Shown: one piece after another, positions 1 to 64,000 of the stretch
Numbering within the stretch: the first letter of the stretch is position 1
Layout: each line of letters starts with the position of its first letter
From: Lamprocystis purpurea DSM 4197
GTDB lineage: Bacteria; Pseudomonadota; Gammaproteobacteria; Chromatiales; Chromatiaceae
NCBI RefSeq assembly: GCF_000379525.1
Contig: NZ_KB902492.1
Span: 1-64,000 of the forward strand
DNA length: 64,000 nt
Reading direction: 5' to 3'
Notes under the pieces: model-generated
Told to the model about the DNA's origin: nothing
Seen by the model: the letters and a program-made list of their open reading frames with translations, nothing else
Database searches by the model: none
Position numbers and translations under genes: made by a program

Positions 1-288
1 GCTTATAATCATCTCGGGGAAGCTGATCGTTTACATGTGACGGTGTGTCATACGCCCGGCAAGCGCGTCTGGGCCAGAGATGATGACGGAGACGGCATTC
101 GGGAAGTGCATGTAAATACCAGCGAGGGCTTTTGGACAGGATTGCGCAATTTTCTCCGCCCATTTCGTGGTGTCAACAAGGTCTATCTTCAGCAGTATGT
201 CGCCATTCATGAATGGGCTCACAACATCAAAATATGCTGCATAGAATTTCTCCGAATGCTGTGTGGCGTCACACAGTTGGCCTCATGA
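1..288 (+). mobile_element. IS1595/ISXO2-type transposase, C-terminal part (cut by window edge)
   Basis: The frame is open from base 1 and ends at 288, so only about 95 C-terminal residues are visible. They contain ARDDDGDGIREVHVNT followed by EGFWTGLRNFLRPFRG and VYLQQYVAIHEWAHN, which match the end of the DDE catalytic domain of ISXO2-like (IS1595 family) transposases. The glutamate of EGFW is in the usual position of the last catalytic acid. I cannot tell whether the missing N-terminal part is intact. No terminal inverted repeat is obvious in the 13 bases before the dsrS stop. The transposase converges on the 3' end of the dsr operon, so one edge of the operon abuts a mobile element. Confidence 0.8.
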
Positions 289-301
289 GCCGAAATGATG
301 A

Positions 302-1429
302 TCACTGCCGCCCGCCCCGCAAGAGCCTGATCCGCTCCATCAGCGGGTCGACCACCGGCGCCAGCCGGCGCTGCATCAGGGTGCCCTGGGTCGTCGGATC
401 GGGAAGCACCGGCCGCATGACCCCAAGGCCCACTCCGGAGAGCACGTGCATCGCCGCCACTTCAGCCGCCAGCGACGGCGACTGGCGCAGACACGCGGCA
501 ATCGGGCTGTCGTGTTGCGCCGCCGCGACGAAGCGCTCGGCTTCCGCCACCAACTCGGTAAACACGGCATCCGGGTCGGGTCCCTCGCGCAGTGCGCCGA
601 AATAGGCGCGCAGGCAATCGAAGGCGGCAGTCACCACGTCCTGATTCGGCGGCTTGGCAAGGACGGCAGCCAGGGTCTTGAGCCAGGTCTGACCGGGGCC
701 TGAACAGATCCGCAGAATCAGGCCGGCCCAAGGGTCGCCGCTGACCGCCACGGAGCGCAGTGAATCAGCAACGGCGGGGTCCGGCGCACGTTCCGGTTCC
801 GTTTCGGGCAGCGCATCCGCACCGGCGCGCAGGAATCCGACCAGATAGGTCTGTTTACGCGCGGCCTTTCGCCACAGTTCGGCTCGTGCGGGCGCGTCCA
901 GCAAGCCGGGCTGCAGGATCAGCCGCACGGACTCCATGATCGGCACCGCCTCGGTTTCGAAGGGCAGGTAGTCGAGCAGGTAGGCGGCCAGGACTTGGCC
1001 CATGGTGCCATTGGCGATGATCGGGTTACCGAGCATTCGGCGGGCATTCTCCGCGTCCTCCATGGCCCACCAGGCGCTCCTCGCCAGTGCATCCGTGAGG
1101 CCTGGCGCACAGACGACCGCGACCACCGCTTCCGGCTCTCCTAAGAGCAGGAGTTGTTCCAGCCGCTCCGCGCGCGCCTGGCCCATCCGGGTCCAGCGGC
1201 TGAGGTAAACCGGATAGCCCCCGGGGGAGCCGAGCACGCGGCTGGAGAGCCATTCCCTGACCATGCGAACATAGGTGTCCGGACGGGTATTCGGCGTGAG
1301 GCGCACCGTCGCCTCGCCGCGCGGCCCCAGCCCATAGAGGATCAGCTTGCCTTCATCGATACGGATGGCCTGGGGCTGGTTCGCCAGCAGGACATTGAGG
1401 CGGAACGTGTCTTCGCTGCTCAGTTCCAA
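302..1429 (-). CDS. dsrS: DsrS, cytoplasmic protein of the dsr operon
   Basis: This is a 375-aa soluble protein with no signal peptide or membrane segment and no catalytic motif I can recognise. It is called DsrS from its position as the last gene of a complete dsr operon, immediately after dsrR (6-base gap), and from its size, which fits the Allochromatium vinosum protein. DsrS is conserved among sulfur oxidisers and has been linked to post-transcriptional control of dsr products. Its molecular activity is not established. The sequence is rich in Leu/Ala/Arg helices. It converges with the transposase fragment on the other strand. Confidence 0.82.
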   Translation of the reverse strand: MELSSEDTFRLNVLLANQPQAIRIDEGKLILYGLGPRGEATVRLTPNTRPDTYVRMVREWLSSRVLGSPGGYPVYLSRWTRMGQARAERLEQLLLLGEPEAVVAVVCAPGLTDALARSAWWAMEDAENARRMLGNPIIANGTMGQVLAAYLLDYLPFETEAVPIMESVRLILQPGLLDAPARAELWRKAARKQTYLVGFLRAGADALPETEPERAPDPAVADSLRSVAVSGDPWAGLILRICSGPGQTWLKTLAAVLAKPPNQDVVTAAFDCLRAYFGALREGPDPDAVFTELVAEAERFVAAAQHDSPIAACLRQSPSLAAEVAAMHVLSGVGLGVMRPVLPDPTTQGTLMQRRLAPVVDPLMERIRLLRGGRQ

Positions 1430-1435
1430 TGCGGT

Positions 1436-1750
1436 TCAGCGCTCGGTTGGCGGCTGATAGTTCGCGTCCTTGGGATTGAGAAAAATGAAGTGGAATTGGC
1501 CGGGCTCGATCTCGACATAGTCCATGATGGCCTCATCCAGCAAAGGCACCTGTTCCGGCGTCATGACGACATCGACCCCATCACAGCGCACGCGAATGTC
1601 GTCCTCGGTGGCTTCGTCGAACCCCATCCGGTAGTCGATCGATCCGTCGGGTTGACGCCCGGCTGCCAGACGCAATGGCAGGCCCAGTGCGCCCCCTTGC
1701 TTTGCCGCCGTGAGAACTTGTTGCGCCGCCGCCGTCGTCAGTTTGAACAT
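1436..1750 (-). CDS. dsrR: DsrR, A-type scaffold-like protein
   Basis: This 104-aa protein has the fold family of IscA/SufA A-type iron-sulfur carriers, with features such as LTTAAAQQV near the start and YRMGFDEATEDDIRV in the middle. It contains no cysteine, so it cannot carry a cluster in the way IscA does. Loss of the three IscA cysteines is the known hallmark of DsrR, which is required for proper dsr expression and sulfur-globule oxidation in A. vinosum. It lies between dsrN and dsrS, as in the reference operon, and is probably co-transcribed with them. Confidence 0.88.
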   Translation of the reverse strand: MFKLTTAAAQQVLTAAKQGGALGLPLRLAAGRQPDGSIDYRMGFDEATEDDIRVRCDGVDVVMTPEQVPLLDEAIMDYVEIEPGQFHFIFLNPKDANYQPPTER

Positions 1751-1821
1751 CGCGGATCTTTCCCGTTATACATGGTTAAACCGTCGTCAGTGTCATCCCC
1801 ACGGCGCTTGGGCGGCCACGC

Positions 1822-3207
1822 TCAAGCGCCCAGGCAACGCCGTACTTGAGTCAAAAAACGTTCGGTCCAGTTCAGGCCGCCGACGTCGCGCAGATGCGCG
1901 TAGCTTGCCAACAGGTGACCTTGCACGATTCCGTCATGGCGACCATCGACTCCGACCCCGCGCAGCACCTGATAGGCGTAGGTCCAGTCCGGGTGCGGTG
2001 CCACCACGGCCGAATGGTGGAATTCATGGGCCTGGACTGTCCGCCGCCGTGGATCCTTCGTCGTCATTGGTTCAGGCCAGGGAAAAGCAGCGGTCTCCCG
2101 CAGACTCACGTAGCCACGGCCTTGAGGCCGCGGACGCATCTCGACCTCCGCATTCAGCGCACCGACCATGACGCGCCGCTCATCGCCCCAACGCAGGGCG
2201 TTACATAGATACATGAGCCCGCCGCACTCGGCATAGACCGGGCCGCCGCGGGCGATGAAATCCGCGACGCCCTCGCGCATGGATCGGTTGGCCTCCAGTT
2301 CCGCCATCCGGTACTCCGGGAACCCCCCGCCGAAAAACAACCCATCCACCGCCGGCGGCTCGGGATCCGTCACCGGGCTGAATTCAACCAGTTCGGCCCC
2401 GCCCCGGGCAAGGGCACGCAGGTCATCCGGATAATAGAAGCCGAAGGCCGCATCCCGCGCGATGCCGATACGCACCGCGGTCGCCGCCGGAACGGCCGGA
2501 ACCGGTGCCCCCATGGTCGGCCGCGGGGCCACTTCGGCCAACCCAAGCAACCGATCCAGATCAATGTGTTCGGCAACCAGCGAGGCAATGCGATCGATCC
2601 AGGCCTCGGCCTGGTCCGCTTCATTGGCCGGCATCAGGCCCAGATGCCGTTCGGCGATGGTCATGGCGGGGTCGCGCGGCAGCACGCCCAGGACCGGGAT
2701 GTCCGTAAAGTGCTCGACTGCCCGAATCAGGTTATCGGCATGGCGGGTGCTCGCAACCTTATTCAGCACCACGCCGCCGATGTGCAAATCCGGATCGAAG
2801 GCGCGGTAGCCGAGCAATAGGGGCGCGATCCCGCGGGCCATGCCCTGGCAGTCGATCACCAGAATCACCGGCGCTTGCAGGTGTTTGGCCAACGCCGCGT
2901 TGCTGTTGGCGCCCGCGAGATCGGTGCTGTCATAAAGCCCGACGTTGCCTTCGATCAACCCCAGATCCGCACCGTGCAGCTCCGCCGCGAAGGCCGCGCT
3001 GATCTCATCCCGCTCCATGGTATGGAAGTCCAGGTTGAAGCAGGCGCGCCCCGACGCTCGGCCCAGCCACAAGGGATCGATGAAATCCGGTCCCTTCTTG
3101 AATGGCTGTACCCGCAGACCACGCGTGCGCCAGGCGCGGCACAGGCCGATGGACAAGGTGGTCTTACCCGATGACTTATGAGCAGCGGAAATATAGAGAT
3201 GAGCCAT
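1822..3207 (-). CDS. dsrN: DsrN, siroheme amidase (CobB/CbiA family)
   Basis: The 461-aa protein resembles cobyrinate a,c-diamide synthase. It has a P-loop near residue 12 (SSGKTTLSIG) in an N-terminal ATPase domain and a C-terminal class-I glutamine amidotransferase domain. The nucleophile motif there is YAECGGLMYL, preceded by FFGGGFPE. In sulfur oxidisers DsrN amidates siroheme to the siro-(haem)amide used by DsrAB. Position downstream of dsrP and upstream of dsrR separates it from a true cobalamin enzyme, although the window also has a cobalamin cluster at 35279-39707. The next gene starts 71 bases downstream. Confidence 0.9.
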   Translation of the reverse strand: MAHLYISAAHKSSGKTTLSIGLCRAWRTRGLRVQPFKKGPDFIDPLWLGRASGRACFNLDFHTMERDEISAAFAAELHGADLGLIEGNVGLYDSTDLAGANSNAALAKHLQAPVILVIDCQGMARGIAPLLLGYRAFDPDLHIGGVVLNKVASTRHADNLIRAVEHFTDIPVLGVLPRDPAMTIAERHLGLMPANEADQAEAWIDRIASLVAEHIDLDRLLGLAEVAPRPTMGAPVPAVPAATAVRIGIARDAAFGFYYPDDLRALARGGAELVEFSPVTDPEPPAVDGLFFGGGFPEYRMAELEANRSMREGVADFIARGGPVYAECGGLMYLCNALRWGDERRVMVGALNAEVEMRPRPQGRGYVSLRETAAFPWPEPMTTKDPRRRTVQAHEFHHSAVVAPHPDWTYAYQVLRGVGVDGRHDGIVQGHLLASYAHLRDVGGLNWTERFLTQVRRCLGA

Positions 3208-3263
3208 GGAAGAGACGAATCGGCTATGCGAGTGGCCGAGGACGCGGCCACCCTTTCCGCTAA

Positions 3264-4517
3264 TCAGGTCCCGGCGAGTTCCGGTGCCGCGTGCCCGAGG
3301 TCCTCGGGCGGCAGGTCCGCGTCCGCCAGCGATTCCGGCAGGAACTGAAGCACGCGAACGCCGACCGCGGTGATGAGCATCGCGACCCCAATCCCGCCCA
3401 GCCCCAGCAGGACCTCGGGAATGGTCGGCCAGTAATGTGCCGCCTCGCCATTGACTCCGTCGAAGAAACCGGACTCAAGAATGGTATGACCAGGGAACAT
3501 CTGCAACGGGAACGCTTGGCTGCCGATGATGATGACATACAGGCTCGCCATGCCGCCCAGGATCACCAAGGCGCAGGCGGCCACGATCCAGTTGCGATCC
3601 TGACTGAGCACCGGATGATAGATGATCCCCAGGGGCGCCAGGCTGCCCATCAGGATCCAGCCGAACCAGAACATGAAGGAGTAAATTCCGCCATGGAACA
3701 GGACCCAGCTCACCAGCTCATAATTCTTGGCACCGTAGACCTTCGTCAAGTAGTAGATGACCGTGAGAAAGAGCACCGCGGCGACGAAAGTCCCGAGCAG
3801 ATTCATGAGTCGTCCGCGGAGCTTATGACCCAGCGGCCGCCCCTCCTGGTCGAACGTGAACATGAGCACCAGCAGCATGATGGCCAGCCCGTAGGCGAAC
3901 GACATGACCACGAACATCGGCGCCAGAAAGGCGGTGTCGAAGGCCTGCCGGGCCACCAGGAAGCCGAAGATCGATCCGGTGCCGGCCGTCAGTGCCAGGC
4001 GCCAGACCATCGCGAAAATACCGATCGGCTTCACGAAAGGCCCGCCCATCCGATCGGCCATGCTCCACAGATAAGCGATCACAATGACCATGAAGCCGGT
4101 ATAGAGATAGATATTCCAGGCGAAGATGGAGCGGAAGTTATAGTGGGTGATCGCCACCAGCAGACGATCCGGACGTCCCAAGTCCAGCACCAGGATCAGG
4201 AGCCCGCCTACCAGCAAGGCCGACGCGAGCAGCCCGGACAGCCGCCCCAGGGGCTTGTAGGCACCCTTGCCGAACACGGTACCGATGGTGGCGATGTTGA
4301 GCGCTCCGGACGCGGAGATGATCAGCATCACCGCGAAGATGTGGGGCATCCCCCAGACCACCGCGTTGCTCATCCCGGTCACCCAATGACCATTGTGCTC
4401 CATATGCAGCGCGGCCAGGCCGCCCAGACCGACGACCGCCGCCAGGATGCCGAGCAGGCTCCAATAGCGTTCCGATGGGATACGCCACTCGCGATAAACG
4501 ATGCGCTTCATGGTCAC
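3264..4517 (-). CDS. dsrP: DsrP, NrfD-type integral membrane subunit
   Basis: This 417-aa protein is strongly hydrophobic, with about ten membrane segments, and belongs to the NrfD/PsrC family. It is thought to exchange electrons between the quinone pool and the periplasmic subunits DsrJ and DsrO. The start at 4517 (MTMKR) and one two codons later at 4511 are both possible. The gene follows dsrO after 15 bases. It forms the membrane part of DsrMKJOP, which is proposed to reoxidise the DsrC trisulfide or disulfide cycle. The menaquinone genes at 54028-60938 supply a likely redox partner. Confidence 0.92.
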   Translation of the reverse strand: MTMKRIVYREWRIPSERYWSLLGILAAVVGLGGLAALHMEHNGHWVTGMSNAVVWGMPHIFAVMLIISASGALNIATIGTVFGKGAYKPLGRLSGLLASALLVGGLLILVLDLGRPDRLLVAITHYNFRSIFAWNIYLYTGFMVIVIAYLWSMADRMGGPFVKPIGIFAMVWRLALTAGTGSIFGFLVARQAFDTAFLAPMFVVMSFAYGLAIMLLVLMFTFDQEGRPLGHKLRGRLMNLLGTFVAAVLFLTVIYYLTKVYGAKNYELVSWVLFHGGIYSFMFWFGWILMGSLAPLGIIYHPVLSQDRNWIVAACALVILGGMASLYVIIIGSQAFPLQMFPGHTILESGFFDGVNGEAAHYWPTIPEVLLGLGGIGVAMLITAVGVRVLQFLPESLADADLPPEDLGHAAPELAGT

Positions 4518-4532
4518 TCTCCCCTGTTTGGC

Positions 4533-5363
4533 CTAGACGCCCGCATAACGGACACCGGTATTGAGGTCCAGGTCTTCGCGAATCTGCCGGCTGGGCATCG
4601 TCTTGAGGGCCTGACTGATTGCGCTTGCCGGGTCTTTGAGGTCACCGAACAGGATCGCGCGATGACCGAGCGCGGTGCAGGCATCGGCACAGGCGGTTGA
4701 ATCCAGCCCTTGGTCCCGCCGACTCACGCACAGATTGCAGCTCTCCACGCAACCCTTGCCGCGCGGTACCCGCGTGAGTTGATCTTCGACCACCTCGTGG
4801 ATGAAGCTGCGCGCCTTGTAGGGACAGGCCATCATGCAGTAACGGCAGCCGATGCAGGTATGCCGATCGACCATCACGATGCCATCGGCGCGCTTGAACG
4901 AGGCGCCTGTCGGACAGACGTCCACACAGGGCGGACTTTCGCAATGCTGGCACATCATCGGCAGGTTGGATACGCGGCCGGTGAGATTGTCCTGCAGTTT
5001 GACCTTGCGCAGCCAGACCGCTTTCTGGGTATCCCATTCGGCCTCGGATTGGCCCGGCTGCTTGCGCTGGAGATCAAGCCCGTTCTCTTGATCACAGGCT
5101 TCGACACAGGCACGGCAGCCGTCGACACAGCGGTTGGTATCGACCAGCAAACCCCACCGGTGGACGTCGCTCACCCGCTCGGCGCGCGGATTGCCGACGG
5201 CCTGTGCCTGGAGGACAAACCCCGGAGCAACAACCGCCGCGGTCGCACCCGCGGCGATCCCCAGGAAGGCGCGGCGTGACGGATCCGGGCTTGCATCGAG
5301 GCTGGAATCCGGTGGCGAACCAAGACTGGGATCCAGCGGTGCTTCTTGATGCTTCATGGTCAT
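4533..5363 (-). CDS. dsrO: DsrO, periplasmic iron-sulfur protein with Tat signal
   Basis: The 276-aa protein begins with a Tat signal (SRRAFLGIAAG, about residues 29-39) followed by a hydrophobic stretch ending AQA. The mature part is a NrfC/HybA-like ferredoxin with several cysteine clusters, including CVDGCRACVEAC, CQHCESPPCVDVCP and CIGCRYCMMACP, which should bind four [4Fe-4S] clusters. The start codon overlaps the dsrJ stop as ATGA, indicating translational coupling. It probably shuttles electrons between DsrJ and DsrP in the periplasm. A second ATG at 5357 is possible. Confidence 0.93.
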   Translation of the reverse strand: MTMKHQEAPLDPSLGSPPDSSLDASPDPSRRAFLGIAAGATAAVVAPGFVLQAQAVGNPRAERVSDVHRWGLLVDTNRCVDGCRACVEACDQENGLDLQRKQPGQSEAEWDTQKAVWLRKVKLQDNLTGRVSNLPMMCQHCESPPCVDVCPTGASFKRADGIVMVDRHTCIGCRYCMMACPYKARSFIHEVVEDQLTRVPRGKGCVESCNLCVSRRDQGLDSTACADACTALGHRAILFGDLKDPASAISQALKTMPSRQIREDLDLNTGVRYAGV

Positions 5364-5866
5364 TGCCCTCCCGCGCGACCGGTCGCCGACCCCGGCGTGT
5401 CGGACATGATCTGCCCTGCGGATGGCCGCACGCCCGCGGCGGCATCACCATGCGCGGCCAGCGCCGCCGGACTCAATAGTCCGCCGCGCGGCACATTGGC
5501 ATGGCAGCCAAAACAGTTGACGTCCACGGCGCTGAAGGCATGGCAGGCGCCGCAGAACTGATCGCGACCGTTGATCGCGAGCGCATGCCCCTCCGGACTG
5601 ACACTGACGTGACAGTTGATACAACCGGCCAGGCTGTGCTTCGTGGACCGAATGCCATGATGCACGGTCGCATCACGCTGGTGCTTGATCAATTCCATGT
5701 GGTTGCGGCGCATGAAGTTCGTTTCCTCCACGCAGGCCGCGCTGTGGGCGGCCTGCGACCCCGGCTTCACGTACCGCTGTGCGTCGCCCGCCAGCACGGT
5801 CTGAGCGGCCAGCACCCAGACCAAACCAACGGCGACAAGGCTTACTCTAATGACGGCTATAGCCAT
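5360..5866 (-). CDS. dsrJ: DsrJ, periplasmic triheme cytochrome c
   Basis: This 168-aa protein has an N-terminal hydrophobic signal/anchor and three haem motifs: CINCH (82-86), CGACH (105-109) and CFGCH (118-122). An additional cysteine at residue 45 corresponds to the Cys that gives one DsrJ haem its unusual His/Cys ligation in A. vinosum. I chose the start at 5866 because the open frame upstream of it lacks signal-peptide character. The stop overlaps the dsrO start. DsrJ belongs to the DsrMKJOP complex, and its haems are thought to carry out sulfur chemistry or electron transfer in the periplasm. Confidence 0.93.
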   Translation of the reverse strand: MAIAVIRVSLVAVGLVWVLAAQTVLAGDAQRYVKPGSQAAHSAACVEETNFMRRNHMELIKHQRDATVHHGIRSTKHSLAGCINCHVSVSPEGHALAINGRDQFCGACHAFSAVDVNCFGCHANVPRGGLLSPAALAAHGDAAAGVRPSAGQIMSDTPGSATGRAGGQ

Positions 5867-5898
5867 CGACGCCTCCTTCGGTGCCGATTCGCGACCAC

Positions 5899-7863
5899 TC
5901 ACTCACCAAGACCCATCTTGATGTAGCCGGTCGGGCAAACGTCGGCGCAAATATGGCAACCGATGCACTTGGCATAGTCGGTAGCCACATAGCGACCCGT
6001 CGTCCGATCAGACTTCTCCACCCGATAGACCGCCGTCTGAGGACAGTAGATCACACAGTTGTCGCATTCGAAGCACATCCCGCACGACATGCAGCGCTTG
6101 GCCTCGTCGATGGTCTCGGCCTCGGTCAGACCGATGACACGCTCTTTGAAATGACCGAGCACTTCCTCGGAACTCGGCACCTCCTCTTTGCGCAGATTGC
6201 GGGCGTGATAATTGAAGTGCCCCAGGAACAACTCATCCTGCCCGATGACCTCGGCGCCGGAGCGATCCTCATAGTTATGGATCGCCCAGTTCCCGGTGGA
6301 GGTTCCGCGCAGATCGCCCAACTTGCTCGCCTCGAAGGCGGTCGGGGCCAGATTCGCCTCATTCATCTTCGCCAACAGGTCGAAATGGTGAACGTCCACC
6401 TTGGGACGGCGCCGGTGCTCGACCTGCTTGAGATATTCGTCGATCGAATCGGCGGCGATCCAGGCCTGGCCGATCGCGGTGGTCAGCAGGTGCGGACGAA
6501 TGATATCCCCGGCGACGAAATGACCCGGCTTGTTCGGCACCTGGTAATACTTATCCGAATTGATGAGACCGCGGCCGTTGTCGAGATCCGCAAGGCCCGT
6601 CAGGTCCCCGCCCTGGCCGATGGCGGACACGATCAGGTCGGCCGGAAGCACGCGCTCGGTGCCGTCAACCGCGGTCGGTCGACCGTCATTCAGGGTGCAG
6701 TCGGCGATCTTGAGACCGGTGGCACGACCGTCGGGTCCCAGCATGACCTCTACCGGCATGACGCCGTCAAGGATGGTGACACCCTCATGGGTCGCATCGT
6801 GCACCTCATGTTCCGAGGCGGTCATCTTGTCGCGGGTAAACAGCGAGGTGAGCGTCACCGCGGCGCCCTGGGCCGCCGCGGACATGGCCGCATCATGGGC
6901 GACGTAGCCGTCATGGACCACGGTTTCCGGCAGATCGCTGTGGCCCGGCTTATTGATGTGGCCCAGACGCCGCGCGACCGACACCACATCGATCGAGGTA
7001 TCGCCGCCGCCGACGCAGACCACCCGCTCGGCGGTGACCTTCATCCGGCCTTCATTGAAGGCCTTGAGGAACGCGACGCCGGAGACACAGTTCGGTGTCC
7101 CCTGCCAACCGGGCACCGGCAGCCCACGGCCACTCTGACAGCCGATCGCCCACAGGATCGCGTCGAAATCACGCTCCAGGTCGGCGACCTGGACGTCGAC
7201 ACCCACCCTGGTCTTGAAACGGACATCCACCTGGCCCAGGTCCAGGATGCGTTGAATCTCCGCATCCAGCTTGTCACGCGGGACCCGGTAACCGGGAATG
7301 CCGTACTTGAACATTCCGCCAAGCGTCTCGTTCGCCTCGAAGATGGTGCAGGCGTGGCCCTTGCGGCGCAACTGATAGGCCGCCGCCAGACCGGCCGGCC
7401 CGCCGCCGATGATGGCGACCCGCTTGCCGGTGTCCGCGGGAGCCGCGTCAAACCGGTAACCGTTGGCGATGGCGGTATCGCCGATGAACTGCTCGACCGC
7501 GTTGATCCCGACGAAGTCTTCGAGTTCATTGCGGTTACAGCCGTCCTGACAGGGCGCCGGGCAAACCCGGCCCATCATCGACGGGAACGGATTGGCATCG
7601 GTGGAACGGCGGAAGGCATATTCCTGCCAGGTCATTCCGGCCGGCGGCTTTTCGGTCTGCCGCGCGATGGCGAGCCAACCGCGGATATCCTCACCCGAGG
7701 GACAACTCCCCTGGCATGGCGGGGTCTTGTGCACATAGGTCGGACACTTGTGGGAGGTATCCTGCACAAAAATCTTGTCGGTCCAAGCTTCCCAGGTGCT
7801 ATTACCGTCCTCGTAACGGCGCCAGGAGGGCTTGTTCTTCTGCTCATTGCCGGGAGTTGCCAT
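5899..7863 (-). CDS. dsrL: DsrL, iron-sulfur flavoprotein NAD(P)H:acceptor oxidoreductase
   Basis: The 654-aa protein is a GltD-like oxidoreductase. It has a first FAD Rossmann motif (IIGGGPAGLAAAYQL), a second nucleotide motif (VCVGGGDTSIDVVSVA), an N-terminal cysteine cluster, and a C-terminal ferredoxin domain with CMSCGMCFECDNC and CIGCHICADVCP. DsrL interacts with DsrAB and takes electrons from sulfite formation to NAD+. It is essential for sulfur-globule oxidation in A. vinosum. It lies between dsrK (99 bases upstream) and dsrJ (32 bases downstream). The presence of dsrL marks the pathway as oxidative rather than sulfate-reducing. Confidence 0.95.
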   Translation of the reverse strand: MATPGNEQKNKPSWRRYEDGNSTWEAWTDKIFVQDTSHKCPTYVHKTPPCQGSCPSGEDIRGWLAIARQTEKPPAGMTWQEYAFRRSTDANPFPSMMGRVCPAPCQDGCNRNELEDFVGINAVEQFIGDTAIANGYRFDAAPADTGKRVAIIGGGPAGLAAAYQLRRKGHACTIFEANETLGGMFKYGIPGYRVPRDKLDAEIQRILDLGQVDVRFKTRVGVDVQVADLERDFDAILWAIGCQSGRGLPVPGWQGTPNCVSGVAFLKAFNEGRMKVTAERVVCVGGGDTSIDVVSVARRLGHINKPGHSDLPETVVHDGYVAHDAAMSAAAQGAAVTLTSLFTRDKMTASEHEVHDATHEGVTILDGVMPVEVMLGPDGRATGLKIADCTLNDGRPTAVDGTERVLPADLIVSAIGQGGDLTGLADLDNGRGLINSDKYYQVPNKPGHFVAGDIIRPHLLTTAIGQAWIAADSIDEYLKQVEHRRRPKVDVHHFDLLAKMNEANLAPTAFEASKLGDLRGTSTGNWAIHNYEDRSGAEVIGQDELFLGHFNYHARNLRKEEVPSSEEVLGHFKERVIGLTEAETIDEAKRCMSCGMCFECDNCVIYCPQTAVYRVEKSDRTTGRYVATDYAKCIGCHICADVCPTGYIKMGLGE

Positions 7864-7962
7864 CGGATCACTCTCCTTACCAGTTGAACCAGTGGGTTCG
7901 ATTCAGTTCGAAGACCGGGGCGACGCTGTCGCGTCGCGCCAGTGGGAATTATCGGGTCAGGC

Positions 7963-9540
7963 TCAGGCCGCCTCGTCTACGGACTCACTGTCATCGTCGT
8001 CCAGGGCTTGCGAATCGTCTTCGTCATCGTCATCCTCGTCGTCGTCTTCACGAGGCGTCAACACGATGGCGTTCGAGACCAGTTGATGGAGGCTGACGAT
8101 CTGGTCCATCTCCATCCCGTAGTAGGGCAGGACCTTGGTGAACTGACTCTTGCAGATGGCACAGATCGCGGCCATGTGCGTCACGCCCTTTTCCTGCATG
8201 ACATTGTTCAGCGCCTCGACACGCGGTTGCGCACCCTTGACCCGTAACTCCATCAGGTCGTCGGTCAGCAGTCCGCCGCCGCCGCCGCAACAGAAGGTTC
8301 GATCACGGATCGTATCTTCATCCATGTCGTAGAAGTGATTGCAGACCGCCTTGATGATGGCGCGCGGAATATCGAACTGACCGCCGGGCTGATCGCCCAT
8401 CCGCGAGGCCCGGGCGACATTGCAGGAGTCGTGATAGGTGAGGACCTTGTCATCGTTCTGGGTCTTGTCGAAGGTCAACTTCCCCTGCTGGATCAGGTCG
8501 TAGGTAAACTCGCAGATATGCTGCGGCACCGGGTACCGGGAATCCAGGAAGTCCCAGGGACCGGCGAGGGTGTTCAGAAAGCTGTAGGCGACGCGCCAGG
8601 CATGACCGCATTCACCGAAGATGATGCGCTTGACCTTGAGCCGGATGGCCTCTTCGCGAATGCGCTGCGAAATCCGCCGCATGTTCTCATAGGAGCCGAT
8701 GAACATGCCGAAGTTGGCCGCTTCCGAGGCATAGGAACTCAGCGTCCAGGAGACACCGGCCTCGTGTAAGACCTTGCCGTAGCCGATCAGGCCGTCCACG
8801 TGGGGTTCGGCAAAGAAGTCCGCGGACGGCGTGACCAGCAGGATGTCGGCACCCACCTGATCGATGGGATAGCGCACCTTGACGCCGGTTTCGTCATAGA
8901 CGTCCTCTTCCAAACCCTCCAGCGTATCCCGCAGGGCGGGACCCGGCAGACCCAGGTTATTGCCGATCGTATAGACCTTGCCGATGATCTCGTTACAGTA
9001 TTTTTGACCGACCCCGATACTGTCCATGATCTCCCGCGCGGCCATGGAGATCTCCGCGGTATCGATGCCGTAAGGACAGAAAACGGAGCAGCGGCGACAT
9101 TGAGAGCACTGGTGAAAGTAACTGTACCAGTCGTCCAGCACCTCTTTGGTGAAGTCGGTCGCTCCCACCAACTTGGGAGCAATCCGGCCCACCAGCGTGA
9201 AATAGCGCCGATAGACTTTGCGCATCAGGTCCTGACGCCCGACCGGCATGTTCTTCGGATCCTTGGTGCCCAGAAAATAGTGGCACTTATCCGTACAGGC
9301 GCCACATTTGACACAGGAGTCCATGTAGACGCGCAGCGAGCGGTACTTGCCCAGCAACTCGCCCATCTTCGCGATCGCCTGCGCCTGCCAGTCGTCCGCC
9401 AACTCGCCGGGAAAGCCCAGCGGGGCCTGGAATTCCGGTTTGGCTACAAAGGGCGCGCTGTGAGCCATGGTACCTGGCGTCACCGCCGGTACCTGCGGGT
9501 ACTGCCGCAGCGCAGGGACTACAAAAGTGGCCTTAGCCAT
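7963..9540 (-). CDS. dsrK: DsrK, HdrD-like iron-sulfur subunit
   Basis: The 525-aa protein has two ferredoxin cysteine clusters, Cys76/79/82/86 (CVKCGACTDKC) and Cys145/148/151/155 (CSQCRRCSVFC). It also carries CCG-type motifs of heterodisulfide reductases, namely FGECGHAW, YHDSCN and TFCCGGGGG, expected to hold a special catalytic [4Fe-4S] cluster. It acts on the cytoplasmic face with DsrM and is the proposed site of DsrC disulfide/trisulfide turnover. The last 30 or so residues form a very acidic, low-complexity tail dominated by Asp/Glu. I do not expect this tail from the HdrD core and it may vary between species. Confidence 0.93.
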   Translation of the reverse strand: MAKATFVVPALRQYPQVPAVTPGTMAHSAPFVAKPEFQAPLGFPGELADDWQAQAIAKMGELLGKYRSLRVYMDSCVKCGACTDKCHYFLGTKDPKNMPVGRQDLMRKVYRRYFTLVGRIAPKLVGATDFTKEVLDDWYSYFHQCSQCRRCSVFCPYGIDTAEISMAAREIMDSIGVGQKYCNEIIGKVYTIGNNLGLPGPALRDTLEGLEEDVYDETGVKVRYPIDQVGADILLVTPSADFFAEPHVDGLIGYGKVLHEAGVSWTLSSYASEAANFGMFIGSYENMRRISQRIREEAIRLKVKRIIFGECGHAWRVAYSFLNTLAGPWDFLDSRYPVPQHICEFTYDLIQQGKLTFDKTQNDDKVLTYHDSCNVARASRMGDQPGGQFDIPRAIIKAVCNHFYDMDEDTIRDRTFCCGGGGGLLTDDLMELRVKGAQPRVEALNNVMQEKGVTHMAAICAICKSQFTKVLPYYGMEMDQIVSLHQLVSNAIVLTPREDDDEDDDDEDDSQALDDDDSESVDEAA

Positions 9541-9623
9541 GGTTCAACCTCATGTTCGGACGCCTGCTTACCCGGAGACCCTGATCAATGCAGGTGATGA
9601 CGAAATGCAATCCGTGTCGGCCA

Positions 9624-10355
9624 TCACCGCTGTTCGAACCGCGCCGCCCAAGGGGCCAGGTGCCGCCGCTCCCTCGGGTTGTCGACCTGATTGCGGGTCG
9701 GGCTGAAGAAGAGCCCAGGCGCATGCAGCAGCTTGCTGAAGGGAAAAATGATCATCAGGCCCGCCACCAGCAACAAGTGCAGCAGGAGCAGCGGATCGGC
9801 CGGCAAGGGCTTCAGGTCGAAGCTGTACAGACCGAGAAAGAAGGCTTTAACGGACACGATATCCGTATGAACCACGAAACTCATCAGGATGCCGCTACAG
9901 CCGATGAGGACCAGCAGCCCGAGGATCAGGTGATCCGAGGGAGAAGAGATGTAGCGCACCCGGTCGACCAGGAAGCGCCGCGCCCAGAGTCCGGCCAGAC
10001 CCAGCACCATGGCAAACCCGGCATAGATCCCGAACGGCTGGATGAACGCGATCGGTGTGGGGACTGGGTCCATGAAATAGCGAAGATGACGCAGGGTCAC
10101 GAGAAACAAGCCAAAGTGAAAGATCCAACTGAAGATCCAAGTCCACTTGTTACCGCGGAACAGGCTCTCGAACAGCACCACCTCGCGCGTCATTCGCAAC
10201 ACGACGCCGCTGCCGGTGATCGGGGCTGGCGTCGTCGGTATCTTCAGTGGCGCCGGTGTACGGGCGTACTGCACCACCTTCCAGGTCAGTCCGGCAACCA
10301 GAACCAGCGCCGCAAAATAGAACGCGAAGGCGTATAAACCCGTCAGAAACGACAT
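9624..10355 (-). CDS. dsrM: DsrM, NarI-like membrane cytochrome b
   Basis: The 243-aa protein has about five to six hydrophobic helices and belongs to the NarI-type dihaem cytochrome b family. Histidines suited to haem ligation lie in the membrane segments. It anchors DsrK and exchanges electrons with the quinone pool. Its length fits the known DsrM. It starts the second half of the operon after a 229-base gap downstream of dsrC, the largest gap inside the operon. dsrC is often expressed more strongly than dsrMKJOP, and this gap is where processing or a second promoter could act. Confidence 0.9.
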   Translation of the reverse strand: MSFLTGLYAFAFYFAALVLVAGLTWKVVQYARTPAPLKIPTTPAPITGSGVVLRMTREVVLFESLFRGNKWTWIFSWIFHFGLFLVTLRHLRYFMDPVPTPIAFIQPFGIYAGFAMVLGLAGLWARRFLVDRVRYISSPSDHLILGLLVLIGCSGILMSFVVHTDIVSVKAFFLGLYSFDLKPLPADPLLLLHLLLVAGLMIIFPFSKLLHAPGLFFSPTRNQVDNPRERRHLAPWAARFEQR

Positions 10356-10584
10356 GTTTCCGCTACCTTAAGTGAATCCGGTCGAAAACCGGGGGTGCCG
10401 ACCGCTGACCCCGAACGGAGCGATCAGCGATCAGCTTGACTGGCACCGCGCTGCTGCCTGGCGAACCCCGAGGGTCTTGAGTCCAGGCTTTAGAAACGCT
10501 CGCAAGTCATTGTTATTTTATGGTCGGACGAGCGACAAGACGCCACCGTTGCGCGGCGGAGAGCGCCACCCGCAGGCACTCGGT

Positions 10585-10923
10585 TCAGACGCAGCCGGTC
10601 GGCTTCGGCAGGCCGGCAAAACGGCACGCCTGCTTGGCCGGCCCGTAGGGGAACAGGCTGTAGAGGTACTTGCTGTTGCCTTTGTCCTTGCCCATCTTCT
10701 TACCGACCGCCTTGGTCAGCACGCGCACCGCCGGTGCAATCTGATACTCTTCGTAATACTCGCGCAGGAACTTGATGATGTCCCAGTGCTCGTCGGTGAG
10801 ATCAATGTTGTCCTGCTTCGACATGACCTCGGCGACGCCGGGCTCCCAGTCGTTCAGATTGGCGAGGTAACCCTCTTCGTCGACGGCGATCTGTTTGCCA
10901 TTGACATCAATTGTGTCGGCCAT
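10585..10923 (-). CDS. dsrC: DsrC, sulfur-carrier protein
   Basis: This 112-aa protein ends in the flexible arm of DsrC with both functional cysteines, Cys100 (KQACRFAGLPK) and penultimate Cys111 (TGCV). Cys111 accepts sulfur from DsrEFH/TusA and presents persulfide to DsrAB. The Cys100-Cys111 pair then forms the tri- or disulfide that DsrMK is thought to reduce or oxidise. It follows dsrH directly. Compare the second DsrC-family gene at 17094, which has lost both cysteines. Confidence 0.96.
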   Translation of the reverse strand: MADTIDVNGKQIAVDEEGYLANLNDWEPGVAEVMSKQDNIDLTDEHWDIIKFLREYYEEYQIAPAVRVLTKAVGKKMGKDKGNSKYLYSLFPYGPAKQACRFAGLPKPTGCV

Positions 10924-10960
10924 TGCGATTCTCCAGACAGTTTTTTAAGTTGGAATATAA

Positions 10961-11269
10961 CTACAGCCAGGCCTGAACCTTGGCGTTCTCCGCGGCAAGA
11001 TCCACAAAACCCGCGTAGTCCACGACGCTGATCCCGTTGATCAGACGCCCCTCGGCAAAGCCCCGCGCCTTCAGGTCCGGGCCGAGGACATAGATCTTAA
11101 CCCTGTTGAGGGCATCTTTGACCTGATCCTCGGCGCTCGTCCCGGTCAGGGCCGCATAGACGCCGTCCTCGATCAGCAACACGGCGGCGCCCGGTTGGGC
11201 AAACTTCAAGCAGGAATCCAGTGAGGTCCGCTCGAACGGAGACTTGTTGACAGTGTGCAGGATACTCAT
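10961..11269 (-). CDS. dsrH: DsrH, subunit of the DsrEFH sulfur transferase
   Basis: The 102-aa protein is a TusB homologue of the DsrE/F/H fold. It has the conserved cysteine at residue 20 (LDSCLKFAQPG) and the family's C-terminal YAGFVDLA pattern. DsrE2F2H2 passes persulfide sulfur to DsrC. The gene lies 11 bases after dsrF and 37 bases before dsrC in the usual order. Cys20 is present, though in this family the DsrE cysteine does most of the catalysis. Confidence 0.93.
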   Translation of the reverse strand: MSILHTVNKSPFERTSLDSCLKFAQPGAAVLLIEDGVYAALTGTSAEDQVKDALNRVKIYVLGPDLKARGFAEGRLINGISVVDYAGFVDLAAENAKVQAWL

Positions 11270-11280
11270 GGCATTCCCCT

Positions 11281-11691
11281 TTAGAAGCTGAAGACCACGT
11301 CGGACGCATCCATCAGCTCGCGGACACGAGCCGTATCGATCACCTCGACGATGTTCTCCACCTCTTCCTCGGTGTCGAAATCTTCCCAGGCGATCTGCAC
11401 CAGATCGTCCTGCGTCAAACCGCGGGCCGCGAGTGAATCGCGATCAACGTACACATTTTTGACCTCATAGTCGCCCAGGGTACGGAAGGTCGGCGAGAAA
11501 TTCTTCATCCCGATGCCGCTGGTGTCCTGACCCTTGGTGAGTTGGTAAACACCGTCATCCAGAAAGAGGACGCTCACCTCCTGATCGAAGGCCGCACCGA
11601 TCAGGATCACCTCCAAGGCCTCCCAGGCGTAGATGGTGCCATACGGGGCTTTGCGATTCAGGTACAGGAATTTCTTCACGATTTCGGACAT
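11281..11691 (-). CDS. dsrF: DsrF, subunit of the DsrEFH sulfur transferase
   Basis: The 136-aa protein is a TusC homologue (KKFLYLNRKAPYGT near the start, DDGVYQL in the middle). The start at 11691 (MSEIVKK) was chosen over a much longer upstream open frame because the family begins here and the longer frame runs through dsrE. It is the middle subunit of the cytoplasmic DsrEFH heterohexamer. It contains no cysteine, in keeping with DsrF being a structural subunit. Confidence 0.93.
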   Translation of the reverse strand: MSEIVKKFLYLNRKAPYGTIYAWEALEVILIGAAFDQEVSVLFLDDGVYQLTKGQDTSGIGMKNFSPTFRTLGDYEVKNVYVDRDSLAARGLTQDDLVQIAWEDFDTEEEVENIVEVIDTARVRELMDASDVVFSF

Positions 11692-11704
11692 GACTGAGCC
11701 CCTG

Positions 11705-12097
11705 TTAGTCGCCGAATACAACGAGGCGATCGGACTGGATCGCCGCCTCGACCAACTGCCCCAGACCGGAGATCCGGAACCGGGGGTGGATATTGGTGGC
11801 GTCCTTACCGTTGCGTGTCGCCTCGCCCTCATCGACGATCCCGCGGCGCTGCGCCGCGGCCACGCAGACCACCATGTCGAGGTTGTAGCGCTCGGCCAGC
11901 TCAGCCCACCGGTTCACGATGTGACGGTCGTCCTGGGGCGGCGTGGTCAGCCGCGTCGCGTTGTTCACGCCGTCGTGGTAGAAAAAAACGCGGAAGATCT
12001 CATGCCCCTTCTCCAACGCCGCCTTGGCGAACAGGTAGGCGGTATCCGCCGCCTGATGTTGGTAGGGTCCCTCGTTGATCTGAAGTGCAAACTTCAT
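11705..12097 (-). CDS. dsrE: DsrE, catalytic subunit of the DsrEFH sulfur transferase
   Basis: This is a 130-aa TusD homologue with the active-site cysteine at residue 78 (LDMVVCVAAAQRRG), the same number as in A. vinosum DsrE. That cysteine carries the persulfide passed to DsrC Cys111. The start at 12097 (MKFALQINEGPYQ) matches the family. It begins the efh block 132 bases after dsrB, a gap without another gene. Length and order match the reference operon. Confidence 0.95.
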   Translation of the reverse strand: MKFALQINEGPYQHQAADTAYLFAKAALEKGHEIFRVFFYHDGVNNATRLTTPPQDDRHIVNRWAELAERYNLDMVVCVAAAQRRGIVDEGEATRNGKDATNIHPRFRISGLGQLVEAAIQSDRLVVFGD

Positions 12098-12229
12098 ATC
12101 GCCCTCGCATAGCAGTGCCGAAAGAGGATCGCGCACGGCCGCCCCCGGATCAGGCGCCACCGCTGCTGCCGTCCGGAGCGGACCGGCAGGTCGGTGACAC
12201 GCGGCCCCGGGGACCCCGCGCCCCCGAGC

Positions 12230-13300
12230 TTAGAAGCGGATGTAAGACGAGCTGTTGAAGCTCGCACGGGCACCGCGCCAGGTATCGATGTGATACTTGG
12301 TGAATGGCAGCTCGACCTCTTCGAAGAAGCGCGGCCAGCCGATCCGCTCGATCCACTCGTTGACGCGCTCCCAATCCCGGGCACCTTCCTTGTACGCCTT
12401 GAGGATGCGCTTGACGATGGCGGTTGCCTCAGGCCAGCGCGGCGGGTTGTTGGGGATGCCGGCCGCAACCAGCTTCTGGAAGGTCGGCTTGCCGCGGGCG
12501 TTGGAGTGATTGCCGCCAACCCAGATCGCCAGCTTGGAGTGCTCGGCGTCATTGATCTGCATGGGCGGGCACGGCGGGTAGCAGGCACCGCAGCAGATGC
12601 ACTTGCGTTCGTCGACCTCGAGGGACGGCTTGCCGTTGACCATGGCCGGGCGGATGGCCGCGACCGGGCAGCGCGCCACGACGGTCGGGCGCTCACAGAC
12701 GTTCGCTACCAGATCGTGGTTGATCTTGGGCGGCTTGGTATGCTGGATGTTGATCGCGATATCGCCCTGGCCGCCGCAGTTGATCTGGCAGCAGGAAGTC
12801 GTGATGTGCACCCGGTTCGGCATGTTCGCATTGCGAAACTCGTCGATCAGCTCGTCCATCATCGACTTCACCACGCCCGAGGCGTCGGTGCCGGGAATAT
12901 CGCAGTGCAGCCAGCCCTGGGTGTGAGAAATCATGGCCACCGAGTTCTGGGTGCCGCCGACCACAAAACCCGCCCCTTCCAGAGCCGCGATCAGCGGGTC
13001 GACCTTGGCCTGATCCTTGACCAGAAACTCGATATTCGAGCGCAAGGTAAAGTGCACGAAGCCATCGGCGAACTGATCACCGATATCGCACAGCTTGCGC
13101 AGCGTGAAAACGTCCAGGATTCGCTGGGTACCGGCCTTGACGGTCCAGATTTCGTCGCCGCTGTAGGCAACGTGACGCAGCACGCCCGCGCGCGGATGTT
13201 CGTGGAACTTCCATTGCCCGAAATTCTTGCGCATCACGGGGTGCAGGTACTGCCAAGGGTCTGGGCAGCCGGATTCGATCGGCTCACGCGTGTCTGCCAT
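12230..13300 (-). CDS. dsrB: DsrB, dissimilatory sulfite reductase beta subunit
   Basis: The 356-aa protein has the siroheme/ferredoxin sulfite reductase architecture. The cysteine cluster TSCCQINCGG lies near residue 170, and an inserted ferredoxin domain carries CICCGACYPPCPP and a separate ARCPVAAI cysteine. The start at 13300 (MADTREPIE) fits the family; six extra upstream codons are also open. With DsrA it forms the alpha2beta2 enzyme that, in this reverse-type pathway, oxidises DsrC-bound sulfur to sulfite in the cytoplasm. It lies 96 bases after dsrA. Confidence 0.96.
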   Translation of the reverse strand: MADTREPIESGCPDPWQYLHPVMRKNFGQWKFHEHPRAGVLRHVAYSGDEIWTVKAGTQRILDVFTLRKLCDIGDQFADGFVHFTLRSNIEFLVKDQAKVDPLIAALEGAGFVVGGTQNSVAMISHTQGWLHCDIPGTDASGVVKSMMDELIDEFRNANMPNRVHITTSCCQINCGGQGDIAINIQHTKPPKINHDLVANVCERPTVVARCPVAAIRPAMVNGKPSLEVDERKCICCGACYPPCPPMQINDAEHSKLAIWVGGNHSNARGKPTFQKLVAAGIPNNPPRWPEATAIVKRILKAYKEGARDWERVNEWIERIGWPRFFEEVELPFTKYHIDTWRGARASFNSSSYIRF

Positions 13301-13396
13301 CGCCTTCCCTCCAGTCAATTATCAGAGTGTTTTGTATTTGAAATCGGGTGCCGGGGCGAGCGGACGCCCGCGGCATCACGGCGTTGATCGAGAAAC

Positions 13397-14650
13397 TCAG
13401 CGCCCGGCCTCGGCCTGACGCTCGAACCAGTTTTCCGCGGCCTCGTCCCAACCGTCCAGGCGGATGTAGGAACTCTGACGGGGATGGCTCAGCATGTTCG
13501 GGTCCGGATCGACGCCAATGCCGTCAAGGAAGTTGGCCAACCCGATGCGCTCGATCATCTCGCCGCAGCGCTCGTGTTCGAGCCCGTTCTCGGCCCAGAA
13601 ATCGATGATGGTCTCGGCGAGCTCCACCAGAGATTCGTAGTCTTCCTCGGTATCAAGCTTCTTGAACGGCACCAGCACAGTGCCCATCAGGTCACCGATC
13701 TTGAGGGTGCGCTTACCGCCGATCAGAATGGTGACACCCTTATCGTCGCCGGGGTGCAGCGCCTTGGGCATGACGTTCAGACAGTGCATGCAGCGCACGC
13801 AGTCGCGGTTGTTGACGTTCAGGGTATCGTCATCGTTGAGCGACAACGCCTGCGTCGGACAACGGGTGATGACGTTGTCCACATAGTACTGACGGCCCTT
13901 GTCGGCGATGTAGTTCTTCACCTCGGCCTGGTCGACTTTCATATCGTCGCGCCAGGTGCCAAGCACGGCGAAGTCGGCGCGCTCGATGGCGTTCTGGCAG
14001 TCGTTGGCGCAGCCGGAGACCTTGAACTTGAATTTGTAAGGGAGCGCCGGACGGTGCACGTCATCGACGAAGTTGTTCACCAGCATCCGGTGGGCCTTGA
14101 GCTCATTGGTGCAGGACATCTCGCAACGCGCCGCGCCGACGCAGGACATGGCGGTGCGCACGCAGGGGCCGGCGCCGCCCAGATCCCATCCGTACTCGTT
14201 GATCTCGTCGAAGAAATGCTGGGTGTTGGCGGTGTCGGTGCCGATAAACATGATGTTGCCGGTCTGACCATGGAAGGTGATCAAACCGGAACCGTATTTT
14301 TCCCAACTGTCGGCCAGTTGGCGCAGCATGGCGGTGGAGTAGTGGTTGCCCGCCGGCGGCTGCACACGCAAGGTATGGAATTCCTTGGATTCAGGGAACG
14401 CCTTACCGACCTCGGAGAAGCGCGGGATGATACCGCCGCCATACCCTAAGACCGACACAGTCCCGCCCTTCCAGTAGCCCTTGCGCGTCTCGTAGGAATG
14501 CTCCAACTGCCCGAGCAGGCTGTTGGTCATCTTATTGATGCGTTCATCCGGGTGCTGGTCGCGCAGACGCTTGATACCAGAGATAAAACTTGGCCACGGG
14601 CCGGTTTCCAGTTGATCGAGCATCGGGGTGCTGTATTTATCGATCGCCAT
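13397..14650 (-). CDS. dsrA: DsrA, dissimilatory sulfite reductase alpha subunit
   Basis: The 417-aa protein has the siroheme-[4Fe-4S] motif Cys170-x5-Cys176 (CVGAARC) plus Cys214-x3-Cys218 (GCANDC). Its ferredoxin domain is marked by DCVRCMHCLNVMPKA and ITRCPTQAL. The start at 14650 (MAIDKYSTP) is favoured by a GGAGAG sequence about eight bases upstream; the frame is open for 22 more codons. Length equals the A. vinosum subunit. It is the first gene of the 15-gene operon and fixes the pathway as sulfur oxidation through reverse sulfite reductase. Confidence 0.97.
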   Translation of the reverse strand: MAIDKYSTPMLDQLETGPWPSFISGIKRLRDQHPDERINKMTNSLLGQLEHSYETRKGYWKGGTVSVLGYGGGIIPRFSEVGKAFPESKEFHTLRVQPPAGNHYSTAMLRQLADSWEKYGSGLITFHGQTGNIMFIGTDTANTQHFFDEINEYGWDLGGAGPCVRTAMSCVGAARCEMSCTNELKAHRMLVNNFVDDVHRPALPYKFKFKVSGCANDCQNAIERADFAVLGTWRDDMKVDQAEVKNYIADKGRQYYVDNVITRCPTQALSLNDDDTLNVNNRDCVRCMHCLNVMPKALHPGDDKGVTILIGGKRTLKIGDLMGTVLVPFKKLDTEEDYESLVELAETIIDFWAENGLEHERCGEMIERIGLANFLDGIGVDPDPNMLSHPRQSSYIRLDGWDEAAENWFERQAEAGR

Positions 14651-15195
14651 TGCGCTGTCTCTCCGATCTGGTAGCTTGCGAAAAAGAATCCGATCGCAGT
14701 GCGCACACCCGAACACGGCAGCGGGCCGTTACGGGGCGCTACATCGTTGCGAATCTAAAGACGGAGGGATCGGCGATCATTCATATTTTCGCGTGCCGAA
14801 ATCCCCAGCGTCAGGCGCTACTTTAAAGGCCGGTCCGGGGCGATCCCATCCCTCGGTGGGGAGGGCGATACCGCTCCGACCTACCCCTTTCGGGATATTG
14901 ACCAACCTGGTGCCGCTGCGGATGTCCTCCGGCATGTCGCGGCGCGGGCGCGTCTTTCGATGACCGGTTGGATGTTACCGATGGGCGGCCGGTCAGTCAA
15001 CGGTTACTAATATTAGCACATCCTAATGCATACGTGCAGCCTGGGCTGGAAGCGGTCCGGTTCCAGGTCGGCGCGGCGCGGCGCGGACGACACCGTCGAC
15101 GCTGTGCACGGCGATGCGCGGCACGCTTGCATTTCCGCAGAACGGTCTTCACGTTCGCCACCAGACACAGGCATTCAGGGCGGTCTCATCGAACC
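14651..15195 (+). promoter_or_regulatory. Divergent control region between dsrA and the 15196 gene set
   Basis: This 545-base stretch contains no supportable gene and separates two divergent transcription units. It must hold the dsr promoter on the minus strand and that of the 15196 set on the plus strand. The most distinctive patch is AT-rich in a GC-rich background and includes the perfect palindrome CTAATATTAG at 15007-15016, followed by TCCTAATGCAT. I could not place clear -35/-10 boxes. The palindrome is a reasonable operator or promoter candidate, but this is inference. Confidence 0.45.
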
Positions 15196-15387
15196 ATGCT
15201 CAAGCTCAGCGATATTCTCGTGACCCATCAAGAGGTCGAGTCCTTCGGCGAACTCATCCCGCTGGTTCAGGACGTCGCCCGCGGCGGTGAGCGTTTCTTC
15301 CGGATGGACGTGAAACCACCCTACCCGGATACGCCGGACAATTGGGAAGATCGCCTGGAAGCCGCTTTTAGCGGCCTGGTCCGCTAG
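15196..15387 (+). CDS. Small conserved-looking protein, 63 aa, unknown function
   Basis: The gene encodes a 63-aa soluble protein (MLKLSDILVTHQEVE at the start) with an acidic, proline-rich C-terminal half (PPYPDTPDNWEDRLE). I do not recognise a family. The ATG at 15196 is preceded by about 180 bases that are also open but look non-coding. It ends seven bases before the next gene in the same direction, so the two are very likely co-transcribed. It is the first gene facing away from dsrA, which suggests a role linked to sulfur metabolism or to its regulation. Confidence 0.6.
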   Translation: MLKLSDILVTHQEVESFGELIPLVQDVARGGERFFRMDVKPPYPDTPDNWEDRLEAAFSGLVR

Positions 15388-15394
15388 TTCCGTG

Positions 15395-16126
15395 ATGCCT
15401 ACTCCTATGATCAACCCGCTCGATCTGCTGACCGTCAGCTTGACCAATCCGACCGGCGACCCCGAACTCGGTCAGAGTGAACGCGCCGCCCTGGAGTCCC
15501 ATCTCGACGCGCTCCGGGAACATCTGCGCGAGCTGGAGCGCCGCGACGGACCGGCAAAGGCGGTCGCCGACACCCGTCTGCAGGTCGCACGCACCCTGGT
15601 CGGATTAGGGCGCGGGGAAGCGGCTTGGCCACTCGCCCGCGCGGCATTCGATCGGTTCCTTGAGGCCGACGACTTCGAATCCGCGGCCGACGCCTGCGAC
15701 GTGTTGTTCCAAGCCGAACAACCCGCATCGATCTGCGCTTTGGGTCAGGGCATCTGGCTGGCGGTCACCTGCCCCATCGATCCGGAACTCACCATCGAGT
15801 TGCTGGCTCATGTCATCGACGAGACCCCGGACGATGCGGACGGGGCCGCGGTCGCGGCGACCACCGCCCTGTTCCTGGCGGACGTGCGTGCCGAGGGCAA
15901 ACAGCGCGACGACCTGATGTTCTTCACCACGCAATTACTCGGTGCCGTGGCGCGGCGGCACAGCGGGGTGGAATCACCCGAGCAACTCGACGCCTGGATG
16001 GAACGACTGGACCTGACCCAGCCGGAGCACTTCCTGGTGCGCTTACGCAGCGTCGTCGATTGTCTGGTTCAGGGAGACTGGTGGTTCGATCGCGAAGCAC
16101 TGCAAGCGCGTTTACCCTTTGGCTGA
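15395..16126 (+). CDS. Helical (TPR-like) protein of unknown function
   Basis: The 243-aa protein is almost entirely predicted helix, with Ala/Leu/Arg-rich pairs such as LESHLDALREHLRELERR and RTLVGLGRGEAAWPLARAAF that resemble tetratricopeptide-type repeats. There is no signal peptide or membrane segment. The start could be the ATG at 15395 or the one at 15407. It sits between the 63-aa gene and the Cas6-like gene with short gaps, so it is probably part of the same operon. No catalytic motif is visible. A scaffolding or protein-binding role is inference only. Confidence 0.65.
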   Translation: MPTPMINPLDLLTVSLTNPTGDPELGQSERAALESHLDALREHLRELERRDGPAKAVADTRLQVARTLVGLGRGEAAWPLARAAFDRFLEADDFESAADACDVLFQAEQPASICALGQGIWLAVTCPIDPELTIELLAHVIDETPDDADGAAVAATTALFLADVRAEGKQRDDLMFFTTQLLGAVARRHSGVESPEQLDAWMERLDLTQPEHFLVRLRSVVDCLVQGDWWFDREALQARLPFG

Positions 16127-16209
16127 GCGCTCCTGCCTGCCCTCAACAGCGCGCCCGTCCCCCAGGATAGCAGTTGAGGAGGCATGTCATTACCCTGTCG
16201 CGAGTATCT

Positions 16210-16896
16210 ATGTACTGGAGTCAAGACGAAACCCTCGACGCCCTGGCCGTCCCCGACACCATTGTCGACTGCCTCTTCGCCATCGATTGTCGCGCCCTGC
16301 CGGTCGATCACGCCTATGCGCTGAGCAGCGCGCTGGTCGCCGCCTGCCCCTGGATCGGCGACGAACCGGGGCTCGGCGTCCACACGGTTCACGTCGCCGG
16401 CTCCCAGAATGGGTGGGAGCGCCCGGCCCACGGCACTGAGACCCGGATCCAGTTGTCGCGCCGCACCAAACTCATTCTGCGGCTGCCCCGGGCGCGCGCG
16501 CCCGAGTTACTCGACGCGCTGCCCGGAACCCGGATCGAGGTCGCCGGCTCGCCGTTGATCGTCGGCGCGGGCAAGATGCGGTCGCTGAGCACAGAGAGCG
16601 TGCTGTTCGCCCGCTATCTGGCGTCTGCCGCGGGTCCGGATGAGGAGGCCTTCATGAACAGCGCTGCCCAGGCGCTGGCACAGTTGGGGATCAGTATCCG
16701 CAAGGCGCTTTGCGGCAAGTCGAACACGCTGGAAACGCCAAACGGCGCGATCACGACCCGCAGCCTGTTGCTCGCCGGACTGAAACCTGATGAGTCGCTC
16801 CGACTGCAACAGCAGGGACTCGGGCTCCACCGCCTCATGGGATGTGGAATCTTCATCCCGCATAAAGGGATCGACGCGGTCGGCAAGACCCCCTGA
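16210..16896 (+). CDS. Orphan Cas6/Cmx6-like RNA endonuclease-family protein
   Basis: The 228-aa protein resembles the Cas6/Cmx6 family (type I-MYXAN Cas6). Its N-terminal part reads DCLFAIDCRALPVDHAYALS, with a histidine in the first helix, and the C-terminal glycine-rich loop is QQGLGLHRLMGCGIFIPHKG. Cas6 proteins cut CRISPR precursor RNA, but no array or other cas gene lies in this window. I chose ATG 16210 (MYWSQDE). The frame is open from a TTG at 16174, directly followed by AGGAGG, so an upstream start or extra regulation is possible. It sits between a helical protein and a DsrC paralogue beside the dsr operon, suggesting a host RNA-processing role. Confidence 0.72.
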   Translation: MYWSQDETLDALAVPDTIVDCLFAIDCRALPVDHAYALSSALVAACPWIGDEPGLGVHTVHVAGSQNGWERPAHGTETRIQLSRRTKLILRLPRARAPELLDALPGTRIEVAGSPLIVGAGKMRSLSTESVLFARYLASAAGPDEEAFMNSAAQALAQLGISIRKALCGKSNTLETPNGAITTRSLLLAGLKPDESLRLQQQGLGLHRLMGCGIFIPHKGIDAVGKTP

Positions 16897-17002
16897 AGAA
16901 CTAAGGCGAGAACTCGGGCGATTTCCGTCAAATCCGGCAATCCCCGAACGCGGGGCCTCTGACGGCCCGTGACGACCTCATGAGAGACCGTGACGAACCT
17001 AT

Positions 17003-17034
17003 CAGAATATCATAAAATTACGAGGCTTTAATTG
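17003..17034 (+). promoter_or_regulatory. AT-rich promoter-like patch before the DsrC-like gene
   Basis: This 32-base stretch is markedly AT-rich (CATAAAATTACGAGGCTTTAA within it) in an otherwise GC-rich region, and it lies 60-90 bases before the DsrC-like ATG. It offers several possible -10 boxes, but I see no convincing -35. It suggests the DsrC-like gene has its own promoter in addition to any read-through from the upstream set. Confidence 0.35.
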
Positions 17035-17093
17035 GCGCGCCCGCTGGTGTGCGCCATGACCACCCACAGATACAGACGACGAGGAACAAGCAC

Positions 17094-17432
17094 ATGGCCA
17101 TCGAGGTCAATGGCGTAAGCATCGAGACGACCGACCACGGCTACCTGGTCAACCACCTCGACTGGAACGAGGATGTCGCGCGCAAGCTCGCGGAGATCGA
17201 GGGGATCACGCTCACCGACAAACACTGGGACGTCATCAACTACCTGCGTGACGAGTACATCAACAACGGTCAGAACCAGCCGATGGAACGCGCTGTTCTC
17301 AAAGACATCGGCAAACGCTGGGGTACCAAACCCGCCAGCAAGGACCTTTATCTCCTCTTCCCCTTGGCCCCGACCAAACAGGGTACCAAGATTGCCGGTC
17401 TCCCCGAAGTGATGCGCAAAGGCGGCTACTGA
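17094..17432 (+). CDS. DsrC/TusE-family protein lacking both functional cysteines (RspA-like)
   Basis: This 112-aa protein aligns end to end with DsrC (start MAIEVNGVSIET; core LTDKHWDVINYLRDEY). The C-terminal arm reads TKQGTKIAGLPEVMRKGGY, so Thr replaces the first cysteine and the penultimate cysteine is gone. There is no cysteine in the whole protein. It therefore cannot carry sulfur like the true DsrC at 10585. Cysteine-less DsrC relatives have been called RspA and proposed to act in regulation or in binding partner proteins. It follows the Cas6-like gene by 197 bases and is closed by a strong hairpin. Confidence 0.85.
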   Translation: MAIEVNGVSIETTDHGYLVNHLDWNEDVARKLAEIEGITLTDKHWDVINYLRDEYINNGQNQPMERAVLKDIGKRWGTKPASKDLYLLFPLAPTKQGTKIAGLPEVMRKGGY

Positions 17433-17458
17433 GACGGTGCCGCGCGGGGCATCGCAGC

Positions 17459-17484
17459 GGGCCGGCCACACCTGGGGCCGGCCC
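17459..17484 (+). terminator. GC-rich hairpin after the DsrC-like gene
   Basis: A perfect stem GGGCCGGCC (17459-17467) pairs with GGCCGGCCC (17476-17484) around an 8-base loop, 27 bases after the DsrC-like stop. No run of T follows, so termination may be Rho-assisted or weak. It separates the DsrC-like gene from the deacetylase and argues against the GTG start at 17437 for the latter. Confidence 0.55.
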
Positions 17485-17511
17485 GTGCCTTGGCCTGCCG
17501 AGCAACCGTCA

Positions 17512-18525
17512 ATGCCGGCCACGCGACCACAACGACCACCGCAAGCAGCCGCCCCCCACCTCGCCCGGTTTGGGCAACGGCTGATACTCAGCACCCTGCA
17601 CCGGCTGATTCGCGTCGATACGCCACCGCGCCTCGCGGTGCTGATTTTCCATCGCGTGCTGCCCACCCCGGACCTCTTCCTGGCGAGCGACCCGGACGTC
17701 CAGGCCTTCACCGCACTGATGCAGCTGATCCGTGAGCGCTTCTCGCCCCTGTCCTTGGCCGAAGGACTGCACCGACTCGCGCGCAACACCCTGCCGCCGC
17801 GCGCGGTCAGTATCACCTTCGATGACGGCTACGCCGACAACCTCAAAGTCGCTCTCCCCGTCTTACAGCGCCTGGAAATTCCCGCCACCCTGTTCATCGC
17901 CAGCGGCTACCTCGACGGCCGGTGCATGTGGAATGATCAACTCTGTCAGGCGATCCGGCGCTGCCCCGGCACCAGCGTCGATCTGACCGCCTACGGCGCC
18001 GGTATCCGGCCGCTGGGCGGACCGCGCGAGCGCGCGATGCTGGCGCAGGACCTGCTTCGTTTGTTCACCTACGAAGCATCGGAGCCGCGCGAACAAGTGG
18101 CGGCGGAACTTGCGGCCCGCTATGCACCGGACCTCACCTCACCCATGCTCACCCGCACGCAGGTCCGGGAACTTGGCGACCAGGGGATCGAAATCGGCGG
18201 TCATACCGTCACCCATCCGATCCTCGCACGGACCCCGGATCAGACGGCCTATCGGGAGATCGCCGAGAACAAAGAGGATCTCGAAGGACTGCTGGGCCGG
18301 CGCTTGCGCTTTTTCGCCTACCCCAATGGCAAGCCGGACCTGGATTTCACCGCGACGCATGCCGCCATGGCTCGCACACTCGGGTATCAGGCGGCGTTGA
18401 CCACGGGGCATGGGGTCGCCGTGGCCGGCACGGACCCCATGCGCCTCCCCCGGTTCACCCCCTGGGAGCGGACGCCCACGCGCTTCGGTATCAGGCTGCT
18501 GTTGAACATGCGGCACACCGCCTAG
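17512..18525 (+). CDS. Polysaccharide deacetylase family (NodB domain) protein
   Basis: The protein of about 337 aa has carbohydrate esterase 4 motifs: LIFHRVLPTP, then SITFDDGYADN with the metal-binding aspartates, HTVTHP as the histidine motif, and FAYPNGKPD later. It should remove acyl groups from an extracellular polysaccharide or its precursor. I prefer the ATG at 17512 because a GTG at 17437 lies before the hairpin that closes the previous gene. It precedes an exosortase-A-type accessory module and two glycosyltransferases, so exopolysaccharide modification is the natural setting. Confidence 0.82.
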   Translation: MPATRPQRPPQAAAPHLARFGQRLILSTLHRLIRVDTPPRLAVLIFHRVLPTPDLFLASDPDVQAFTALMQLIRERFSPLSLAEGLHRLARNTLPPRAVSITFDDGYADNLKVALPVLQRLEIPATLFIASGYLDGRCMWNDQLCQAIRRCPGTSVDLTAYGAGIRPLGGPRERAMLAQDLLRLFTYEASEPREQVAAELAARYAPDLTSPMLTRTQVRELGDQGIEIGGHTVTHPILARTPDQTAYREIAENKEDLEGLLGRRLRFFAYPNGKPDLDFTATHAAMARTLGYQAALTTGHGVAVAGTDPMRLPRFTPWERTPTRFGIRLLLNMRHTA

Positions 18526-18560
18526 TCAACGAGTCAAGAACAAGGTAAACACGAATATAA

Positions 18561-18718
<158 letters not shown>

Positions 18719-18791
18719 GATCATGGTGCTAACGGCATTCCCTATCATCCTTAACCGCGCGAGCGACCGGACCCGCTGACACCGCACCGAC

Positions 18792-20393
18792 ATGCCCAAC
18801 ATCACACTGGTGCACGAATTGGTTCATATGGCCCTGTCGCGGTCCGCCGATCGGGACGCCCTGATCCACCGCACCGAGACCCTCACTTATCGGGCGCTGT
18901 GGCAGCTCATCGGACACTGGCGCGCCGGACTGCTCAGACTGGGACTCGAGGCCGGCGACCGGGTCGGCGTGTACTTACCCAAGGGGTTCGACACCCTGGG
19001 GGCGCTCTTCGGTACGGCCGCGGCGGGCGGCTGTTTCGTGCCGCTGAACCCGCTGATCAAGCCATTTCAGGTCGCCCACATCCTGCACGACTGCAACGCG
19101 CGCATCCTGGTGACCTCAGTCGAGCGGGCGCGACGCCTGGTTACCGCGCTGACCCAGTGCCCTGACCTGCGGCAGGTGGTGCTGGTCGACGGCTTACCGG
19201 CTGACATCGCCGAACCCTTGCGCGCCCGCTGCGTCTGCGCCGCCGACCTCCTGAGCGACACCGGCGGCGGCTCCGCCGGGCACCGCCGCATCGACACCGA
19301 CATGGCCGCCATCCTCTACACCTCAGGCAGCACCGGCGCACCCAAGGGCGTGGTGCTCTCGCACCGCAACCTGATCGCCGGGGCGCTGAGCGTTGCCGAG
19401 TATCTGGAAAACCGGCCGGAGGACCGTCTGCTCGCGGTCCTGCCATTGAGTTTCGACTATGGACTGAGCCAATTCACCACCGCTTTTGCCGCCGGTGCGG
19501 CGGTCGTCCTGATGGACTACCTGCTGCCCACTGACGTGATCCGAGCCGTCACCCACTACGGCATCACCGGACTGGCGGCGGTGCCGCCGCTCTGGATCCA
19601 GGTCGCCGGACTCGACTGGCCGCAAGCCGCCCGGACCTCGCTGCGCTACCTCACCAACTCCGGCGGGTCGCTGCCCGCCCCCACCTTGCAGACCTTGCGC
19701 AGCCGGCTGCCGAACACCCGGATCTATCTGATGTATGGGTTGACCGAGGCCTTCCGCTCGACCTATTTGCCCCCGGATCAGGTCGATGCACGTCCCGACT
19801 CCATCGGCAAAGCCATCCCCAACGCCGAGGTCCTGGTGGTGCGGGAGGACGGCAGCCGGTGCGGACCAGATGAACCCGGCGAGCTGGTGCATCGCGGCGC
19901 GCTGGTGTCCCTGGGCTACTGGAACGACCCCGCACGGACCCGCGAACGCTTCCGGCCGGCGCCGGGCCAGCCCGGTGGACTCCCCAACCCGGAACTGGCC
20001 GTCTGGTCGGGCGATCAGGTCCGCCGCGATGCGGACGGTTACCTCTATTTCATCGGCCGCCGGGACGAGCAGATCAAGACGTCCGGGTACCGCATCAGCC
20101 CCACCGAGGTCGAAGCGGTGGTCTACGGCTCGGGGCTGGTGGCCGAGGCGGCAGCCATCGGTGTCCCGCACGGGACCCTTGGCCAGGCGATCCTGGTCGT
20201 CGCCACGGCCGCGCGGGATCATGCCGGCCTCGAATCACGGGTCATCGCGCATTGCCGCGATACCCTGCCCGGCTTCATGGTGCCCCAACGGGTCCTGTTC
20301 GCGTCGGACCTGCCGCGGAATCCAAACGGCAAGATCGACCGCAGGTTCCTGGCCTCGCGTTTCGAGAATTACTTTCGCGGGGAATCTTCCTGA
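18792..20393 (+). CDS. Acyl-CoA ligase (AMP-forming), exosortase A-associated type
   Basis: The 533-aa enzyme is an ANL-superfamily ligase with the P-loop ILYTSGSTGAPKGVVLSH, the YGLTEAFRSTYLPP motif, the hinge GRRDEQIKTSGYRISPTE and the C-terminal catalytic lysine in NPNGKIDRR. It activates a carboxylic acid as adenylate and probably loads it on CoA or on the acyl carrier protein at 25947. The next gene, a PLP decarboxylase, overlaps its stop by one base (TGATG). This ligase-decarboxylase pair is the signature of the exosortase-A-associated biosynthetic module. Its substrate is unknown. Confidence 0.88.
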   Translation: MPNITLVHELVHMALSRSADRDALIHRTETLTYRALWQLIGHWRAGLLRLGLEAGDRVGVYLPKGFDTLGALFGTAAAGGCFVPLNPLIKPFQVAHILHDCNARILVTSVERARRLVTALTQCPDLRQVVLVDGLPADIAEPLRARCVCAADLLSDTGGGSAGHRRIDTDMAAILYTSGSTGAPKGVVLSHRNLIAGALSVAEYLENRPEDRLLAVLPLSFDYGLSQFTTAFAAGAAVVLMDYLLPTDVIRAVTHYGITGLAAVPPLWIQVAGLDWPQAARTSLRYLTNSGGSLPAPTLQTLRSRLPNTRIYLMYGLTEAFRSTYLPPDQVDARPDSIGKAIPNAEVLVVREDGSRCGPDEPGELVHRGALVSLGYWNDPARTRERFRPAPGQPGGLPNPELAVWSGDQVRRDADGYLYFIGRRDEQIKTSGYRISPTEVEAVVYGSGLVAEAAAIGVPHGTLGQAILVVATAARDHAGLESRVIAHCRDTLPGFMVPQRVLFASDLPRNPNGKIDRRFLASRFENYFRGESS

Positions 20394-21655
20394 TGGCGGA
20401 CAACGGGACGGGCACAGTGCCTGACACATCAGGGCACGCCGTCGGCGCGAGCGTTCGCGACGCGCGCGGCGAACTCCTGATCGGCGGTATCCCGGTCAGC
20501 CGCCTGGCCGACCGGATGGGCGGCACGCCCTTCTACGCCTACGACCGCGCCGCGGTGAGCCGCCGCGCCGCACAGTGGCGGGCCGCCATGCCGCATCGCC
20601 TGCGCCTGCACTATGCGATCAAGGCCAATCCCATGCCGGCCCTGGTCCAGCACCTGCGCGACCTGACCGACGGCTTCGATGTGGCCTCGCTGGGCGAGTT
20701 ACAGGTCGCGCTGGACACCGGCATCCCCGCCGGGCGGATCAGCTTCGCCGGCCCGGGCAAGAGCGACCACGAGCTGCGCGCGGCAGTTGCGGCCGGCATC
20801 ACCCTGCACCTGGAATCGGCCGGAGAGTTGGAACGGATCGCCCGCATTGGACACGCCATGGGCGTTCGTCCCGGCGTCGCCGTGCGCGTGAATCCGGATT
20901 TCGAACTGAAGTCGTCCGGCATGAAAATGAGCGGCGGGCCGAAACCGTTCGGCGTCGATGCGGAGCAGGTCCCCGATCTGCTGGCGCACCTTGGCACCCT
21001 CCCGGTCGGGTTCCGCGGCTTCCACATCTTCACCGGCTCACAGAACCTGAGCACCGCAGCGATCATCGAGGCCCATACCCGAACCCTGGCACTCGCGGAA
21101 CAGTTGGCGCGGCAGGCGCCAGCGCCCGTCACCTCTCTCAACCTCGGCGGCGGACTGGGTATCCCCTACTTCCCGGGCGAGCAACCGCTCGACCTCGCAC
21201 CCATCGCCGCCAATCTCGCGGGGTGCATTGCGACACTCGGCCCCGGTCTGCGCGACGCCGAACTGGTGATGGAACTGGGGCGCTATCTGGTCGGCGAGGC
21301 CGGGATCTACGTCTGTCGGGTGATCGACCGCAAGGTGTCACGCGGACGCACCTATCTGGTTACCGACGGCGGCCTGCACCAGCATCTTGCCGCCTCGGGG
21401 AATCTTGGGCAGATCATCCGCAAGAACTTCCCGGTCATCGCCGCCGCCCGCGCGTCGCCGGTCGACACCCGCGAAAAGGTCACGGTCGTCGGCCCACTGT
21501 GCACCCCGCTCGATCTCCTGGCGGACCAGATCGAACTGCCGCGCTGCGCACCCGGCGACCTGATCGCCATCCTGCAATCCGGGGCCTACGGCTACTCGGC
21601 CAGTCCCCTGGGCTTTTTATCGCACCCGCCGCCCGGACAGGCACTGGTCGGCTGA
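20393..21655 (+). CDS. PLP-dependent decarboxylase, exosortase A-associated type
   Basis: The 420-aa protein belongs to the fold-type III ornithine/diaminopimelate decarboxylase family. It has the PLP lysine in HYAIKANPMPALV, the phosphate-binding LNLGGGLGIPYFPGE, and the C-terminal cysteine motif GPLCTPLDLLAD. The ATG at 20393 shares a base with the ligase stop, indicating coupling. The family is distinguished from LysA and SpeC by this context. The true amino-acid substrate is not established. It probably makes an amine that the ligase or acyl carrier protein uses in building a polysaccharide substituent. Confidence 0.88.
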   Translation: MADNGTGTVPDTSGHAVGASVRDARGELLIGGIPVSRLADRMGGTPFYAYDRAAVSRRAAQWRAAMPHRLRLHYAIKANPMPALVQHLRDLTDGFDVASLGELQVALDTGIPAGRISFAGPGKSDHELRAAVAAGITLHLESAGELERIARIGHAMGVRPGVAVRVNPDFELKSSGMKMSGGPKPFGVDAEQVPDLLAHLGTLPVGFRGFHIFTGSQNLSTAAIIEAHTRTLALAEQLARQAPAPVTSLNLGGGLGIPYFPGEQPLDLAPIAANLAGCIATLGPGLRDAELVMELGRYLVGEAGIYVCRVIDRKVSRGRTYLVTDGGLHQHLAASGNLGQIIRKNFPVIAAARASPVDTREKVTVVGPLCTPLDLLADQIELPRCAPGDLIAILQSGAYGYSASPLGFLSHPPPGQALVG

Positions 21656-21664
21656 GTCAAGACG

Positions 21665-22621
21665 ATGTCCGAGCACACCGTGGCAGTCCCACGCAGACCG
21701 GCGGTTTCCGTCGTGATTCCCACGTACAACAGCGCACGCTATATCACCGAGACGATCGGCAGCGTGCTGAATCAAACCTTCGGCGACCTGGAACTGATCG
21801 TGGTGGACGACGGGTCCACGGACGACACCCCCACCGTGGTCACGGCCTGCGGTCCACCGGTGCGGCTGGTCAGCCAAGCCAACGCCGGCGTCTGCGCGGC
21901 CCGCAATCGCGGCATCCGGGAAGCCGCCGGGCGCTATCTGTGTCTGCTGGACCATGACGATTACTGGTTTGGGGACAAACTGCAGCGGCAGGTGAAGGCA
22001 ATGCAGGAACACCCCGACTGCGGTGTCATTTACAGCCCGTACATCCCGTGGGCGTCGGATGCCGCCGGCCGCTTTCCGACACCCGACAGCTTCGATCTTG
22101 CGGCCTATGGTGATGGGATCGACGCCGCGTTCTCCGGTTGGATCTACCATCAGTTCCTGCTCGATTGCTGCATGCTGACCAGCACGTCCATGTTCCGCCG
22201 GGAGGTCTTCGACCACTGTGGCGGCTTCGATGAGGCGCTGCCCTACGGCGAGGACTGGGATCTGTGGTTGCGGATTTCGCGTGATTTCACCTTTGTCAAA
22301 TTGCGACGACCTGACACGCTGTACCGCCAGCATCCCCAACAGGGCAACCGCATGGTGCGCCCGCACGATTACCGGACATTGCTGTTGCGGCGGGCGATGC
22401 GCACCTGGGGCTTGTGCGGTCCGGATGCTCGCTGCGTACCGCGGGGGAAATTCCTCGGCCAGCTCGCCGAGTACCAGTCGGCCTATGCCTTGGGACAACT
22501 GCGCGCGGGCCACCGTGGTGCAGGACTGGCGGCCCTGGCCAGGGCCTGGGTAACACGCCCGCGCAAGGTCAAACTGCTGGCCTATCTGGCAGCCGCCCTC
22601 GTGGGGTGGCGGCCTAGGTAG
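21665..22621 (+). CDS. Glycosyltransferase family 2
   Basis: The 318-aa protein has the GT-A start SVVIPTYNSARYITETIGS, the DDGSTDDT nucleotide-binding motif, DHDDYWFGDKL as DxD region, and EDWDLWLRI as the acceptor/base motif. It should transfer a sugar from a nucleotide sugar to a growing glycan on the cytoplasmic side. It begins nine bases after the decarboxylase stop and is the last plus-strand gene before the convergent SufSE gene. Confidence 0.88.
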   Translation: MSEHTVAVPRRPAVSVVIPTYNSARYITETIGSVLNQTFGDLELIVVDDGSTDDTPTVVTACGPPVRLVSQANAGVCAARNRGIREAAGRYLCLLDHDDYWFGDKLQRQVKAMQEHPDCGVIYSPYIPWASDAAGRFPTPDSFDLAAYGDGIDAAFSGWIYHQFLLDCCMLTSTSMFRREVFDHCGGFDEALPYGEDWDLWLRISRDFTFVKLRRPDTLYRQHPQQGNRMVRPHDYRTLLLRRAMRTWGLCGPDARCVPRGKFLGQLAEYQSAYALGQLRAGHRGAGLAALARAWVTRPRKVKLLAYLAAALVGWRPR

Positions 22622-22676
22622 GCGACCCCTCACCAAAAAGCTAAACAAGTCTTGAGGAGCGCCGTTGGCGGCTCGG

Positions 22677-22770
22677 TCGTTGTCGTTGTCGTTGTCGAGG
22701 AATAGACAGCGGGCTGCTCGTGCGCGAATTGACTTGCTTCTCCGATTACGACAACGACAACGACAACGAT
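22677..22770. repeat. Hexanucleotide palindromic element, copy 2
   Basis: The left arm is CGTTGTCGTTGTCGTTGTCG (about 22678-22697). The right arm is CCGATTACGACAACGACAAC and on to 22770. It lies between the convergent glycosyltransferase and sufSE genes. The loop sequence GACAGCGGGCTGCTC and the flanks (AAAAG before, TGTGGTTTAAC after) recur in copy 3, so the unit is longer than the hexamer arms. Confidence 0.82.
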
Positions 22771-22782
22771 TGAATTTGTGGT

Positions 22783-24729
22783 TTAACGTCGTTCCGACTG
22801 GTTACCAGTGGTCGTCGGCAGACGGGGACCTCGACGGCCGTGTTGCGGCCGTCGGGAATGAGCGCTCTGGGGAGCACTCTGCGCAATGACCGGCCCGGCG
22901 GCGACGCTCGCGACCCGCCGCAGGCGTTGGATCACCGCCTCTAATCCATTGCGGCGCGTCAGGCTCAGATGCCCCGCGAGCCCGAGCCGATCGATGAAGG
23001 CCGGGGTATCGAACGCCAGGATCGCCGCCGCGTGCTGCCCGGAAAACAACTGCCGCAGCAATGCGATCAGCCCGCGGACGAGTTCCGCGTCACTATCCGC
23101 CAGAAATTCAATGATGTCGGTCGTGCCTGGCCTGATCCGCGGGGCCAAAAACACCAGACTTTGGCAGCCGGGGACGAAGTTCTCCTTTGTTTTGAGTGCA
23201 GGCGGCATCGGCGGCAACCCATGTCCCAGGTCGATGATCTGCTGATACCGCATCGGCCAATCCGGCAAATCGTCGAAGAGGTCCAGGATGTCCTGCGCCG
23301 CCGCCGCGGGCGAAGCGGCCGTCGCGGCTGGATACATACACGTGAGTGCCGACGCGACGGCGGGCTTGGCGTCCTGGCCGGTCATCGCGATCGGTCCGGC
23401 GGTTGCAGGTCGCGCCTGCCGGACCTGGTCGACGATTTCCGCGAGTGCATCCGCCAATCGGTCGACCTCCTGCGCCGTGTTGTAGACGCCGAAGGACGCA
23501 CGGGCGGTTCCCGCCACACCCAAACGCTCCATGAGCGGCTGACAGCAATGATGACCGGTGCGGATGCAGATCCCTTGCAGGTCGAGTCGGGTCCCGATAT
23601 CCAGGGTCGCGAGCGGGGGGTCGGTGACGACCCAGGACAGCACGCCGGTCTTGCTCGGCGCGGTACCCTTGATCTCCAATCCGGGGATCGCCGACAGCCG
23701 GTCTGTGGCCTGACGCAGCAACCGGTGTTCATGGGCAGCGACCCGCTCCAAACCGACCTCCGACAGCCAGTCGATTGCCGCCGCCAAGCCAACGGCGCCG
23801 GCTATATGCGGCGTACCGGCTTCAAACCGATTGGGAATGTCGGCGTAGGTGGTATTCTCGAAACGCACGCGCTCGATCATGTCGCCGCCGCCCTGATAGG
23901 GCGGCATCGCGGCAAGCAACCGGCGCTTGCCGTACAGGACGCCGATACCGGTCGGACCGTAAAGCTTGTGCCCTGAAAATGCGTAGAAATCGGCGTCCAG
24001 CGCCTGGACGTCGGTCCGCCCATGGGCCACCCATTGGGCACCGTCGATCAGTACCAGCGCACCCGCGGCATGCGCGTCGGCGATCATCTCCCGGACCGGG
24101 TTGCGGGTACCCAGGGCATTCGACACCGCGGTCACCGCGACCAATCGGGTACGGGACGACAGCAACGCCCGATACTGGTCCAGCCGCAGCGCACCGTTGT
24201 CCTCAATCGGGATGACCTTGATCAGCGCGCCGGTGGATTGCGCCACCAGTTGCCAGGGTACAATATTGGAGTGGTGCTCCAGCTCCGAGAGGATGATCTC
24301 GTCACCGGCGCGCAGGTTGGCGCGGCCCCAGGCCGCCGCGACCAGGTTGATGGACTCGGTGGTTCCACGGGTGAAGATGCACTCGGCGGGTTCTGCGGCC
24401 CCGATGAAGCGGGCGACCCGTGCGCGCGCCGACTCGTACAGCCCCGTAGCCGACTGCGAGAGGTGATAGGCGCCGCGATGGATGTTGGCGTTCCGGCTTG
24501 TGTAAAACTCGCCAATGGCGTCGATGACCCGCGCCGGCTTTTGGGTACTGGCCGCGCTGTCCAGGTAGACCAGCGGCTGACCATGGGCCAGGGTCTTCAG
24601 GAGCGGAAACTGGTCGCGTACCGCGAGCAATGCAGACGCGGGGTCGGCCATGGCCGGGGACAGAGTGGCTGGTTTCATGAAGGAAACAGTGCGTACCGGC
24701 AAGCCAAAGATCAACCTGAGAGTTTTCAT
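22783..24729 (-). CDS. SufS-SufE fusion: cysteine desulfurase with sulfur-acceptor domain
   Basis: The 648-aa protein joins two enzymes. Residues about 25-440 are a SufS-type cysteine desulfurase, with PLP lysine in SGHKLYGPTG, the HHSNI motif, and the active cysteine in RTGHHCCQPLM. Residues about 475-610 are a SufE domain with the acceptor cysteine in ENFVPGCQSLVFL. It releases sulfur from cysteine and passes it directly to the SufE cysteine for iron-sulfur cluster or sulfur-transfer use. The ATG at 24729 has GGAG at a suitable distance; ATGs at 24678 and 24651 are alternatives. The last 40 residues are unlike the family and end beside repeat copy 2. No other suf gene is near. Confidence 0.88.
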   Translation of the reverse strand: MKTLRLIFGLPVRTVSFMKPATLSPAMADPASALLAVRDQFPLLKTLAHGQPLVYLDSAASTQKPARVIDAIGEFYTSRNANIHRGAYHLSQSATGLYESARARVARFIGAAEPAECIFTRGTTESINLVAAAWGRANLRAGDEIILSELEHHSNIVPWQLVAQSTGALIKVIPIEDNGALRLDQYRALLSSRTRLVAVTAVSNALGTRNPVREMIADAHAAGALVLIDGAQWVAHGRTDVQALDADFYAFSGHKLYGPTGIGVLYGKRRLLAAMPPYQGGGDMIERVRFENTTYADIPNRFEAGTPHIAGAVGLAAAIDWLSEVGLERVAAHEHRLLRQATDRLSAIPGLEIKGTAPSKTGVLSWVVTDPPLATLDIGTRLDLQGICIRTGHHCCQPLMERLGVAGTARASFGVYNTAQEVDRLADALAEIVDQVRQARPATAGPIAMTGQDAKPAVASALTCMYPAATAASPAAAAQDILDLFDDLPDWPMRYQQIIDLGHGLPPMPPALKTKENFVPGCQSLVFLAPRIRPGTTDIIEFLADSDAELVRGLIALLRQLFSGQHAAAILAFDTPAFIDRLGLAGHLSLTRRNGLEAVIQRLRRVASVAAGPVIAQSAPQSAHSRRPQHGRRGPRLPTTTGNQSERR

Positions 24730-24798
24730 GGATCGCTGCTCCGATGACGTCCAGGCTGCGAGCGGGCAAGTGCCGCGCCCAACCGGGGGCGGTTTGCG

Positions 24799-25890
24799 AT
24801 GCGCGTCCTGACGCGCACGCAGTTACTGCGCTACGTCCAGGACAAGCACGCGCTTTTCGATGCCGCGGCCGCCCGCGGTAATCCTTTCGCATGCAGCGCC
24901 TGGGTACTCAACTTCATCGCACAGGTTGCCGCGGACGACTGGCATTATTATGTCGCCGAAGACCCGTCGCAGGATGAGGGTTGTCTGGTTCTCTACAGTG
25001 AGCGCAGATCCCCCCATCGGCGTTTTGCGCTCACCAACTATTACGCATCCTTGTATACCCCGCTGCTCGGCGCCGCTGTCGACCGCGAAGCGTCACTGAC
25101 CGCCATCGCCGCCGATCTGACACGCTCACGGCCCGCCTGTGCCGCGATCGATCTCGCGCCACTCGCTCCCGAGGATGACGATACCACGGCGCTGCAGCGC
25201 GCCTTCGTGTCACAAGGCTGGTATGTCAAACGCTATTTTCGCTTTGGGAATTGGCACCTGCCCTGTGCCGATCTGTCATTCGCCGATTACATGCGTGCAC
25301 GGGAATCACGCGTGCGCCATACCTGGTCTCGCAAGGTCAAAAAATTCAGCAAGCCCGATGGCTTGGCGCGGATTCGCATCGTGACGGCGCCGGACGAGAT
25401 CGAGGCGGCCATGGATGCCTACGAGCAAGTTTATGCACAAAGCTGGAAACCCCCCGAGCCTTACCCCGAGTTCATCCGCCATTGGGCCCGAGTCTGTGCG
25501 GAAAATGGATGGTTGCGTCTCGGTCTGGCATCGGTGGCTGATGTACCGATCGCCGCACAGTTCTGGTTCACCATGCAGCGTCGGGCCTATATCTTCAAAC
25601 TCGCTTACGCCCAGGACTATGCGCACTGGTCGGCAGGAACTGTACTGACGGCCCAACTGATCGAACATAGCCTTGAGCAGGACCGGGTCACCGCGATCGA
25701 CTACCTGAGCGGCGACGATCCCTATAAGCAGGCCTGGATGTCCAGGCGCCGAGAACGGATCGGGCTGATTGCCTGCAACCTGGGCAATCCGCGTGGAGCG
25801 CTGATCGCGGCCTATGAATATGCCGGTGCCCTGCGCCGGCGTTGGCGGCACCCGGGCGTCGATCCGACAGCCGCGCCTGACCTGGTGTAG
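24799..25890 (+). CDS. FemAB/GNAT-fold protein, exosortase-associated type
   Basis: The 363-aa protein is of the FemAB-like double GNAT family. The second half has a typical acyltransferase core (AAQFWFTMQRRAYIFKLAYA and DYLSGDDPYKQAW). Such proteins accompany exosortase and polysaccharide loci, where they may transfer an acyl or aminoacyl group. It is divergent from sufSE, and 57 bases separate it from the acyl carrier protein gene downstream. That carrier may deliver its acyl donor. The substrate cannot be read from the sequence. Confidence 0.75.
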   Translation: MRVLTRTQLLRYVQDKHALFDAAAARGNPFACSAWVLNFIAQVAADDWHYYVAEDPSQDEGCLVLYSERRSPHRRFALTNYYASLYTPLLGAAVDREASLTAIAADLTRSRPACAAIDLAPLAPEDDDTTALQRAFVSQGWYVKRYFRFGNWHLPCADLSFADYMRARESRVRHTWSRKVKKFSKPDGLARIRIVTAPDEIEAAMDAYEQVYAQSWKPPEPYPEFIRHWARVCAENGWLRLGLASVADVPIAAQFWFTMQRRAYIFKLAYAQDYAHWSAGTVLTAQLIEHSLEQDRVTAIDYLSGDDPYKQAWMSRRRERIGLIACNLGNPRGALIAAYEYAGALRRRWRHPGVDPTAAPDLV

Positions 25891-25946
25891 AATCCGGCGC
25901 GGCCCGCCAACGGCTTGCTCACCAAGATTCAGACGCACAGGTTTAC

Positions 25947-26216
25947 ATGAGAGCCGCACCCGCTATGCTTGCTGTTTCAGACACCATTGGGGTGCTGCGG
26001 GACGTCCTGCGGCTCGGCGCGCGCGCTGACGATTTCACCGCGGCCACGCCGCTGCTCGGCAGCATCCCGGAACTCGACTCGATGGCCGTGGTCGACCTGC
26101 TCACCGCGCTCGAAGATCGCTTCGCGGTGCGCGTGGACGATGACGCGATCACCGCCGAAACCTTCGAGACGGTCGGTTCCCTGCATGCCTGGGTACTCGC
26201 CAGGCTCGCGCTCTGA
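25947..26216 (+). CDS. Acyl carrier protein
   Basis: The 89-aa protein is a phosphopantetheine-binding carrier with the attachment serine in ELDSMAVVDLLTALEDRF. The sequence around the serine (DSM rather than the DSL of fatty-acid AcpP) marks a specialised carrier. It is flanked by the GNAT/FemAB protein and by two alpha/beta hydrolases, and probably receives the group activated by the ligase at 18792. ATGs at 25947 and 25965 are both possible. Confidence 0.88.
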   Translation: MRAAPAMLAVSDTIGVLRDVLRLGARADDFTAATPLLGSIPELDSMAVVDLLTALEDRFAVRVDDDAITAETFETVGSLHAWVLARLAL

Positions 26217-26225
26217 CCGCGGCTG

Positions 26226-27053
26226 GTGCTGCGCGCGCGCTTCCTGGCAGGCCCCCGCGGGCGGTTATTCAGTGTCGGCGTGCAGCCACCGGAGCAGCCG
26301 GGGCCGCACCACTGGGTGCTGGTGATACCGCCGCTGCTGGACGAACTCAATCAGTCACGTCGCACATTGCATCTGCTGGGCCACGCCCTGGCCGCGCGTG
26401 GGATCGGCTGTCTGCTGCCGGACCTCTACGGCACCGGAGACAGTGAGGGTGAGATCGGCGATGCGACCTGGGACACCTGGATCGCGGACCTGAACTGCGT
26501 CCACGTCTGGCTGCTCGGGCAGGGTGCCGTGCGGGTCGACCTCCTCGCCCTGCGCGGCGGTGCACTGCTCATGCGGGACTGGCTCGCCGCGGCGCCAATC
26601 CGCGTGCCCCACCTGATCCTTTGGCAACCCATCATCAGCGGCGCCCAACTAGTCCAACAATTGCTGCGCCTGCGCCTCGCCGCCGGGCTTGTTCGCGGCA
26701 GCCGTGCCACGGCCGCTGCCCTGCGCGAGCGCATGGCCCTGGACGGCTGGATCGAGATTGCCGGCTATCGCTTATCCGCGGCGCTCCTGACGCGCATCGA
26801 GGGGACCTCGCTTACACCGCCGGACGCCGACCAGGTGGGCATGGTCGACTGGTTTGCGCTCGTCACCACTGATCAGGCCCTAGCGCCCGCGGTCCAGCGC
26901 TGCACCCGCGCCTGGTCCGAGGCCGGCCTGCCACTCGGCGTGCAGCCGATTATCGGGGAGACTTTCTGGGCCACCCCGGAGATCGTCGAAGCGGTTACGC
27001 TCATCGCGTCGACTGTCAGCCGCCTGGAGCAGGTGCGCGATGCGGTTGGCTGA
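26226..27053 (+). CDS. Alpha/beta hydrolase, exosortase A-associated type 2
   Basis: The 275-aa protein begins with GTG at 26226, nine bases after the carrier protein gene. It has an alpha/beta-hydrolase core (HWVLVIPPLLDELN; DLYGTGDSEGEIGDATW; LALRGGALL). The nucleophile elbow reads LRGGA, without the usual serine (GxSxG), so classical esterase chemistry is doubtful. It fits the second of the two hydrolases that accompany exosortase A modules. Its 3' end overlaps the next hydrolase gene by 14 bases. Confidence 0.78.
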   Translation: MLRARFLAGPRGRLFSVGVQPPEQPGPHHWVLVIPPLLDELNQSRRTLHLLGHALAARGIGCLLPDLYGTGDSEGEIGDATWDTWIADLNCVHVWLLGQGAVRVDLLALRGGALLMRDWLAAAPIRVPHLILWQPIISGAQLVQQLLRLRLAAGLVRGSRATAAALRERMALDGWIEIAGYRLSAALLTRIEGTSLTPPDADQVGMVDWFALVTTDQALAPAVQRCTRAWSEAGLPLGVQPIIGETFWATPEIVEAVTLIASTVSRLEQVRDAVG

Positions 27054-27894
27054 ACCCGAGTCGCCGCTCCTCTTCGACTGCGTTGGCGCGCAACTGCTGG
27101 GCATCCTTCATCACGGCGCGGCTGATGCGCGGCGCGCGGTCCTGGTGGTGGTCGGCGGCCCTCAGTACCGGGTCGGCAGCCACCGCCAGTTCGTGCTGCT
27201 CGCCCGGCGGCTCGCCGTCGTCGGCATCCCCACCCTGCGCTTCGACACGCGCGGCATGGGTGACAGCGACGGGGAGACCCGCACCTTCGAAGACATCAGC
27301 GACGATATCGCCGCTGCCATCGAACGGCTCTTCGGCGCAGTTCCCGGACTCCAACAGGTGGTCCTCTGGGGGCTCTGCGATGCGGCGACTGCCGTCTCCT
27401 TCTATGCACCGCAGGACCCACGGGTCGCCGGTCTGGTCCTGCTGAACCCCTGGGTGCACACCGCCGCGGGCGAGGCACACGCCTACCTCAGACACTACTA
27501 CCCCGGTCGCGTGTTAAGCCGCGATTTCTGGTGCAGGCTGTGTTCCGGCAAGGTCGATCTACGCGACGCGCTCCGCGGCTTGCGCCGGTTCCAGGAGTCC
27601 GCCAGGACGCCCGATCGACGGACCGAAATCGCCGGCGCTGCCGCACCCTTGCCGGAGCGGATGCTGCGCAGCCTGCGCCGGTTCGACGGCCGGGTGCTGC
27701 TGATTCTGAGCGGCAAGGATCTGACCGCGCGTGAATTCGCGGGGCTGCTGACGACCGAGCCCGCCTGGTCCAACTGGTGCGCGGGCCCGGCCGTCGAGCG
27801 GCGCGACCTGCCCGACGCCGACCACACCTTCGCGTCGGATCTGTGGCGCGGACAGGTCGAACAGTGGACACTCACCTGGCTGCGGTCCTGGTGA
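27040..27894 (+). CDS. Alpha/beta hydrolase, exosortase A-associated type 1
   Basis: The 284-aa protein has VVVGGPQYRVGSHRQFV near the start, then DTRGMGDSDGE and the elbow LWGLCDAAT, in which cysteine stands where the nucleophile is expected. A late DADHTF supplies the histidine. It resembles the first hydrolase of exosortase A loci. It overlaps the preceding hydrolase by 14 bases and the following glycosyltransferase by the GTGA at 27891, so the genes are tightly coupled. A thioesterase role on the acyl carrier protein is plausible but inferred. Confidence 0.8.
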   Translation: MRLAEPESPLLFDCVGAQLLGILHHGAADARRAVLVVVGGPQYRVGSHRQFVLLARRLAVVGIPTLRFDTRGMGDSDGETRTFEDISDDIAAAIERLFGAVPGLQQVVLWGLCDAATAVSFYAPQDPRVAGLVLLNPWVHTAAGEAHAYLRHYYPGRVLSRDFWCRLCSGKVDLRDALRGLRRFQESARTPDRRTEIAGAAAPLPERMLRSLRRFDGRVLLILSGKDLTAREFAGLLTTEPAWSNWCAGPAVERRDLPDADHTFASDLWRGQVEQWTLTWLRSW

Positions 27895-29123
27895 ATTCCG
27901 GCCCGCGCCCGCCGACCAGGCCCCGACTGCTGGTCTTCAGCTCGTTGTTTCCCCATGCAGCCCAGCCGGGCAGCGGGCTCTTCGTGCGCGAACGGATGTT
28001 CCGCGTCGGCCGGATCCTGCCGCTCTGGGTCGTCTCGCCGCGCCCGGCCTCACCGCTGGACTCCCTGGTGCGCTGTCGCCACCCCCACTATCGCCCCCCG
28101 GCCCCAGACACTGAAATCCAAGCCGGATTCACTGTCCGGTTCCCGCGCTTCCCGTCACTCCCCATCCTGGGGCGCGGGGCCGACGGGATCATGATGGCCC
28201 TCGGCGCCCTGCCGCTGCTCTACCGGCGGCGGGAGACCTTCGACGTCATCGACGCCCATTTCGGCTATCCGGACGGCTATGCCGCGACCCGGCTCGGCCG
28301 CTGGCTCGGCAAACCGGTCACGGTCACGCTGCGCGGTACTGAGGTTCCGCATGCCCGCGACCCCACGAAACGGCAGCGCCTGATCCGCACCTGCACGGAT
28401 GCCGCGCACCTGTTCGCCGTGTCGGGATCACTGGCACGCCTGGCCGCCGAGTTGGGCGCCGCCGCCGAGAAGATCCAAGTGGTAGGCAATGGCGTGGACC
28501 CGGAGCGCTTCCGTCCGCTGGAGCGCGCCGCCATGCGGGCCCGGTTCGGCCTCCCGGTCGACGCTCAGGTGTTGATCTCGGTCGGCGGGCTGGTGGAGCG
28601 CAAGGGATTCCACCGCGTGATCGAAGTCCTGCCGGAGTTGGTCCGGGACCATCCGCGTCTGCACTATCTGATCGTCGGCGGCGCCGGCGCCGAGGGTGAC
28701 TTTGCCGCCACCCTGCATGAGCGTGTCGCGACCCGGAACCTTGGCGCACGCGTGCATTTCCTCGGCCACCTGCCGCCCGAGCGACTCGCCGAGCCGCTAT
28801 CCGCCGCGGATGTGTTCGTGCTGGCCAGCAGTAACGAGGGCTGGGCCAACTGCTTTCTGGAAGCTATGGCCTGCGGCCTGCCGGTCGTGACCACGGACGT
28901 GGGAGGCAATCGCGAGGTGGTCAGTGACGCGATCCTGGGGACCATCGTCCCGTTCGGTGACCCGCGCGCCCTCGCCGACGCCCTGACCGCCGCGCTGCGA
29001 CGACGCTGGGACAGCAGCGCGATCCGCGCTCATGCGCAGGCCAACACCTGGGACCAACGGGTCGCGACCCTGGTGCAGACGTTCAGACGCATCAACACCG
29101 CGACCAGGACCCCCGCCCGATGA
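27891..29123 (+). CDS. Glycosyltransferase family 4
   Basis: The protein of about 410 aa has a GT-B fold: N-terminal LLVFSSLFPHAAQPGSGLFV, then VVGNGVDPERF, SVGGLVERKGFH, FLGHLPPERL, and the nucleotide-sugar motif SNEGWANCFLEAMACGLPVV. The GTG at 27891 overlaps the previous stop (GTGA); a GTG at 27864 is an alternative. It is the last gene of the exosortase-A-type module, and with the GT2 at 21665 should build the polysaccharide. Confidence 0.87.
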   Translation: MNSGPRPPTRPRLLVFSSLFPHAAQPGSGLFVRERMFRVGRILPLWVVSPRPASPLDSLVRCRHPHYRPPAPDTEIQAGFTVRFPRFPSLPILGRGADGIMMALGALPLLYRRRETFDVIDAHFGYPDGYAATRLGRWLGKPVTVTLRGTEVPHARDPTKRQRLIRTCTDAAHLFAVSGSLARLAAELGAAAEKIQVVGNGVDPERFRPLERAAMRARFGLPVDAQVLISVGGLVERKGFHRVIEVLPELVRDHPRLHYLIVGGAGAEGDFAATLHERVATRNLGARVHFLGHLPPERLAEPLSAADVFVLASSNEGWANCFLEAMACGLPVVTTDVGGNREVVSDAILGTIVPFGDPRALADALTAALRRRWDSSAIRAHAQANTWDQRVATLVQTFRRINTATRTPAR

Positions 29124-29435
29124 GTCCACAGCAGCGCAGACAGCACCGAGCCTTGCGGTTGATGCGATTTTCGTTACCGAACAGCCTATGTTTCGAATCG
29201 CCGCGCGGTACCGATCGATCGCGCGCAAGGCACTGATCCAACAAGGGCTAGCGACTCATCACGGGGTGCTGACCACGCGGTACCGGCGTGATGCATTTCA
29301 CAATTCGCTAATTTAGGGTTTACCCGACATAGGGTTTTCCCGTACCATCCTGGCCATCCGCAAACGACCGGCCGGCGGCGCAGCCCATTTTGGGCATCAG
29401 GCAGCCGACCGGCCCGAAACAAACGGTTGGCTCTT
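29124..29435 (+). promoter_or_regulatory. Intergenic region with a duplicated TAGGGTTT-CCC motif before rlpA
   Basis: No gene is supported here. At 29314-29325 and 29330-29344 lie two similar motifs, TAGGGTTTACCC and TAGGGTTTTCCCGTA, spaced by four bases, each partly palindromic. They sit about 100 bases before the rlpA start, a position suited to an operator or promoter. A related inverted repeat occurs at 34931 after the GGDEF gene. Confidence 0.35.
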
Positions 29436-29843
29436 ATGAACAAGACATTGGTTTCCAGTGCCCTGATCGCCGCGACGCTCATGACCGGACTCATGACCAG
29501 CACCGACACTCTGGCCGCATCCCGCGGCGGTAGTACCCAATCCGGTAAGGCGTCCTACTATCACGACCGCTTCCATGGCCGCAAGACCGCGAGCGGTGTC
29601 GCGTACAACAAGCACGCGCTGAGCGCCGCCCACAAAACCTTGCCCCTGGGCACGCAGGTCCGGGTGACCGACGCCCGCAGCGGCAAGAGCGTCGTGGTAC
29701 AGATCAATGACCGCGGACCCTACGCCCGCGGCCGCGTCATCGACCTCTCCCGTGCCGCGGCCCGCGAGATCGGCCTGGTCAACAAGGGCGTCGCCAACGT
29801 CAAGCTGGAAATCCTCGGGCGTTCGGGGAAAGGCGGCATCTGA
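29436..29843 (+). CDS. RlpA-like septal/peptidoglycan lytic protein
   Basis: The 135-aa protein has an N-terminal signal peptide ([18 protein letters not shown], cleavage likely after LAA) and a single double-psi beta-barrel domain. RlpA motifs are [29 protein letters not shown] and [15 protein letters not shown]. Family members cleave naked glycan strands of peptidoglycan. There is no lipobox and no SPOR domain, so this is a short periplasmic form. It is followed after three bases by the convergent mtnA stop. Confidence 0.88.
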
Positions 29844-29846
29844 GAC

Positions 29847-30902
29847 TTACCCCATCAACGCCCGCATCTTCGCCGCGTTCGGCGCCAGGACCACACCCCG
29901 CTCGGTGACGATGGCGTCGACCAAGGCGGCTGGAGTCACATCGAACACCGGATTGCGCGCCGCACAACCGGCCGGAGCCAGACGCCGGCCGCCGCAGGAC
30001 AGCAGTTCCTCCGGATCACGCTCCTCGATCGGAATCCCGCTGCCGCTGGCCAGTTCCATGTCGATGGTGGAGGTCGGCGCGGCGACCATCACCTTGACGC
30101 CATGGTAGCGGGCCACCACCGCCAGCCCATAGGTCCCGATCTTGTTGGCAACATCGCCATTGGCGGCGATGCGGTCGGAGCCGACGATCACCCAACCGAT
30201 GCCGCCGCCGGCCATCAGGCTGGCGGCCGCACCATCGGCCTGTAAGGTCACCGGGATGCCCGCATGCATCAACTCCCAGGCGGTGAGACGCGCACCCTGC
30301 ATCCAGGGTCGGGTCTCATCGGCATAGACCCGCCCGATCTTGCCCGCCGCGTAGGCACTGCGCACCACCCCCAGCGCAGTTCCGTAGCCGCCGGTGGCGA
30401 TGGCACCGGCGTTACAGTGGGTGATGATGTCGGTCCGCCCGGTGATCAACTCGGCCCCCAGGTCGCCCATCCGGCGGTTGGCGGCGCGGTCTTCCGCATG
30501 GATCGCCAGGGCTTCCGCCAGCAGTGCCGGCGCCGGGTCTGCACCATCCAGAGCGGCGATCAGGCGCGCCATGCGGCGCACGGCCCAGGCCAGATTCACG
30601 GCGGTCGGACGCGCCTCCCGCAACTGGTCGAGGTCGGGCGTGATCGCCTCCTTCCAGCCCGCACCGGCCGACTGGTAGGCGTCCCGGCCCGCTAACACCA
30701 CGCCATACGCCGCGGCGACACCGATGGCCGGCGCCCCCCGCACCACCATGTCGCGGATGGCGATGGCGACTGACCTGGCGTCATCCAGGACCAAAAACTC
30801 GGCACGCTCGGGTAGCCGGCGCTGATCGGTCAAATAAAGCCGGCCGGCGTGCCAGAGGGCGGCATCATCAGGCGTGGGGGCAGCGGGCAGATTGGTGACC
30901 AT
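29847..30902 (-). CDS. mtnA: S-methyl-5-thioribose-1-phosphate isomerase
   Basis: The 351-aa protein belongs to the eIF2B/MtnA family. Motifs include [33 protein letters not shown] with the catalytic cysteine, and [18 protein letters not shown] with the catalytic aspartate. It converts methylthioribose-1-phosphate to methylthioribulose-1-phosphate in methionine salvage. It is divergent from the mtaD-like gene at 31076, and both enzymes act on the methylthioadenosine route. The intergenic spacer holds an inverted repeat (30950-31011). Confidence 0.92.
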
Positions 30903-30949
30903 GGGGTACTCTCGGGTAGGATGTGATACGGAACTGTTTTGAGTTTTCA

Positions 30950-31011
30950 GTTTTTCGTTTTTCGGCGATGTTGATCAAGTATCGGATTACGAAAAACAAG
31001 AAACGAAAAAC
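30950..31011. repeat. Inverted repeat related in layout to the hexanucleotide elements
   Basis: GTTTTTCGTTTTTCG (30950-30964) faces CGAAAAACAAGAAACGAAAA (from 30990) around a spacer ending ATCGGATTAC. The arms are A/T-rich versions of the same design, and the TCGGATTACG junction resembles the CCGATTACG of the GACAAC copies. It sits between the divergent mtnA and mtaD genes and may overlap their promoters. Confidence 0.6.
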
Positions 31012-31075
31012 CAACAACGACGGGTATACCCAGCATTGTCGCCGATTCGCACCCTGCCGCAATAGGACCTGATCC

Positions 31076-32389
31076 ATGCACGCCGACCTCCTGATCCACC
31101 CCCAGTGGCTGATCCCAGTGGACCCCCAGGACCGGGAACTCCAGGAACATGCGGTCGCGGTCGCTGATGGGCGCATCCTCGCGGTGCTGCCGTCGGCGCA
31201 GGCACGCGAGTCCATCACGGCCGATCGGGTACTGGAACTGCCCGGCCACGCCCTGCTGCCGGGCCTGGTGAATGCCCATACCCATGCGGCCATGACCCTG
31301 ATGCGCGGACTGGCCGACGATCTGCCGCTCATGGCCTGGCTGCACGCGCATATCTGGCCGATCGAGAAACGCTGGGTCGATCCGGGGTTCGTCGGTGACG
31401 GCAGCCGGCTGGCGATCCTGGAGATGTTGCGCGGCGGCGTCACCTGCTTCAACGACATGTATTTCTACCCGGAGGTAACCGCGCAGGCGGCGGCGGACGC
31501 CGGGATACGCGCGGTCATCGGCCTGGTCGTGGTGGATTTTCCCACCAGCTACGCCGACAGCGCCGACACCTGTATCGCCAAGGGTCTGGCGCTGCACGCC
31601 TACTATCGTGACCACCCGCTGATCCGCGTCGCCTTCGCACCACACTCGCCCTACGCCGTTTCCGATGCCGCCCTGGGCCGGGTGCGGATGCTGGCCGATG
31701 AACTGGAAGTGCCGATTCACCTGCATCTGCACGAAACCCGGGACGAGATCGTTCAATCCCTGCGCGACCACGGAGAGCGTCCACTCGCCCGCCTGGACGA
31801 ACTGGGCCTGATCGGACCCGGACTGATCGCGGTCCACATGACGCAACTGGAGGATGCCGAGATCGAACGGTTGGCCGCGGCCGGCGCCCAGGTCGTGCAC
31901 TGTCCGGAATCCAACCTGAAGCTCGCCAGCGGGTTCTGCCCGGTGGCGCGACTGCTGGCCGCCGGGGTGAATGTCGCGCTGGGTACGGACGGGGCGGCCA
32001 GCAACAATGATCTCAACCTGTTCGGCGAAATGCGCACCGCCGCCTTGCTTGCCAAGGGGGTCGCCGGATCGGCCGCGGTCGTCCCGGCCGCTGTCGCGCT
32101 GCGCATGGCAACCATCAACGGCGCGCGCGCGCTGGGTCTGGAGCGCGAGATCGGGTCGATCGAACCTGGCAAGTCCGCGGATCTGGTGGCGGTCGACCTG
32201 AGTGATTCCTATACCCAGCCCGTGTACCATGCAGTCTCGCAACTGGTCTATACCGCCGGGCGCCATCAGGTCCGTCACGTGTGGGTCCAGGGTCGACAGG
32301 TCATCCGCGATGGAACCCCGACCACGCTGGACCCGCAAGCGGTGATCTGCGCTGCGCACACCTGGTGCGAACGACTTCGCCCTTCCTGA
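31076..32389 (+). CDS. mtaD: 5'-methylthioadenosine/S-adenosylhomocysteine deaminase family amidohydrolase
   Basis: The 437-aa protein is a TRZ/ATZ-type amidohydrolase. Metal ligands are visible in NAHTHAAMTLMRGLADD, HLHLHETRDEI and GTDGAASNNDLN. It should deaminate methylthioadenosine (and perhaps S-adenosylhomocysteine) to the inosine form. Next to mtnA this fits a methionine salvage variant in which methylthioadenosine is first deaminated. The exact substrate cannot be fixed from sequence, because the family also includes chlorohydrolases and guanine deaminases. Confidence 0.85.
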   Translation: MHADLLIHPQWLIPVDPQDRELQEHAVAVADGRILAVLPSAQARESITADRVLELPGHALLPGLVNAHTHAAMTLMRGLADDLPLMAWLHAHIWPIEKRWVDPGFVGDGSRLAILEMLRGGVTCFNDMYFYPEVTAQAAADAGIRAVIGLVVVDFPTSYADSADTCIAKGLALHAYYRDHPLIRVAFAPHSPYAVSDAALGRVRMLADELEVPIHLHLHETRDEIVQSLRDHGERPLARLDELGLIGPGLIAVHMTQLEDAEIERLAAAGAQVVHCPESNLKLASGFCPVARLLAAGVNVALGTDGAASNNDLNLFGEMRTAALLAKGVAGSAAVVPAAVALRMATINGARALGLEREIGSIEPGKSADLVAVDLSDSYTQPVYHAVSQLVYTAGRHQVRHVWVQGRQVIRDGTPTTLDPQAVICAAHTWCERLRPS

Positions 32390-32574
32390 AGATGCCCGAT
32401 GCGTGACTTGTGATCCACGCCACAGAAATCGGAGAACGAGAAGCACATCACAGAAACGGAAGTACAGGAGATTTACACTGCGCATGAAAATCAGATGGGT
32501 ATCCGTTATCCAACGGATCGGCCGCACATGCCCGGACGCGTCATCTTGCTGGTATCACGGACCGAGGGACAAGC

Positions 32575-34929
32575 ATGCCCATGCCGATCATCAGTTCAAA
32601 TGTCGTTTACCTGCGCCCACGGGCCTGGTCATCGAGCACAAGTGCGCAAACGCTGAGTCCCGCAACCCGACTCGGCAGTAGCGTCGCCATGGCGGTCGCG
32701 GGGCAACTGGCGCTGACGCGCTGGTCAACGCCTGAGCCGCACGAGGATCCTGACGCTCTGCGGGAGGGATCGCGCTTCCGCGATCTCTTCGAACGCTCGC
32801 CCGCCTGTCTGCTGGTGATGGATCAGTCAGCCGTCATTCAGCGCGCCAATGCCACCGCCGCCGCGCTGCTGACCAAAGCACCGACTGAACTCGCGGGCAC
32901 GAGTCTATTCGATCGCTGCGTGCCATCGAGCCGGCCCACGCTCCAGGCGCATCTTGAACGACTCGCGGCCGACGGCGCCTTCGATTCTTGCGAGATCGAC
33001 CTGGCGCTCGGTGCCGACATCCAACTGCCGATGTGCCTCGTGACCCTGAACTTGGGCGACACCCCGGAGGGTCCGTTACGGTCTGCTTTGTTCGACGTGT
33101 CCGGGTTGCGGGAACTGGAGTCCGGCCTCGCGCTGGCGGCCAGTGTCGTCGAGCACACCTCCCAAGGCGTGATCGTCACCGACGCCGACCACCGGGCCAT
33201 CGCCGTGAATCCGGCCTTCACTACCATTTCCGGGTATGCGGCAAGCGAGGTGTTGGGCACGGTGCCGACCGTTTTCCGTACCGACGCGGCAAACGTTCGC
33301 TTGACCAGACAGGTGATCCAGGCGCTACACAATCAGGGACATTGGCAAGGCGAGGTCTGGAGCCGCCGCAAAGGGGGTGATGCATACCTCGAATGGGTGA
33401 GTGTCAACGAGATTCGCGACGACGAGGGCATGCCGATCCGCTACGTCTGCATCGGCTCGGACATGACCAGCCAGGAAGACGCCAGACGCGAACTCATGCG
33501 GCTGGCGCACTACGACGACCTCACCAACCTGCCCAATCGCCCTAACCTGCTTGCCCAGTTGAACCGTGCCCTGGTCGAGGGGAAGCATGAGAAATATCTG
33601 GTAGGAGTCCTCTTTCTGGACCTGGATGGGTTCAAGGACGTGAATGACTCGTTCGGCCACCAGATCGGCGATCGACTGCTCCGATTCGTTGCCGAACAAC
33701 TCAAGAGCGCGGTCCGCGCGACCGACCTGGTTGCCCGCCTGTCCGGTGACGAGTTCGCCATCCTGATCCCCGCGCTCAAGAGCGAACAATTGGCCGGACA
33801 GATCGCCGACAAGGTGCTGCACCAACTGTCGCAGACCGCGTTCCGCGACAATGGCAGGGAACTCTACGTCGGGGCCAGCATCGGCATCGCCCTCTTTCCC
33901 AAGGACGCCGCCAACGCCGAGGAGCTGCTGCGCTGCGCCGATCAGGCGATGTACGCGGCCAAGAGTGCCGGCGGCATCACCTATCGCTTCCACGGCAAAT
34001 CCACCGACGTCGGGACCTGGGACGGGAACCGGATTGAATCCCAACTGCGCCGTGCCTTGGAACGTCAAGAACTCGGTCTGCACTACCAGCCGCGCGTGAG
34101 CATGCGCAACTTCCGCATCCGCGGTTGCGAGGCCGTGCTGTATTGGGAACGCGGCGACCTGGACCAGGTCGCTCCAGAGGCTTTCATCCCCGCGGCGGAA
34201 AAATCCGGCCTGATCGTTCCCTTGGAGCACTGGGCACTGCAATCGGTGGCGACTCAGACTCGGGGTTGGACACTCCCGAACCGGCCTCCACCTCGGATAT
34301 CACTCCACCTGTCGTCCGTTCATTTGCAGCCGGGGCATGTGGAACGCCTGCTGCAGCAACTGGCCGCGAGCATCAGCGCGGGAGGAAATCCGTTCGAAGT
34401 GCTGATCGATACCGCGGCAATCAGTGATGCTAAAGACTGGACGATCACCGCGCTGAACCGTATCCATGGCCTGGGGATCAGGATCGCTCTGGACCGCTTC
34501 GGCGCCGGCCCGACCCCACTGCGCCAGATCCAGTCTCTACCGGTCAGTCGGGTGCGGCTCGACCCCACCCTGGTTCGCGACCTGGAAACGGACCCGGAAG
34601 TCGCCGGCTTCGTAGGAGCGATGATCGCCCTCGCCCATTCATTCCGCATCAAAGTCGTCGCCGGAGGCGTGGTGACGCATGCCCAACTGCAGTCGCTGCG
34701 TGCCCATCGTTGCGACGAGGCCCAGGGCGCACTGTTCAGTCCACCCATCCCGCCCGATCAGTTCGTCGCCTTGTTTAAACAGGCATCCCAGTGTGAACAC
34801 GACGCCGGGTACACCGATCGCACGGTCTCAGAACGCCGGACGCCGGGATTGATCCATACCCTATCCAGCGGCTGGTCGCGGGTCGTCGCCGGGATCCTCG
34901 GCGCCGACCGCAATGAGAAGAAACAGTGA
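32575..34929 (+). CDS. PAS-PAS-GGDEF-EAL protein with degenerate EAL domain
   Basis: The 784-aa protein has two PAS domains (about residues 65-180 and 185-305), a GGDEF domain, and an EAL-like domain (about 485-740). The active-site loop is SGDEF at 390-394, compatible with diguanylate cyclase activity. The EAL domain has lost key residues: EAV in place of EAL in its first motif, HLSS for NVSA, DRFGAG for DDFGTG, and VVAGGV where AEGVE is expected. It therefore probably makes rather than degrades cyclic di-GMP, or senses it. No transmembrane segment is visible. Such proteins commonly control exopolysaccharide, and the module at 17512-29123 is close. Confidence 0.9.
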   Translation: MPMPIISSNVVYLRPRAWSSSTSAQTLSPATRLGSSVAMAVAGQLALTRWSTPEPHEDPDALREGSRFRDLFERSPACLLVMDQSAVIQRANATAAALLTKAPTELAGTSLFDRCVPSSRPTLQAHLERLAADGAFDSCEIDLALGADIQLPMCLVTLNLGDTPEGPLRSALFDVSGLRELESGLALAASVVEHTSQGVIVTDADHRAIAVNPAFTTISGYAASEVLGTVPTVFRTDAANVRLTRQVIQALHNQGHWQGEVWSRRKGGDAYLEWVSVNEIRDDEGMPIRYVCIGSDMTSQEDARRELMRLAHYDDLTNLPNRPNLLAQLNRALVEGKHEKYLVGVLFLDLDGFKDVNDSFGHQIGDRLLRFVAEQLKSAVRATDLVARLSGDEFAILIPALKSEQLAGQIADKVLHQLSQTAFRDNGRELYVGASIGIALFPKDAANAEELLRCADQAMYAAKSAGGITYRFHGKSTDVGTWDGNRIESQLRRALERQELGLHYQPRVSMRNFRIRGCEAVLYWERGDLDQVAPEAFIPAAEKSGLIVPLEHWALQSVATQTRGWTLPNRPPPRISLHLSSVHLQPGHVERLLQQLAASISAGGNPFEVLIDTAAISDAKDWTITALNRIHGLGIRIALDRFGAGPTPLRQIQSLPVSRVRLDPTLVRDLETDPEVAGFVGAMIALAHSFRIKVVAGGVVTHAQLQSLRAHRCDEAQGALFSPPIPPDQFVALFKQASQCEHDAGYTDRTVSERRTPGLIHTLSSGWSRVVAGILGADRNEKKQ

Positions 34930-35278
34930 GTGTAGGGATTTTCCTACATCGATGCGGGATTTTTCTTCGGGAGCGACGGGAACTATCGCCGTAGGCGGGA
35001 ACCCTTCAGACGCCTATCCTAATGCTCAAAGGGACAAGGATTCAGGAACCGTATCAGGAAACCGGGCGCGGCAGGATGCCGCGGGGCACGGAGCAGGACG
35101 CTAGGAGCGGATCGGGGCAGTTCGATGGAAGCGAGGCCCCAAGGACACCCCGGAAATCGCCCAAGGCGATTTCCGAACAAATTGGTGTAGGGGCGGGTTT
35201 GAAACCCGCCCCTAGGTCCCGTTATCACGTCCGACGGCTATACCAGGTCGGTTCAATCGCCGATGACCGGGCGACACC
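34930..35278 (+). repeat. Intergenic region with inverted repeat 34931-34948 and GGGCGGGTTT palindrome 35188-35214
   Basis: There is no supportable gene in these 349 bases. TGTAGGGATTTTCCTACA at 34931-34948 directly follows the GGDEF stop. A perfect 27-base palindrome starting TAGGGGCGGGTTT lies at 35188-35214. This second element, with its flank GTTATCACGTCCG, recurs in reverse orientation at 39776-39825. The region is downstream of both flanking, convergent genes, so the palindromes may terminate transcription. Confidence 0.7.
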
Positions 35279-36061
35279 TTAGCCGCTGAAACCAGCCTCG
35301 CATCCGAGCGCCGGCAGGAGCAGCACGAGAGCCTCGGTCAACTCCACCAAGGCACCGGCCGTGTCCCCGGTAAAACCACCCAGACGCGCCATCAGGGTGC
35401 GCCGGACCAGCCAGTACAGCCCGCCAGCCGCGCTCAAGAGCACAAGACCCGTCCAGCCGAGTGCCAACCCGACAGCACCGGCCGCAAGGAGAATGGCCAG
35501 GCGCGAGGCCACAGGAGGCGCAGTCCGGGCCGGGTCCGCGGCCATCCCCTGCGGGCGGGCGTAGGGCGTGGACAGCAGCAGCAGCGGCAACTGCGCCCGC
35601 GCGATGAGCGGTGCCCACAGCAACAGCCACGCATCCCCGGCCCCGATCAATGCCTCCAAGGCCGCGAATTTCGCTATCAGAACCAGCACCACAGCACTGA
35701 CCCCCGCCGGCCCGCTGCTGGGGTCCTTCATGATCGCCAGCGTGCGCTCGCGGCTGCCGAGACCGCCGACCCAGGCATCAGCGGTATCCGCCAGTCCATC
35801 CAGATGCAGCCCCCCGGTGGACCACACCCATAGGGCTAGAACCAGGGCCGCGACGACCCCGGGCGGTCCATTCAGCACCGCCGGCCCCAACACCAGGGCG
35901 ACGGCGCTGATCACCAGCCCCAGCAGCAACCCGATCCATGGATACCAGGGAACCGCCTGACCCAGTTCGGTCGGGTCGATTGCCCCTGGATCCGGGAAAG
36001 GAAAGCGGGTCAGGAAGCGCCCGGCGATCCAGAGTGGGCGCAGACCAGGACCCAGCTTCAT
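35279..36061 (-). CDS. cobS: Adenosylcobinamide-GDP ribazoletransferase
   Basis: The 260-aa protein is an integral membrane enzyme with the CobS motif TGGLHLDGLADTADAWVG followed by RTLAIMKDPSSGPAGV. It joins adenosylcobinamide-GDP with alpha-ribazole (phosphate) in the last steps of cobalamin synthesis. The start at 36061 overlaps the stop of the phosphatase gene (ATGA); a much longer upstream open frame is an artefact of that gene. It is the last gene of the minus-strand cobalamin operon. Confidence 0.92.
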   Translation of the reverse strand: MKLGPGLRPLWIAGRFLTRFPFPDPGAIDPTELGQAVPWYPWIGLLLGLVISAVALVLGPAVLNGPPGVVAALVLALWVWSTGGLHLDGLADTADAWVGGLGSRERTLAIMKDPSSGPAGVSAVVLVLIAKFAALEALIGAGDAWLLLWAPLIARAQLPLLLLSTPYARPQGMAADPARTAPPVASRLAILLAAGAVGLALGWTGLVLLSAAGGLYWLVRRTLMARLGGFTGDTAGALVELTEALVLLLPALGCEAGFSG

Positions 36062-36654
36062 CGGTCGATCACGCCATGGGCCATGACACTCGGCCGGCCG
36101 GGGGACACCGGGATACGCAGTCGCGTCAGGCTCCCAGGCGGGACTTCGATCAGCATCCCCGAGCAATCGTTCATCCCCAACACCTCGGCGAGAATGACCC
36201 TTACCACGCCCCCATGGGTCAAGACCAGCGTGTGGGCGGCGCCGGCGGCGGTGAGCTGGTGCCATCCCGCCAGGACACGTTGCCGGAAGTTCGCGAAAGG
36301 CTCCGCCGCGGGCGGCGTATAGCCGACCGGGTCATCCCAGAACCGCGTCAGCTCCGCGGCCGGTATCTGGTGGGCAGCCAAGCCTTCCCAATCGCCGAAA
36401 CAGCGCTCGGCCAAGGCCGGGCGGACGTCCAGCGGCACCCCCCGCTCAGCCGCCAAGGCGCGGGCGAAGTCTGCACAGCGGCGCGACGGTGAACTGACAA
36501 TCTGCCCGAGGTCGGCCTCCCCACGCACCGCGGCCCGTAATTGCGCCCAACCCGCATCGCTCAACGCATCGTCATGACCGCCGCGAAAGCGCGCTCCGCC
36601 CAAGACCTCCCCGTGGCGCAACAGCACGATGAAGCGATCGGCCGGGATGCTCAA
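36058..36654 (-). CDS. cobC: Histidine phosphatase family protein, probably alpha-ribazole phosphatase
   Basis: The 198-aa protein is a phosphoglycerate-mutase-like phosphatase with the catalytic motif [10 protein letters not shown] near residue 12, [10 protein letters not shown] in the middle and [10 protein letters not shown] near the end. The setting between cobT and cobS, with ATGA overlaps on both sides, identifies it as the CobC phosphatase of nucleotide-loop assembly. It would remove phosphate from alpha-ribazole 5'-phosphate or from the cobalamin phosphate. Confidence 0.87.
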
Positions 36655-37703
36655 CTCGAGACTCCGGCCTGCGCGAAGGTCGCCATTCCGGCGTGCAGAT
36701 CGCAGGCCAGGCGCAGCACCGGCACCGCCATGGCCGCCCCGCTGCCCTCCCCCAACCGCATGCCCAGATCCAACAATGGCGTCGCATCCAGGGCGGCGAG
36801 CAAGCGCCGGTGACCAGGCTCGGCGGACCCGTGGGAGAACAACAGCCAGGCACCCAGACTCGGGTTGATCCGGCAGGCCGCCAGGGCCGCCGCGGTCGAG
36901 ATATAACCGTCCACCAGCAGGGCCACGCCCCCTTGGGCGGCCGCCAGGTAGCAGCCGGCGAGCGCGGCGATTTCGAAGCCGCCGAGCCGCTCCAGCACGG
37001 CCAACGGATCCTGCCCGGCAACCGCGTGCCGGGCCAGGGCACGATCGACCACCTGCACCTTACGACGGATCCCGGCGCCGTCGAGCCCGGTCCCCGGACC
37101 GACCAGGTCCGCGGCGGGCAACCCCAGGAGCGCGCAACCCAAGGCCGCGGCGGCGGTGGTGTTGCCGATGCCCATTTCACCGCCGATCACCAGCCGGGCC
37201 CCGCCCGCGACGGCGCGCCGCGCGGCATCGCGCCCGACCAGCAACGCCTGCGCGAGTTGCGGTTTCGTCATCGCCGACTGCAGCGCGATGTTCCCGGTGC
37301 CGGCACCCACGCGCTCGCCGCGAACCCCGGCGATTGCCCCAGGGTCTTCACGACTGCCGCAATCGATGATCTCCAGCCCGGCCCCCAGACTGCGGGCCAG
37401 GACCGAGATGGCCGCCCCGCCGCGGGCGATGTTGCGCACCATCTCGACCGTCACCGACTGGGGAAAGGCGGAGATCCCTTCCGCCGTCACGCCGTGATCG
37501 GCGGCGAACAGACAAATCTGGACCGGATCGACACGCGGGGTCACGCTGCCCTGCAGTGCCGCCAGTTGGATCGCCACGGACTCCAGACGGCCCAAGGCGC
37601 CGCGGGGTTTGGTGAGTTGATCCTGGCGTTCACGCGCGGCGGCGGCGGCGGTTGCGTCAGGGGACGGGCAAGGTTCGGTCAGCCAGGCGAAAGGATCGGT
37701 CAT
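36651..37703 (-). CDS. cobT: Nicotinate-nucleotide-dimethylbenzimidazole phosphoribosyltransferase
   Basis: The 350-aa protein shows CobT motifs [51 protein letters not shown] and [13 protein letters not shown]. It makes alpha-ribazole phosphate from dimethylbenzimidazole (or another base) and nicotinate mononucleotide. The catalytic glutamate should be near the C-terminus, but I did not place it with certainty. The stop overlaps the cobC start. Upstream, 284 bases including repeat copy 3 separate it from cobU, which may weaken or interrupt co-transcription. Confidence 0.93.
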
Positions 37704-37796
37704 GGGAGAGTGGTTAGTGGTTAGTGGTTAGAAATCGCCGAGGGAACCGTTCACGAAAAGGCAAAACTTGTTCATTAGGGCGCCTATGGCGTCTCG

Positions 37797-37954
37797 GTCG
37801 TTGTCGTTGTCGTTGTCGTAATCGTAATCGAGTTTATCTTTCAAACGCTTGGCGGCCTAATACACGCACGCGACGGAGCGAATCGAAGCTCGATCGACAG
37901 CGGGCTGCTCATGTCGAAATTCAATCGCTTCTTCGATTACGACAACGACAACGA
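37797..37954. repeat. Hexanucleotide palindromic element, copy 3
   Basis: The left arm has GTTGTC units and two GTAATC units (37798-37830). The right arm is CGATTACGACAACGACAACG (to 37954). It lies between cobU and cobT. Flanks and loop match copy 2 (AAAAG...CTCGGTCGTTG before, GACAGCGGGCTGCTC inside, TGTGG...GTTTAAC after), so the extended unit is roughly 37757-37973. This copy has an extra insertion in the loop. Confidence 0.83.
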
Positions 37955-37987
37955 GTGTGGTCTGGGTTTAACTTGATATCCGACTCA

Positions 37988-38533
37988 TTACCGACTCAGC
38001 GCCGGCCCTTTCACGACCAGCGGCAAGCCGGCGACCATGAACAAGACCTGATCACAGCGGGCGGCCAGGTCCTGATGCAGGCGCCCGACCAGATCGCAGT
38101 AGCGGCGCGATAACTCGCCCAAGGGAATCACGCCCATGTTGGTCTCGTTCCCGACCAGGATCAGGCGGCCGGGTGCCGCGGCGATCACCTCGGGCAGACG
38201 TTCCAGCGCGTGCTCGATCCGTGGGCCGTCGGCTTCCATGAGCAGATTGGTCACCCACAGGGTCAAACATTCCACCAGGACACAGCGCTGCGCGGCCGCC
38301 TCGACGCTGATGCGTTCCGCCAGATCGAGCGGTTCTTCGACCAGGCGCCACTGGGCCGGGCGGCGGCGGCGGTGCGCCTCGATGCGTCGCGCCATCTCCC
38401 CGTCACCCGCCCGCGCGGTGGCGAGATAGGTCACCGGCAGTCCGCTGCCAAGGGCCAGATGCTCGGCCAGCCGGCTCTTGCCGGAGCGCACCCCACCCAG
38501 AATCAGGGTGAGCCGCGGCGGGGCCTCGGTCAC
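37988..38533 (-). CDS. cobU: Adenosylcobinamide kinase / guanylyltransferase
   Basis: The 181-aa protein has the P-loop LILGGVRSGKSRLAEHLA, the GTP-binding VECLTLWVTNLL, and GNETNMGVIPLGELSRRYCD. It phosphorylates adenosylcobinamide and transfers GMP to it. The start overlaps the cobO stop (ATGA at 38533-38530). Placement within the set cobO-cobU-cobT-cobC-cobS shows a salvage and nucleotide-loop pathway rather than corrin-ring synthesis, whose genes are not in this window. Confidence 0.94.
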   Translation of the reverse strand: MTEAPPRLTLILGGVRSGKSRLAEHLALGSGLPVTYLATARAGDGEMARRIEAHRRRRPAQWRLVEEPLDLAERISVEAAAQRCVLVECLTLWVTNLLMEADGPRIEHALERLPEVIAAAPGRLILVGNETNMGVIPLGELSRRYCDLVGRLHQDLAARCDQVLFMVAGLPLVVKGPALSR

Positions 38534-39135
38534 AGCTCGATGCCCTTCTGCGCCATCACCCCGGCATCGAAGGCGTGCTTGATGGGCCGCATCTCGGTCA
38601 CGGTATCGGCGATTTCGATCAATCCCGGGGGCGCGCCGCGGCCGGTCACCACGACATGCTGATGGTCGGGACGCGCGTCCAGTGCATCGATGACCCGATC
38701 CAGTGGGACCAAACCGAGCTTGAGCGCGATGTTGAGTTCATCCAACACCACCACCTGAACGCTTGGATCGGCCAGAAAGCCGGCTGCCAGTTCCCAGGCC
38801 GCCAGGGCGGCGCGGCGATCCAGTTCCGGGTCCTGGGTCTCCCAGGTAAACCCCTCGCCCATCACATGGTATTCAACTTCCGGAAAACGCCGAAAAAACG
38901 CCTCCTCCCCGGTCGCGAAACTCCCCTTGATGAACTGCACCACGGCAACCTTCATGCCGTGACCCAGGGCGCGCGCCACCACACCGAAGGCCGAGGAACT
39001 CTTGCCTTTTCCGTTACCCGTATTGACCACCAGGACCCCGCGGTCGATGGTGGCGCCGGCCACGCGCGCGTCGACGATTTCCTTGTGACGCTGCATGCGG
39101 CGGCGATGGCGCTCGCGCGCGGTATCCTCGGTCAT
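38530..39135 (-). CDS. cobO: Cob(I)alamin adenosyltransferase (CobO/BtuR type)
   Basis: The 201-aa protein carries the P-loop VVNTGNGKGKSSSAFG and the BtuR/CobO motifs VVQFIKGSFATGEEAFF and VVLDELNIALKLGLV. It attaches the adenosyl group to the cobalt of cob(I)alamin or cobinamide using ATP. Its ATG shares one base with the stop of the upstream btuM-like gene (TGATG), and its stop overlaps the cobU start, so the three are translationally coupled. Confidence 0.93.
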   Translation of the reverse strand: MTEDTARERHRRRMQRHKEIVDARVAGATIDRGVLVVNTGNGKGKSSSAFGVVARALGHGMKVAVVQFIKGSFATGEEAFFRRFPEVEYHVMGEGFTWETQDPELDRRAALAAWELAAGFLADPSVQVVVLDELNIALKLGLVPLDRVIDALDARPDHQHVVVTGRGAPPGLIEIADTVTEMRPIKHAFDAGVMAQKGIEL

Positions 39136-39707
39136 CAGGAACCGACGCGGCCGGACACCTGACGCGGGTTCAGCGTCAGGTGTGCGACCGCCGCCAGACC
39201 GACATAGCCGAAGAGCGCGGCCAGGGTGCCCGGCAGGTAGCTAACCAAGCTATGACCCAGACCGACCAGGCTGGGCTCGAAGCGGCCGGACAGGAGATAG
39301 AAACCGCCGCTGGCAAAAGCCTCCGCCGCCACCCCGCCGATCAACAAGACCGCCCCGAGGAGCGGCAGCGTGGCCAGGTCCGGGCGATGACGGGTCTGGT
39401 ACCAGCGCCCCAGCGCCCACAGGCTGCCGTAAGCCGGAACCAGCATCCCATAGGCCGGGCTGAGGCAATAGCCGCTGACCCCGCCCCACCCGATGGCCGT
39501 CAGATCGATGGCGGTGGCCAACGCGAACAGCGCCAGCGGCACCCACCGGGCGCGCAGGTAGAACCCGGCCAGGAAAAAGACGGCGAGCGAGGCATCCGGC
39601 AGATGGTGCCCCAGCGGGGCGAACTGCTGACCGCGAGTGGCGGCCATCAGCCCGGCGAGGGCCAGCAGGATCAGGATACGGGAACGGGACTGCGTGGTGT
39701 CGGTCAT
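39135..39707 (-). CDS. btuM: BtuM-like cobalamin transporter (ECF S-component family)
   Basis: The 190-aa protein has about six membrane helices. The segment GVSGYCLSPAYGMLVPAYG contains Cys81, matching the cysteine near position 80 that contacts cobalt in BtuM of Thiobacillus denitrificans; PDASLAVFFLAGFYL fits the same family. Solitary BtuM proteins bring cobalamin or cobinamide across the inner membrane. It heads the operon and overlaps cobO by one base. I see no cobalamin riboswitch in the 340 bases upstream. The assignment rests on remembered family features plus context. Confidence 0.75.
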   Translation of the reverse strand: MTDTTQSRSRILILLALAGLMAATRGQQFAPLGHHLPDASLAVFFLAGFYLRARWVPLALFALATAIDLTAIGWGGVSGYCLSPAYGMLVPAYGSLWALGRWYQTRHRPDLATLPLLGAVLLIGGVAAEAFASGGFYLLSGRFEPSLVGLGHSLVSYLPGTLAALFGYVGLAAVAHLTLNPRQVSGRVGS

Positions 39708-39793
39708 TCAGGGCGGACTCCGGTAAGGATGCGCGGGCGGGCGAAGTTCCGGGGGATCACCCGGATTATCGCCTTCGGACGTGATAACCGGAC

Positions 39794-39822
39794 GTAGGGG
39801 CGGGTTTCAAACCCGCCCCTAC
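39794..39822. repeat. GTAGGGGCGGGTTT palindrome, second copy
   Basis: A 29-base near-perfect palindrome (14-base arms starting GTAGGGGCGGGTTT) is preceded by CGGACGTGATAAC. The copy at 35188-35214 has the same flank in the opposite orientation. It is thus a dispersed element of about 50-60 bases rather than a simple terminator. It lies just upstream of the btuM start. Confidence 0.8.
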
Positions 39823-39996
39823 ACCAAGGATCTGCCTGGACATCAGGTACGAAGGCTATACCTCCCATTGTAGGGCGTCGCGCGCAAAGTCACTAGCCGA
39901 TTCCCGTCCACCCCCAGCGATCCGTGTGGGCGCCGATCCGCATCCCGGCGAGCACGCTCGAATCCCCGGGGCTTGCAGCCACGGAACCACACGGAA

Positions 39997-40024
39997 GGCA
40001 CCGGAACAGCAGCGTTCCGGTGCC
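39997..40024 (-). terminator. Hairpin downstream of the FG-GAP genes
   Basis: GGCACCGGAAC (39997-40007) pairs perfectly with GTTCCGGTGCC (40014-40024) around a 6-base loop. It lies 26 bases past the stop of the minus-strand FG-GAP copy. A strong T-run is absent, so it is a probable but not certain intrinsic terminator. The remainder of 39708-40049 shows only the palindrome at 39794 and no gene. Confidence 0.6.
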
Positions 40025-40049
40025 CTCCATGCAGATCCGCCGACGGGGC

Positions 40050-41623
40050 TCAGAATTCCAGCCGCCGCAGGGACGCACCGGTCTTGGCATCCTTGACCAA
40101 GGCCCGCAGCTCCAGATCCTGACCGCAACTGCCCAGCATGACCAGTTCCTCGGCACCGTTGCCGTTGACATCGGCAATGCTCACCAGGTCCAGCGGGATG
40201 CACTCCCGATCGAACCAGACCCGTTTGACCAGCTTGGCGCTGCGGCTGTCGCGAACCTCCGCCGTCACCTGTCCGGTTGCGGCGTTATGACCCAAGAGCG
40301 CGTACTCCTCACTGTGGTTGCCGTTCAGATCCGCCACCGCGACCAACCGCACCGGGGTGACGGTCTGGTCGTATCCGGTCACCTTGGCCAACGGCGTATT
40401 GGTGGCCGCATCGGCCACCCACACGGTGGTCGCGCCGCTGAGCGGGTCGCGCAGCAACATCGCCACATCCGCGCCGCCGTTGCCACTGCGGTCGGCGACC
40501 ACCACCGCCTCCCGCAGTTCAAAGGTTCGTTCGTTTCCCCGCGGCAGCAGGCTCTGGACCCGCTGCTTCGTCAGCGTATCCTTAGATGACGACCCGGTCG
40601 ATGTCGTCCGGCTTCGACAGGACCACGCCCACCTCGGCGCTGCCGTTGCCGTTGAGGTCGGGGAGCGCGAGCACCTGCCGCGGCTCGAATTGCTCCGGGA
40701 ACACCAGCGTGGTGACAGTACCCCCGGAGACCCCGTCGCGCAGCTCGACCTGGGTCGGGTTCGCGGTGAGCAGGGCGAGTTCCGGGGCGTCGTTGCCGTC
40801 CCGATCCGGGAGCACCGCCAGGTCCAGCGGGCGGAAGCGAGCATCAAAGGTCACGCTCCCAAGCCAATCCCCCGTAAGCATCGCAACCTTGTTTGCGACG
40901 GTGTAATAGGAATCCGCATCGGAATAGTCGCCGAGCAACACCAAGCCCAGTCCGTCGCCTAGGTCGGGCGCCACCTCGACGTCCACCACACGGGAGCGGC
41001 CTGATCTAAAATCCCAAATCAACGCACCATTTGCAGCGTCTTTCACGGTGATCCAGGCAGCATCGTAAGAGTCGCGTTGGACGACACCGATCTCCGGAGT
41101 ACCGTCGTCGTTGGTGTCGCCAAGGGACCGCAGCCAGGCGCGTCTGGCCGAGACCGTGCCTGTCTGCGACTCGAACGCACCCAAGTCAATGCGCCCATTG
41201 CGCACGCGGTCGAAACCCGCGCCGCGCTGGTCCCACCGAGCGCGCCCCTGGAGGTCGTATGCAGCATCAGGATCACCGCGGTCGAGTGCGGGGCTACCGG
41301 GCAGCAGGGCCTGCGTCAGCGCCGGCCCGCCGTTGTCTTGCAGAGGACCGAGCAGCGGGTCGACACCGAAGAGATTGGAACCAGGGACACCTTCGGTAAT
41401 GATAGCATCGCCCAAGTTGCCGACCAGCGAATAGCTCAACTCCACCCATGGGTCAACAACCGACATCGACTGGCTAATTTGGATGTCCGGATTAGTCGCC
41501 ACTCCGTTTCCTGCAACAATACTGTTGATAATTTGCACACTGCTGTCGTTCATGTCATTGACCATCAGCATACCTCGGCCAGAGACCGCCGCGTTGTCAG
41601 TGATTGATGAGAACCCGATCGGT
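40050..41623 (-). pseudogene. FG-GAP/beta-helix protein, 5'-truncated second copy with a frameshift
   Basis: The reading frame resembles the second half of the neighbouring gene: a beta-helix end (NGGPALTQALLPGSPALDRG), then FG-GAP-like VLPDRDGNDAPELALLT and LPDLNGNGSAEVGVVL, ending KTGASLRRLEF. It has no start or signal peptide and begins directly behind the stop of the upstream copy. Near 40585-40590 the frame closes after DDIDRVVI and continues in another frame as KDTLTKQ; the paralogue reads DRVIISDTLTK there, so one base has been gained. It is probably a dead remnant of a secreted or surface protein. Confidence 0.75.
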
Positions 41624-44008
41624 CTAGAAATCCAGCTGCCGCAGGGACGCGCCGGTTTTGGCATCCACGACGAACGCGCGCAATTGCGCCTCGGTGCCGC
41701 ACCGACCCAGCATCACCAACTCCGCGGCGCCGTTGCCGTTGACATCGCCGATGCTCACCAAGTCGAGCGGCGTAAACTCCCTTTTGAACTGGATGCGTCT
41801 CACCAGAGAGGAATTGGCACCGTCCCGAATCTCGGCCGTTACCTCGCTGGTCGCGGTATTGCGGGCCAAGAGCGCGAATTCCTCGACGCCGTTGCGTGTC
41901 AGGTCAGACACCGCGACCCATGTCTCCGGCGTAAAGTCCTTGCGGTATCCGACCACCTTCGCCAGTAACGCATTGGTCAATGCGTCGGCGACCCACACCG
42001 GGGTCTCGCCAGTCATCGGGTTGCGCAGCAGCAGCGCCACGTCCGCGGCACCGTTGTGGTTCCGGTCGGCGACGACCACCGCGCCCCGCAGCGTCAAGAC
42101 GCGATAGGCCGAACCCGGCATCACGACCCGGATCTGCCGCTTCGTCAGCGTGTCGCTGATGATAACGCGGTCGGACTCGCCGGTCCCGGACAGAATAACG
42201 CCCACCTCGGCGCTGCCATTCCCATTGAGGTCGGGAAACGCAAGCACCTGCCGTGGTTCGTAGCGTGCGGGGAAGGTCAAGCGCCCGCGCAGCGTCCCCG
42301 TGAACGCGTCACGCACCTCAACCTGGGCCGGAGCAGCAGTCAGCAAGCCAAGTCCGGCAGCACCGTTGCCGTCCTGGTCCGGGAGCACAGTCAGACCCAG
42401 AAGGCGGGCACTTGGACTGAGCGCGAACGACCCAATCACGTCGCCGGAGAGAACGGCCCGCGTGTTCGCAGTGGCGGAATAGGACACCGGGTCCGGGCTG
42501 GAACTGGCATAGGAACCCAGTAGCACCAGACGCGGGCCGTCGTCCCGATCGGGCATCACCGCGACGTCCACCAGACGCCCGGACGACGTGCCATCGAACG
42601 TGCTGACCAAGGACCCGTCGGCCGCGTCCATCACACTGACCACGTCACGGCCGTACCCATCGCGCTTGACGACACCGATCCCCGGGGTCCCGTCGCCGTC
42701 GATGTCGCCCAGCGACCGTAGCCAGGCGCTCCCCTTGAGGACCTCACCGACCCCCAACTCGCAGGCACCCATGTCGATGCGGCCGTTGCGCACGCGCTCG
42801 AAGCCTTCCCCTCGCTGGTCCCAGTCGGGAGGCACCAAACCACATGAGTCGGATGACACTAACCACGAGCAGTCGTAGCGAGGAGGCAGCAGCGCATCGG
42901 GATCTCCGCTGTCGAGCGCCGGACTGGCGCGCCCCAAGGCGTGGGTCTTGGTCGGGCCGCCGTTACTCTGCAGGAGTCCGAGTTGCGGATCTTCACCGAA
43001 GCGGTTGGAACCGGGGATCGCATCGGTGATGTAGGCGTCTCCCGGGTCGCCGATCAGCGAATAGCTTGTCTCCACCGGCAAGATGAATTCCCAAGCGGAC
43101 GGGGAACCGCTGCGCAGATCCGGATCACTCGTCGCCGCATTCCCCGCAACAATAGTATTGTGAATTCGCGTTTCCTCGATCAACGTATCGCCACCCCAGC
43201 CCCATTCGTCGTAGAAGCGCTTAAAAAATCCGCCGCCGCCGACTGCCGTGTTACCGGTAATGGTGCTGCTTTCTATCACGGTGGTTCCGGTATCTGTCGG
43301 CAATGACGCTCCCGACCATCTCGGTATCGCCTCCAACAATCACGACGCCAGTTCCGCTATTGCCGGAGATCACCAGGTTTTCGAGCCGGACGGTTCCCCA
43401 TCCAGTGTAAAGCCAATCAAAAATCTCGATTCCTGCGTCCGCCGTTGCGGTAATGCCGGAGTCGGCAATCGTGATGGCGGTGGCCGCACCGAAACGTCCG
43501 CTGATGAGCAGGCCGCGATCCGCATTCTTGAGCGTAACCCCCGAGATCGCGAGGGAACTGTCTGCGCCGTAAAGGAAACTCTCGATCACGGAACTGCCGG
43601 CATTGCCGTCGATTGCCAGCCGATCCGCCCCCGGACCGGTAATCACCAGACGATCAGCAACATTTTCGTAATAGTAGCTCGCGAAGCCATCGTTGGTCAG
43701 CGGCCCGGACCTGAGAAAAATGGTACCGGTAACGCTCGAGTCGAAGATGATCTGATCGGACCCTGGACTGGCGTTTGCGTCACTGATCGCCTGGCACAGG
43801 CTGCCGCCCCCCCGTCGTCGGTGTTGGTGACGGCGAAGGTCGCCGCTTGCGCCGGTGCGACGACACCAAGGGCCGCACCCAGCCCCAGCACACAGATCAG
43901 TGGGAGTCGCCTCGGTCTGAGACATTCGGTGATCACCGTCGCCAGTTTCCGACGAGCGGCGCTGAGTCTTTGGGTCGATGGCGGCGATGCGTTGGCACCC
44001 GCGGCCAT
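41624..44008 (-). pseudogene. Secreted beta-helix and FG-GAP repeat protein, interrupted by two frameshifts
   Basis: The conceptual product of about 795 aa starts with a signal peptide (LICVLGLGAALGVVAPAQA) and a CSLREA-like segment (GSLCQAISDANASPG). Right-handed beta-helix repeats follow (VISGNSGTGVVIVGG), then FG-GAP repeats with Asp-rich calcium motifs (LPDQDGNGAAGLGLL, FPDLNGNGSAEVGV). Frame one breaks at a run of seven G on the coding strand (43807-43813), and the second break lies near 43295-43305. Other genes in the window are intact, so decay is more likely than poor sequence, but the G tract could also be a phase-variation switch or a sequencing error. Confidence 0.75.
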
Positions 44009-44310
44009 GCACCAATTGTTTCTTTTCGTGTTCGCTCGTCCGCGGCGGTGATTCCGGCAAGCGCGCAATCCAGTGCCGACACTCGACTGCCGCTGCCGAC
44101 TGCAGGCCAGCGCCACCGGCAACGCCGCAACATGATCAACCTTCCTTAACCAACCTAGGGGCTGCGACTTTTGTCAATGCCGACGACGCGGGGAATTTGT
44201 AAACTGCCCGTCAATCCATCTCTGTCCTGCCCGCCATGGCATCCGCGACCGACGACCGGGAGCGCCGATCTTGATCGGTTGCAGCAGACGTACACTAACT
44301 GGAGTCCTCT
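44009..44310 (+). other. Divergent intergenic region, nothing recognised
   Basis: These 302 bases separate the broken FG-GAP gene from the small membrane protein gene. Short open frames here have no family features. I see no repeat of the families found elsewhere and no clear promoter boxes, apart from a plausible GGAG ribosome-binding site just before the ATG at 44311. Confidence 0.5.
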
Positions 44311-44454
44311 ATGTCGAACCAAATGCTTCGCGCCGCTGCACCGCGTCCCGCACCCTCGCGGCGGTCGTCCCTCTGGCCCTGGATACCGGTCCTCTCGACC
44401 GCCGCGGCACTGAGCGTCCTGCTGGTACTCACCTCGCCCCTGCCGCTGCACTGA
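44311..44454 (+). CDS. Small single-pass membrane protein, 47 aa
   Basis: The short frame starts at ATG 44311 with GGAG about eight bases upstream and ends 18 bases before the transporter gene. It encodes an Arg-rich N-terminus followed by one hydrophobic helix (VLSTAAALSVLLVLTS). The arrangement suggests a small companion co-expressed with the SLAC1/TehA-type transporter. I do not recognise a family. Coding status rests on the ribosome-binding site, the spacing and the clean membrane helix. Confidence 0.5.
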   Translation: MSNQMLRAAAPRPAPSRRSSLWPWIPVLSTAAALSVLLVLTSPLPLH

Positions 44455-44472
44455 GGCGCGCCCGGAGCCCCC

Positions 44473-45444
44473 ATGACAACGCCAACACAACTCGATTCCC
44501 GACTGGAAAACTTCCCCATCTCGTTCTTCGCGATGGTGATGGGGATGTCAGGTCTGACCATCGGCTGGGAAAAGGCCCAGCACATCCTGGGGGTGGATCT
44601 GGGGATCACGCCCTGGCTGGTCGGTGTCACCAGTCTGCTGTTCCTGACCCTGGTCATGCTTTACGGAACCAAGCTCGTGCTGTACCGCCAGGCCGTGCTG
44701 AGCGAACTGCGGCACCCGGTCAAGCTCAATTTTTTCCCGACCATCTCCATCAGCCTGCTGCTGCTCTCGATTGCCTTCCTGCCGCTGGCGCCGGAACTGA
44801 CCCGCTGGCTGTGGCTGGCCGGGGCCACGCTGCACCTGGCCTTCATGCTCTACGTGGTGAACGTCTGGATGCACCATGACCACTTTAAAGTGCAGCACAT
44901 GAACCCGGCCTGGTTCATCCCGGCGGTCGGCAACGTGCTGGTGCCGGTGGCTGGGGTGCCGCTGGGATACATCGATATTTCCTGGTTCTTCTTCAGCATC
45001 GGCATGCTGTTCTGGGTGATGCTGATGACCATCATTCTCTATCGGGTGCTGTTCCATGACCCCATCGATGAACGTCTGATGCCGACCCTGTTCATTCTGA
45101 TCGCTCCGCCTGCCGTCGGCTTCATCGCCTACAGCCGGCTGGTTCCCGAACTGGACGCCTTCGGACGGATTCTCTATTACGCCGGTCTGTTCCTCACCCT
45201 GCTGCTCTTCACCCAGGCCGCCCGCTTCCTGAAGCTGCGCTTTTTCCTCTCCTGGTGGGCCTATTCCTTCCCCCTGGCGGCGATCAGCATCGCGAGTCTG
45301 GTGATGTTCGAGCGCTCGGGCAATGATCTTTACCGCTATCTGGGGCTCGGCCTGCTTACCCTGCTGACCGGCATCATCCTGATCCTGCTCACCCGCACCG
45401 CCAATGCGGTGCGGCAGGGCGGGATCTGCGTGCCCGGTCACTAA
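44473..45444 (+). CDS. TDT/SLAC1-TehA family membrane transporter
   Basis: The 323-aa protein has about ten hydrophobic helices and begins LENFPISFFAMVMGMSGLTI, the typical entry of the TehA/SLAC1 (tellurite-resistance/dicarboxylate transporter) family. The family forms anion channels or carriers; substrates include nitrate, chloride, malate and, for some members, sulfite. In a sulfur oxidiser, export of sulfite or another anion is a reasonable idea, but the sequence does not show it. It follows the 47-aa gene and precedes an OmpA-domain gene by 35 bases. Confidence 0.85.
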   Translation: MTTPTQLDSRLENFPISFFAMVMGMSGLTIGWEKAQHILGVDLGITPWLVGVTSLLFLTLVMLYGTKLVLYRQAVLSELRHPVKLNFFPTISISLLLLSIAFLPLAPELTRWLWLAGATLHLAFMLYVVNVWMHHDHFKVQHMNPAWFIPAVGNVLVPVAGVPLGYIDISWFFFSIGMLFWVMLMTIILYRVLFHDPIDERLMPTLFILIAPPAVGFIAYSRLVPELDAFGRILYYAGLFLTLLLFTQAARFLKLRFFLSWWAYSFPLAAISIASLVMFERSGNDLYRYLGLGLLTLLTGIILILLTRTANAVRQGGICVPGH

Positions 45445-45479
45445 GGCCCTTCTGACCCCTTACCCAGACCGGAGATCCC

Positions 45480-46229
45480 ATGTCCGAACCCACACCCGCC
45501 GAGCGCCCCTGGCTCCCCTTGGCACCCATCGCCCTGGTTCTGCTGTTTGGCGCCGGGCTGCTGCTTGCGTACCTCATCGACCCCGCGCCGATCGAGCGGC
45601 ACCCGACACCAGAGACAACGGATGCCCGGACCGGCGCCGCGCTCCCGCCCTGCCGGCCGACCACCGGGGATACCGAATTACCGACCCTCAGACAGCGGGT
45701 ACTGGACCTCGAGCAGACCATTGCGGATCTCGGAACCAGCCACGCGGCCGCCTTGGCAGCCGCCCGCGGCGAGGCCGCGGCGGCATTGGCCACGGCCGAG
45801 GCATCGGTCAACCGCTGTCGGGAGGAGGCGGGGCAACTGCGTCAGACTGCTGAGCTCGGCGCTCGGGTGACCGACCGCGGCTTGCAAGTCACCCTCGCCG
45901 AAACCGACTTGCGCTTCAAACCGGGTCAAGGGACCCTGCCGTCCTCGGTGCCGGATGGCCTGAAGCGGATGGCCGCGTTCCTTGAGCAGAATCCGCGCAT
46001 TCAGGTCCAGGTCGAAGGCCACACCGACAGCAAAGGCGACGCCAAGGCCAACCTGAGCCTCTCGACCCAGCGGGCCGAATCGGTCAAAGCCGCGCTGGCT
46101 GCCTTGGGTATCGCCGCGGACCGGATCACGGCCACGGGCAAGGGCGAGACACAGCCCATTGCCGGGAACCAATCCGAGGACGGACGCAGCCGCAACCGGC
46201 GGGTCGAGGTGCTGCTCATTGAGCCCTGA
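45480..46229 (+). CDS. OmpA-domain peptidoglycan-associated protein
   Basis: The 249-aa protein has one N-terminal membrane anchor (PIALVLLFGAGLLLAYLI), a coiled-coil region (about residues 65-125, Ala/Glu-rich), and a C-terminal OmpA domain. That domain carries VEGHTDSKGDAKANLSLSTQ and GRSRNRRVEVLL, which bind the peptidoglycan diaminopimelate. It probably links inner membrane and cell wall. It follows the transporter gene closely and meets the convergent DUF2189 gene after three bases. Confidence 0.9.
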   Translation: MSEPTPAERPWLPLAPIALVLLFGAGLLLAYLIDPAPIERHPTPETTDARTGAALPPCRPTTGDTELPTLRQRVLDLEQTIADLGTSHAAALAAARGEAAAALATAEASVNRCREEAGQLRQTAELGARVTDRGLQVTLAETDLRFKPGQGTLPSSVPDGLKRMAAFLEQNPRIQVQVEGHTDSKGDAKANLSLSTQRAESVKAALAALGIAADRITATGKGETQPIAGNQSEDGRSRNRRVEVLLIEP

Positions 46230-46232
46230 CCG

Positions 46233-47018
46233 TCACTCCCGCGCGACCAGGTCCCGATAGGCATGCCAGGTCCCATGGCCGACCAGCGGCACGGCCACAA
46301 AGAGCCCGATATAGAAGGTCATGAGCCCGGCACCCCCGATCAGCACCAGGAGCGCGGCCCACAGCAACATGGGCGCCCAGTTGAGGCTGACCGCCCGCAC
46401 GCTGGTGCGCATGGCGGTGAAGCCGTCCACCTGACGATCGATCAACATCGGGATCGTGATCGCGCTGATGCAAAAAGCACAGACGGCGAAAAAGGCGCCG
46501 ACCAGGGTGATCACGGTCAGCAACCCCGTGTACTGACCCGACAGCACGACCACCGGGATGAAGTTCTTCCAGGTGGGAAAGGGATCGTGGAACAACATGA
46601 TGAAGAGAAACACCGACGCCAGTATCCACAACTGCATCGTGATGAACAGAAAACCGGTCGCGACCCCCAACTGGCCCTGGTTGCGGCGCACCGCTTCCAG
46701 CGCCTGACAGTGCCGCGGCGACTCGCCCCGTTCCAGATGGGCGCTCATCTGATAGAGACCGATCGCCAGGAGCGGCGCCATCAGAAAAAACCCGGCCGTG
46801 AGAAAGGGCACCAGAAAAGTCAGATGACCAAGCACGGTGAGCAGGACGATCAGCGCGCTGATCACCACAATCCCCGCGCCGTAACGCAGGCTGTAGGTTG
46901 GCGCAGACTTGATATCCTGCCAACCTTTCGCAAGCCAACGCCAGGGATGACCGAGGGTCACCCGGTTCACGCGCGGGTCCCTCCCGCCGGGGACCGGCGG
47001 CATGATCGTCTCGTTCAT
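46233..47018 (-). CDS. DUF2189 integral membrane protein
   Basis: The 261-aa protein has about six membrane helices and the N-terminal pattern RVTLGHPWRWLAKGWQDIK typical of DUF2189 proteins found in proteobacteria, sometimes linked to cytochrome oxidase loci. Function is unknown. It is convergent with the OmpA-domain gene. Confidence 0.82.
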   Translation of the reverse strand: MNETIMPPVPGGRDPRVNRVTLGHPWRWLAKGWQDIKSAPTYSLRYGAGIVVISALIVLLTVLGHLTFLVPFLTAGFFLMAPLLAIGLYQMSAHLERGESPRHCQALEAVRRNQGQLGVATGFLFITMQLWILASVFLFIMLFHDPFPTWKNFIPVVVLSGQYTGLLTVITLVGAFFAVCAFCISAITIPMLIDRQVDGFTAMRTSVRAVSLNWAPMLLWAALLVLIGGAGLMTFYIGLFVAVPLVGHGTWHAYRDLVARE

Positions 47019-47134
47019 TACGGATCGTCCTCTTTATTTTGATGGATCAGTGAGCCCATGGGGCTGACCCAGTATAGACCCGCCTGAGCCCGGCGCAGCG
47101 GATCCCATCCTGTCGCCTGCTGAAACCCTAGCGG

Positions 47135-47420
47135 TCACCACGGCACCGACAGCCGCTCCACCACATCGCGACGCGCCAGGACCCGCGAACACAGATCCCA
47201 CCGCGCAATGTCCTCCGCGCCGCGGGGTATCCTCCCACAGAATCTCGTAGTTCCCGGCGAAGGCGCGCTTGGTCTCGTTGATCGACCCCAGAAAGCAAAT
47301 CTTGGCGCCGTCCGCCGCCTCGATGACCCCGGCCTTGCCGTGCAGAAAGACCCGATCCTTGGGCACCACCAGAATCTCCACCCGCCCGCTGGTCAGCAGG
47401 TCATGCAGTTTCAGCGCTCG
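47135..47420 (-). pseudogene. Phospholipase-D-type nuclease/helicase C-terminal remnant
   Basis: The fragment reads LHDLLTSGRVEILVVPKDR, then FLHGKAGVI and CFLGSINETKRAF...NYEILWED, which is the HxK...GSxN active site of a PLD-like domain as found at the C-end of some SNF2-type helicases. After WEDTP the frame shifts by one and continues as AEDIARWDLCSRVLARRDV to a stop at 47135. The N-terminal bulk is missing. With the DUF499 remnant at 47924 it marks a decayed island. Confidence 0.7.
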
Positions 47421-47438
47421 GGAACCAGGACCGCCTGT

Positions 47439-47891
47439 TCATGCCTCGCTGCTGTCGCCAGGAAAAAAATCCGGGGACAGTGACTGCTCCAGGGTATATG
47501 GACACTGGCTCGGAAACGTCCGCCGATCGATTCCGGTCTCATCCTCTGCCTTGAGCTTCGCTTTCTCATAAGCCGTCTGGATCTTTTCCGCCACCAGCGG
47601 CTGCAAGCTGGGGCTGTCTTCAAGCAGGTCAGCGATGTCCATGCGTTGCGTCAGTATCGTATTGCGCCAACTGCGCGTCCTCTTGGACGCCTGGTACTGC
47701 CACTTGAGTAGGTGCATCAGTAAGACGGCGAGGCGATTCAACAGTTCACGCTTCTCGCTCCTCGCCATCGCCTCCAACTCCTCGGCAATATGCTCGACAT
47801 CGACTTGGTCGAATTGATGGTTGCGCATCAATTGCGCATTCGCGTTCAACCAGCCGAAAAAATCATGGTCGTAACTCTGCGCAACAGTCAT
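47439..47891 (-). CDS. DUF29 family protein
   Basis: The 150-aa protein matches DUF29: YDHDFFGWLNANAQLMRNHQ at the start, DVEHIAEELEAMARSEKREL, and LLMHLLKWQYQASKR followed by SWRNTI. DUF29 proteins are abundant in cyanobacteria and purple bacteria, often near mobile or toxin-like genes, and their role is unknown. It is the only intact gene between two broken ones, with no partner visible. Confidence 0.88.
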   Translation of the reverse strand: MTVAQSYDHDFFGWLNANAQLMRNHQFDQVDVEHIAEELEAMARSEKRELLNRLAVLLMHLLKWQYQASKRTRSWRNTILTQRMDIADLLEDSPSLQPLVAEKIQTAYEKAKLKAEDETGIDRRTFPSQCPYTLEQSLSPDFFPGDSSEA

Positions 47892-47923
47892 GCTTCGACA
47901 CTCCTAAATACGCTTCAGTTCGC

Positions 47924-48300
47924 TCATCCGATCCGTTGGTTGAGCACCAGTTCACTCAGCACCCGCGCCGCGCTCGCCTCGTCCGGTCGCAGGGTCTTCT
48001 GACTCAAGCCATCGAAGAGACGCTGCACTTCCTCCCGGTCCCAGACGGAGCGCGGCAGCCGGGACACGAGTTCGATCAAGCCGCGCGTCTGGCGAAACTG
48101 CTTGGCGATCTCGCCCCAGAAGAAGTGGTTGGGATTGTTGCGACCGGTGAAGGCGGCGATGTCCGCAGTTGCGAAGGCATCCGCGTGGGCCAGGCCGGCG
48201 CAGTGGGTCTTGCGCAGCGCCGGATAGTTGGCGAGCAAACCGAAGCCAACGAGGAGGTGCGTCTTGCCGCCGCCCATGGCCTGCTTCAGGTGAAAACTTG
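47924..48300 (-). pseudogene. DUF499-type ATPase remnant
   Basis: The fragment begins in mid-protein with LKQAMGGGKTHLLVGFGLLA, a Walker A variant, and continues with AFTGRNNPNHFFWGEIAKQF as in DUF499 AAA-type proteins of about 900-1000 aa. It ends after about 125 residues, so both ends are missing. DUF499 proteins usually neighbour DUF1156 methylases and PLD/SNF2 helicases in restriction-like defence loci. No methylase is present here. Confidence 0.7.
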
Positions 48301-48308
48301 ACGAAACG

Positions 48309-48551
48309 CTATAGCAGCTTGACCAACGTGGCGACAATCGCTGCCTGTGCCAACAGCAGACCGGCCATCCATTTCACCAGATCGGCCTTCACGGCCTCAA
48401 GGTCGGACTTGGTCGCGAGTTCGCGAATGGCGATGGTCTCTCCGAGCGCCGCCGCCAGCGCCTCGACTTCGGCCTTGGCCTGCTCATCAGAGACACCCCC
48501 GGCCTTCAGCCGCTCAACGAACTTCAGCGTATCGAAAGTTATGGTGGTCAT
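48309..48551 (-). CDS. DUF1640-like coiled-coil protein with C-terminal membrane helix
   Basis: The 80-aa protein (start MTTITFDTLKFVERLKA at 48551) has a central coiled coil (ELATKSDLEAVKADLVKW) and a hydrophobic C-terminal helix (MAGLLLAQAAIVATLVKLL), the pattern of DUF1640 proteins. It is somewhat shorter than typical members, which have longer coiled coils. It lies directly before the DUF499 remnant. Function is unknown. Confidence 0.78.
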   Translation of the reverse strand: MTTITFDTLKFVERLKAGGVSDEQAKAEVEALAAALGETIAIRELATKSDLEAVKADLVKWMAGLLLAQAAIVATLVKLL

Positions 48552-48716
48552 CACGAATCCTCTGGTACGCAAACCCTGGGGCCGGGGCGTTCACCCCCGG
48601 CTAATCCCGAATCCCCAACTTAGCCTTTGCGGGATCAGGGGTCAACCGGCAGCCGGGAGGCGCATCCCGCGCTCAGCCCGACACACCAAGTGCTACCGGC
48701 GTCTGTTCCGCGCGGG

Positions 48717-51700
48717 CTAGGCTTGGCTCACGCGACCCGCATCCACCGCCGCAGCCGACCGACCGGACTCGGGTCCCGCCGCATCGGCCCCCTGCCGCCG
48801 CGGCATCAGCCGCTTGAGCAAACGCAGCAGATCGTCCACATAGGTAAAGACCACCGGAATGACCAGCAGGCTCAGAAAGGTGGAGGTGATGAGCCCGCCG
48901 ATGACGGCAATCGCCATCGGCGAGCGGAAGCTCGGCTCGGCACCCAGACCCAGGGCGACCGGAAGCATACCGGCCCCCATGGCAATGGTGGTCATGACAA
49001 TGGGCCGGGCGCGCTTGTGGCAGGCGTCAAGAATGGCGCTGCGCCGGTCCAGGCCATGTTGGCGGCGGGCGGCAATGGCGTATTCGACCAGGAGAATCGA
49101 GTTCTTGGTGACGATCCCCATCAACATCAGGATGCCGATGACGGAGGGCATGGAGAAGCTGTTATGCGTCAGCAACAGCGCAATGAAGGCCCCGCCGAAT
49201 GAGAGCGGCAGCGCGGCGAGGATGGTGACCGGCTGCATGAAATCATGGAACAGCAACACCAGCACCGCATAGATGCACAGCACGCCGATCAGCATGGCGG
49301 TCCCGAAGGAGGTGAACAATTCGGCCATCCGCTCGGCATCGCCCTGCTCGATCCGCATCACGGCGGGCGGCAGGTTATTGAGTGACGGCAGGGCATTGGC
49401 CTCGTCGAGCACGGCGCCGATCAGTCGCGCGCCCAATTCAACGTCGATATTGACGTTGCGCATCGGATCCACCCGGTTGATCTGGGCCGGACCGCTGCCC
49501 AGCCGTAGCTCGGCCACCGCCGACAGCGGCACCGATCCGGCCTTGGCCGGGACCCGCAACTGGGCGATGGCGTCCAAGTCCTGACGCAGCCCTGGGTCCA
49601 GCCGCACGCGGATGGGAATCTGGCGCTGCGGCAGGTTGAGCTTGGGCAGATTGACCTTGAAGTCGCCGGAGGTGGCCACCCGCACCGCACTGGCCAGGGC
49701 CGCGGTGGTCACTCCAAGGTCGGCGGCGCGGGCGAAGTCCGGACGGATTTGGATCTCCGGACGCTGGAGACTGGCCCCCGAGACGATGTTGCCGACCCCC
49801 TCCAGGGTGCGCAGATCGCGTTCCACCGCCTGGGCGGCAGCCGCCAGGGCCAGTGGATCGTCGCTCGCCAGCCCAACCTGGAGTTTGCCGCCGGGTTCGC
49901 TGCCGCCGATGGAGATGCGCACCCCGGGTAGGGCCTGCAAACGCTCGCGGACTTCCTGCTCCACCTGGGTCTGGTTGCGGTCGCGGTCGCGGCGATAGAC
50001 CAGTTTCAGGTTCAGGGTGGCCAGGCGGACGTCTTTGGCGCCGCCCTCCGCCATCGGACCCTGGCCAGCGACGCTGCCCACCGCGGTGAAGCTGCCGGTG
50101 ATGTCCGTCATGGGTGCCAGCAAGGCACGCGCCCGCTCGGCCGCGAGCCGCGTGTCCGCCAGGGCGCTGCCGGGGGGGAGTTCCAGCTTGACGATGGTCA
50201 GACCGCGATCCGCGGCGGGCACGAACCCCTTGGGCAGCAGGGGCAGAATCTGCAGCGAACCGATGAAGAAGAGGATGGCGATCAGCGCCGTGGTCCGGCG
50301 ATGGTTCAGGCACCAGCCGACCGCGCGCAGATAGCGGGTCATGATGAACCCGTCGTGGTTGCCCTCGGGGTGGGCCTTCAGGAAATAGGCCGACATCATC
50401 GGCGTCAACAGCCGCGCCACCAGGAGCGAGGCGACCACCGCCACCGCGGCGGTGATGCCGAACTGAACGAAGAACTTTCCCGGAATACCGCCCATGAACG
50501 CCGTCGGCAGGAAGACCGCCACCAGGGTGAAGGTGGTCGCGATGACCGCCAGCCCGATCTCGTCGGCCGCCTCCATCGCCGCCTGGAAGGGCGGCTTACC
50601 CATCCGCAGATGCCGCACGATGTTCTCGATCTCGACGATGGCATCGTCGACCAGAATCCCCACCACCAGAGCCAGGGCGAGCAGCGTCAGGATGTTGAGA
50701 CTGAAACCCAGCCACAGCATGACGGCGAAGGTGGGAATGATGGACAGCGGCAGCGCCACCGCCGCGATCAGCGTGGCCCGCCAGTCGCGCAGGAACCAGA
50801 AGACCACCAGGATCGCCAGCACCGCCCCCTCCCAGAGCAGCTCCATGGACCCCCGATAATTGTCCTGCACCGGGTCCACGGTGTTGAAGGCTTCGGCGAT
50901 CCGGACCTGCGGGTGCAGGGCCCCAAGCCGCGCCACCTCGGCCTGCACGGCGGCCGCGACCGCCACCTCGCTAGCACCCCGGATGCGCGTGACCTCGAAG
51001 GCAACCACCGGGGTTTCATCCAGCACGGCGTGCGAACTGCGCTCGGCGAAACTGTCGCTGACGGTGCCCAGATCGCCGATCCGCACCCGTCGACCATCGG
51101 CCAGCGGGACCTCCAGATCCGCAATGCCGGCCACGGTGCCCACCGCGCCCAGGCTGCGCACCGACTGGACCGCCCCGCCGATGTCGCCGCGCCCACCGGA
51201 AGCATCCTGCTGGACGCGCTTCAATTGCGCCGAGATATCCCCGGCGGTCACCCCCAGGGCCTGCATCCGGGCGCTGTCCAGATCGACGTGCACCTCGCGG
51301 TCCACCCCGCCGAGCCGCGCCACCCGCCCCACGCCCTTGACGGACAGCAACGCCTTGGAGATCTCGTTGTCGACGAACCAGGACAAGGCCTGCTCGTCCA
51401 TCCGTTGTGAGGCGACCGTGTAAGTGGCGATGGCCGAGCCGGAGGTGGTGACCTTGGAGACCACCGGATCGGTCAGATCCTGCGGGAGATCGGCGCGCAC
51501 GCTGTCCACCGCGTTGCGCACCTCATTCAAGGCGACCTCGGAATCCTTGTCGATCTGGAACTCGACCCGGATGGTCGCGGACCCGTCGGTGAGGGTGGTG
51601 CGGATATGCTCGATGCCGCCCAGGGTGGCGACCTGATCCTCGATCTTACGGGCGACCTCGGTCTCCAACTGCGTCGGGTCCGCCCCTTCCAGAGCGGCCG

Positions 51701-51842
51701 TGACGGTGACGGCGGGCAATTCGATATCCGGGAAATTCTGAATCCCCAGACCGTGAAAGCCCATGATCCCGATGACGGTCAGCAGCGCGAACAACAGGAT
51801 CGCGGGGACCGGGTGACGAATCGACCAGGAGGAGACGTTCAT
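48717..51842 (-). CDS. RND efflux transporter, inner-membrane pump (AcrB/MdtBC-like)
   Basis: The 1041-aa protein has the RND layout of 12 membrane helices with two large periplasmic loops. Motifs are IQNFPDIELPAVTVTAAL at the start, the proton-relay region LVVGILVDDAIVEIENIVRH near residue 400, and FVPAADRGLTIV opening the second half. It exports drugs, bile-salt-like compounds or metals driven by protons. Its start overlaps the adaptor gene stop (ATG at 51842 and stop at 51839). No outer-membrane channel gene is in the window, so it must share one encoded elsewhere. Confidence 0.93.
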   Translation of the reverse strand: MNVSSWSIRHPVPAILLFALLTVIGIMGFHGLGIQNFPDIELPAVTVTAALEGADPTQLETEVARKIEDQVATLGGIEHIRTTLTDGSATIRVEFQIDKDSEVALNEVRNAVDSVRADLPQDLTDPVVSKVTTSGSAIATYTVASQRMDEQALSWFVDNEISKALLSVKGVGRVARLGGVDREVHVDLDSARMQALGVTAGDISAQLKRVQQDASGGRGDIGGAVQSVRSLGAVGTVAGIADLEVPLADGRRVRIGDLGTVSDSFAERSSHAVLDETPVVAFEVTRIRGASEVAVAAAVQAEVARLGALHPQVRIAEAFNTVDPVQDNYRGSMELLWEGAVLAILVVFWFLRDWRATLIAAVALPLSIIPTFAVMLWLGFSLNILTLLALALVVGILVDDAIVEIENIVRHLRMGKPPFQAAMEAADEIGLAVIATTFTLVAVFLPTAFMGGIPGKFFVQFGITAAVAVVASLLVARLLTPMMSAYFLKAHPEGNHDGFIMTRYLRAVGWCLNHRRTTALIAILFFIGSLQILPLLPKGFVPAADRGLTIVKLELPPGSALADTRLAAERARALLAPMTDITGSFTAVGSVAGQGPMAEGGAKDVRLATLNLKLVYRRDRDRNQTQVEQEVRERLQALPGVRISIGGSEPGGKLQVGLASDDPLALAAAAQAVERDLRTLEGVGNIVSGASLQRPEIQIRPDFARAADLGVTTAALASAVRVATSGDFKVNLPKLNLPQRQIPIRVRLDPGLRQDLDAIAQLRVPAKAGSVPLSAVAELRLGSGPAQINRVDPMRNVNIDVELGARLIGAVLDEANALPSLNNLPPAVMRIEQGDAERMAELFTSFGTAMLIGVLCIYAVLVLLFHDFMQPVTILAALPLSFGGAFIALLLTHNSFSMPSVIGILMLMGIVTKNSILLVEYAIAARRQHGLDRRSAILDACHKRARPIVMTTIAMGAGMLPVALGLGAEPSFRSPMAIAVIGGLITSTFLSLLVIPVVFTYVDDLLRLLKRLMPRRQGADAAGPESGRSAAAVDAGRVSQA

Positions 51843-53035
51843 TGTGGTGTTGACGAGAGGGTCGATACTGAATCAGGAGGTAACGGGGTGAGTCCGTCCG
51901 CGGCGTCCGGTGCGGGCGCGGGCTCGACCCGCACCCGGTCGCCGTCGTTCAGAAAGGCCCCGCCGCTCGCCGCCACCTGGGCACCCGGCGTCAGACCGCC
52001 GAGGATCTCCACCCGACCCTGGGCGCGGCGCCCGGTCTCGATCTTGCGCTGGGCGACGCGGCCATCGGCGAGGACCTCGAAACTGAAACTATTGCCGTCG
52101 CGCAGCACCACGGCGGACTCCGGCAGGCTCAGCGCGGCCGTCACCCCCAGGCGGATACTGCCCCGCGCGAACATCCCCGGCCGGGCCGGGCTGTCCGGCG
52201 GAATGTCGACATAGACCAGCCCGTAGCGGGTGTTGATATCCAGGGTCGGGGCCGCGATGCGCACCCGACCCGACACCTGCTCCCCGCCGGGGAGTGTGAG
52301 CGCCGCTTCCTGGCCGGGCACGACCTGCGCCAGTTGCGCCGCGGTGACCTCGGCCCGCCACTCGACACGGCCCTGACGCACGATGCGAAACAGCTCGGTG
52401 CCGGGTTGGACCACGGTTCCCAGCGTCACGCTGCGGGCGGTGATCACGCCATCGTCGACCGACAGGATATGCGTCTGTTCCAGGCGAATCCGCTCCATGT
52501 CCCGCGCCGCCTCGGCCGCCGCCAGATTGGCCTGGGCCGCCTCCTCCCCGAGCAGATACTGGGTGCGCTGCTGTTCCGGCATGGCCCCCCGATCCTTGAC
52601 GGTGCGCGCGCGGTCGGCGTTGGCGCGTGCCTCCGCCAGACTGGCCCGCGCCTGGGCCACCTTCGCCTCCTGCTGGGCCAGTTCAGCCTTCACCGTCTCC
52701 TGGGCCAGACGCGCCAGTTCCTGGCCGCGCCGCACCCGGTCCCCCACATCCACCGCCACCAACACCACCCGCAGGCCGCCGGTCTCAGCGGCGATCACCC
52801 CCTCCTGCCAGGCAAAGAGCCCGCCGCTCGCCTCGATCTCCCGCGGCCAATCGGCCGCTTGCGGGGTGACTAGGGTCACGGCCAGGGACGGACGGGGTAC
52901 CGCCGCGCGGGGCGGTTCCTGCACGGCCCCGTCAGCGGCCCGGACCGGACGGGGCAGTCCCACGGCCGCAAGCAGGCCGGCCGCGATCAGCACGGCTGGA
53001 ACCGCCCAAGGGGATGACGTCGGTATGATCCTCAT
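51839..53035 (-). CDS. RND periplasmic adaptor (membrane fusion protein)
   Basis: The 398-aa protein has a signal peptide (VPAVLIAAGLLAAVGLP), a lipoyl/barrel-sandwich domain split by a long Ala/Glu/Arg coiled coil (about residues 125-190), and a C-terminal beta-barrel domain (LPESAVVLRDGNSFSFEVLA). It connects the pump to an outer-membrane channel. The ATG at 53035 overlaps the tetR stop (ATGA); a longer upstream open frame lies within tetR and was rejected. Confidence 0.9.
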   Translation of the reverse strand: MRIIPTSSPWAVPAVLIAAGLLAAVGLPRPVRAADGAVQEPPRAAVPRPSLAVTLVTPQAADWPREIEASGGLFAWQEGVIAAETGGLRVVLVAVDVGDRVRRGQELARLAQETVKAELAQQEAKVAQARASLAEARANADRARTVKDRGAMPEQQRTQYLLGEEAAQANLAAAEAARDMERIRLEQTHILSVDDGVITARSVTLGTVVQPGTELFRIVRQGRVEWRAEVTAAQLAQVVPGQEAALTLPGGEQVSGRVRIAAPTLDINTRYGLVYVDIPPDSPARPGMFARGSIRLGVTAALSLPESAVVLRDGNSFSFEVLADGRVAQRKIETGRRAQGRVEILGGLTPGAQVAASGGAFLNDGDRVRVEPAPAPDAADGLTPLPPDSVSTLSSTPQ

Positions 53036-53754
53036 ATAACGACTCCAGGGTCGGCGGGCGGATGGTCTCGAGGTTCCAGTCCGATCGCCCGGTTGATCAG
53101 GTCGATGACGGTGCGGGTGAGCAAGTCCAGGCGCGCGGGGGTGTAATCTTCCCAGTCGACCTGTCGCCACAGAATCGGGCGCGAAAAGACCAGATGGCCC
53201 ACCTGCCCGTAGAGCACATTGGCGGTGAGCCGCACGGACTCCGCCTCGGGTGCCAATCCTTGGGCAGCCCCGACCACCCGCGCCAGCAGATCCAGCAGGG
53301 GGGCGGCCCGGCGGCGGTAGAGCAGCTCGAAAAGTTCGCCGGGAAAAGCGAGCTCCCGCGCCAACAGCACACTGAACCAGCGGAAATTCTCGTACGTGGA
53401 AATCCGCCTCACCATCCCGCCGGCCAGGATCTCGACCGCGGCCGGCAGTTGCGTCCGATCCACCACGGTGTGCCCCAATAGCCGGGCGACCTTGGCCAAT
53501 TGCGCCGCGAAACGCGCCTCATCGTCGTCCAGAACGGTCTCGAAGATGGTCCGATAGAGCCCCTGCTTGCCGCCAAAATGGTAATTGACGGCGGCGACAT
53601 TGACTTGCGCCGCGGCGCTGATGTCGCGCACGGACACGCCCCGGAAGCCATGCTCGGCAAAGAGACGCAACGAGGTATCGATGATGCGCCGCCGGGTCGC
53701 CGCGGTGCGGGGATCGGGGGCGCGCAGGTGAGTCGCGGGATGGATCTCGGGCAT
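53032..53754 (-). CDS. TetR family repressor of the RND operon
   Basis: The 240-aa protein has an N-terminal helix-turn-helix (RRIIDTSLRLFAEHGFRGVS, then VRDISAAAQVNVAAVNYHFG) and a ligand-binding domain of the CecR/DUF1956 type. It probably represses its own operon and releases on binding an efflux substrate. It is translationally coupled to the adaptor gene. Its first codons exist in duplicate: a near copy of the 5' end, ATGCCCGAGATCCAT, begins 77 bases upstream at 53831. Confidence 0.9.
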   Translation of the reverse strand: MPEIHPATHLRAPDPRTAATRRRIIDTSLRLFAEHGFRGVSVRDISAAAQVNVAAVNYHFGGKQGLYRTIFETVLDDDEARFAAQLAKVARLLGHTVVDRTQLPAAVEILAGGMVRRISTYENFRWFSVLLARELAFPGELFELLYRRRAAPLLDLLARVVGAAQGLAPEAESVRLTANVLYGQVGHLVFSRPILWRQVDWEDYTPARLDLLTRTVIDLINRAIGLEPRDHPPADPGVVI

Positions 53755-53832
53755 GCGAATACAATCGTTGTCTTTGTCGTAATCGGAGGGGATCGGGCGC
53801 GGAGTTGAGTCAAGGAATGGATCTCGGGCATG
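53755..53832 (-). repeat. Duplicated tetR 5' end with hexanucleotide-element remnant
   Basis: On the minus strand, bases 53831 to about 53788 repeat the first 45 or so bases of tetR with few changes (identical for the first 15, and CGATCCCC near the end). Between the two copies lies GATTACGACAAAGACAACGA, a short form of the GACAAC repeat arm. The layout looks like an insertion with a long target duplication. The upstream ATG is out of frame with tetR. Confidence 0.7.
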
Positions 53833-53861
53833 GGCCGCCGCGGGCAGAGATCTGGGAACCT

Positions 53862-53904
53862 AGTCTAATCCGAACGCCCCATTTTTTCAAACAGTCGTTT
53901 GACA
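53862..53904 (-). promoter_or_regulatory. Promoter and operator of the tetR-RND operon
   Basis: On the minus strand, TTGAAA (53890-53885) and TAGACT (53867-53862) are spaced by 17 bases, a good sigma-70 promoter. Overlapping the -35 box is the inverted repeat TCAAACGACTGTTTGA (53902-53887), whose CAAACxxxxGTTTG core suits a TetR-type dimer. Plus-strand TTGACA at 53899 overlaps it but has no clear -10. Confidence 0.6.
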
Positions 53905-54027
53905 TCTTTCGCGATACGCGCGGCGGTCGACTGGAGTGTCATCAAGGGTTGACGTTGCGTTAGACTGACACCCCATCAGCCGTCCCATACCGCCGATGCC
54001 CAATCCTGGGATCAAGGCCGCGGCACC

Positions 54028-55500
54028 ATGCGCACGGCGTTACGCTTCCGCCAGGTAGGTCACCAGATGCTCGCACCCCTTGCGCTCTTGGAGCAGTTGC
54101 AGGCCCGACTCGACGAGGCGATCGGGCTCATCCCGACCGACCGGACCCCAGGGTTCGCCTCGCTTGTTCTCGAACTGCCGGAGGCGATCACACTGCCGCC
54201 CGAGTTGGACTGCGCGAGCTTCAGCTTCTCGCATGGCCAGGCCGGTGAACTGCGCGCGGGCTACGGGGTGGCGGCACAGTGGACCGCTCAAGGATCGGAC
54301 CGCCTGCGGGTGTTGAGCGCCCGCGTGCGCGATCTCACCCGCCACTGGCAGCACCTCGACCCGGATGAGACCGGGTTTCTCGGCTTTGCCATGCTCGGTT
54401 TCGCCGCCGCGCCCCATCCGGCGTCCACGCCCGTCCCGGCGCGCCCGGCGGACAGGACCGCGGACGCGTCAGCGGATCTGCCCGATGCCCTGCTGTGGCT
54501 CCCGGAACTCGGACTCTGCACCCGCCGCGGCCAAGCGGCGCTGGTGCTGACGACCCGACTGCCGGCGACCCACGCCGACCTGCGTCGGCGCTGGCGCGAC
54601 TGGCTGGCGCGACTGGTACCCGCGCTCGATGCCCCGCTGCCCGAGCCGCTGACCTCCAGCACACTCACCAATCTCGGCAGCCTGCCGGACCTGCGTGACT
54701 GGCAGATCCTGGTCGAGTCCGCCCTGACGGCGATTCGCAGCGGTCCGCTCGACAAGGTCGTCCTATGCCGCCGCATCGGGCTGCGCGGCCGCCGGCCCTT
54801 CGACCTGCGACGGCTGCTGGCCGCGCTCACGTACCTCTTTCCGTCCTGCCAGGTCATCAGCATCGAGCGCGGTGAGACCCGTTTCGTCGCCGCCACACCG
54901 GAACGTCTGCTGCGCGTCCATGGCCGGCAGGTGGAGGTCGACGCCATCGCCGGCACCGCGGCGCGCTCGGCCAGCGCACCGCGTGACGCTGCACTGACGG
55001 CCGCACTGCAGGCCTCCCGCAAGGACCAGCGGGAGCACGCCATGGTGGTGGAGGCGGTGCGCGAGGTGCTGGATGGCTGCTGCGACGCGGTCCAAGTGCC
55101 GGCCGTCCCTCGGGTCATGCAGTTGCACAACGCACAGCACCTGTGGAGCCCCGTGAGCGGTCGACTGCGCGATGCGACCGACCTCTTTACCCTGGCCGAA
55201 CGCCTGCATCCGACCCCGGCGACCAACGGCAAGCCGCAGTTGGAGGCGCGGCAGTGGCTGCACCGCATGGAGCCCCTGGAGCGCGGCTGGTATACCGGCG
55301 TCGCGGGCATTCTCGAGGCGGGCACGAGTCCCCAACTGGACGGCGAACTCTGGGTGCTGCTGCGCTGCGCGCAGATCCAAGGGGATGAAGCACAACTCTA
55401 CGCCGGGGCGGGGATCGTACTCGGCTCGGATCCCCTGGCCGAATGGCGCGAGACGGGACACAAACTCGCCGCCATCGCCACCGCCTTGCAGTTCGCATGA
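54028..55500 (+). CDS. menF: Isochorismate synthase
   Basis: The protein of about 490 aa belongs to the chorismate-binding family. Conserved stretches are LDKVVLCRRIGLRGRRP, FVAATPERLLRVHG, DAIAGTAARS, RKDQREHAMVVEAV and AGAGIVLGSDPLAEW at the C-terminus. It converts chorismate to isochorismate, the first step of menaquinone synthesis. An ATG at 54067 (MLAPLALLEQ) is an alternative start. It heads a plus-strand men cluster and overlaps menD (ATGA). Confidence 0.92.
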   Translation: MRTALRFRQVGHQMLAPLALLEQLQARLDEAIGLIPTDRTPGFASLVLELPEAITLPPELDCASFSFSHGQAGELRAGYGVAAQWTAQGSDRLRVLSARVRDLTRHWQHLDPDETGFLGFAMLGFAAAPHPASTPVPARPADRTADASADLPDALLWLPELGLCTRRGQAALVLTTRLPATHADLRRRWRDWLARLVPALDAPLPEPLTSSTLTNLGSLPDLRDWQILVESALTAIRSGPLDKVVLCRRIGLRGRRPFDLRRLLAALTYLFPSCQVISIERGETRFVAATPERLLRVHGRQVEVDAIAGTAARSASAPRDAALTAALQASRKDQREHAMVVEAVREVLDGCCDAVQVPAVPRVMQLHNAQHLWSPVSGRLRDATDLFTLAERLHPTPATNGKPQLEARQWLHRMEPLERGWYTGVAGILEAGTSPQLDGELWVLLRCAQIQGDEAQLYAGAGIVLGSDPLAEWRETGHKLAAIATALQFA

Positions 55501-57278
55501 CCGGGTCCCCATCCCCATCCGTCGCTGACCCGGCCGCCGCCGATCCGGCTGTCGGCGGGGTGCGCTGGTGCCTGGCCCTGCTCGACGGCCTGCTGGCCGG
55601 CGGGGTACGGGACCTGGTGCTCTCTCCCGGCTCACGCTCCACACCGGTGATCCTGGCCGCCCAGCAGCGCCCCGGGCTGACCCTGACGCCGATCCTGGAC
55701 GAGCGCAGCGCCGCCTTTTATGCACTGGGTCTGGCGCGCGCCCAGGGCCGACCGGCGGCGCTGCTGGCCACCTCCGGCAGCGCCCCGGCGCATTGGTATC
55801 CGGCGGTCATGGAGGCGAGCGAGTTCGGCATCCCGCTGATCCTGCTCTCGGCGGATCGGCCGCCGGAGCTGCGCGGCTGGGGGGCCAACCAAACCACGGA
55901 TCAGACCCGACTGTTCGGCACCCAGGTGCGCGAGTTCCATGATCCGGGAGCACCGCTGGACAGCCCCGCCGCCCGCGCGGCACTGACCGCGCTGGGACGA
56001 CGCGCCGCCGCGGTGAGCCAGGGCCGACGGCCGGGGCCGGTGCACATCAATCTGCCCCTGCGCGAACCGCTGGTGCCGCGCGGGAGCGGTGCTGCGGACG
56101 CTGTTGGCGTGGATCTGCCGCCGCCGGGGGACCGCCCTCCCGACCGCCTGAGCATTGCGGCCATCCCGGCGGCACTGCGTGAGCGCCTGCACGGCCGCGG
56201 TCTCATCTATTGCGGCCCCGACATCGACCGACCCGGTTTCGCCGCGGCAGCCCAGCGCTGCGCCCTCGCCTTGGGGGTCCCGCTGCTGGCCGATCCATTA
56301 TCCGAGGTACGCTTCGGTCCGGTGCCCGCGGCCGCCCCTCAGGGCCACAGCCCCCGCATCACCCGCTACAAAACACTGGCACGTAACCCGGCCGCCGCAC
56401 AAGCGTTACGACCGGACTGGATCCTGCGGTTCGGTCGCGCACCGATCTCCAAGACCGTGCTGGAATGGCTGCCGGGCATCACCCTGATCCTGGTCGACCC
56501 GGCCGAGCGCTGGTCCGATCCATCACACGACCTGGCCCGGGAGCGGTCGCTGCATCTGGCGGTCGACCCCGGCGCACTGTGCGACGCCCTGGCCGCCGAT
56601 CCGCCCGGCCGCGCGGATGCCGGCTGGCTCGCGCGCTGGGTGCAGGCCGAGCAGCGACTGGCGGTCCTGGCCGCCGACTACCTGGCGCAGGCCCCCTGGT
56701 GCGAGGCCCAACTGATCACCGACCTGGTAGCCGCCCTGCCGGCCGGTGACGGGCTGCTGTGCGCCAACTCACTGCCGATCCGCCAGTTCGAGACCTGGTC
56801 CGGCACCCGCGCGGCGCCGCTGCGCGTCTTCGGCAACCGCGGTCTGAGCGGTATCGACGGCCAGCTCTCGACCCTGGCGGGCCTCAACGCCGGGGGAGTA
56901 CCCACCACCGGATTGCTCGGGGACCTGTCGTTCCTGCACGATCTCTCCGGCCTGCTGCTCGCGACACGGCTCGACCGGCCCTGCATCGTCCTGAATAATG
57001 GGGGCGGCCGCATCTTCGATTATCTGCCGCAGTACGGCCTGCCGGATTTCGAACGGCTGTGGCGCACGCCGCGCCCGGTTGATCTCGGCGCCCTGGCACG
57101 CACCTTCGGGCTGCACCACCAGCGAGTCAGTGACGCCGCCGGCTGGCAGGAAGCCTTGGCCTCGGGACTTTCCGGGCGCGGCGGCCAACTCATCGAGGTC
57201 ATGATCGACGCCGACCGCAGCCGGGAGACCCATCTGGCGTTCCGACAGCGGATCGCGGAGGCGGATCTGCTGGGTTAG
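55497..57278 (+). CDS. menD: SEPHCHC synthase
   Basis: The 593-aa thiamine-diphosphate enzyme has VLSPGSRSTPVILAAQ, the DERSAAFYALGLARAQGRP segment, and the ThDP/Mg motif from GDLSFLHD through CIVLNNGGGRIFDYLP. It adds a succinic semialdehyde unit from 2-oxoglutarate to isochorismate. The ATG at 55497 overlaps the menF stop; an upstream open stretch lies inside menF. A 138-base spacer with REP-like hairpins follows before menB. Confidence 0.94.
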   Translation: MTGSPSPSVADPAAADPAVGGVRWCLALLDGLLAGGVRDLVLSPGSRSTPVILAAQQRPGLTLTPILDERSAAFYALGLARAQGRPAALLATSGSAPAHWYPAVMEASEFGIPLILLSADRPPELRGWGANQTTDQTRLFGTQVREFHDPGAPLDSPAARAALTALGRRAAAVSQGRRPGPVHINLPLREPLVPRGSGAADAVGVDLPPPGDRPPDRLSIAAIPAALRERLHGRGLIYCGPDIDRPGFAAAAQRCALALGVPLLADPLSEVRFGPVPAAAPQGHSPRITRYKTLARNPAAAQALRPDWILRFGRAPISKTVLEWLPGITLILVDPAERWSDPSHDLARERSLHLAVDPGALCDALAADPPGRADAGWLARWVQAEQRLAVLAADYLAQAPWCEAQLITDLVAALPAGDGLLCANSLPIRQFETWSGTRAAPLRVFGNRGLSGIDGQLSTLAGLNAGGVPTTGLLGDLSFLHDLSGLLLATRLDRPCIVLNNGGGRIFDYLPQYGLPDFERLWRTPRPVDLGALARTFGLHHQRVSDAAGWQEALASGLSGRGGQLIEVMIDADRSRETHLAFRQRIAEADLLG

Positions 57279-57303
57279 GAACGGCAGTCGTCGCTTAGGG
57301 CCA

Positions 57304-57351
57304 CCGGCCGCTGGAGCGGCCGGACGGCATTCCCACGCTGGAGCGTGGGAA
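57304..57351. repeat. Two adjacent REP-like hairpins between menD and menB
   Basis: CCGGCCGCTGGAGCGGCCGG (57304-57323) and TCCCACGCTGGAGCGTGGGA (57331-57350) each fold into a perfect hairpin with a GGA-type loop. The second sequence is a widespread gammaproteobacterial intergenic repeat. They could attenuate or protect the menFD message. Confidence 0.75.
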
Positions 57352-57416
57352 CGAGAAATTAGTGCTCATTCGCGGCTAAATTTTCTTCTCTGAAATTCTC
57401 TCCGGAGTCATCTCTA

Positions 57417-58262
57417 ATGCAGCAGCAAGGCGACCAGCCGGCCGTCCACTGGGAAACACCGCCCGGACCGGTCTATGGTGATATCCTCTATCAGCACTGG
57501 ACCGGCGTGGCCAAGATCACCATCAATCGGCCGGAGGTCCGCAATGCCTTCCGCCCCGAGACCGTGCGGGAACTCATCGACGCCTTCCACCGCGCCCATC
57601 TGGACCCCTCGATCGGGGTCATCGTACTCACCGGCGCCGGCGACCTGGCCTTCTGCTCCGGAGGAGATCAGCGGGTTCGCGGCGACGAGGGCTATCGCGA
57701 CGGCGCGGGGGTCGAACAACTCAACGTCCTGGATCTGCAACGCCAGATTCGCACCCTGCCCAAACCCGTGGTGGCGATGGTGGCGGGTTACGCCATCGGC
57801 GGCGGCCATGTGCTGCATCTGATCTGCGATCTCAGCATCGCGGCGGACAATGCCCGCTTCGGTCAGACCGGACCCCGGGTCGGGAGCTTCGACGGGGGCC
57901 TCGGCGCCGGACTCATGGCCCGCACGGTCGGCCTCAAGCGGGCCAAGGAGATTTGGTTTCTGTGTCGACAATACGACGCGCAGGAAGCCCTGCAAATGGG
58001 GCTGGTCAACACCGTGGTGCCGCTGGCCGACCTGGAGACCGTGACCCTGGACTGGTGCCGGACCATGCTCGCGTTGTCGCCCACGGCCCTGCGGATGCTG
58101 AAAGCCGCCTTCAATGCCGACACCGATGGACTGTCCGGTATTCAGGAACTGGCAGGCAACGCCACCGCACTCTTCTACACTACAGAGGAGGCCCAGGAGG
58201 GGCGCGACGCCTACCTGGAGCGCCGTCCGCCTGACTTCGGCAAGTTTCCGCGGCGGCCCTGA
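57417..58262 (+). CDS. menB: 1,4-dihydroxy-2-naphthoyl-CoA synthase
   Basis: The 281-aa crotonase-fold enzyme has [35 protein letters not shown] (the GGDQ motif of MenB), and [19 protein letters not shown]. It closes the naphthoate ring from o-succinylbenzoyl-CoA. The start at 57417 has a weak ribosome-binding site (CCGGAG). It is followed by menA after 50 bases. Confidence 0.95.
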
Positions 58263-58312
58263 TCAGCGATGGTCCGCCAGGCAACGCACGTGAACGCGAC
58301 TGTAACAACACG

Positions 58313-59263
58313 ATGCAACAAGATACCGACACCTTGACCGTGCCGCTCGACCTGGAACCGACCAACCGGGCCGATGCCGGGGCCTCGGCCATCGGCCGTT
58401 GGGTCGCCGCCGCGCGCCCCAAGACCCTGCTGCTGGCCGCCACGCCGGTGCTGGCCGGCATCGCCCTGGCCGCCATCACGACCGGGACCCTGGCGCCCCT
58501 GGTCGCCGCCGCGACCCTGCTCGCCGCGCTCGCCATCCAGGTCGGCACCAACCTGCACAATGACGCGGCCGACTTCGAGCGCGGCACCGACACACCGGAG
58601 CGGGTAGGCCCGCCGCGCGCCACGGCCCAAGGCTGGTTCACCGCCCGCCAGGTACGCACCGCCGCCCATCTGACCTTCGGACTTGCTTTCGCGCTCGGGC
58701 TGCTGTTGGTGGCGCGCGGCGGTTGGCCCATCTTCCTGGTCGGTGTCGCCGCCCTGGCCAGCGGCTATGCCTATACCAGCGGCCCCCGGCCCATCGCTTA
58801 CGGCCCGTTCGGCGAACTCTATGTGCTGGCCTTCTTTGGGATCACCGCGGTCGCGGGCAGCTATTACCTGCAAACCCTGACGCTGGACCGACCGGCAGTG
58901 ACGCTCGGCCTGGCCCTGGGTCTGCCGGCGGCAGCCGTGCTGCTGCTCAACAACTATCGCGATCTGGAAACCGACGTTGCCGCGGGTCGCCGCACCCTCT
59001 GTGACGTGCTGGGACGACCGCGGGCACGGGTCCTGTACGCACTCCTGATGCTGCTGCCCCTGCCGCTGCTGCTCGGCGCCGGACTCCCCGGGGCGACCTG
59101 GCTGACCCTAGGTGCCCTGCCCCTGGGACTGCTGCTGATCGCCCGTCTCTACCACGGCGCCCAAGGCGCCCAAATCAACCCGATGCTCGGCCAGACCGGG
59201 CTTTACCAGGGCCTGCTGACCCTGCTGATGATCGTCGGGTTCGCCTTCGGAGGCAGCGCATGA
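58313..59263 (+). CDS. menA: 1,4-dihydroxy-2-naphthoate polyprenyltransferase
   Basis: The 316-aa protein is a UbiA-family prenyltransferase with about nine membrane helices. The two Asp-rich motifs are NLHNDAADFERGTDTPERVG and NNYRDLETDVAAGRRTL. It attaches the polyprenyl chain to dihydroxynaphthoate. The first 30 residues are not membrane-like and may be a short cytoplasmic tail. It is 16 bases upstream of menC. Confidence 0.93.
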   Translation: MQQDTDTLTVPLDLEPTNRADAGASAIGRWVAAARPKTLLLAATPVLAGIALAAITTGTLAPLVAAATLLAALAIQVGTNLHNDAADFERGTDTPERVGPPRATAQGWFTARQVRTAAHLTFGLAFALGLLLVARGGWPIFLVGVAALASGYAYTSGPRPIAYGPFGELYVLAFFGITAVAGSYYLQTLTLDRPAVTLGLALGLPAAAVLLLNNYRDLETDVAAGRRTLCDVLGRPRARVLYALLMLLPLPLLLGAGLPGATWLTLGALPLGLLLIARLYHGAQGAQINPMLGQTGLYQGLLTLLMIVGFAFGGSA

Positions 59264-59291
59264 GCAGTCCCCGCGTCCCGTGGCCCGAACC

Positions 59292-60365
59292 ATGACCGCG
59301 CCCCTGATCGAGCGCGTGGATTTGGTGCCCTACCGACTGCCGCTGTCCCGGGTCTGGGCCAGCGCCCGCGGCAACTTCCGGGAGCGGCGCGGCTGGCTGG
59401 TCAGCGTGAGGTGCGGGGATCTGCGCGGCTATGGGGATTGTGCCCCCTTGCCCGAGGCGGGCACCGAAACCGCCGAGGCGGCGGCGCAACGTCTGCCGGA
59501 GCAACGCGCCAGGCTCACCGGCATGGCACTCGACCAGGCCTTGGACACCCTGCTGACCCACGCCGATCACCGCACCCCCGCCGCCGATTTCGCCCTGGAC
59601 TGCGCCCTGTCGGACTTGCGCAGCCGACTCGCCGGGACCAGCCTGCGCTGCTGGCTGGCGGCCGATGCGCCCGCCCAGGTACCGGTCAACGGCGTCCTGG
59701 GGCCGCTGGTGGAGACGACCCGCGCCGATCTGGAGCGCGCCGCCCGCGCCGGCTTCCGGGTGGTCAAACTCAAGGTCGGGATCGCTGCACCGGACCGCGA
59801 ACTGGAACGACTGGACACACTCGCCGCAACCCTGCCCAAAGGGCTTGGTCTGCGTCTGGATGCCAACGGCGCCTGGGAGCCGGGGACCGCCACCCGTGTC
59901 CTCAGCGCCTTGCGCGGGCTGCCCGGACAGCCCGTAGAATCGCTCGAAGAGCCTTTGCGGGAACCCGACTGGGCGACGCTGGCGCGGCTCCAGTCGATCG
60001 CCGGGTTCCCCCTGGCCTTGGACGAATCCATCCCGCTGTTGGGCATCGACTTCGATCCCGCCGGCTTCCCGGTCCGGCGCGCCGTCCTCAAGCCCGCCGC
60101 CATCGGCGGCCTGCGGCGCACCCTGGCCTTGGCCCGGCGCCTGTCGGCGGCGGGGATCGAGGTGGTGGTCACCAGCCTGATCGAATCCGCGGCCGGTCAC
60201 TGGCCGACCGCGCAACTCGCCGCCGCCATCGGCAGCCAGATTCCCCAAGGACTGGCCACCGCCGACTGGCTGGCCGAGAACCTGGGTCCGCCGCCCCGCC
60301 CGGTGGCCGGCTACCTGCGGCTGCCCGATACGGTTGGCTCCGGGTTTGCGCCCTATGCCACCTGA
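59292..60365 (+). CDS. menC: o-Succinylbenzoate synthase
   Basis: The protein of about 357 aa belongs to the enolase superfamily. It shows the catalytic lysine pair in VVKLKVGIA, metal-binding LRLDANGAWEP, ESLEEPLREPDW and LDESIPLL, and the second lysine in VLKPAAIGGL. It dehydrates SHCHC to o-succinylbenzoate. A GTG at 59280 is an alternative start. The gene order menFDBAC lacks menE and menH here. Repeat copy 4 begins eight bases after its stop. Confidence 0.92.
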   Translation: MTAPLIERVDLVPYRLPLSRVWASARGNFRERRGWLVSVRCGDLRGYGDCAPLPEAGTETAEAAAQRLPEQRARLTGMALDQALDTLLTHADHRTPAADFALDCALSDLRSRLAGTSLRCWLAADAPAQVPVNGVLGPLVETTRADLERAARAGFRVVKLKVGIAAPDRELERLDTLAATLPKGLGLRLDANGAWEPGTATRVLSALRGLPGQPVESLEEPLREPDWATLARLQSIAGFPLALDESIPLLGIDFDPAGFPVRRAVLKPAAIGGLRRTLALARRLSAAGIEVVVTSLIESAAGHWPTAQLAAAIGSQIPQGLATADWLAENLGPPPRPVAGYLRLPDTVGSGFAPYAT

Positions 60366-60373
60366 TAGCGCAC

Positions 60374-60461
60374 GTCGTTGTTGTTGTCGTTGTCGTTGTC
60401 GTAGTCGGATAAGCGATTCAGGGCTCCATAAACTCGATTACGATTACGACAACGACAACGA
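60374..60461. repeat. Hexanucleotide palindromic element, copy 4
   Basis: The left arm TCGTTGTTGTTGTCGTTGTC starts at 60374 and ends in GTAGTCGGATAAGCGATT. The right arm CTCGATTACGATTACGACAA runs to about 60461. The element fills the whole spacer between menC and the thioesterase gene, ending only three bases before the latter's ATG, so a hairpin here would sit on its ribosome-binding site. The loop GGATAAGCGAT matches GGAGAAGCGAT of copy 1. Confidence 0.83.
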
Positions 60462-60464
60462 CCA

Positions 60465-60938
60465 ATGGTGACGCAGCCCCCCCCTCTCGAATCCCCGGCG
60501 TTCTTTACCCATGACCTGCGCATCCGCCTGCACGATACGGACGCGGCCGGGGTGCTGTTCTACGGTCATCTGTTCCGGCATGCCCACGATGCCTACGAGT
60601 CCTTTATGGAGCACATCGGGTTTGCGCTGCCCGCGTTGATCGGGCTTGGGCCAACCCCGCTCCTCCCGCTGCCGATCATCCAGGCGCAGGCACGCTACCT
60701 GCGCCCGCTGCGCCACGGCGAGGCGGTCCGGATCGAACTGCGGGTCACCGAGGTGCGCGACCGCTCATTCGCCCTGGATTACCGCTTTTGCGACACCCAG
60801 GGGCGCGCCTGCGCCACGGCAAGCACCGTGCATTGCCTGGCCGATGCGCAGATGACCCTGCCCGCGGAACTGCGTCGTGCGCTGACCGCCCGGATCGCGG
60901 ACCTCGATCATCATTCCAGCCGGGTGGACAAGCGCTAG
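60465..60938 (+). CDS. Hot-dog thioesterase, probably DHNA-CoA hydrolase
   Basis: The 157-aa protein is a 4-hydroxybenzoyl-CoA-thioesterase-like hot-dog enzyme (LHDTDAAGVLFYGHLFRHAH, then QARYLRPLRHGEAVRIEL). At the end of a men cluster, it is most likely the enzyme that releases dihydroxynaphthoate from its CoA ester before MenA acts. The ATG at 60465 is directly preceded by repeat copy 4, and I see no ordinary ribosome-binding site there. Confidence 0.8.
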   Translation: MVTQPPPLESPAFFTHDLRIRLHDTDAAGVLFYGHLFRHAHDAYESFMEHIGFALPALIGLGPTPLLPLPIIQAQARYLRPLRHGEAVRIELRVTEVRDRSFALDYRFCDTQGRACATASTVHCLADAQMTLPAELRRALTARIADLDHHSSRVDKR

Positions 60939-61414
60939 CCCAGTCCACCAAATCCCGCGCCACAACGCGTCGTTGTCGTGATCGGAGAAGCGATTCGATT
61001 CGAGCATGAGCCGCCCGTGCAAGTCGCGTAGCGAGCCCGTGGGAGCGGCGTCCCGCCGCGATGCGGTGCCGCGGTGCCCTCTAACGCCGCGGTGACGCGC
61101 CGGTCCCGTCGCGGCGGGACGCCGCTCCCACAGGGCACTGTCATCTGACCAAGTCGGTGCGCGACGCACCACACCACCCACAAAACGCCCTCGCTTGGTG
61201 CGTCGCTTTTCGTAGGACCACAAGCCGCTCCCGGCAGGTAACGTCGGCTCGGCAAGCAAGAACACCTGACTTCCGGCCGCTTGACAGCCCGCTGCCCCAT
61301 CCAGCCGTGCAGCCCCCGCGACCAACCCTCAGTGCCGCATCCGCCCGGCATAGTTCGTGCTTAGCCTTGCACCAATTTCGCACAAGACAACCCAACGACA
61401 CGAGGTGATTTTCG
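60939..61414. repeat. Gene-free region with partial GTTGTC element and a REP pair
   Basis: CGTCGTTGTCGTGATCGGAG (60968-60987) continues AAGCGATT, as in copies 1 and 4, but the opposite arm is absent. At 61039-61061 and 61109-61131 lie inverted copies of a 23-base sequence beginning GTGGGAGCGGCGTCCCGCCG. The same pair recurs at 62685-62776, after amt. The rest shows only low-quality open frames. A GAGGTG ribosome-binding site precedes amt. Confidence 0.75.
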
Positions 61415-62620
61415 ATGGAAACACTGCGGGACGGTACTGACGTCCTCTTCATTTTGATCGGCGCCGTGATGGTACTCGCCATGCACGCCGGCTTCGCTTT
61501 CCTGGAGTTGGGGACGGTTCGCGCCAAGAATCAGGTCAATGCCCTGGCCAAGATCATGAGCGACTTCGCCGTCTCCACCCTCGCCTACTTTTTTGTCGGT
61601 TACTGGATCGCTTACGGTGTCAACTTTTTCTCGAATGCCGCCTCGCTGCAGGTCGAACATGGCTTTGCTCTGGTCAAATTCTTCTTTCTCTTGACCTTTG
61701 CCGCGGCCATTCCGGCCATCGTCTCCGGCGGCATCGCCGAGCGCGCACGCTTCTACCCCCAATTATTCGCCTCACTGCTCATCGTCAGCCTGCTCTATCC
61801 GTTCTTCGAGGGCATGGCCTGGAACGGGAATTTCGGCATGCAGGCCCTCATCGAAAGCACCTTCGGCAAACCCTTCCACGACTTCGCCGGATCGGTGGTG
61901 GTCCACGCCGTCGGCGGCTGGATCGCCCTGGCCGCCGTGCTCCTGCTCGGGCCGCGCCAGGGACGCTACCGGGCCGACGGCGGCGTGACCGCTCACCCGC
62001 CGTCCTCGATCCCCTTCCTCTCGCTCGGCGCCTGGACCCTGACCGTCGGCTGGTTCGGCTTCAATGTCATGTCGGCCCAGACCGTCGAGGCGGTCAGCGG
62101 GCTGGTCGCGGTCAACTCGCTGATGGCGATGGTCGGCGGCATCCTGGCGGCACTGGTCATCGGCAAGAACGACCCCGGCTTCCTGCACAACGGACCGCTG
62201 GCCGGCTTGGTCGCGGTGTGCGCCGGTTCGGACCTGATGCACCCGATCGGTGCCTTGGTGACCGGCGCCGTGGCAGGCGGCCTGTTCGTCTATGCCTTCA
62301 CCCTGACTCAGAACAAGTGGCGCATCGACGACGTGCTGGGTGTCTGGCCCCTGCACGGACTCTGCGGACTCTGGGGCGGCATCGCGGCGGGAATCTTCGG
62401 ACTCACGGCGCTGGGCGGCGTCGGCGGGGTAACCTTCGGCGGCCAGGTGGCAGGGACCCTGATCGGGGTCGGCATCGCCTTCGGCGGCGGCTTCCTGATC
62501 TATGGCGGGATCAAGCTGCTCATGGGGCTGCGGCTCAGTCAGGAAGACGAATACATCGGCGCCGACCTGAGTATCCATAAGATCACGGCGCAACCCGACT
62601 ACAATCGCGGCGAAGTCTGA
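61415..62620 (+). CDS. amt: Ammonium transporter
   Basis: The 401-aa protein is an Amt/Rh family channel with about eleven helices. Features include MHAGFAFLELGTVRAKNQ, the DFAGSVVVHAVGGW histidine motif and DVLGVWPLHGLCGLWGG with the second pore histidine. There is no signal peptide, which is unusual beside the enterobacterial AmtB. No glnK gene is adjacent in the window. REP-type inverted repeats lie on both sides of the gene. Confidence 0.93.
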   Translation: METLRDGTDVLFILIGAVMVLAMHAGFAFLELGTVRAKNQVNALAKIMSDFAVSTLAYFFVGYWIAYGVNFFSNAASLQVEHGFALVKFFFLLTFAAAIPAIVSGGIAERARFYPQLFASLLIVSLLYPFFEGMAWNGNFGMQALIESTFGKPFHDFAGSVVVHAVGGWIALAAVLLLGPRQGRYRADGGVTAHPPSSIPFLSLGAWTLTVGWFGFNVMSAQTVEAVSGLVAVNSLMAMVGGILAALVIGKNDPGFLHNGPLAGLVAVCAGSDLMHPIGALVTGAVAGGLFVYAFTLTQNKWRIDDVLGVWPLHGLCGLWGGIAAGIFGLTALGGVGGVTFGGQVAGTLIGVGIAFGGGFLIYGGIKLLMGLRLSQEDEYIGADLSIHKITAQPDYNRGEV

Positions 62621-62684
62621 CCGCGCCTGCCCGCGGGGCGCGCCCGGCCGCGCCCCGCACCCCGCCCACCATTGCTCCGGACCT

Positions 62685-62776
62685 GTGGGAGCGGCGTCCC
62701 GCCGCGATGAGGTCGGGCGTGTCACCGCCGTTCGAGATCACCGCGGCACCGCATCGCGGCGGGACGCCCCTCCCAC
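62685..62776. repeat. REP-like inverted pair downstream of amt
   Basis: The 23-base unit beginning GTGGGAGCGGCGTCCCGCCG (62685-62707) is answered by its inverted copy, with one change, at 62754-62776. The same pair lies upstream of amt at 61039-61131. The remaining sequence from 62621 to 62932 has no supportable gene. Confidence 0.8.
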
Positions 62777-62932
62777 GGGGGCCATACATCGTCCGGAAGA
62801 GTGCCGGACCTTGCGTCTGACCGGGCATGCGCGTAAAGAATGCGGCCTCTTTGTCACCGCAACCGCTGGCCCTGAAGGCCAACGCACCCAGGTCGGCGCC
62901 ACCTCCGACCGTCCAGCGAGGGCGCTCCTATC

Positions 62933-63160
62933 ATGCGCGGCCTTTACCCACTGCACCCGACCGCCGAGTTCCTCGATCCGGTCACGCTGCTGTATCGCGC
63001 CGCAAGAGTGGTCTATCAGGCATTCCGCTGCTTTCGTGCACTGATTGGCGGGGACAAAGCGATCGTCTTCCGGGAGTGCCACCTCCTGGCGCTCGCGCTC
63101 GTACTTGTCGGCGCCGTCCTTCTCGTCGCGGTGCTGACCGATGTGCTTGATCCCGCGTAG
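62933..63160 (+). CDS. Small membrane protein, 75 aa
   Basis: The protein has a cytoplasmic-looking N-terminal part (EFLDPVTLLYRAARVVYQAF) and one C-terminal membrane helix (LALALVLVGAVLLVAVLTDV). Codon third positions are mostly G or C as in neighbouring genes. I do not recognise a family. An overlapping minus-strand frame (62738-63208) has no coherent features and was not preferred. It precedes the ferritin-like gene by 89 bases. Confidence 0.5.
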   Translation: MRGLYPLHPTAEFLDPVTLLYRAARVVYQAFRCFRALIGGDKAIVFRECHLLALALVLVGAVLLVAVLTDVLDPA

Positions 63161-63249
63161 AATGCGGCGAGTAGGTGAGGACGGCGGGATTTCTCTCCCC
63201 TTTGCCACCCCATCATTCGTTCGCCATAGCCACCCGGACGGAGGTCTCC

Positions 63250-64000
63250 ATGTCGCAGTCGAATCGGAATTCCGATCGTTCCGTTCCCTCGCTTCAACAG
63301 GAAATCATCCTCGCCTTGGCGGCTATTGCGACGGTGCTGCTTGGATTCGGCCTGGTCACGGACATCCGCACCGAGGGGCCCGGGACCCTTGTGCTCTTCA
63401 TCGGCTTCGCACTGAGCACCGTCGCGGGCGCAAGCGCCCTCCGCATCGCCCGCGAGCGTCCGATGGGACGCAAACTCTGGGCGGGACTACTGGGCGTGCT
63501 GATGCTGCTGTTCGGGCTCGGAGGGGCATTGTTGCTGCTGGTGCTTCTCTTCCTGGCCTTTAATGGGGGCTTCGGTGTCGGGGGGCGCCCGCTGCGGGCA
63601 CAAGGTCGCCGCCTGCTACCGGAACTGCGCGTCGGCAGCGACTGGACCCGCGGCGAGCGTCCGGACACCTCCGGTCTGGACAGGGCGACCCGGTCCGCCC
63701 TGGAGACACTGTGGCTGCAGGACGCACAAGCGGAGCACGCGAGCATACCGGCGTTCGCGCGGATCAGTTGGCTGCTGGCCGCGACCGGGGCTCCGCCGAA
63801 CCTGATGGAGCGCGCCCATCAGGCCGGCCTGGAGGAGATCGACCATGCCCGGCGCTGCTTCGCCCTGGCGGCCGGCTACGGCGAGCGCTCCCACAGCGTC
63901 CGACCGATGCCGGACTTGCTGCGCGGTATCGTGGATGTCGCCGGGGACCCGCGGGTGACCCTTGCAGTGGAGAGTCTGCGGGATGGCTGCCTGCTGGAGG
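63250..64000 (+). CDS. Membrane protein with C-terminal ferritin-like domain (cut by window edge)
   Basis: The frame starts at ATG 63250 after GGAGGTCTCC and is still open at the window end, giving 250 residues. Three hydrophobic helices (ILALAAIATVLLGFGLV; LVLFIGFALSTVAGASAL; GLLGVLMLLFGLGGALLLLV) precede a ferritin-like region with QAEHASIPAFARISWLL and EEIDHARRCFALAAG. These ExxH-type motifs suit a di-iron site. Family relatives without membrane parts are common in deltaproteobacteria. Function is unknown; iron or peroxide handling is only a guess. Confidence 0.7.
   Translation, partial: MSQSNRNSDRSVPSLQQEIILALAAIATVLLGFGLVTDIRTEGPGTLVLFIGFALSTVAGASALRIARERPMGRKLWAGLLGVLMLLFGLGGALLLLVLLFLAFNGGFGVGGRPLRAQGRRLLPELRVGSDWTRGERPDTSGLDRATRSALETLWLQDAQAEHASIPAFARISWLLAATGAPPNLMERAHQAGLEEIDHARRCFALAAGYGERSHSVRPMPDLLRGIVDVAGDPRVTLAVESLRDGCLLE

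Follow-up and report, generated by a model that had tools for sequence, protein, structure and literature searches.

A Cas6-family protein encoded beside the dsr operon of Lamprocystis purpurea: a probable non-CRISPR companion of the rDsr system

Genes facing the dsr operon

A gene for a Cas6-family protein lies in a set of four genes next to dsrA in the window, by which we mean the whole stretch of 64,000 nucleotides analysed from Lamprocystis purpurea DSM 4197 (contig C129). The genes and features of the locus are listed below.

10585..10923, minus strand: true DsrC, with both C-terminal cysteines present, in contrast to DsrC' (alignment)
12230..13318, minus strand: dsrB (reading frame; searches with its protein hit relatives next to dsrA at other loci)
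13397..14716, minus strand: dsrA, which opens the divergent dsr operon (TIGR02064, 664 bits)
14882..14897, minus strand: palindrome TATCCC-N4-GGGGTA upstream of dsrA, a probable DNA operator (comparison of pattern and variants)
15196..15387, plus strand: orf63, a conserved protein of 63 aa with no known domain (reading frame; comparison with relatives)
15398..16126, plus strand: orf242, a conserved protein of about 242 aa with no known domain (reading frame; relatives)
16210..16896, plus strand: Cas6-family (PF09559/Cmx6-like) protein, 228 aa (PF09559, TIGR02807; alignments)
17094..17432, plus strand: DsrC', a cysteine-free DsrC/TusE paralogue of 112 aa with the C-terminus RKGGY (PF04358; alignment)

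The reading frames place orf63, orf242, cas6 and DsrC' all on the plus strand and divergent from dsrA, as the initial annotation had described, and a crude array detector likewise agreed with it in finding no CRISPR array in the window. Profile searches of the whole genome (6.9 Mb, 211 contigs) gave a single PF09559 match, and four Cas1 matches on contigs C14, C36 and C132.

DsrC' was recognised by PF04358 (E 1e-32) and contains no cysteine at all, which bears out its earlier description as a DsrC paralogue that has lost its cysteines. The tails align as KQAC...GCV in true DsrC and KQGT...RKGGY in DsrC'. The penultimate cysteine and the second cysteine of the C-terminal arm, by which a sulfur carrier would be recognised, are thus both lost from the window protein, and without cysteines DsrC' should be unable to carry sulfur. 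Cysteine-less DsrC-like proteins go by the name RspA. The GGY end was found in 80 of 83 distinct DsrC' sequences (at least 45% identity), the remaining three being cut off by a contig or locus end. Single cysteines occur outside the tail in the DsrC' of loci L106, L129 and L132; the more distant DsrC' of L051 and L053 also have one each, that of L053 at the inner active place only.

The two upstream proteins gave weak matches only, with no family above cut-off, both for the window proteins and for their relatives (orf63 in Pfam; orf242 in Pfam and NCBIfam). PF09485 (Cse2) weakly matched 2 of 18 orf242 members (best E 0.0011, 19.8 bits, cut-off 24.6). The identification of orf242 as Cse2/Cas11 was rejected, since hhalign with seven Cse2 matches, six of them above the family cut-off, gave a probability of 1.2.

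Homology to Cas6 and conserved residues

An HMM search upheld the membership of the Cas6/Cmx6 family that had been proposed from motifs: PF09559 scored 216 bits (E 4e-64, cut-off 26.7) and TIGR02807 scored 126 bits (cut-off 98.85). NCBIfam and PADLOC models both label the window protein as a CRISPR protein. A profile of 34 dsr-linked sequences matched PDB chain 8fcj_B, a type I-B Cas6, over positions 15-220 (E 6e-27), and hhalign of dsr-linked Cas6 with five cyanobacterial plasmid Cmx6 proteins gave a probability of 99.9 (E 1e-31, 191 columns). By record annotation, all five of these plasmid genes adjoin cas3 together with cas8a1 or cmx8; for a sixth plasmid Cmx6, L139, the annotation shows neither cas3 nor cas8 within 4 kb. 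The CRISPR-type relatives were obtained only with the 8fcj_B stretch as query, and a plasmid search with the window Cas6 as query gave no matches. On these alignments, the dsr-linked protein is a full-length Cas6 homologue, Cas6 by descent. From its homology to the solved chain 8fcj_B we infer a tandem ferredoxin-like (RAMP) fold.

The alignment agreed with the by-eye reading that the glycine-rich loop GLGLHRLMGCGIFIPHK and the helix-1 histidine (H34) are kept; by analogy with other Cas6 enzymes, H34 is the putative catalytic residue. Of 110 distinct dsr-linked sequences, 108 retain H34; L017 is cut short at this point, and L055, a dsr-linked member, has tyrosine instead. Within the loop, G205 is found in 109/110 and G211 and G213 in 110/110 distinct sequences. 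R85, R91, E145 and G169 are invariant in the same set (110/110), and K219 is present in 109/110. Plasmid Cmx6 proteins also carry the Asp-His of helix 1, with the histidine invariant in five. The type I-B chain 8fcj_B has asparagine where dsr-linked Cas6 has this histidine, which indicates that the residue may be dispensable in some Cas6 proteins of the group. An insert around SQNGWERP is specific to the main dsr-linked clade.

Dsr-linked Cas6 very probably binds RNA, and it probably still acts as an RNase. It might instead have become a regulator without nuclease activity, its Cas6 fold kept to bind RNA or the DsrC' partner. The clade-specific insert, the lack of the histidine in L055 and the conservation of R85, R91, E145, G169 and K219, which are not thought to be catalytic, would all fit such a regulator. 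The helix-1 histidine in 108/110 sequences, at the same place as in plasmid Cmx6, argues against it, and we consider this alternative unlikely.

A tree of 42 proteins placed 35 dsr-linked sequences and 7 CRISPR-type sequences on opposite sides of one branch with support of 100/99, the root being an assumption and L139 being counted with the CRISPR-type sequences, although it has no cas neighbours in the stretch shown.

Association with dsrA and with CRISPR across genomes

Co-occurrence was followed in two samples, 55 related genomes (including that of L. purpurea itself) and 397 genomes of the phylum, with dsrA scored by the TIGR02064 cut-off in both. Cas6 was present in 37 of the 55 relatives, nearly always as a single match. 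All 37 also contain dsrA, 32 above the cut-off and five as fragments on the contig that bears cas6 (G002, G009, G018, G020 and G032). None of the 18 relatives without Cas6 had dsrA above the cut-off (Fisher 7e-15 for the association). In the phylum sample, Cas6 was found in 6 of 397 genomes, and these six coincide with the full set of dsrA-positive genomes from the window's class. A total of 39 genomes in this sample had dsrA above the cut-off, and the 33 that came from other classes were all without Cas6 (0/33).

The same linkage is seen in gene order. Among the matches listed by a pattern search of a genome collection, at least 574 (of 588) encode a Cas6 relative, and neighbourhoods were read in the best 80 of these, a set of named loci biased towards near kin. 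Where at least 3 kb upstream was available (66 of the best 80), dsrA was found in 61 loci, orf63 in 63 and orf242 in 55; where at least 800 b downstream was available (70 of the best 80), DsrC' was found in 59. Over about 12-17 kb in 20 relatives, the genes lay on the expected strands, with dsrA in 19, orf63 in 18, orf242 in 17 and DsrC' in 16. Thus cas6 usually faces dsrAB and stands before the cysteine-free DsrC paralogue. Distant members (G255, G237, G271 and G361) also have cas6 and DsrC' facing dsrA, and the order is retained across deep branches of the class. In these four genomes orf63 and orf242 were not found by tblastn with the window proteins, a search that may miss remote kin.

The five loci of the best 80 with no dsrA upstream, out of 66, were L059, L060, L065, L111 and L121. 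At L111, cas6 instead faces frames that by eye resemble dsrE, F, H, C and M, and in L059, from Thiosymbion, none of the query genes lies within 6 kb of cas6. A second Thiosymbion locus, L072, with 2.5 kb covered upstream, has a DsrC-like frame with a GCV tail, and dsrA was not found there. In G042, cas6 and dsrA are on separate contigs; neither dsrA nor DsrC' is near cas6, and orf63 alone of the query genes stands beside it (L045). About 4 kb with other genes separates cas6 from dsrA in G413.

A TauD-like gene, recognised by eye, lies on the cas6 strand inside the long dsrA-orf63 gap in 8/8 loci examined, and the two such genes tested both matched PF02668. In other classes, orf63 faces dsrA in 5 of 12 loci that are dsrA-positive and lack Cas6, four of the five with tauD. 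The tauD-orf63 pair therefore seems to be the older arrangement, to which Cas6 and orf242 were apparently added within the window's class.

DsrC' with the RKGGY end was found elsewhere in the genome in eight of the nine genomes in which it was not found beside cas6; in the remaining one, G042, a genome search did not find it. At least 4 of 14 searched genomes with dsrA but no Cas6 also carry DsrC', which rules out DsrC' as an obligate partner of Cas6.

The cas6 gene is also constrained in sequence. Its dN/dS was 0.14-0.20 in four pairs, and dsrA and dsrB gave 0.014-0.10; in two same-genus pairs the values were about 0.15 for cas6 versus about 0.02 for dsrAB, so that cas6 is evolving faster. 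These comparisons show that cas6 is under purifying selection. They bear on the suggestion that cas6 is a passenger, inherited with the dsr cluster and with no role of its own, as the cohesion of the cluster in most loci read might imply. The dN/dS values speak against a passenger, as do the retention of Cas6, nearly always as one match, by all dsrA-positive relatives in the 55-genome sample and its persistence away from dsrA in L059 and G042. We therefore give this suggestion almost no weight.

Linkage to CRISPR was sought in the same material. With the crude detector, arrays were found in 2 of 142 scanned sequences, both cyanobacterial plasmids. The proposal of a host function had been made on the understanding that homologues found mainly beside CRISPR arrays would overturn it. 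The outcome favoured the proposal: among the best 80 of at least 574 relative loci, dsrA was upstream in 61 of the 66 with at least 3 kb on that side, and the crude detector found arrays in 0/80. With an array-free window, Cas1 on other contigs and dsr neighbours in relatives, cas6 does not have the setting of a CRISPR-cas locus.

The protein could in principle be an ordinary Cas6 that serves CRISPR arrays elsewhere in trans and stands beside dsr by chance. Its own genome has the four Cas1 matches, and NCBIfam and PADLOC models give the window protein a CRISPR name. Cas1 was found in 30 of the 55 relatives, in 27 of the 37 Cas6 genomes and 3 of the 18 others (Fisher 1e-4), an association that is confounded by kinship. 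However, Cas1 was not matched in 10 of the 37 Cas6 genomes, and G019, G039 and G054 have Cas1 without a dsr-type Cas6. Within the window's class, Cas6 and dsrA go together without exception in both samples, and in the tree the dsr-linked proteins stand apart from those of CRISPR type. A role in trans is therefore very improbable. Taken together, these comparisons of sequences and gene order make it highly likely that Cas6 here is an exapted, non-CRISPR companion of rDsr.

Since the window protein scores above the TIGR02807 cut-off, automatic annotation can mislabel a sulfur-oxidation gene as a CRISPR gene in many genomes.

Candidate RNA targets and a proposed role

The initial annotation had suggested a host RNA-processing system tied to sulfur oxidation, with trimming of the long dsr transcript as its example. 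The comparisons support a non-CRISPR Cas6 linked to dsr across genomes, its glycine-rich loop and putative catalytic histidine retained; the example has so far gained no support, as hairpins in the gaps were no stronger with Cas6 and the one conserved palindrome behaves as a DNA site. Median fold z-scores of the dsr gaps in Cas6-plus versus Cas6-minus genomes were -1.14 versus -1.22 for dsrA-B, -0.31 versus -1.51 for dsrB-E, -0.17 versus -0.25 for dsrH-C and -1.65 versus -1.45 for dsrC-M, the Cas6-minus group comprising only 5-6 sequences; at dsrB-E the stronger folding was thus in genomes that lack Cas6. An Rfam search of window positions 10300-17600 gave six weak matches, none close to its gathering score. 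Among the shared repeats listed for window positions 1-18600, none was recognised as a set of multiple Cas6 sites.

The palindrome upstream of dsrA resembles a hairpin of 6-8 bp with a GAAN loop. It is the sole sequence-conserved palindrome, sits upstream of a -10-like box and occurs once in its own genome as an exact pattern. One palindrome scan required pairing and was hence biased, and the comparison of variants was free of that condition. Variants in L057 and L042 break the pairing, and compensatory changes were not seen. The palindrome was rejected as an RNA target of Cas6 on the position of the box, the pairing-breaking variants and the lack of compensation; the box and the uncompensated variants make it read as a DNA operator, which it probably is.

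Published transcriptome data for Allochromatium vinosum bear on the control of these genes. In PMC11267869, the dsr genes respond unequally (log2 -4.7 for dsrA and -1.2 for dsrC), which indicates control beyond one promoter; as its source the paper suggests a promoter of its own for dsrC, and not RNA cutting. The TusE/DsrC-like gene Alvin_1508 falls together with dsr genes in the same source.

We propose the following explanation. Cas6 would have left CRISPR immunity and persisted, in single copy, as an rDsr accessory in Gammaproteobacteria. It would bind a structured RNA and probably cut it in the fashion of Cas6, at the base of a hairpin. This RNA would belong to sulfur oxidation, most simply the dsr or dsrC' message, and levels of Dsr proteins would thereby be set after transcription, with DsrC' as a regulatory partner. 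That the target is a dsr-related RNA we regard as possible, at a little under an even chance. The chain as a whole, from exaptation to binding and probable cutting of a sulfur-oxidation RNA, we hold just as tentatively. More doubtful is its most specific form, in which a dedicated endoribonuclease cuts a specific hairpin RNA to set rDsr output and a DsrC stripped of its cysteines acts as the regulatory partner. Such an enzyme would be the first Cas6 with an established role outside CRISPR, and would amount to a switch for sulfur oxidation that derives from CRISPR and acts after transcription.

Alternatively, the enzyme could be an endoribonuclease of the rDsr regulon aimed at a small RNA, a tRNA or another message. 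Folding of the gaps revealed no dsr hairpin peculiar to Cas6 genomes, and cas6 is retained apart from dsrA in L059 and G042, as this reading would allow. The order facing dsrA, kept across the deep branches of the class, speaks instead for a target, or a partner, from within the rDsr pathway, and we judge a target outside the dsr transcript to be rather unlikely.

Several observations count against our proposed explanation. The dsr gaps fold similarly with and without Cas6, and no substrate was found. Genomes of other classes manage rDsr without Cas6 (0/33). DsrC' occurs independently of Cas6 (at least 4 of 14 Cas6-minus genomes), and Cas1 is commoner in Cas6 genomes. The separation in G042, the tyrosine of L055, the asparagine of 8fcj_B and the higher dN/dS of cas6 relative to dsrAB belong here too.

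If the explanation is correct, a CRISPR RNA-cutting enzyme has been recruited for the control of host genes. This would also point to an additional layer of control in rDsr, of which we found no study. A literature search, mostly outside subscription papers, found no publication tying Cas6 to dsr. The family is present in named purple sulfur bacteria such as Allochromatium palmeri, Thiocystis violacea and Thiorhodococcus minor, and since these are deposited, deletion tests look practical. Relatives in A. palmeri, A. humboldtianum and A. warmingii suggest that A. vinosum, a cultivated laboratory strain, has the gene too.

Three known systems offer a comparison. With Cas6/Cmx6 of type I-MYXAN / I-B (PF09559, TIGR02807; 8fcj chain B), the dsr-linked protein shares full-length homology and the loop GLGxxRxxGCGxFxP, and the Asp-His motif of helix 1 is common to it and six plasmid Cmx6 proteins. 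Unlike CRISPR Cmx6, it stands without an array or cas3/cas8 neighbours, forms its own branch, has the SQNGWERP insert in its main clade and is linked to dsr and DsrC'. CasE, the type I-E Cas6 and a Cascade subunit, matches only in the glycine-rich loop segment (E 0.66-0.77) and nowhere else in the protein. DsrC' belongs to the same family as the DsrC/TusE/DsvC sulfur relay proteins (PF04358, TIGR03342), has the same length and aligns throughout with true DsrC, but both active cysteines of the C-terminus are gone.

Sequence elements upstream of dsrA and between dsrC and dsrM

The region upstream of dsrA contains, in order, a conserved palindrome, the box GTGGAATGG and the sequence TACATTA, which resembles a -10 element; these three elements together are likely to form the operator and promoter of dsrA. 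The palindrome is also kept upstream of dsrA in loci from other genomes (L061 and L075, for example), and its exact pattern occurs only once in the L. purpurea genome. Hairpins are found in the dsrC-dsrM gap, and strong hairpins of unlike sequence are present in the same gap of some other genera.

14882-14897, minus strand: palindrome, conserved form TATCCC-N4-GGGATA
10356-10584: dsrC-dsrM gap, 229 nt, folding into long hairpins

Several sulfur oxidisers carry a gene for a TauD/TfdA-family dioxygenase divergent from dsrA, as in the loci listed here and also in L150, L153, L154, L155 and others. No TauD/TfdA-family gene is present in the dsrA-orf63 gap of the window.

L104, 4097-5050: TauD/TfdA-family dioxygenase gene
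L075, 3869-4843: TauD/TfdA-family dioxygenase gene

Genes and intervals downstream of orf63

In three other loci (L151, L154 and L155) orf63 is followed by a gene whose small product is about 70-116 aa long, at the place taken by orf242 and cas6 in Gammaproteobacteria. The next gene in L154 and L155 is siroheme-synthase-like, as named by eye.

Within the cas6-DsrC′ gap, an AT-rich block (TGACG..ATCA..ATCATAAAATT, at about 16988-17025) was observed. The block is common upstream of DsrC′ to many of the aligned Chromatiaceae, and is perhaps a promoter of DsrC′ itself. A second type of cysteine-free DsrC-like protein, with the C-terminal end TKGEH, was seen in loci L185 and L186. Further along the window, a simple-sequence run at about 18600-18790, flanked by genes at 17437-18525 and 18792-20393, would translate in more than one frame into repeats of DN or of V, several frames being of this kind.

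A Cmx6 gene on a Gloeobacter plasmid

L139, a Gloeobacter morelensis plasmid, carries a gene for Cmx6, a Cas6-family protein.

L139, 3971-4762: Cmx6 gene

The annotation contains no cas3 or cas8 within 4 kb of this gene, and genes for a PAPS-reductase-family protein and for a cupin lie nearby. The plasmid Cmx6 is perhaps another Cas6 outside CRISPR.
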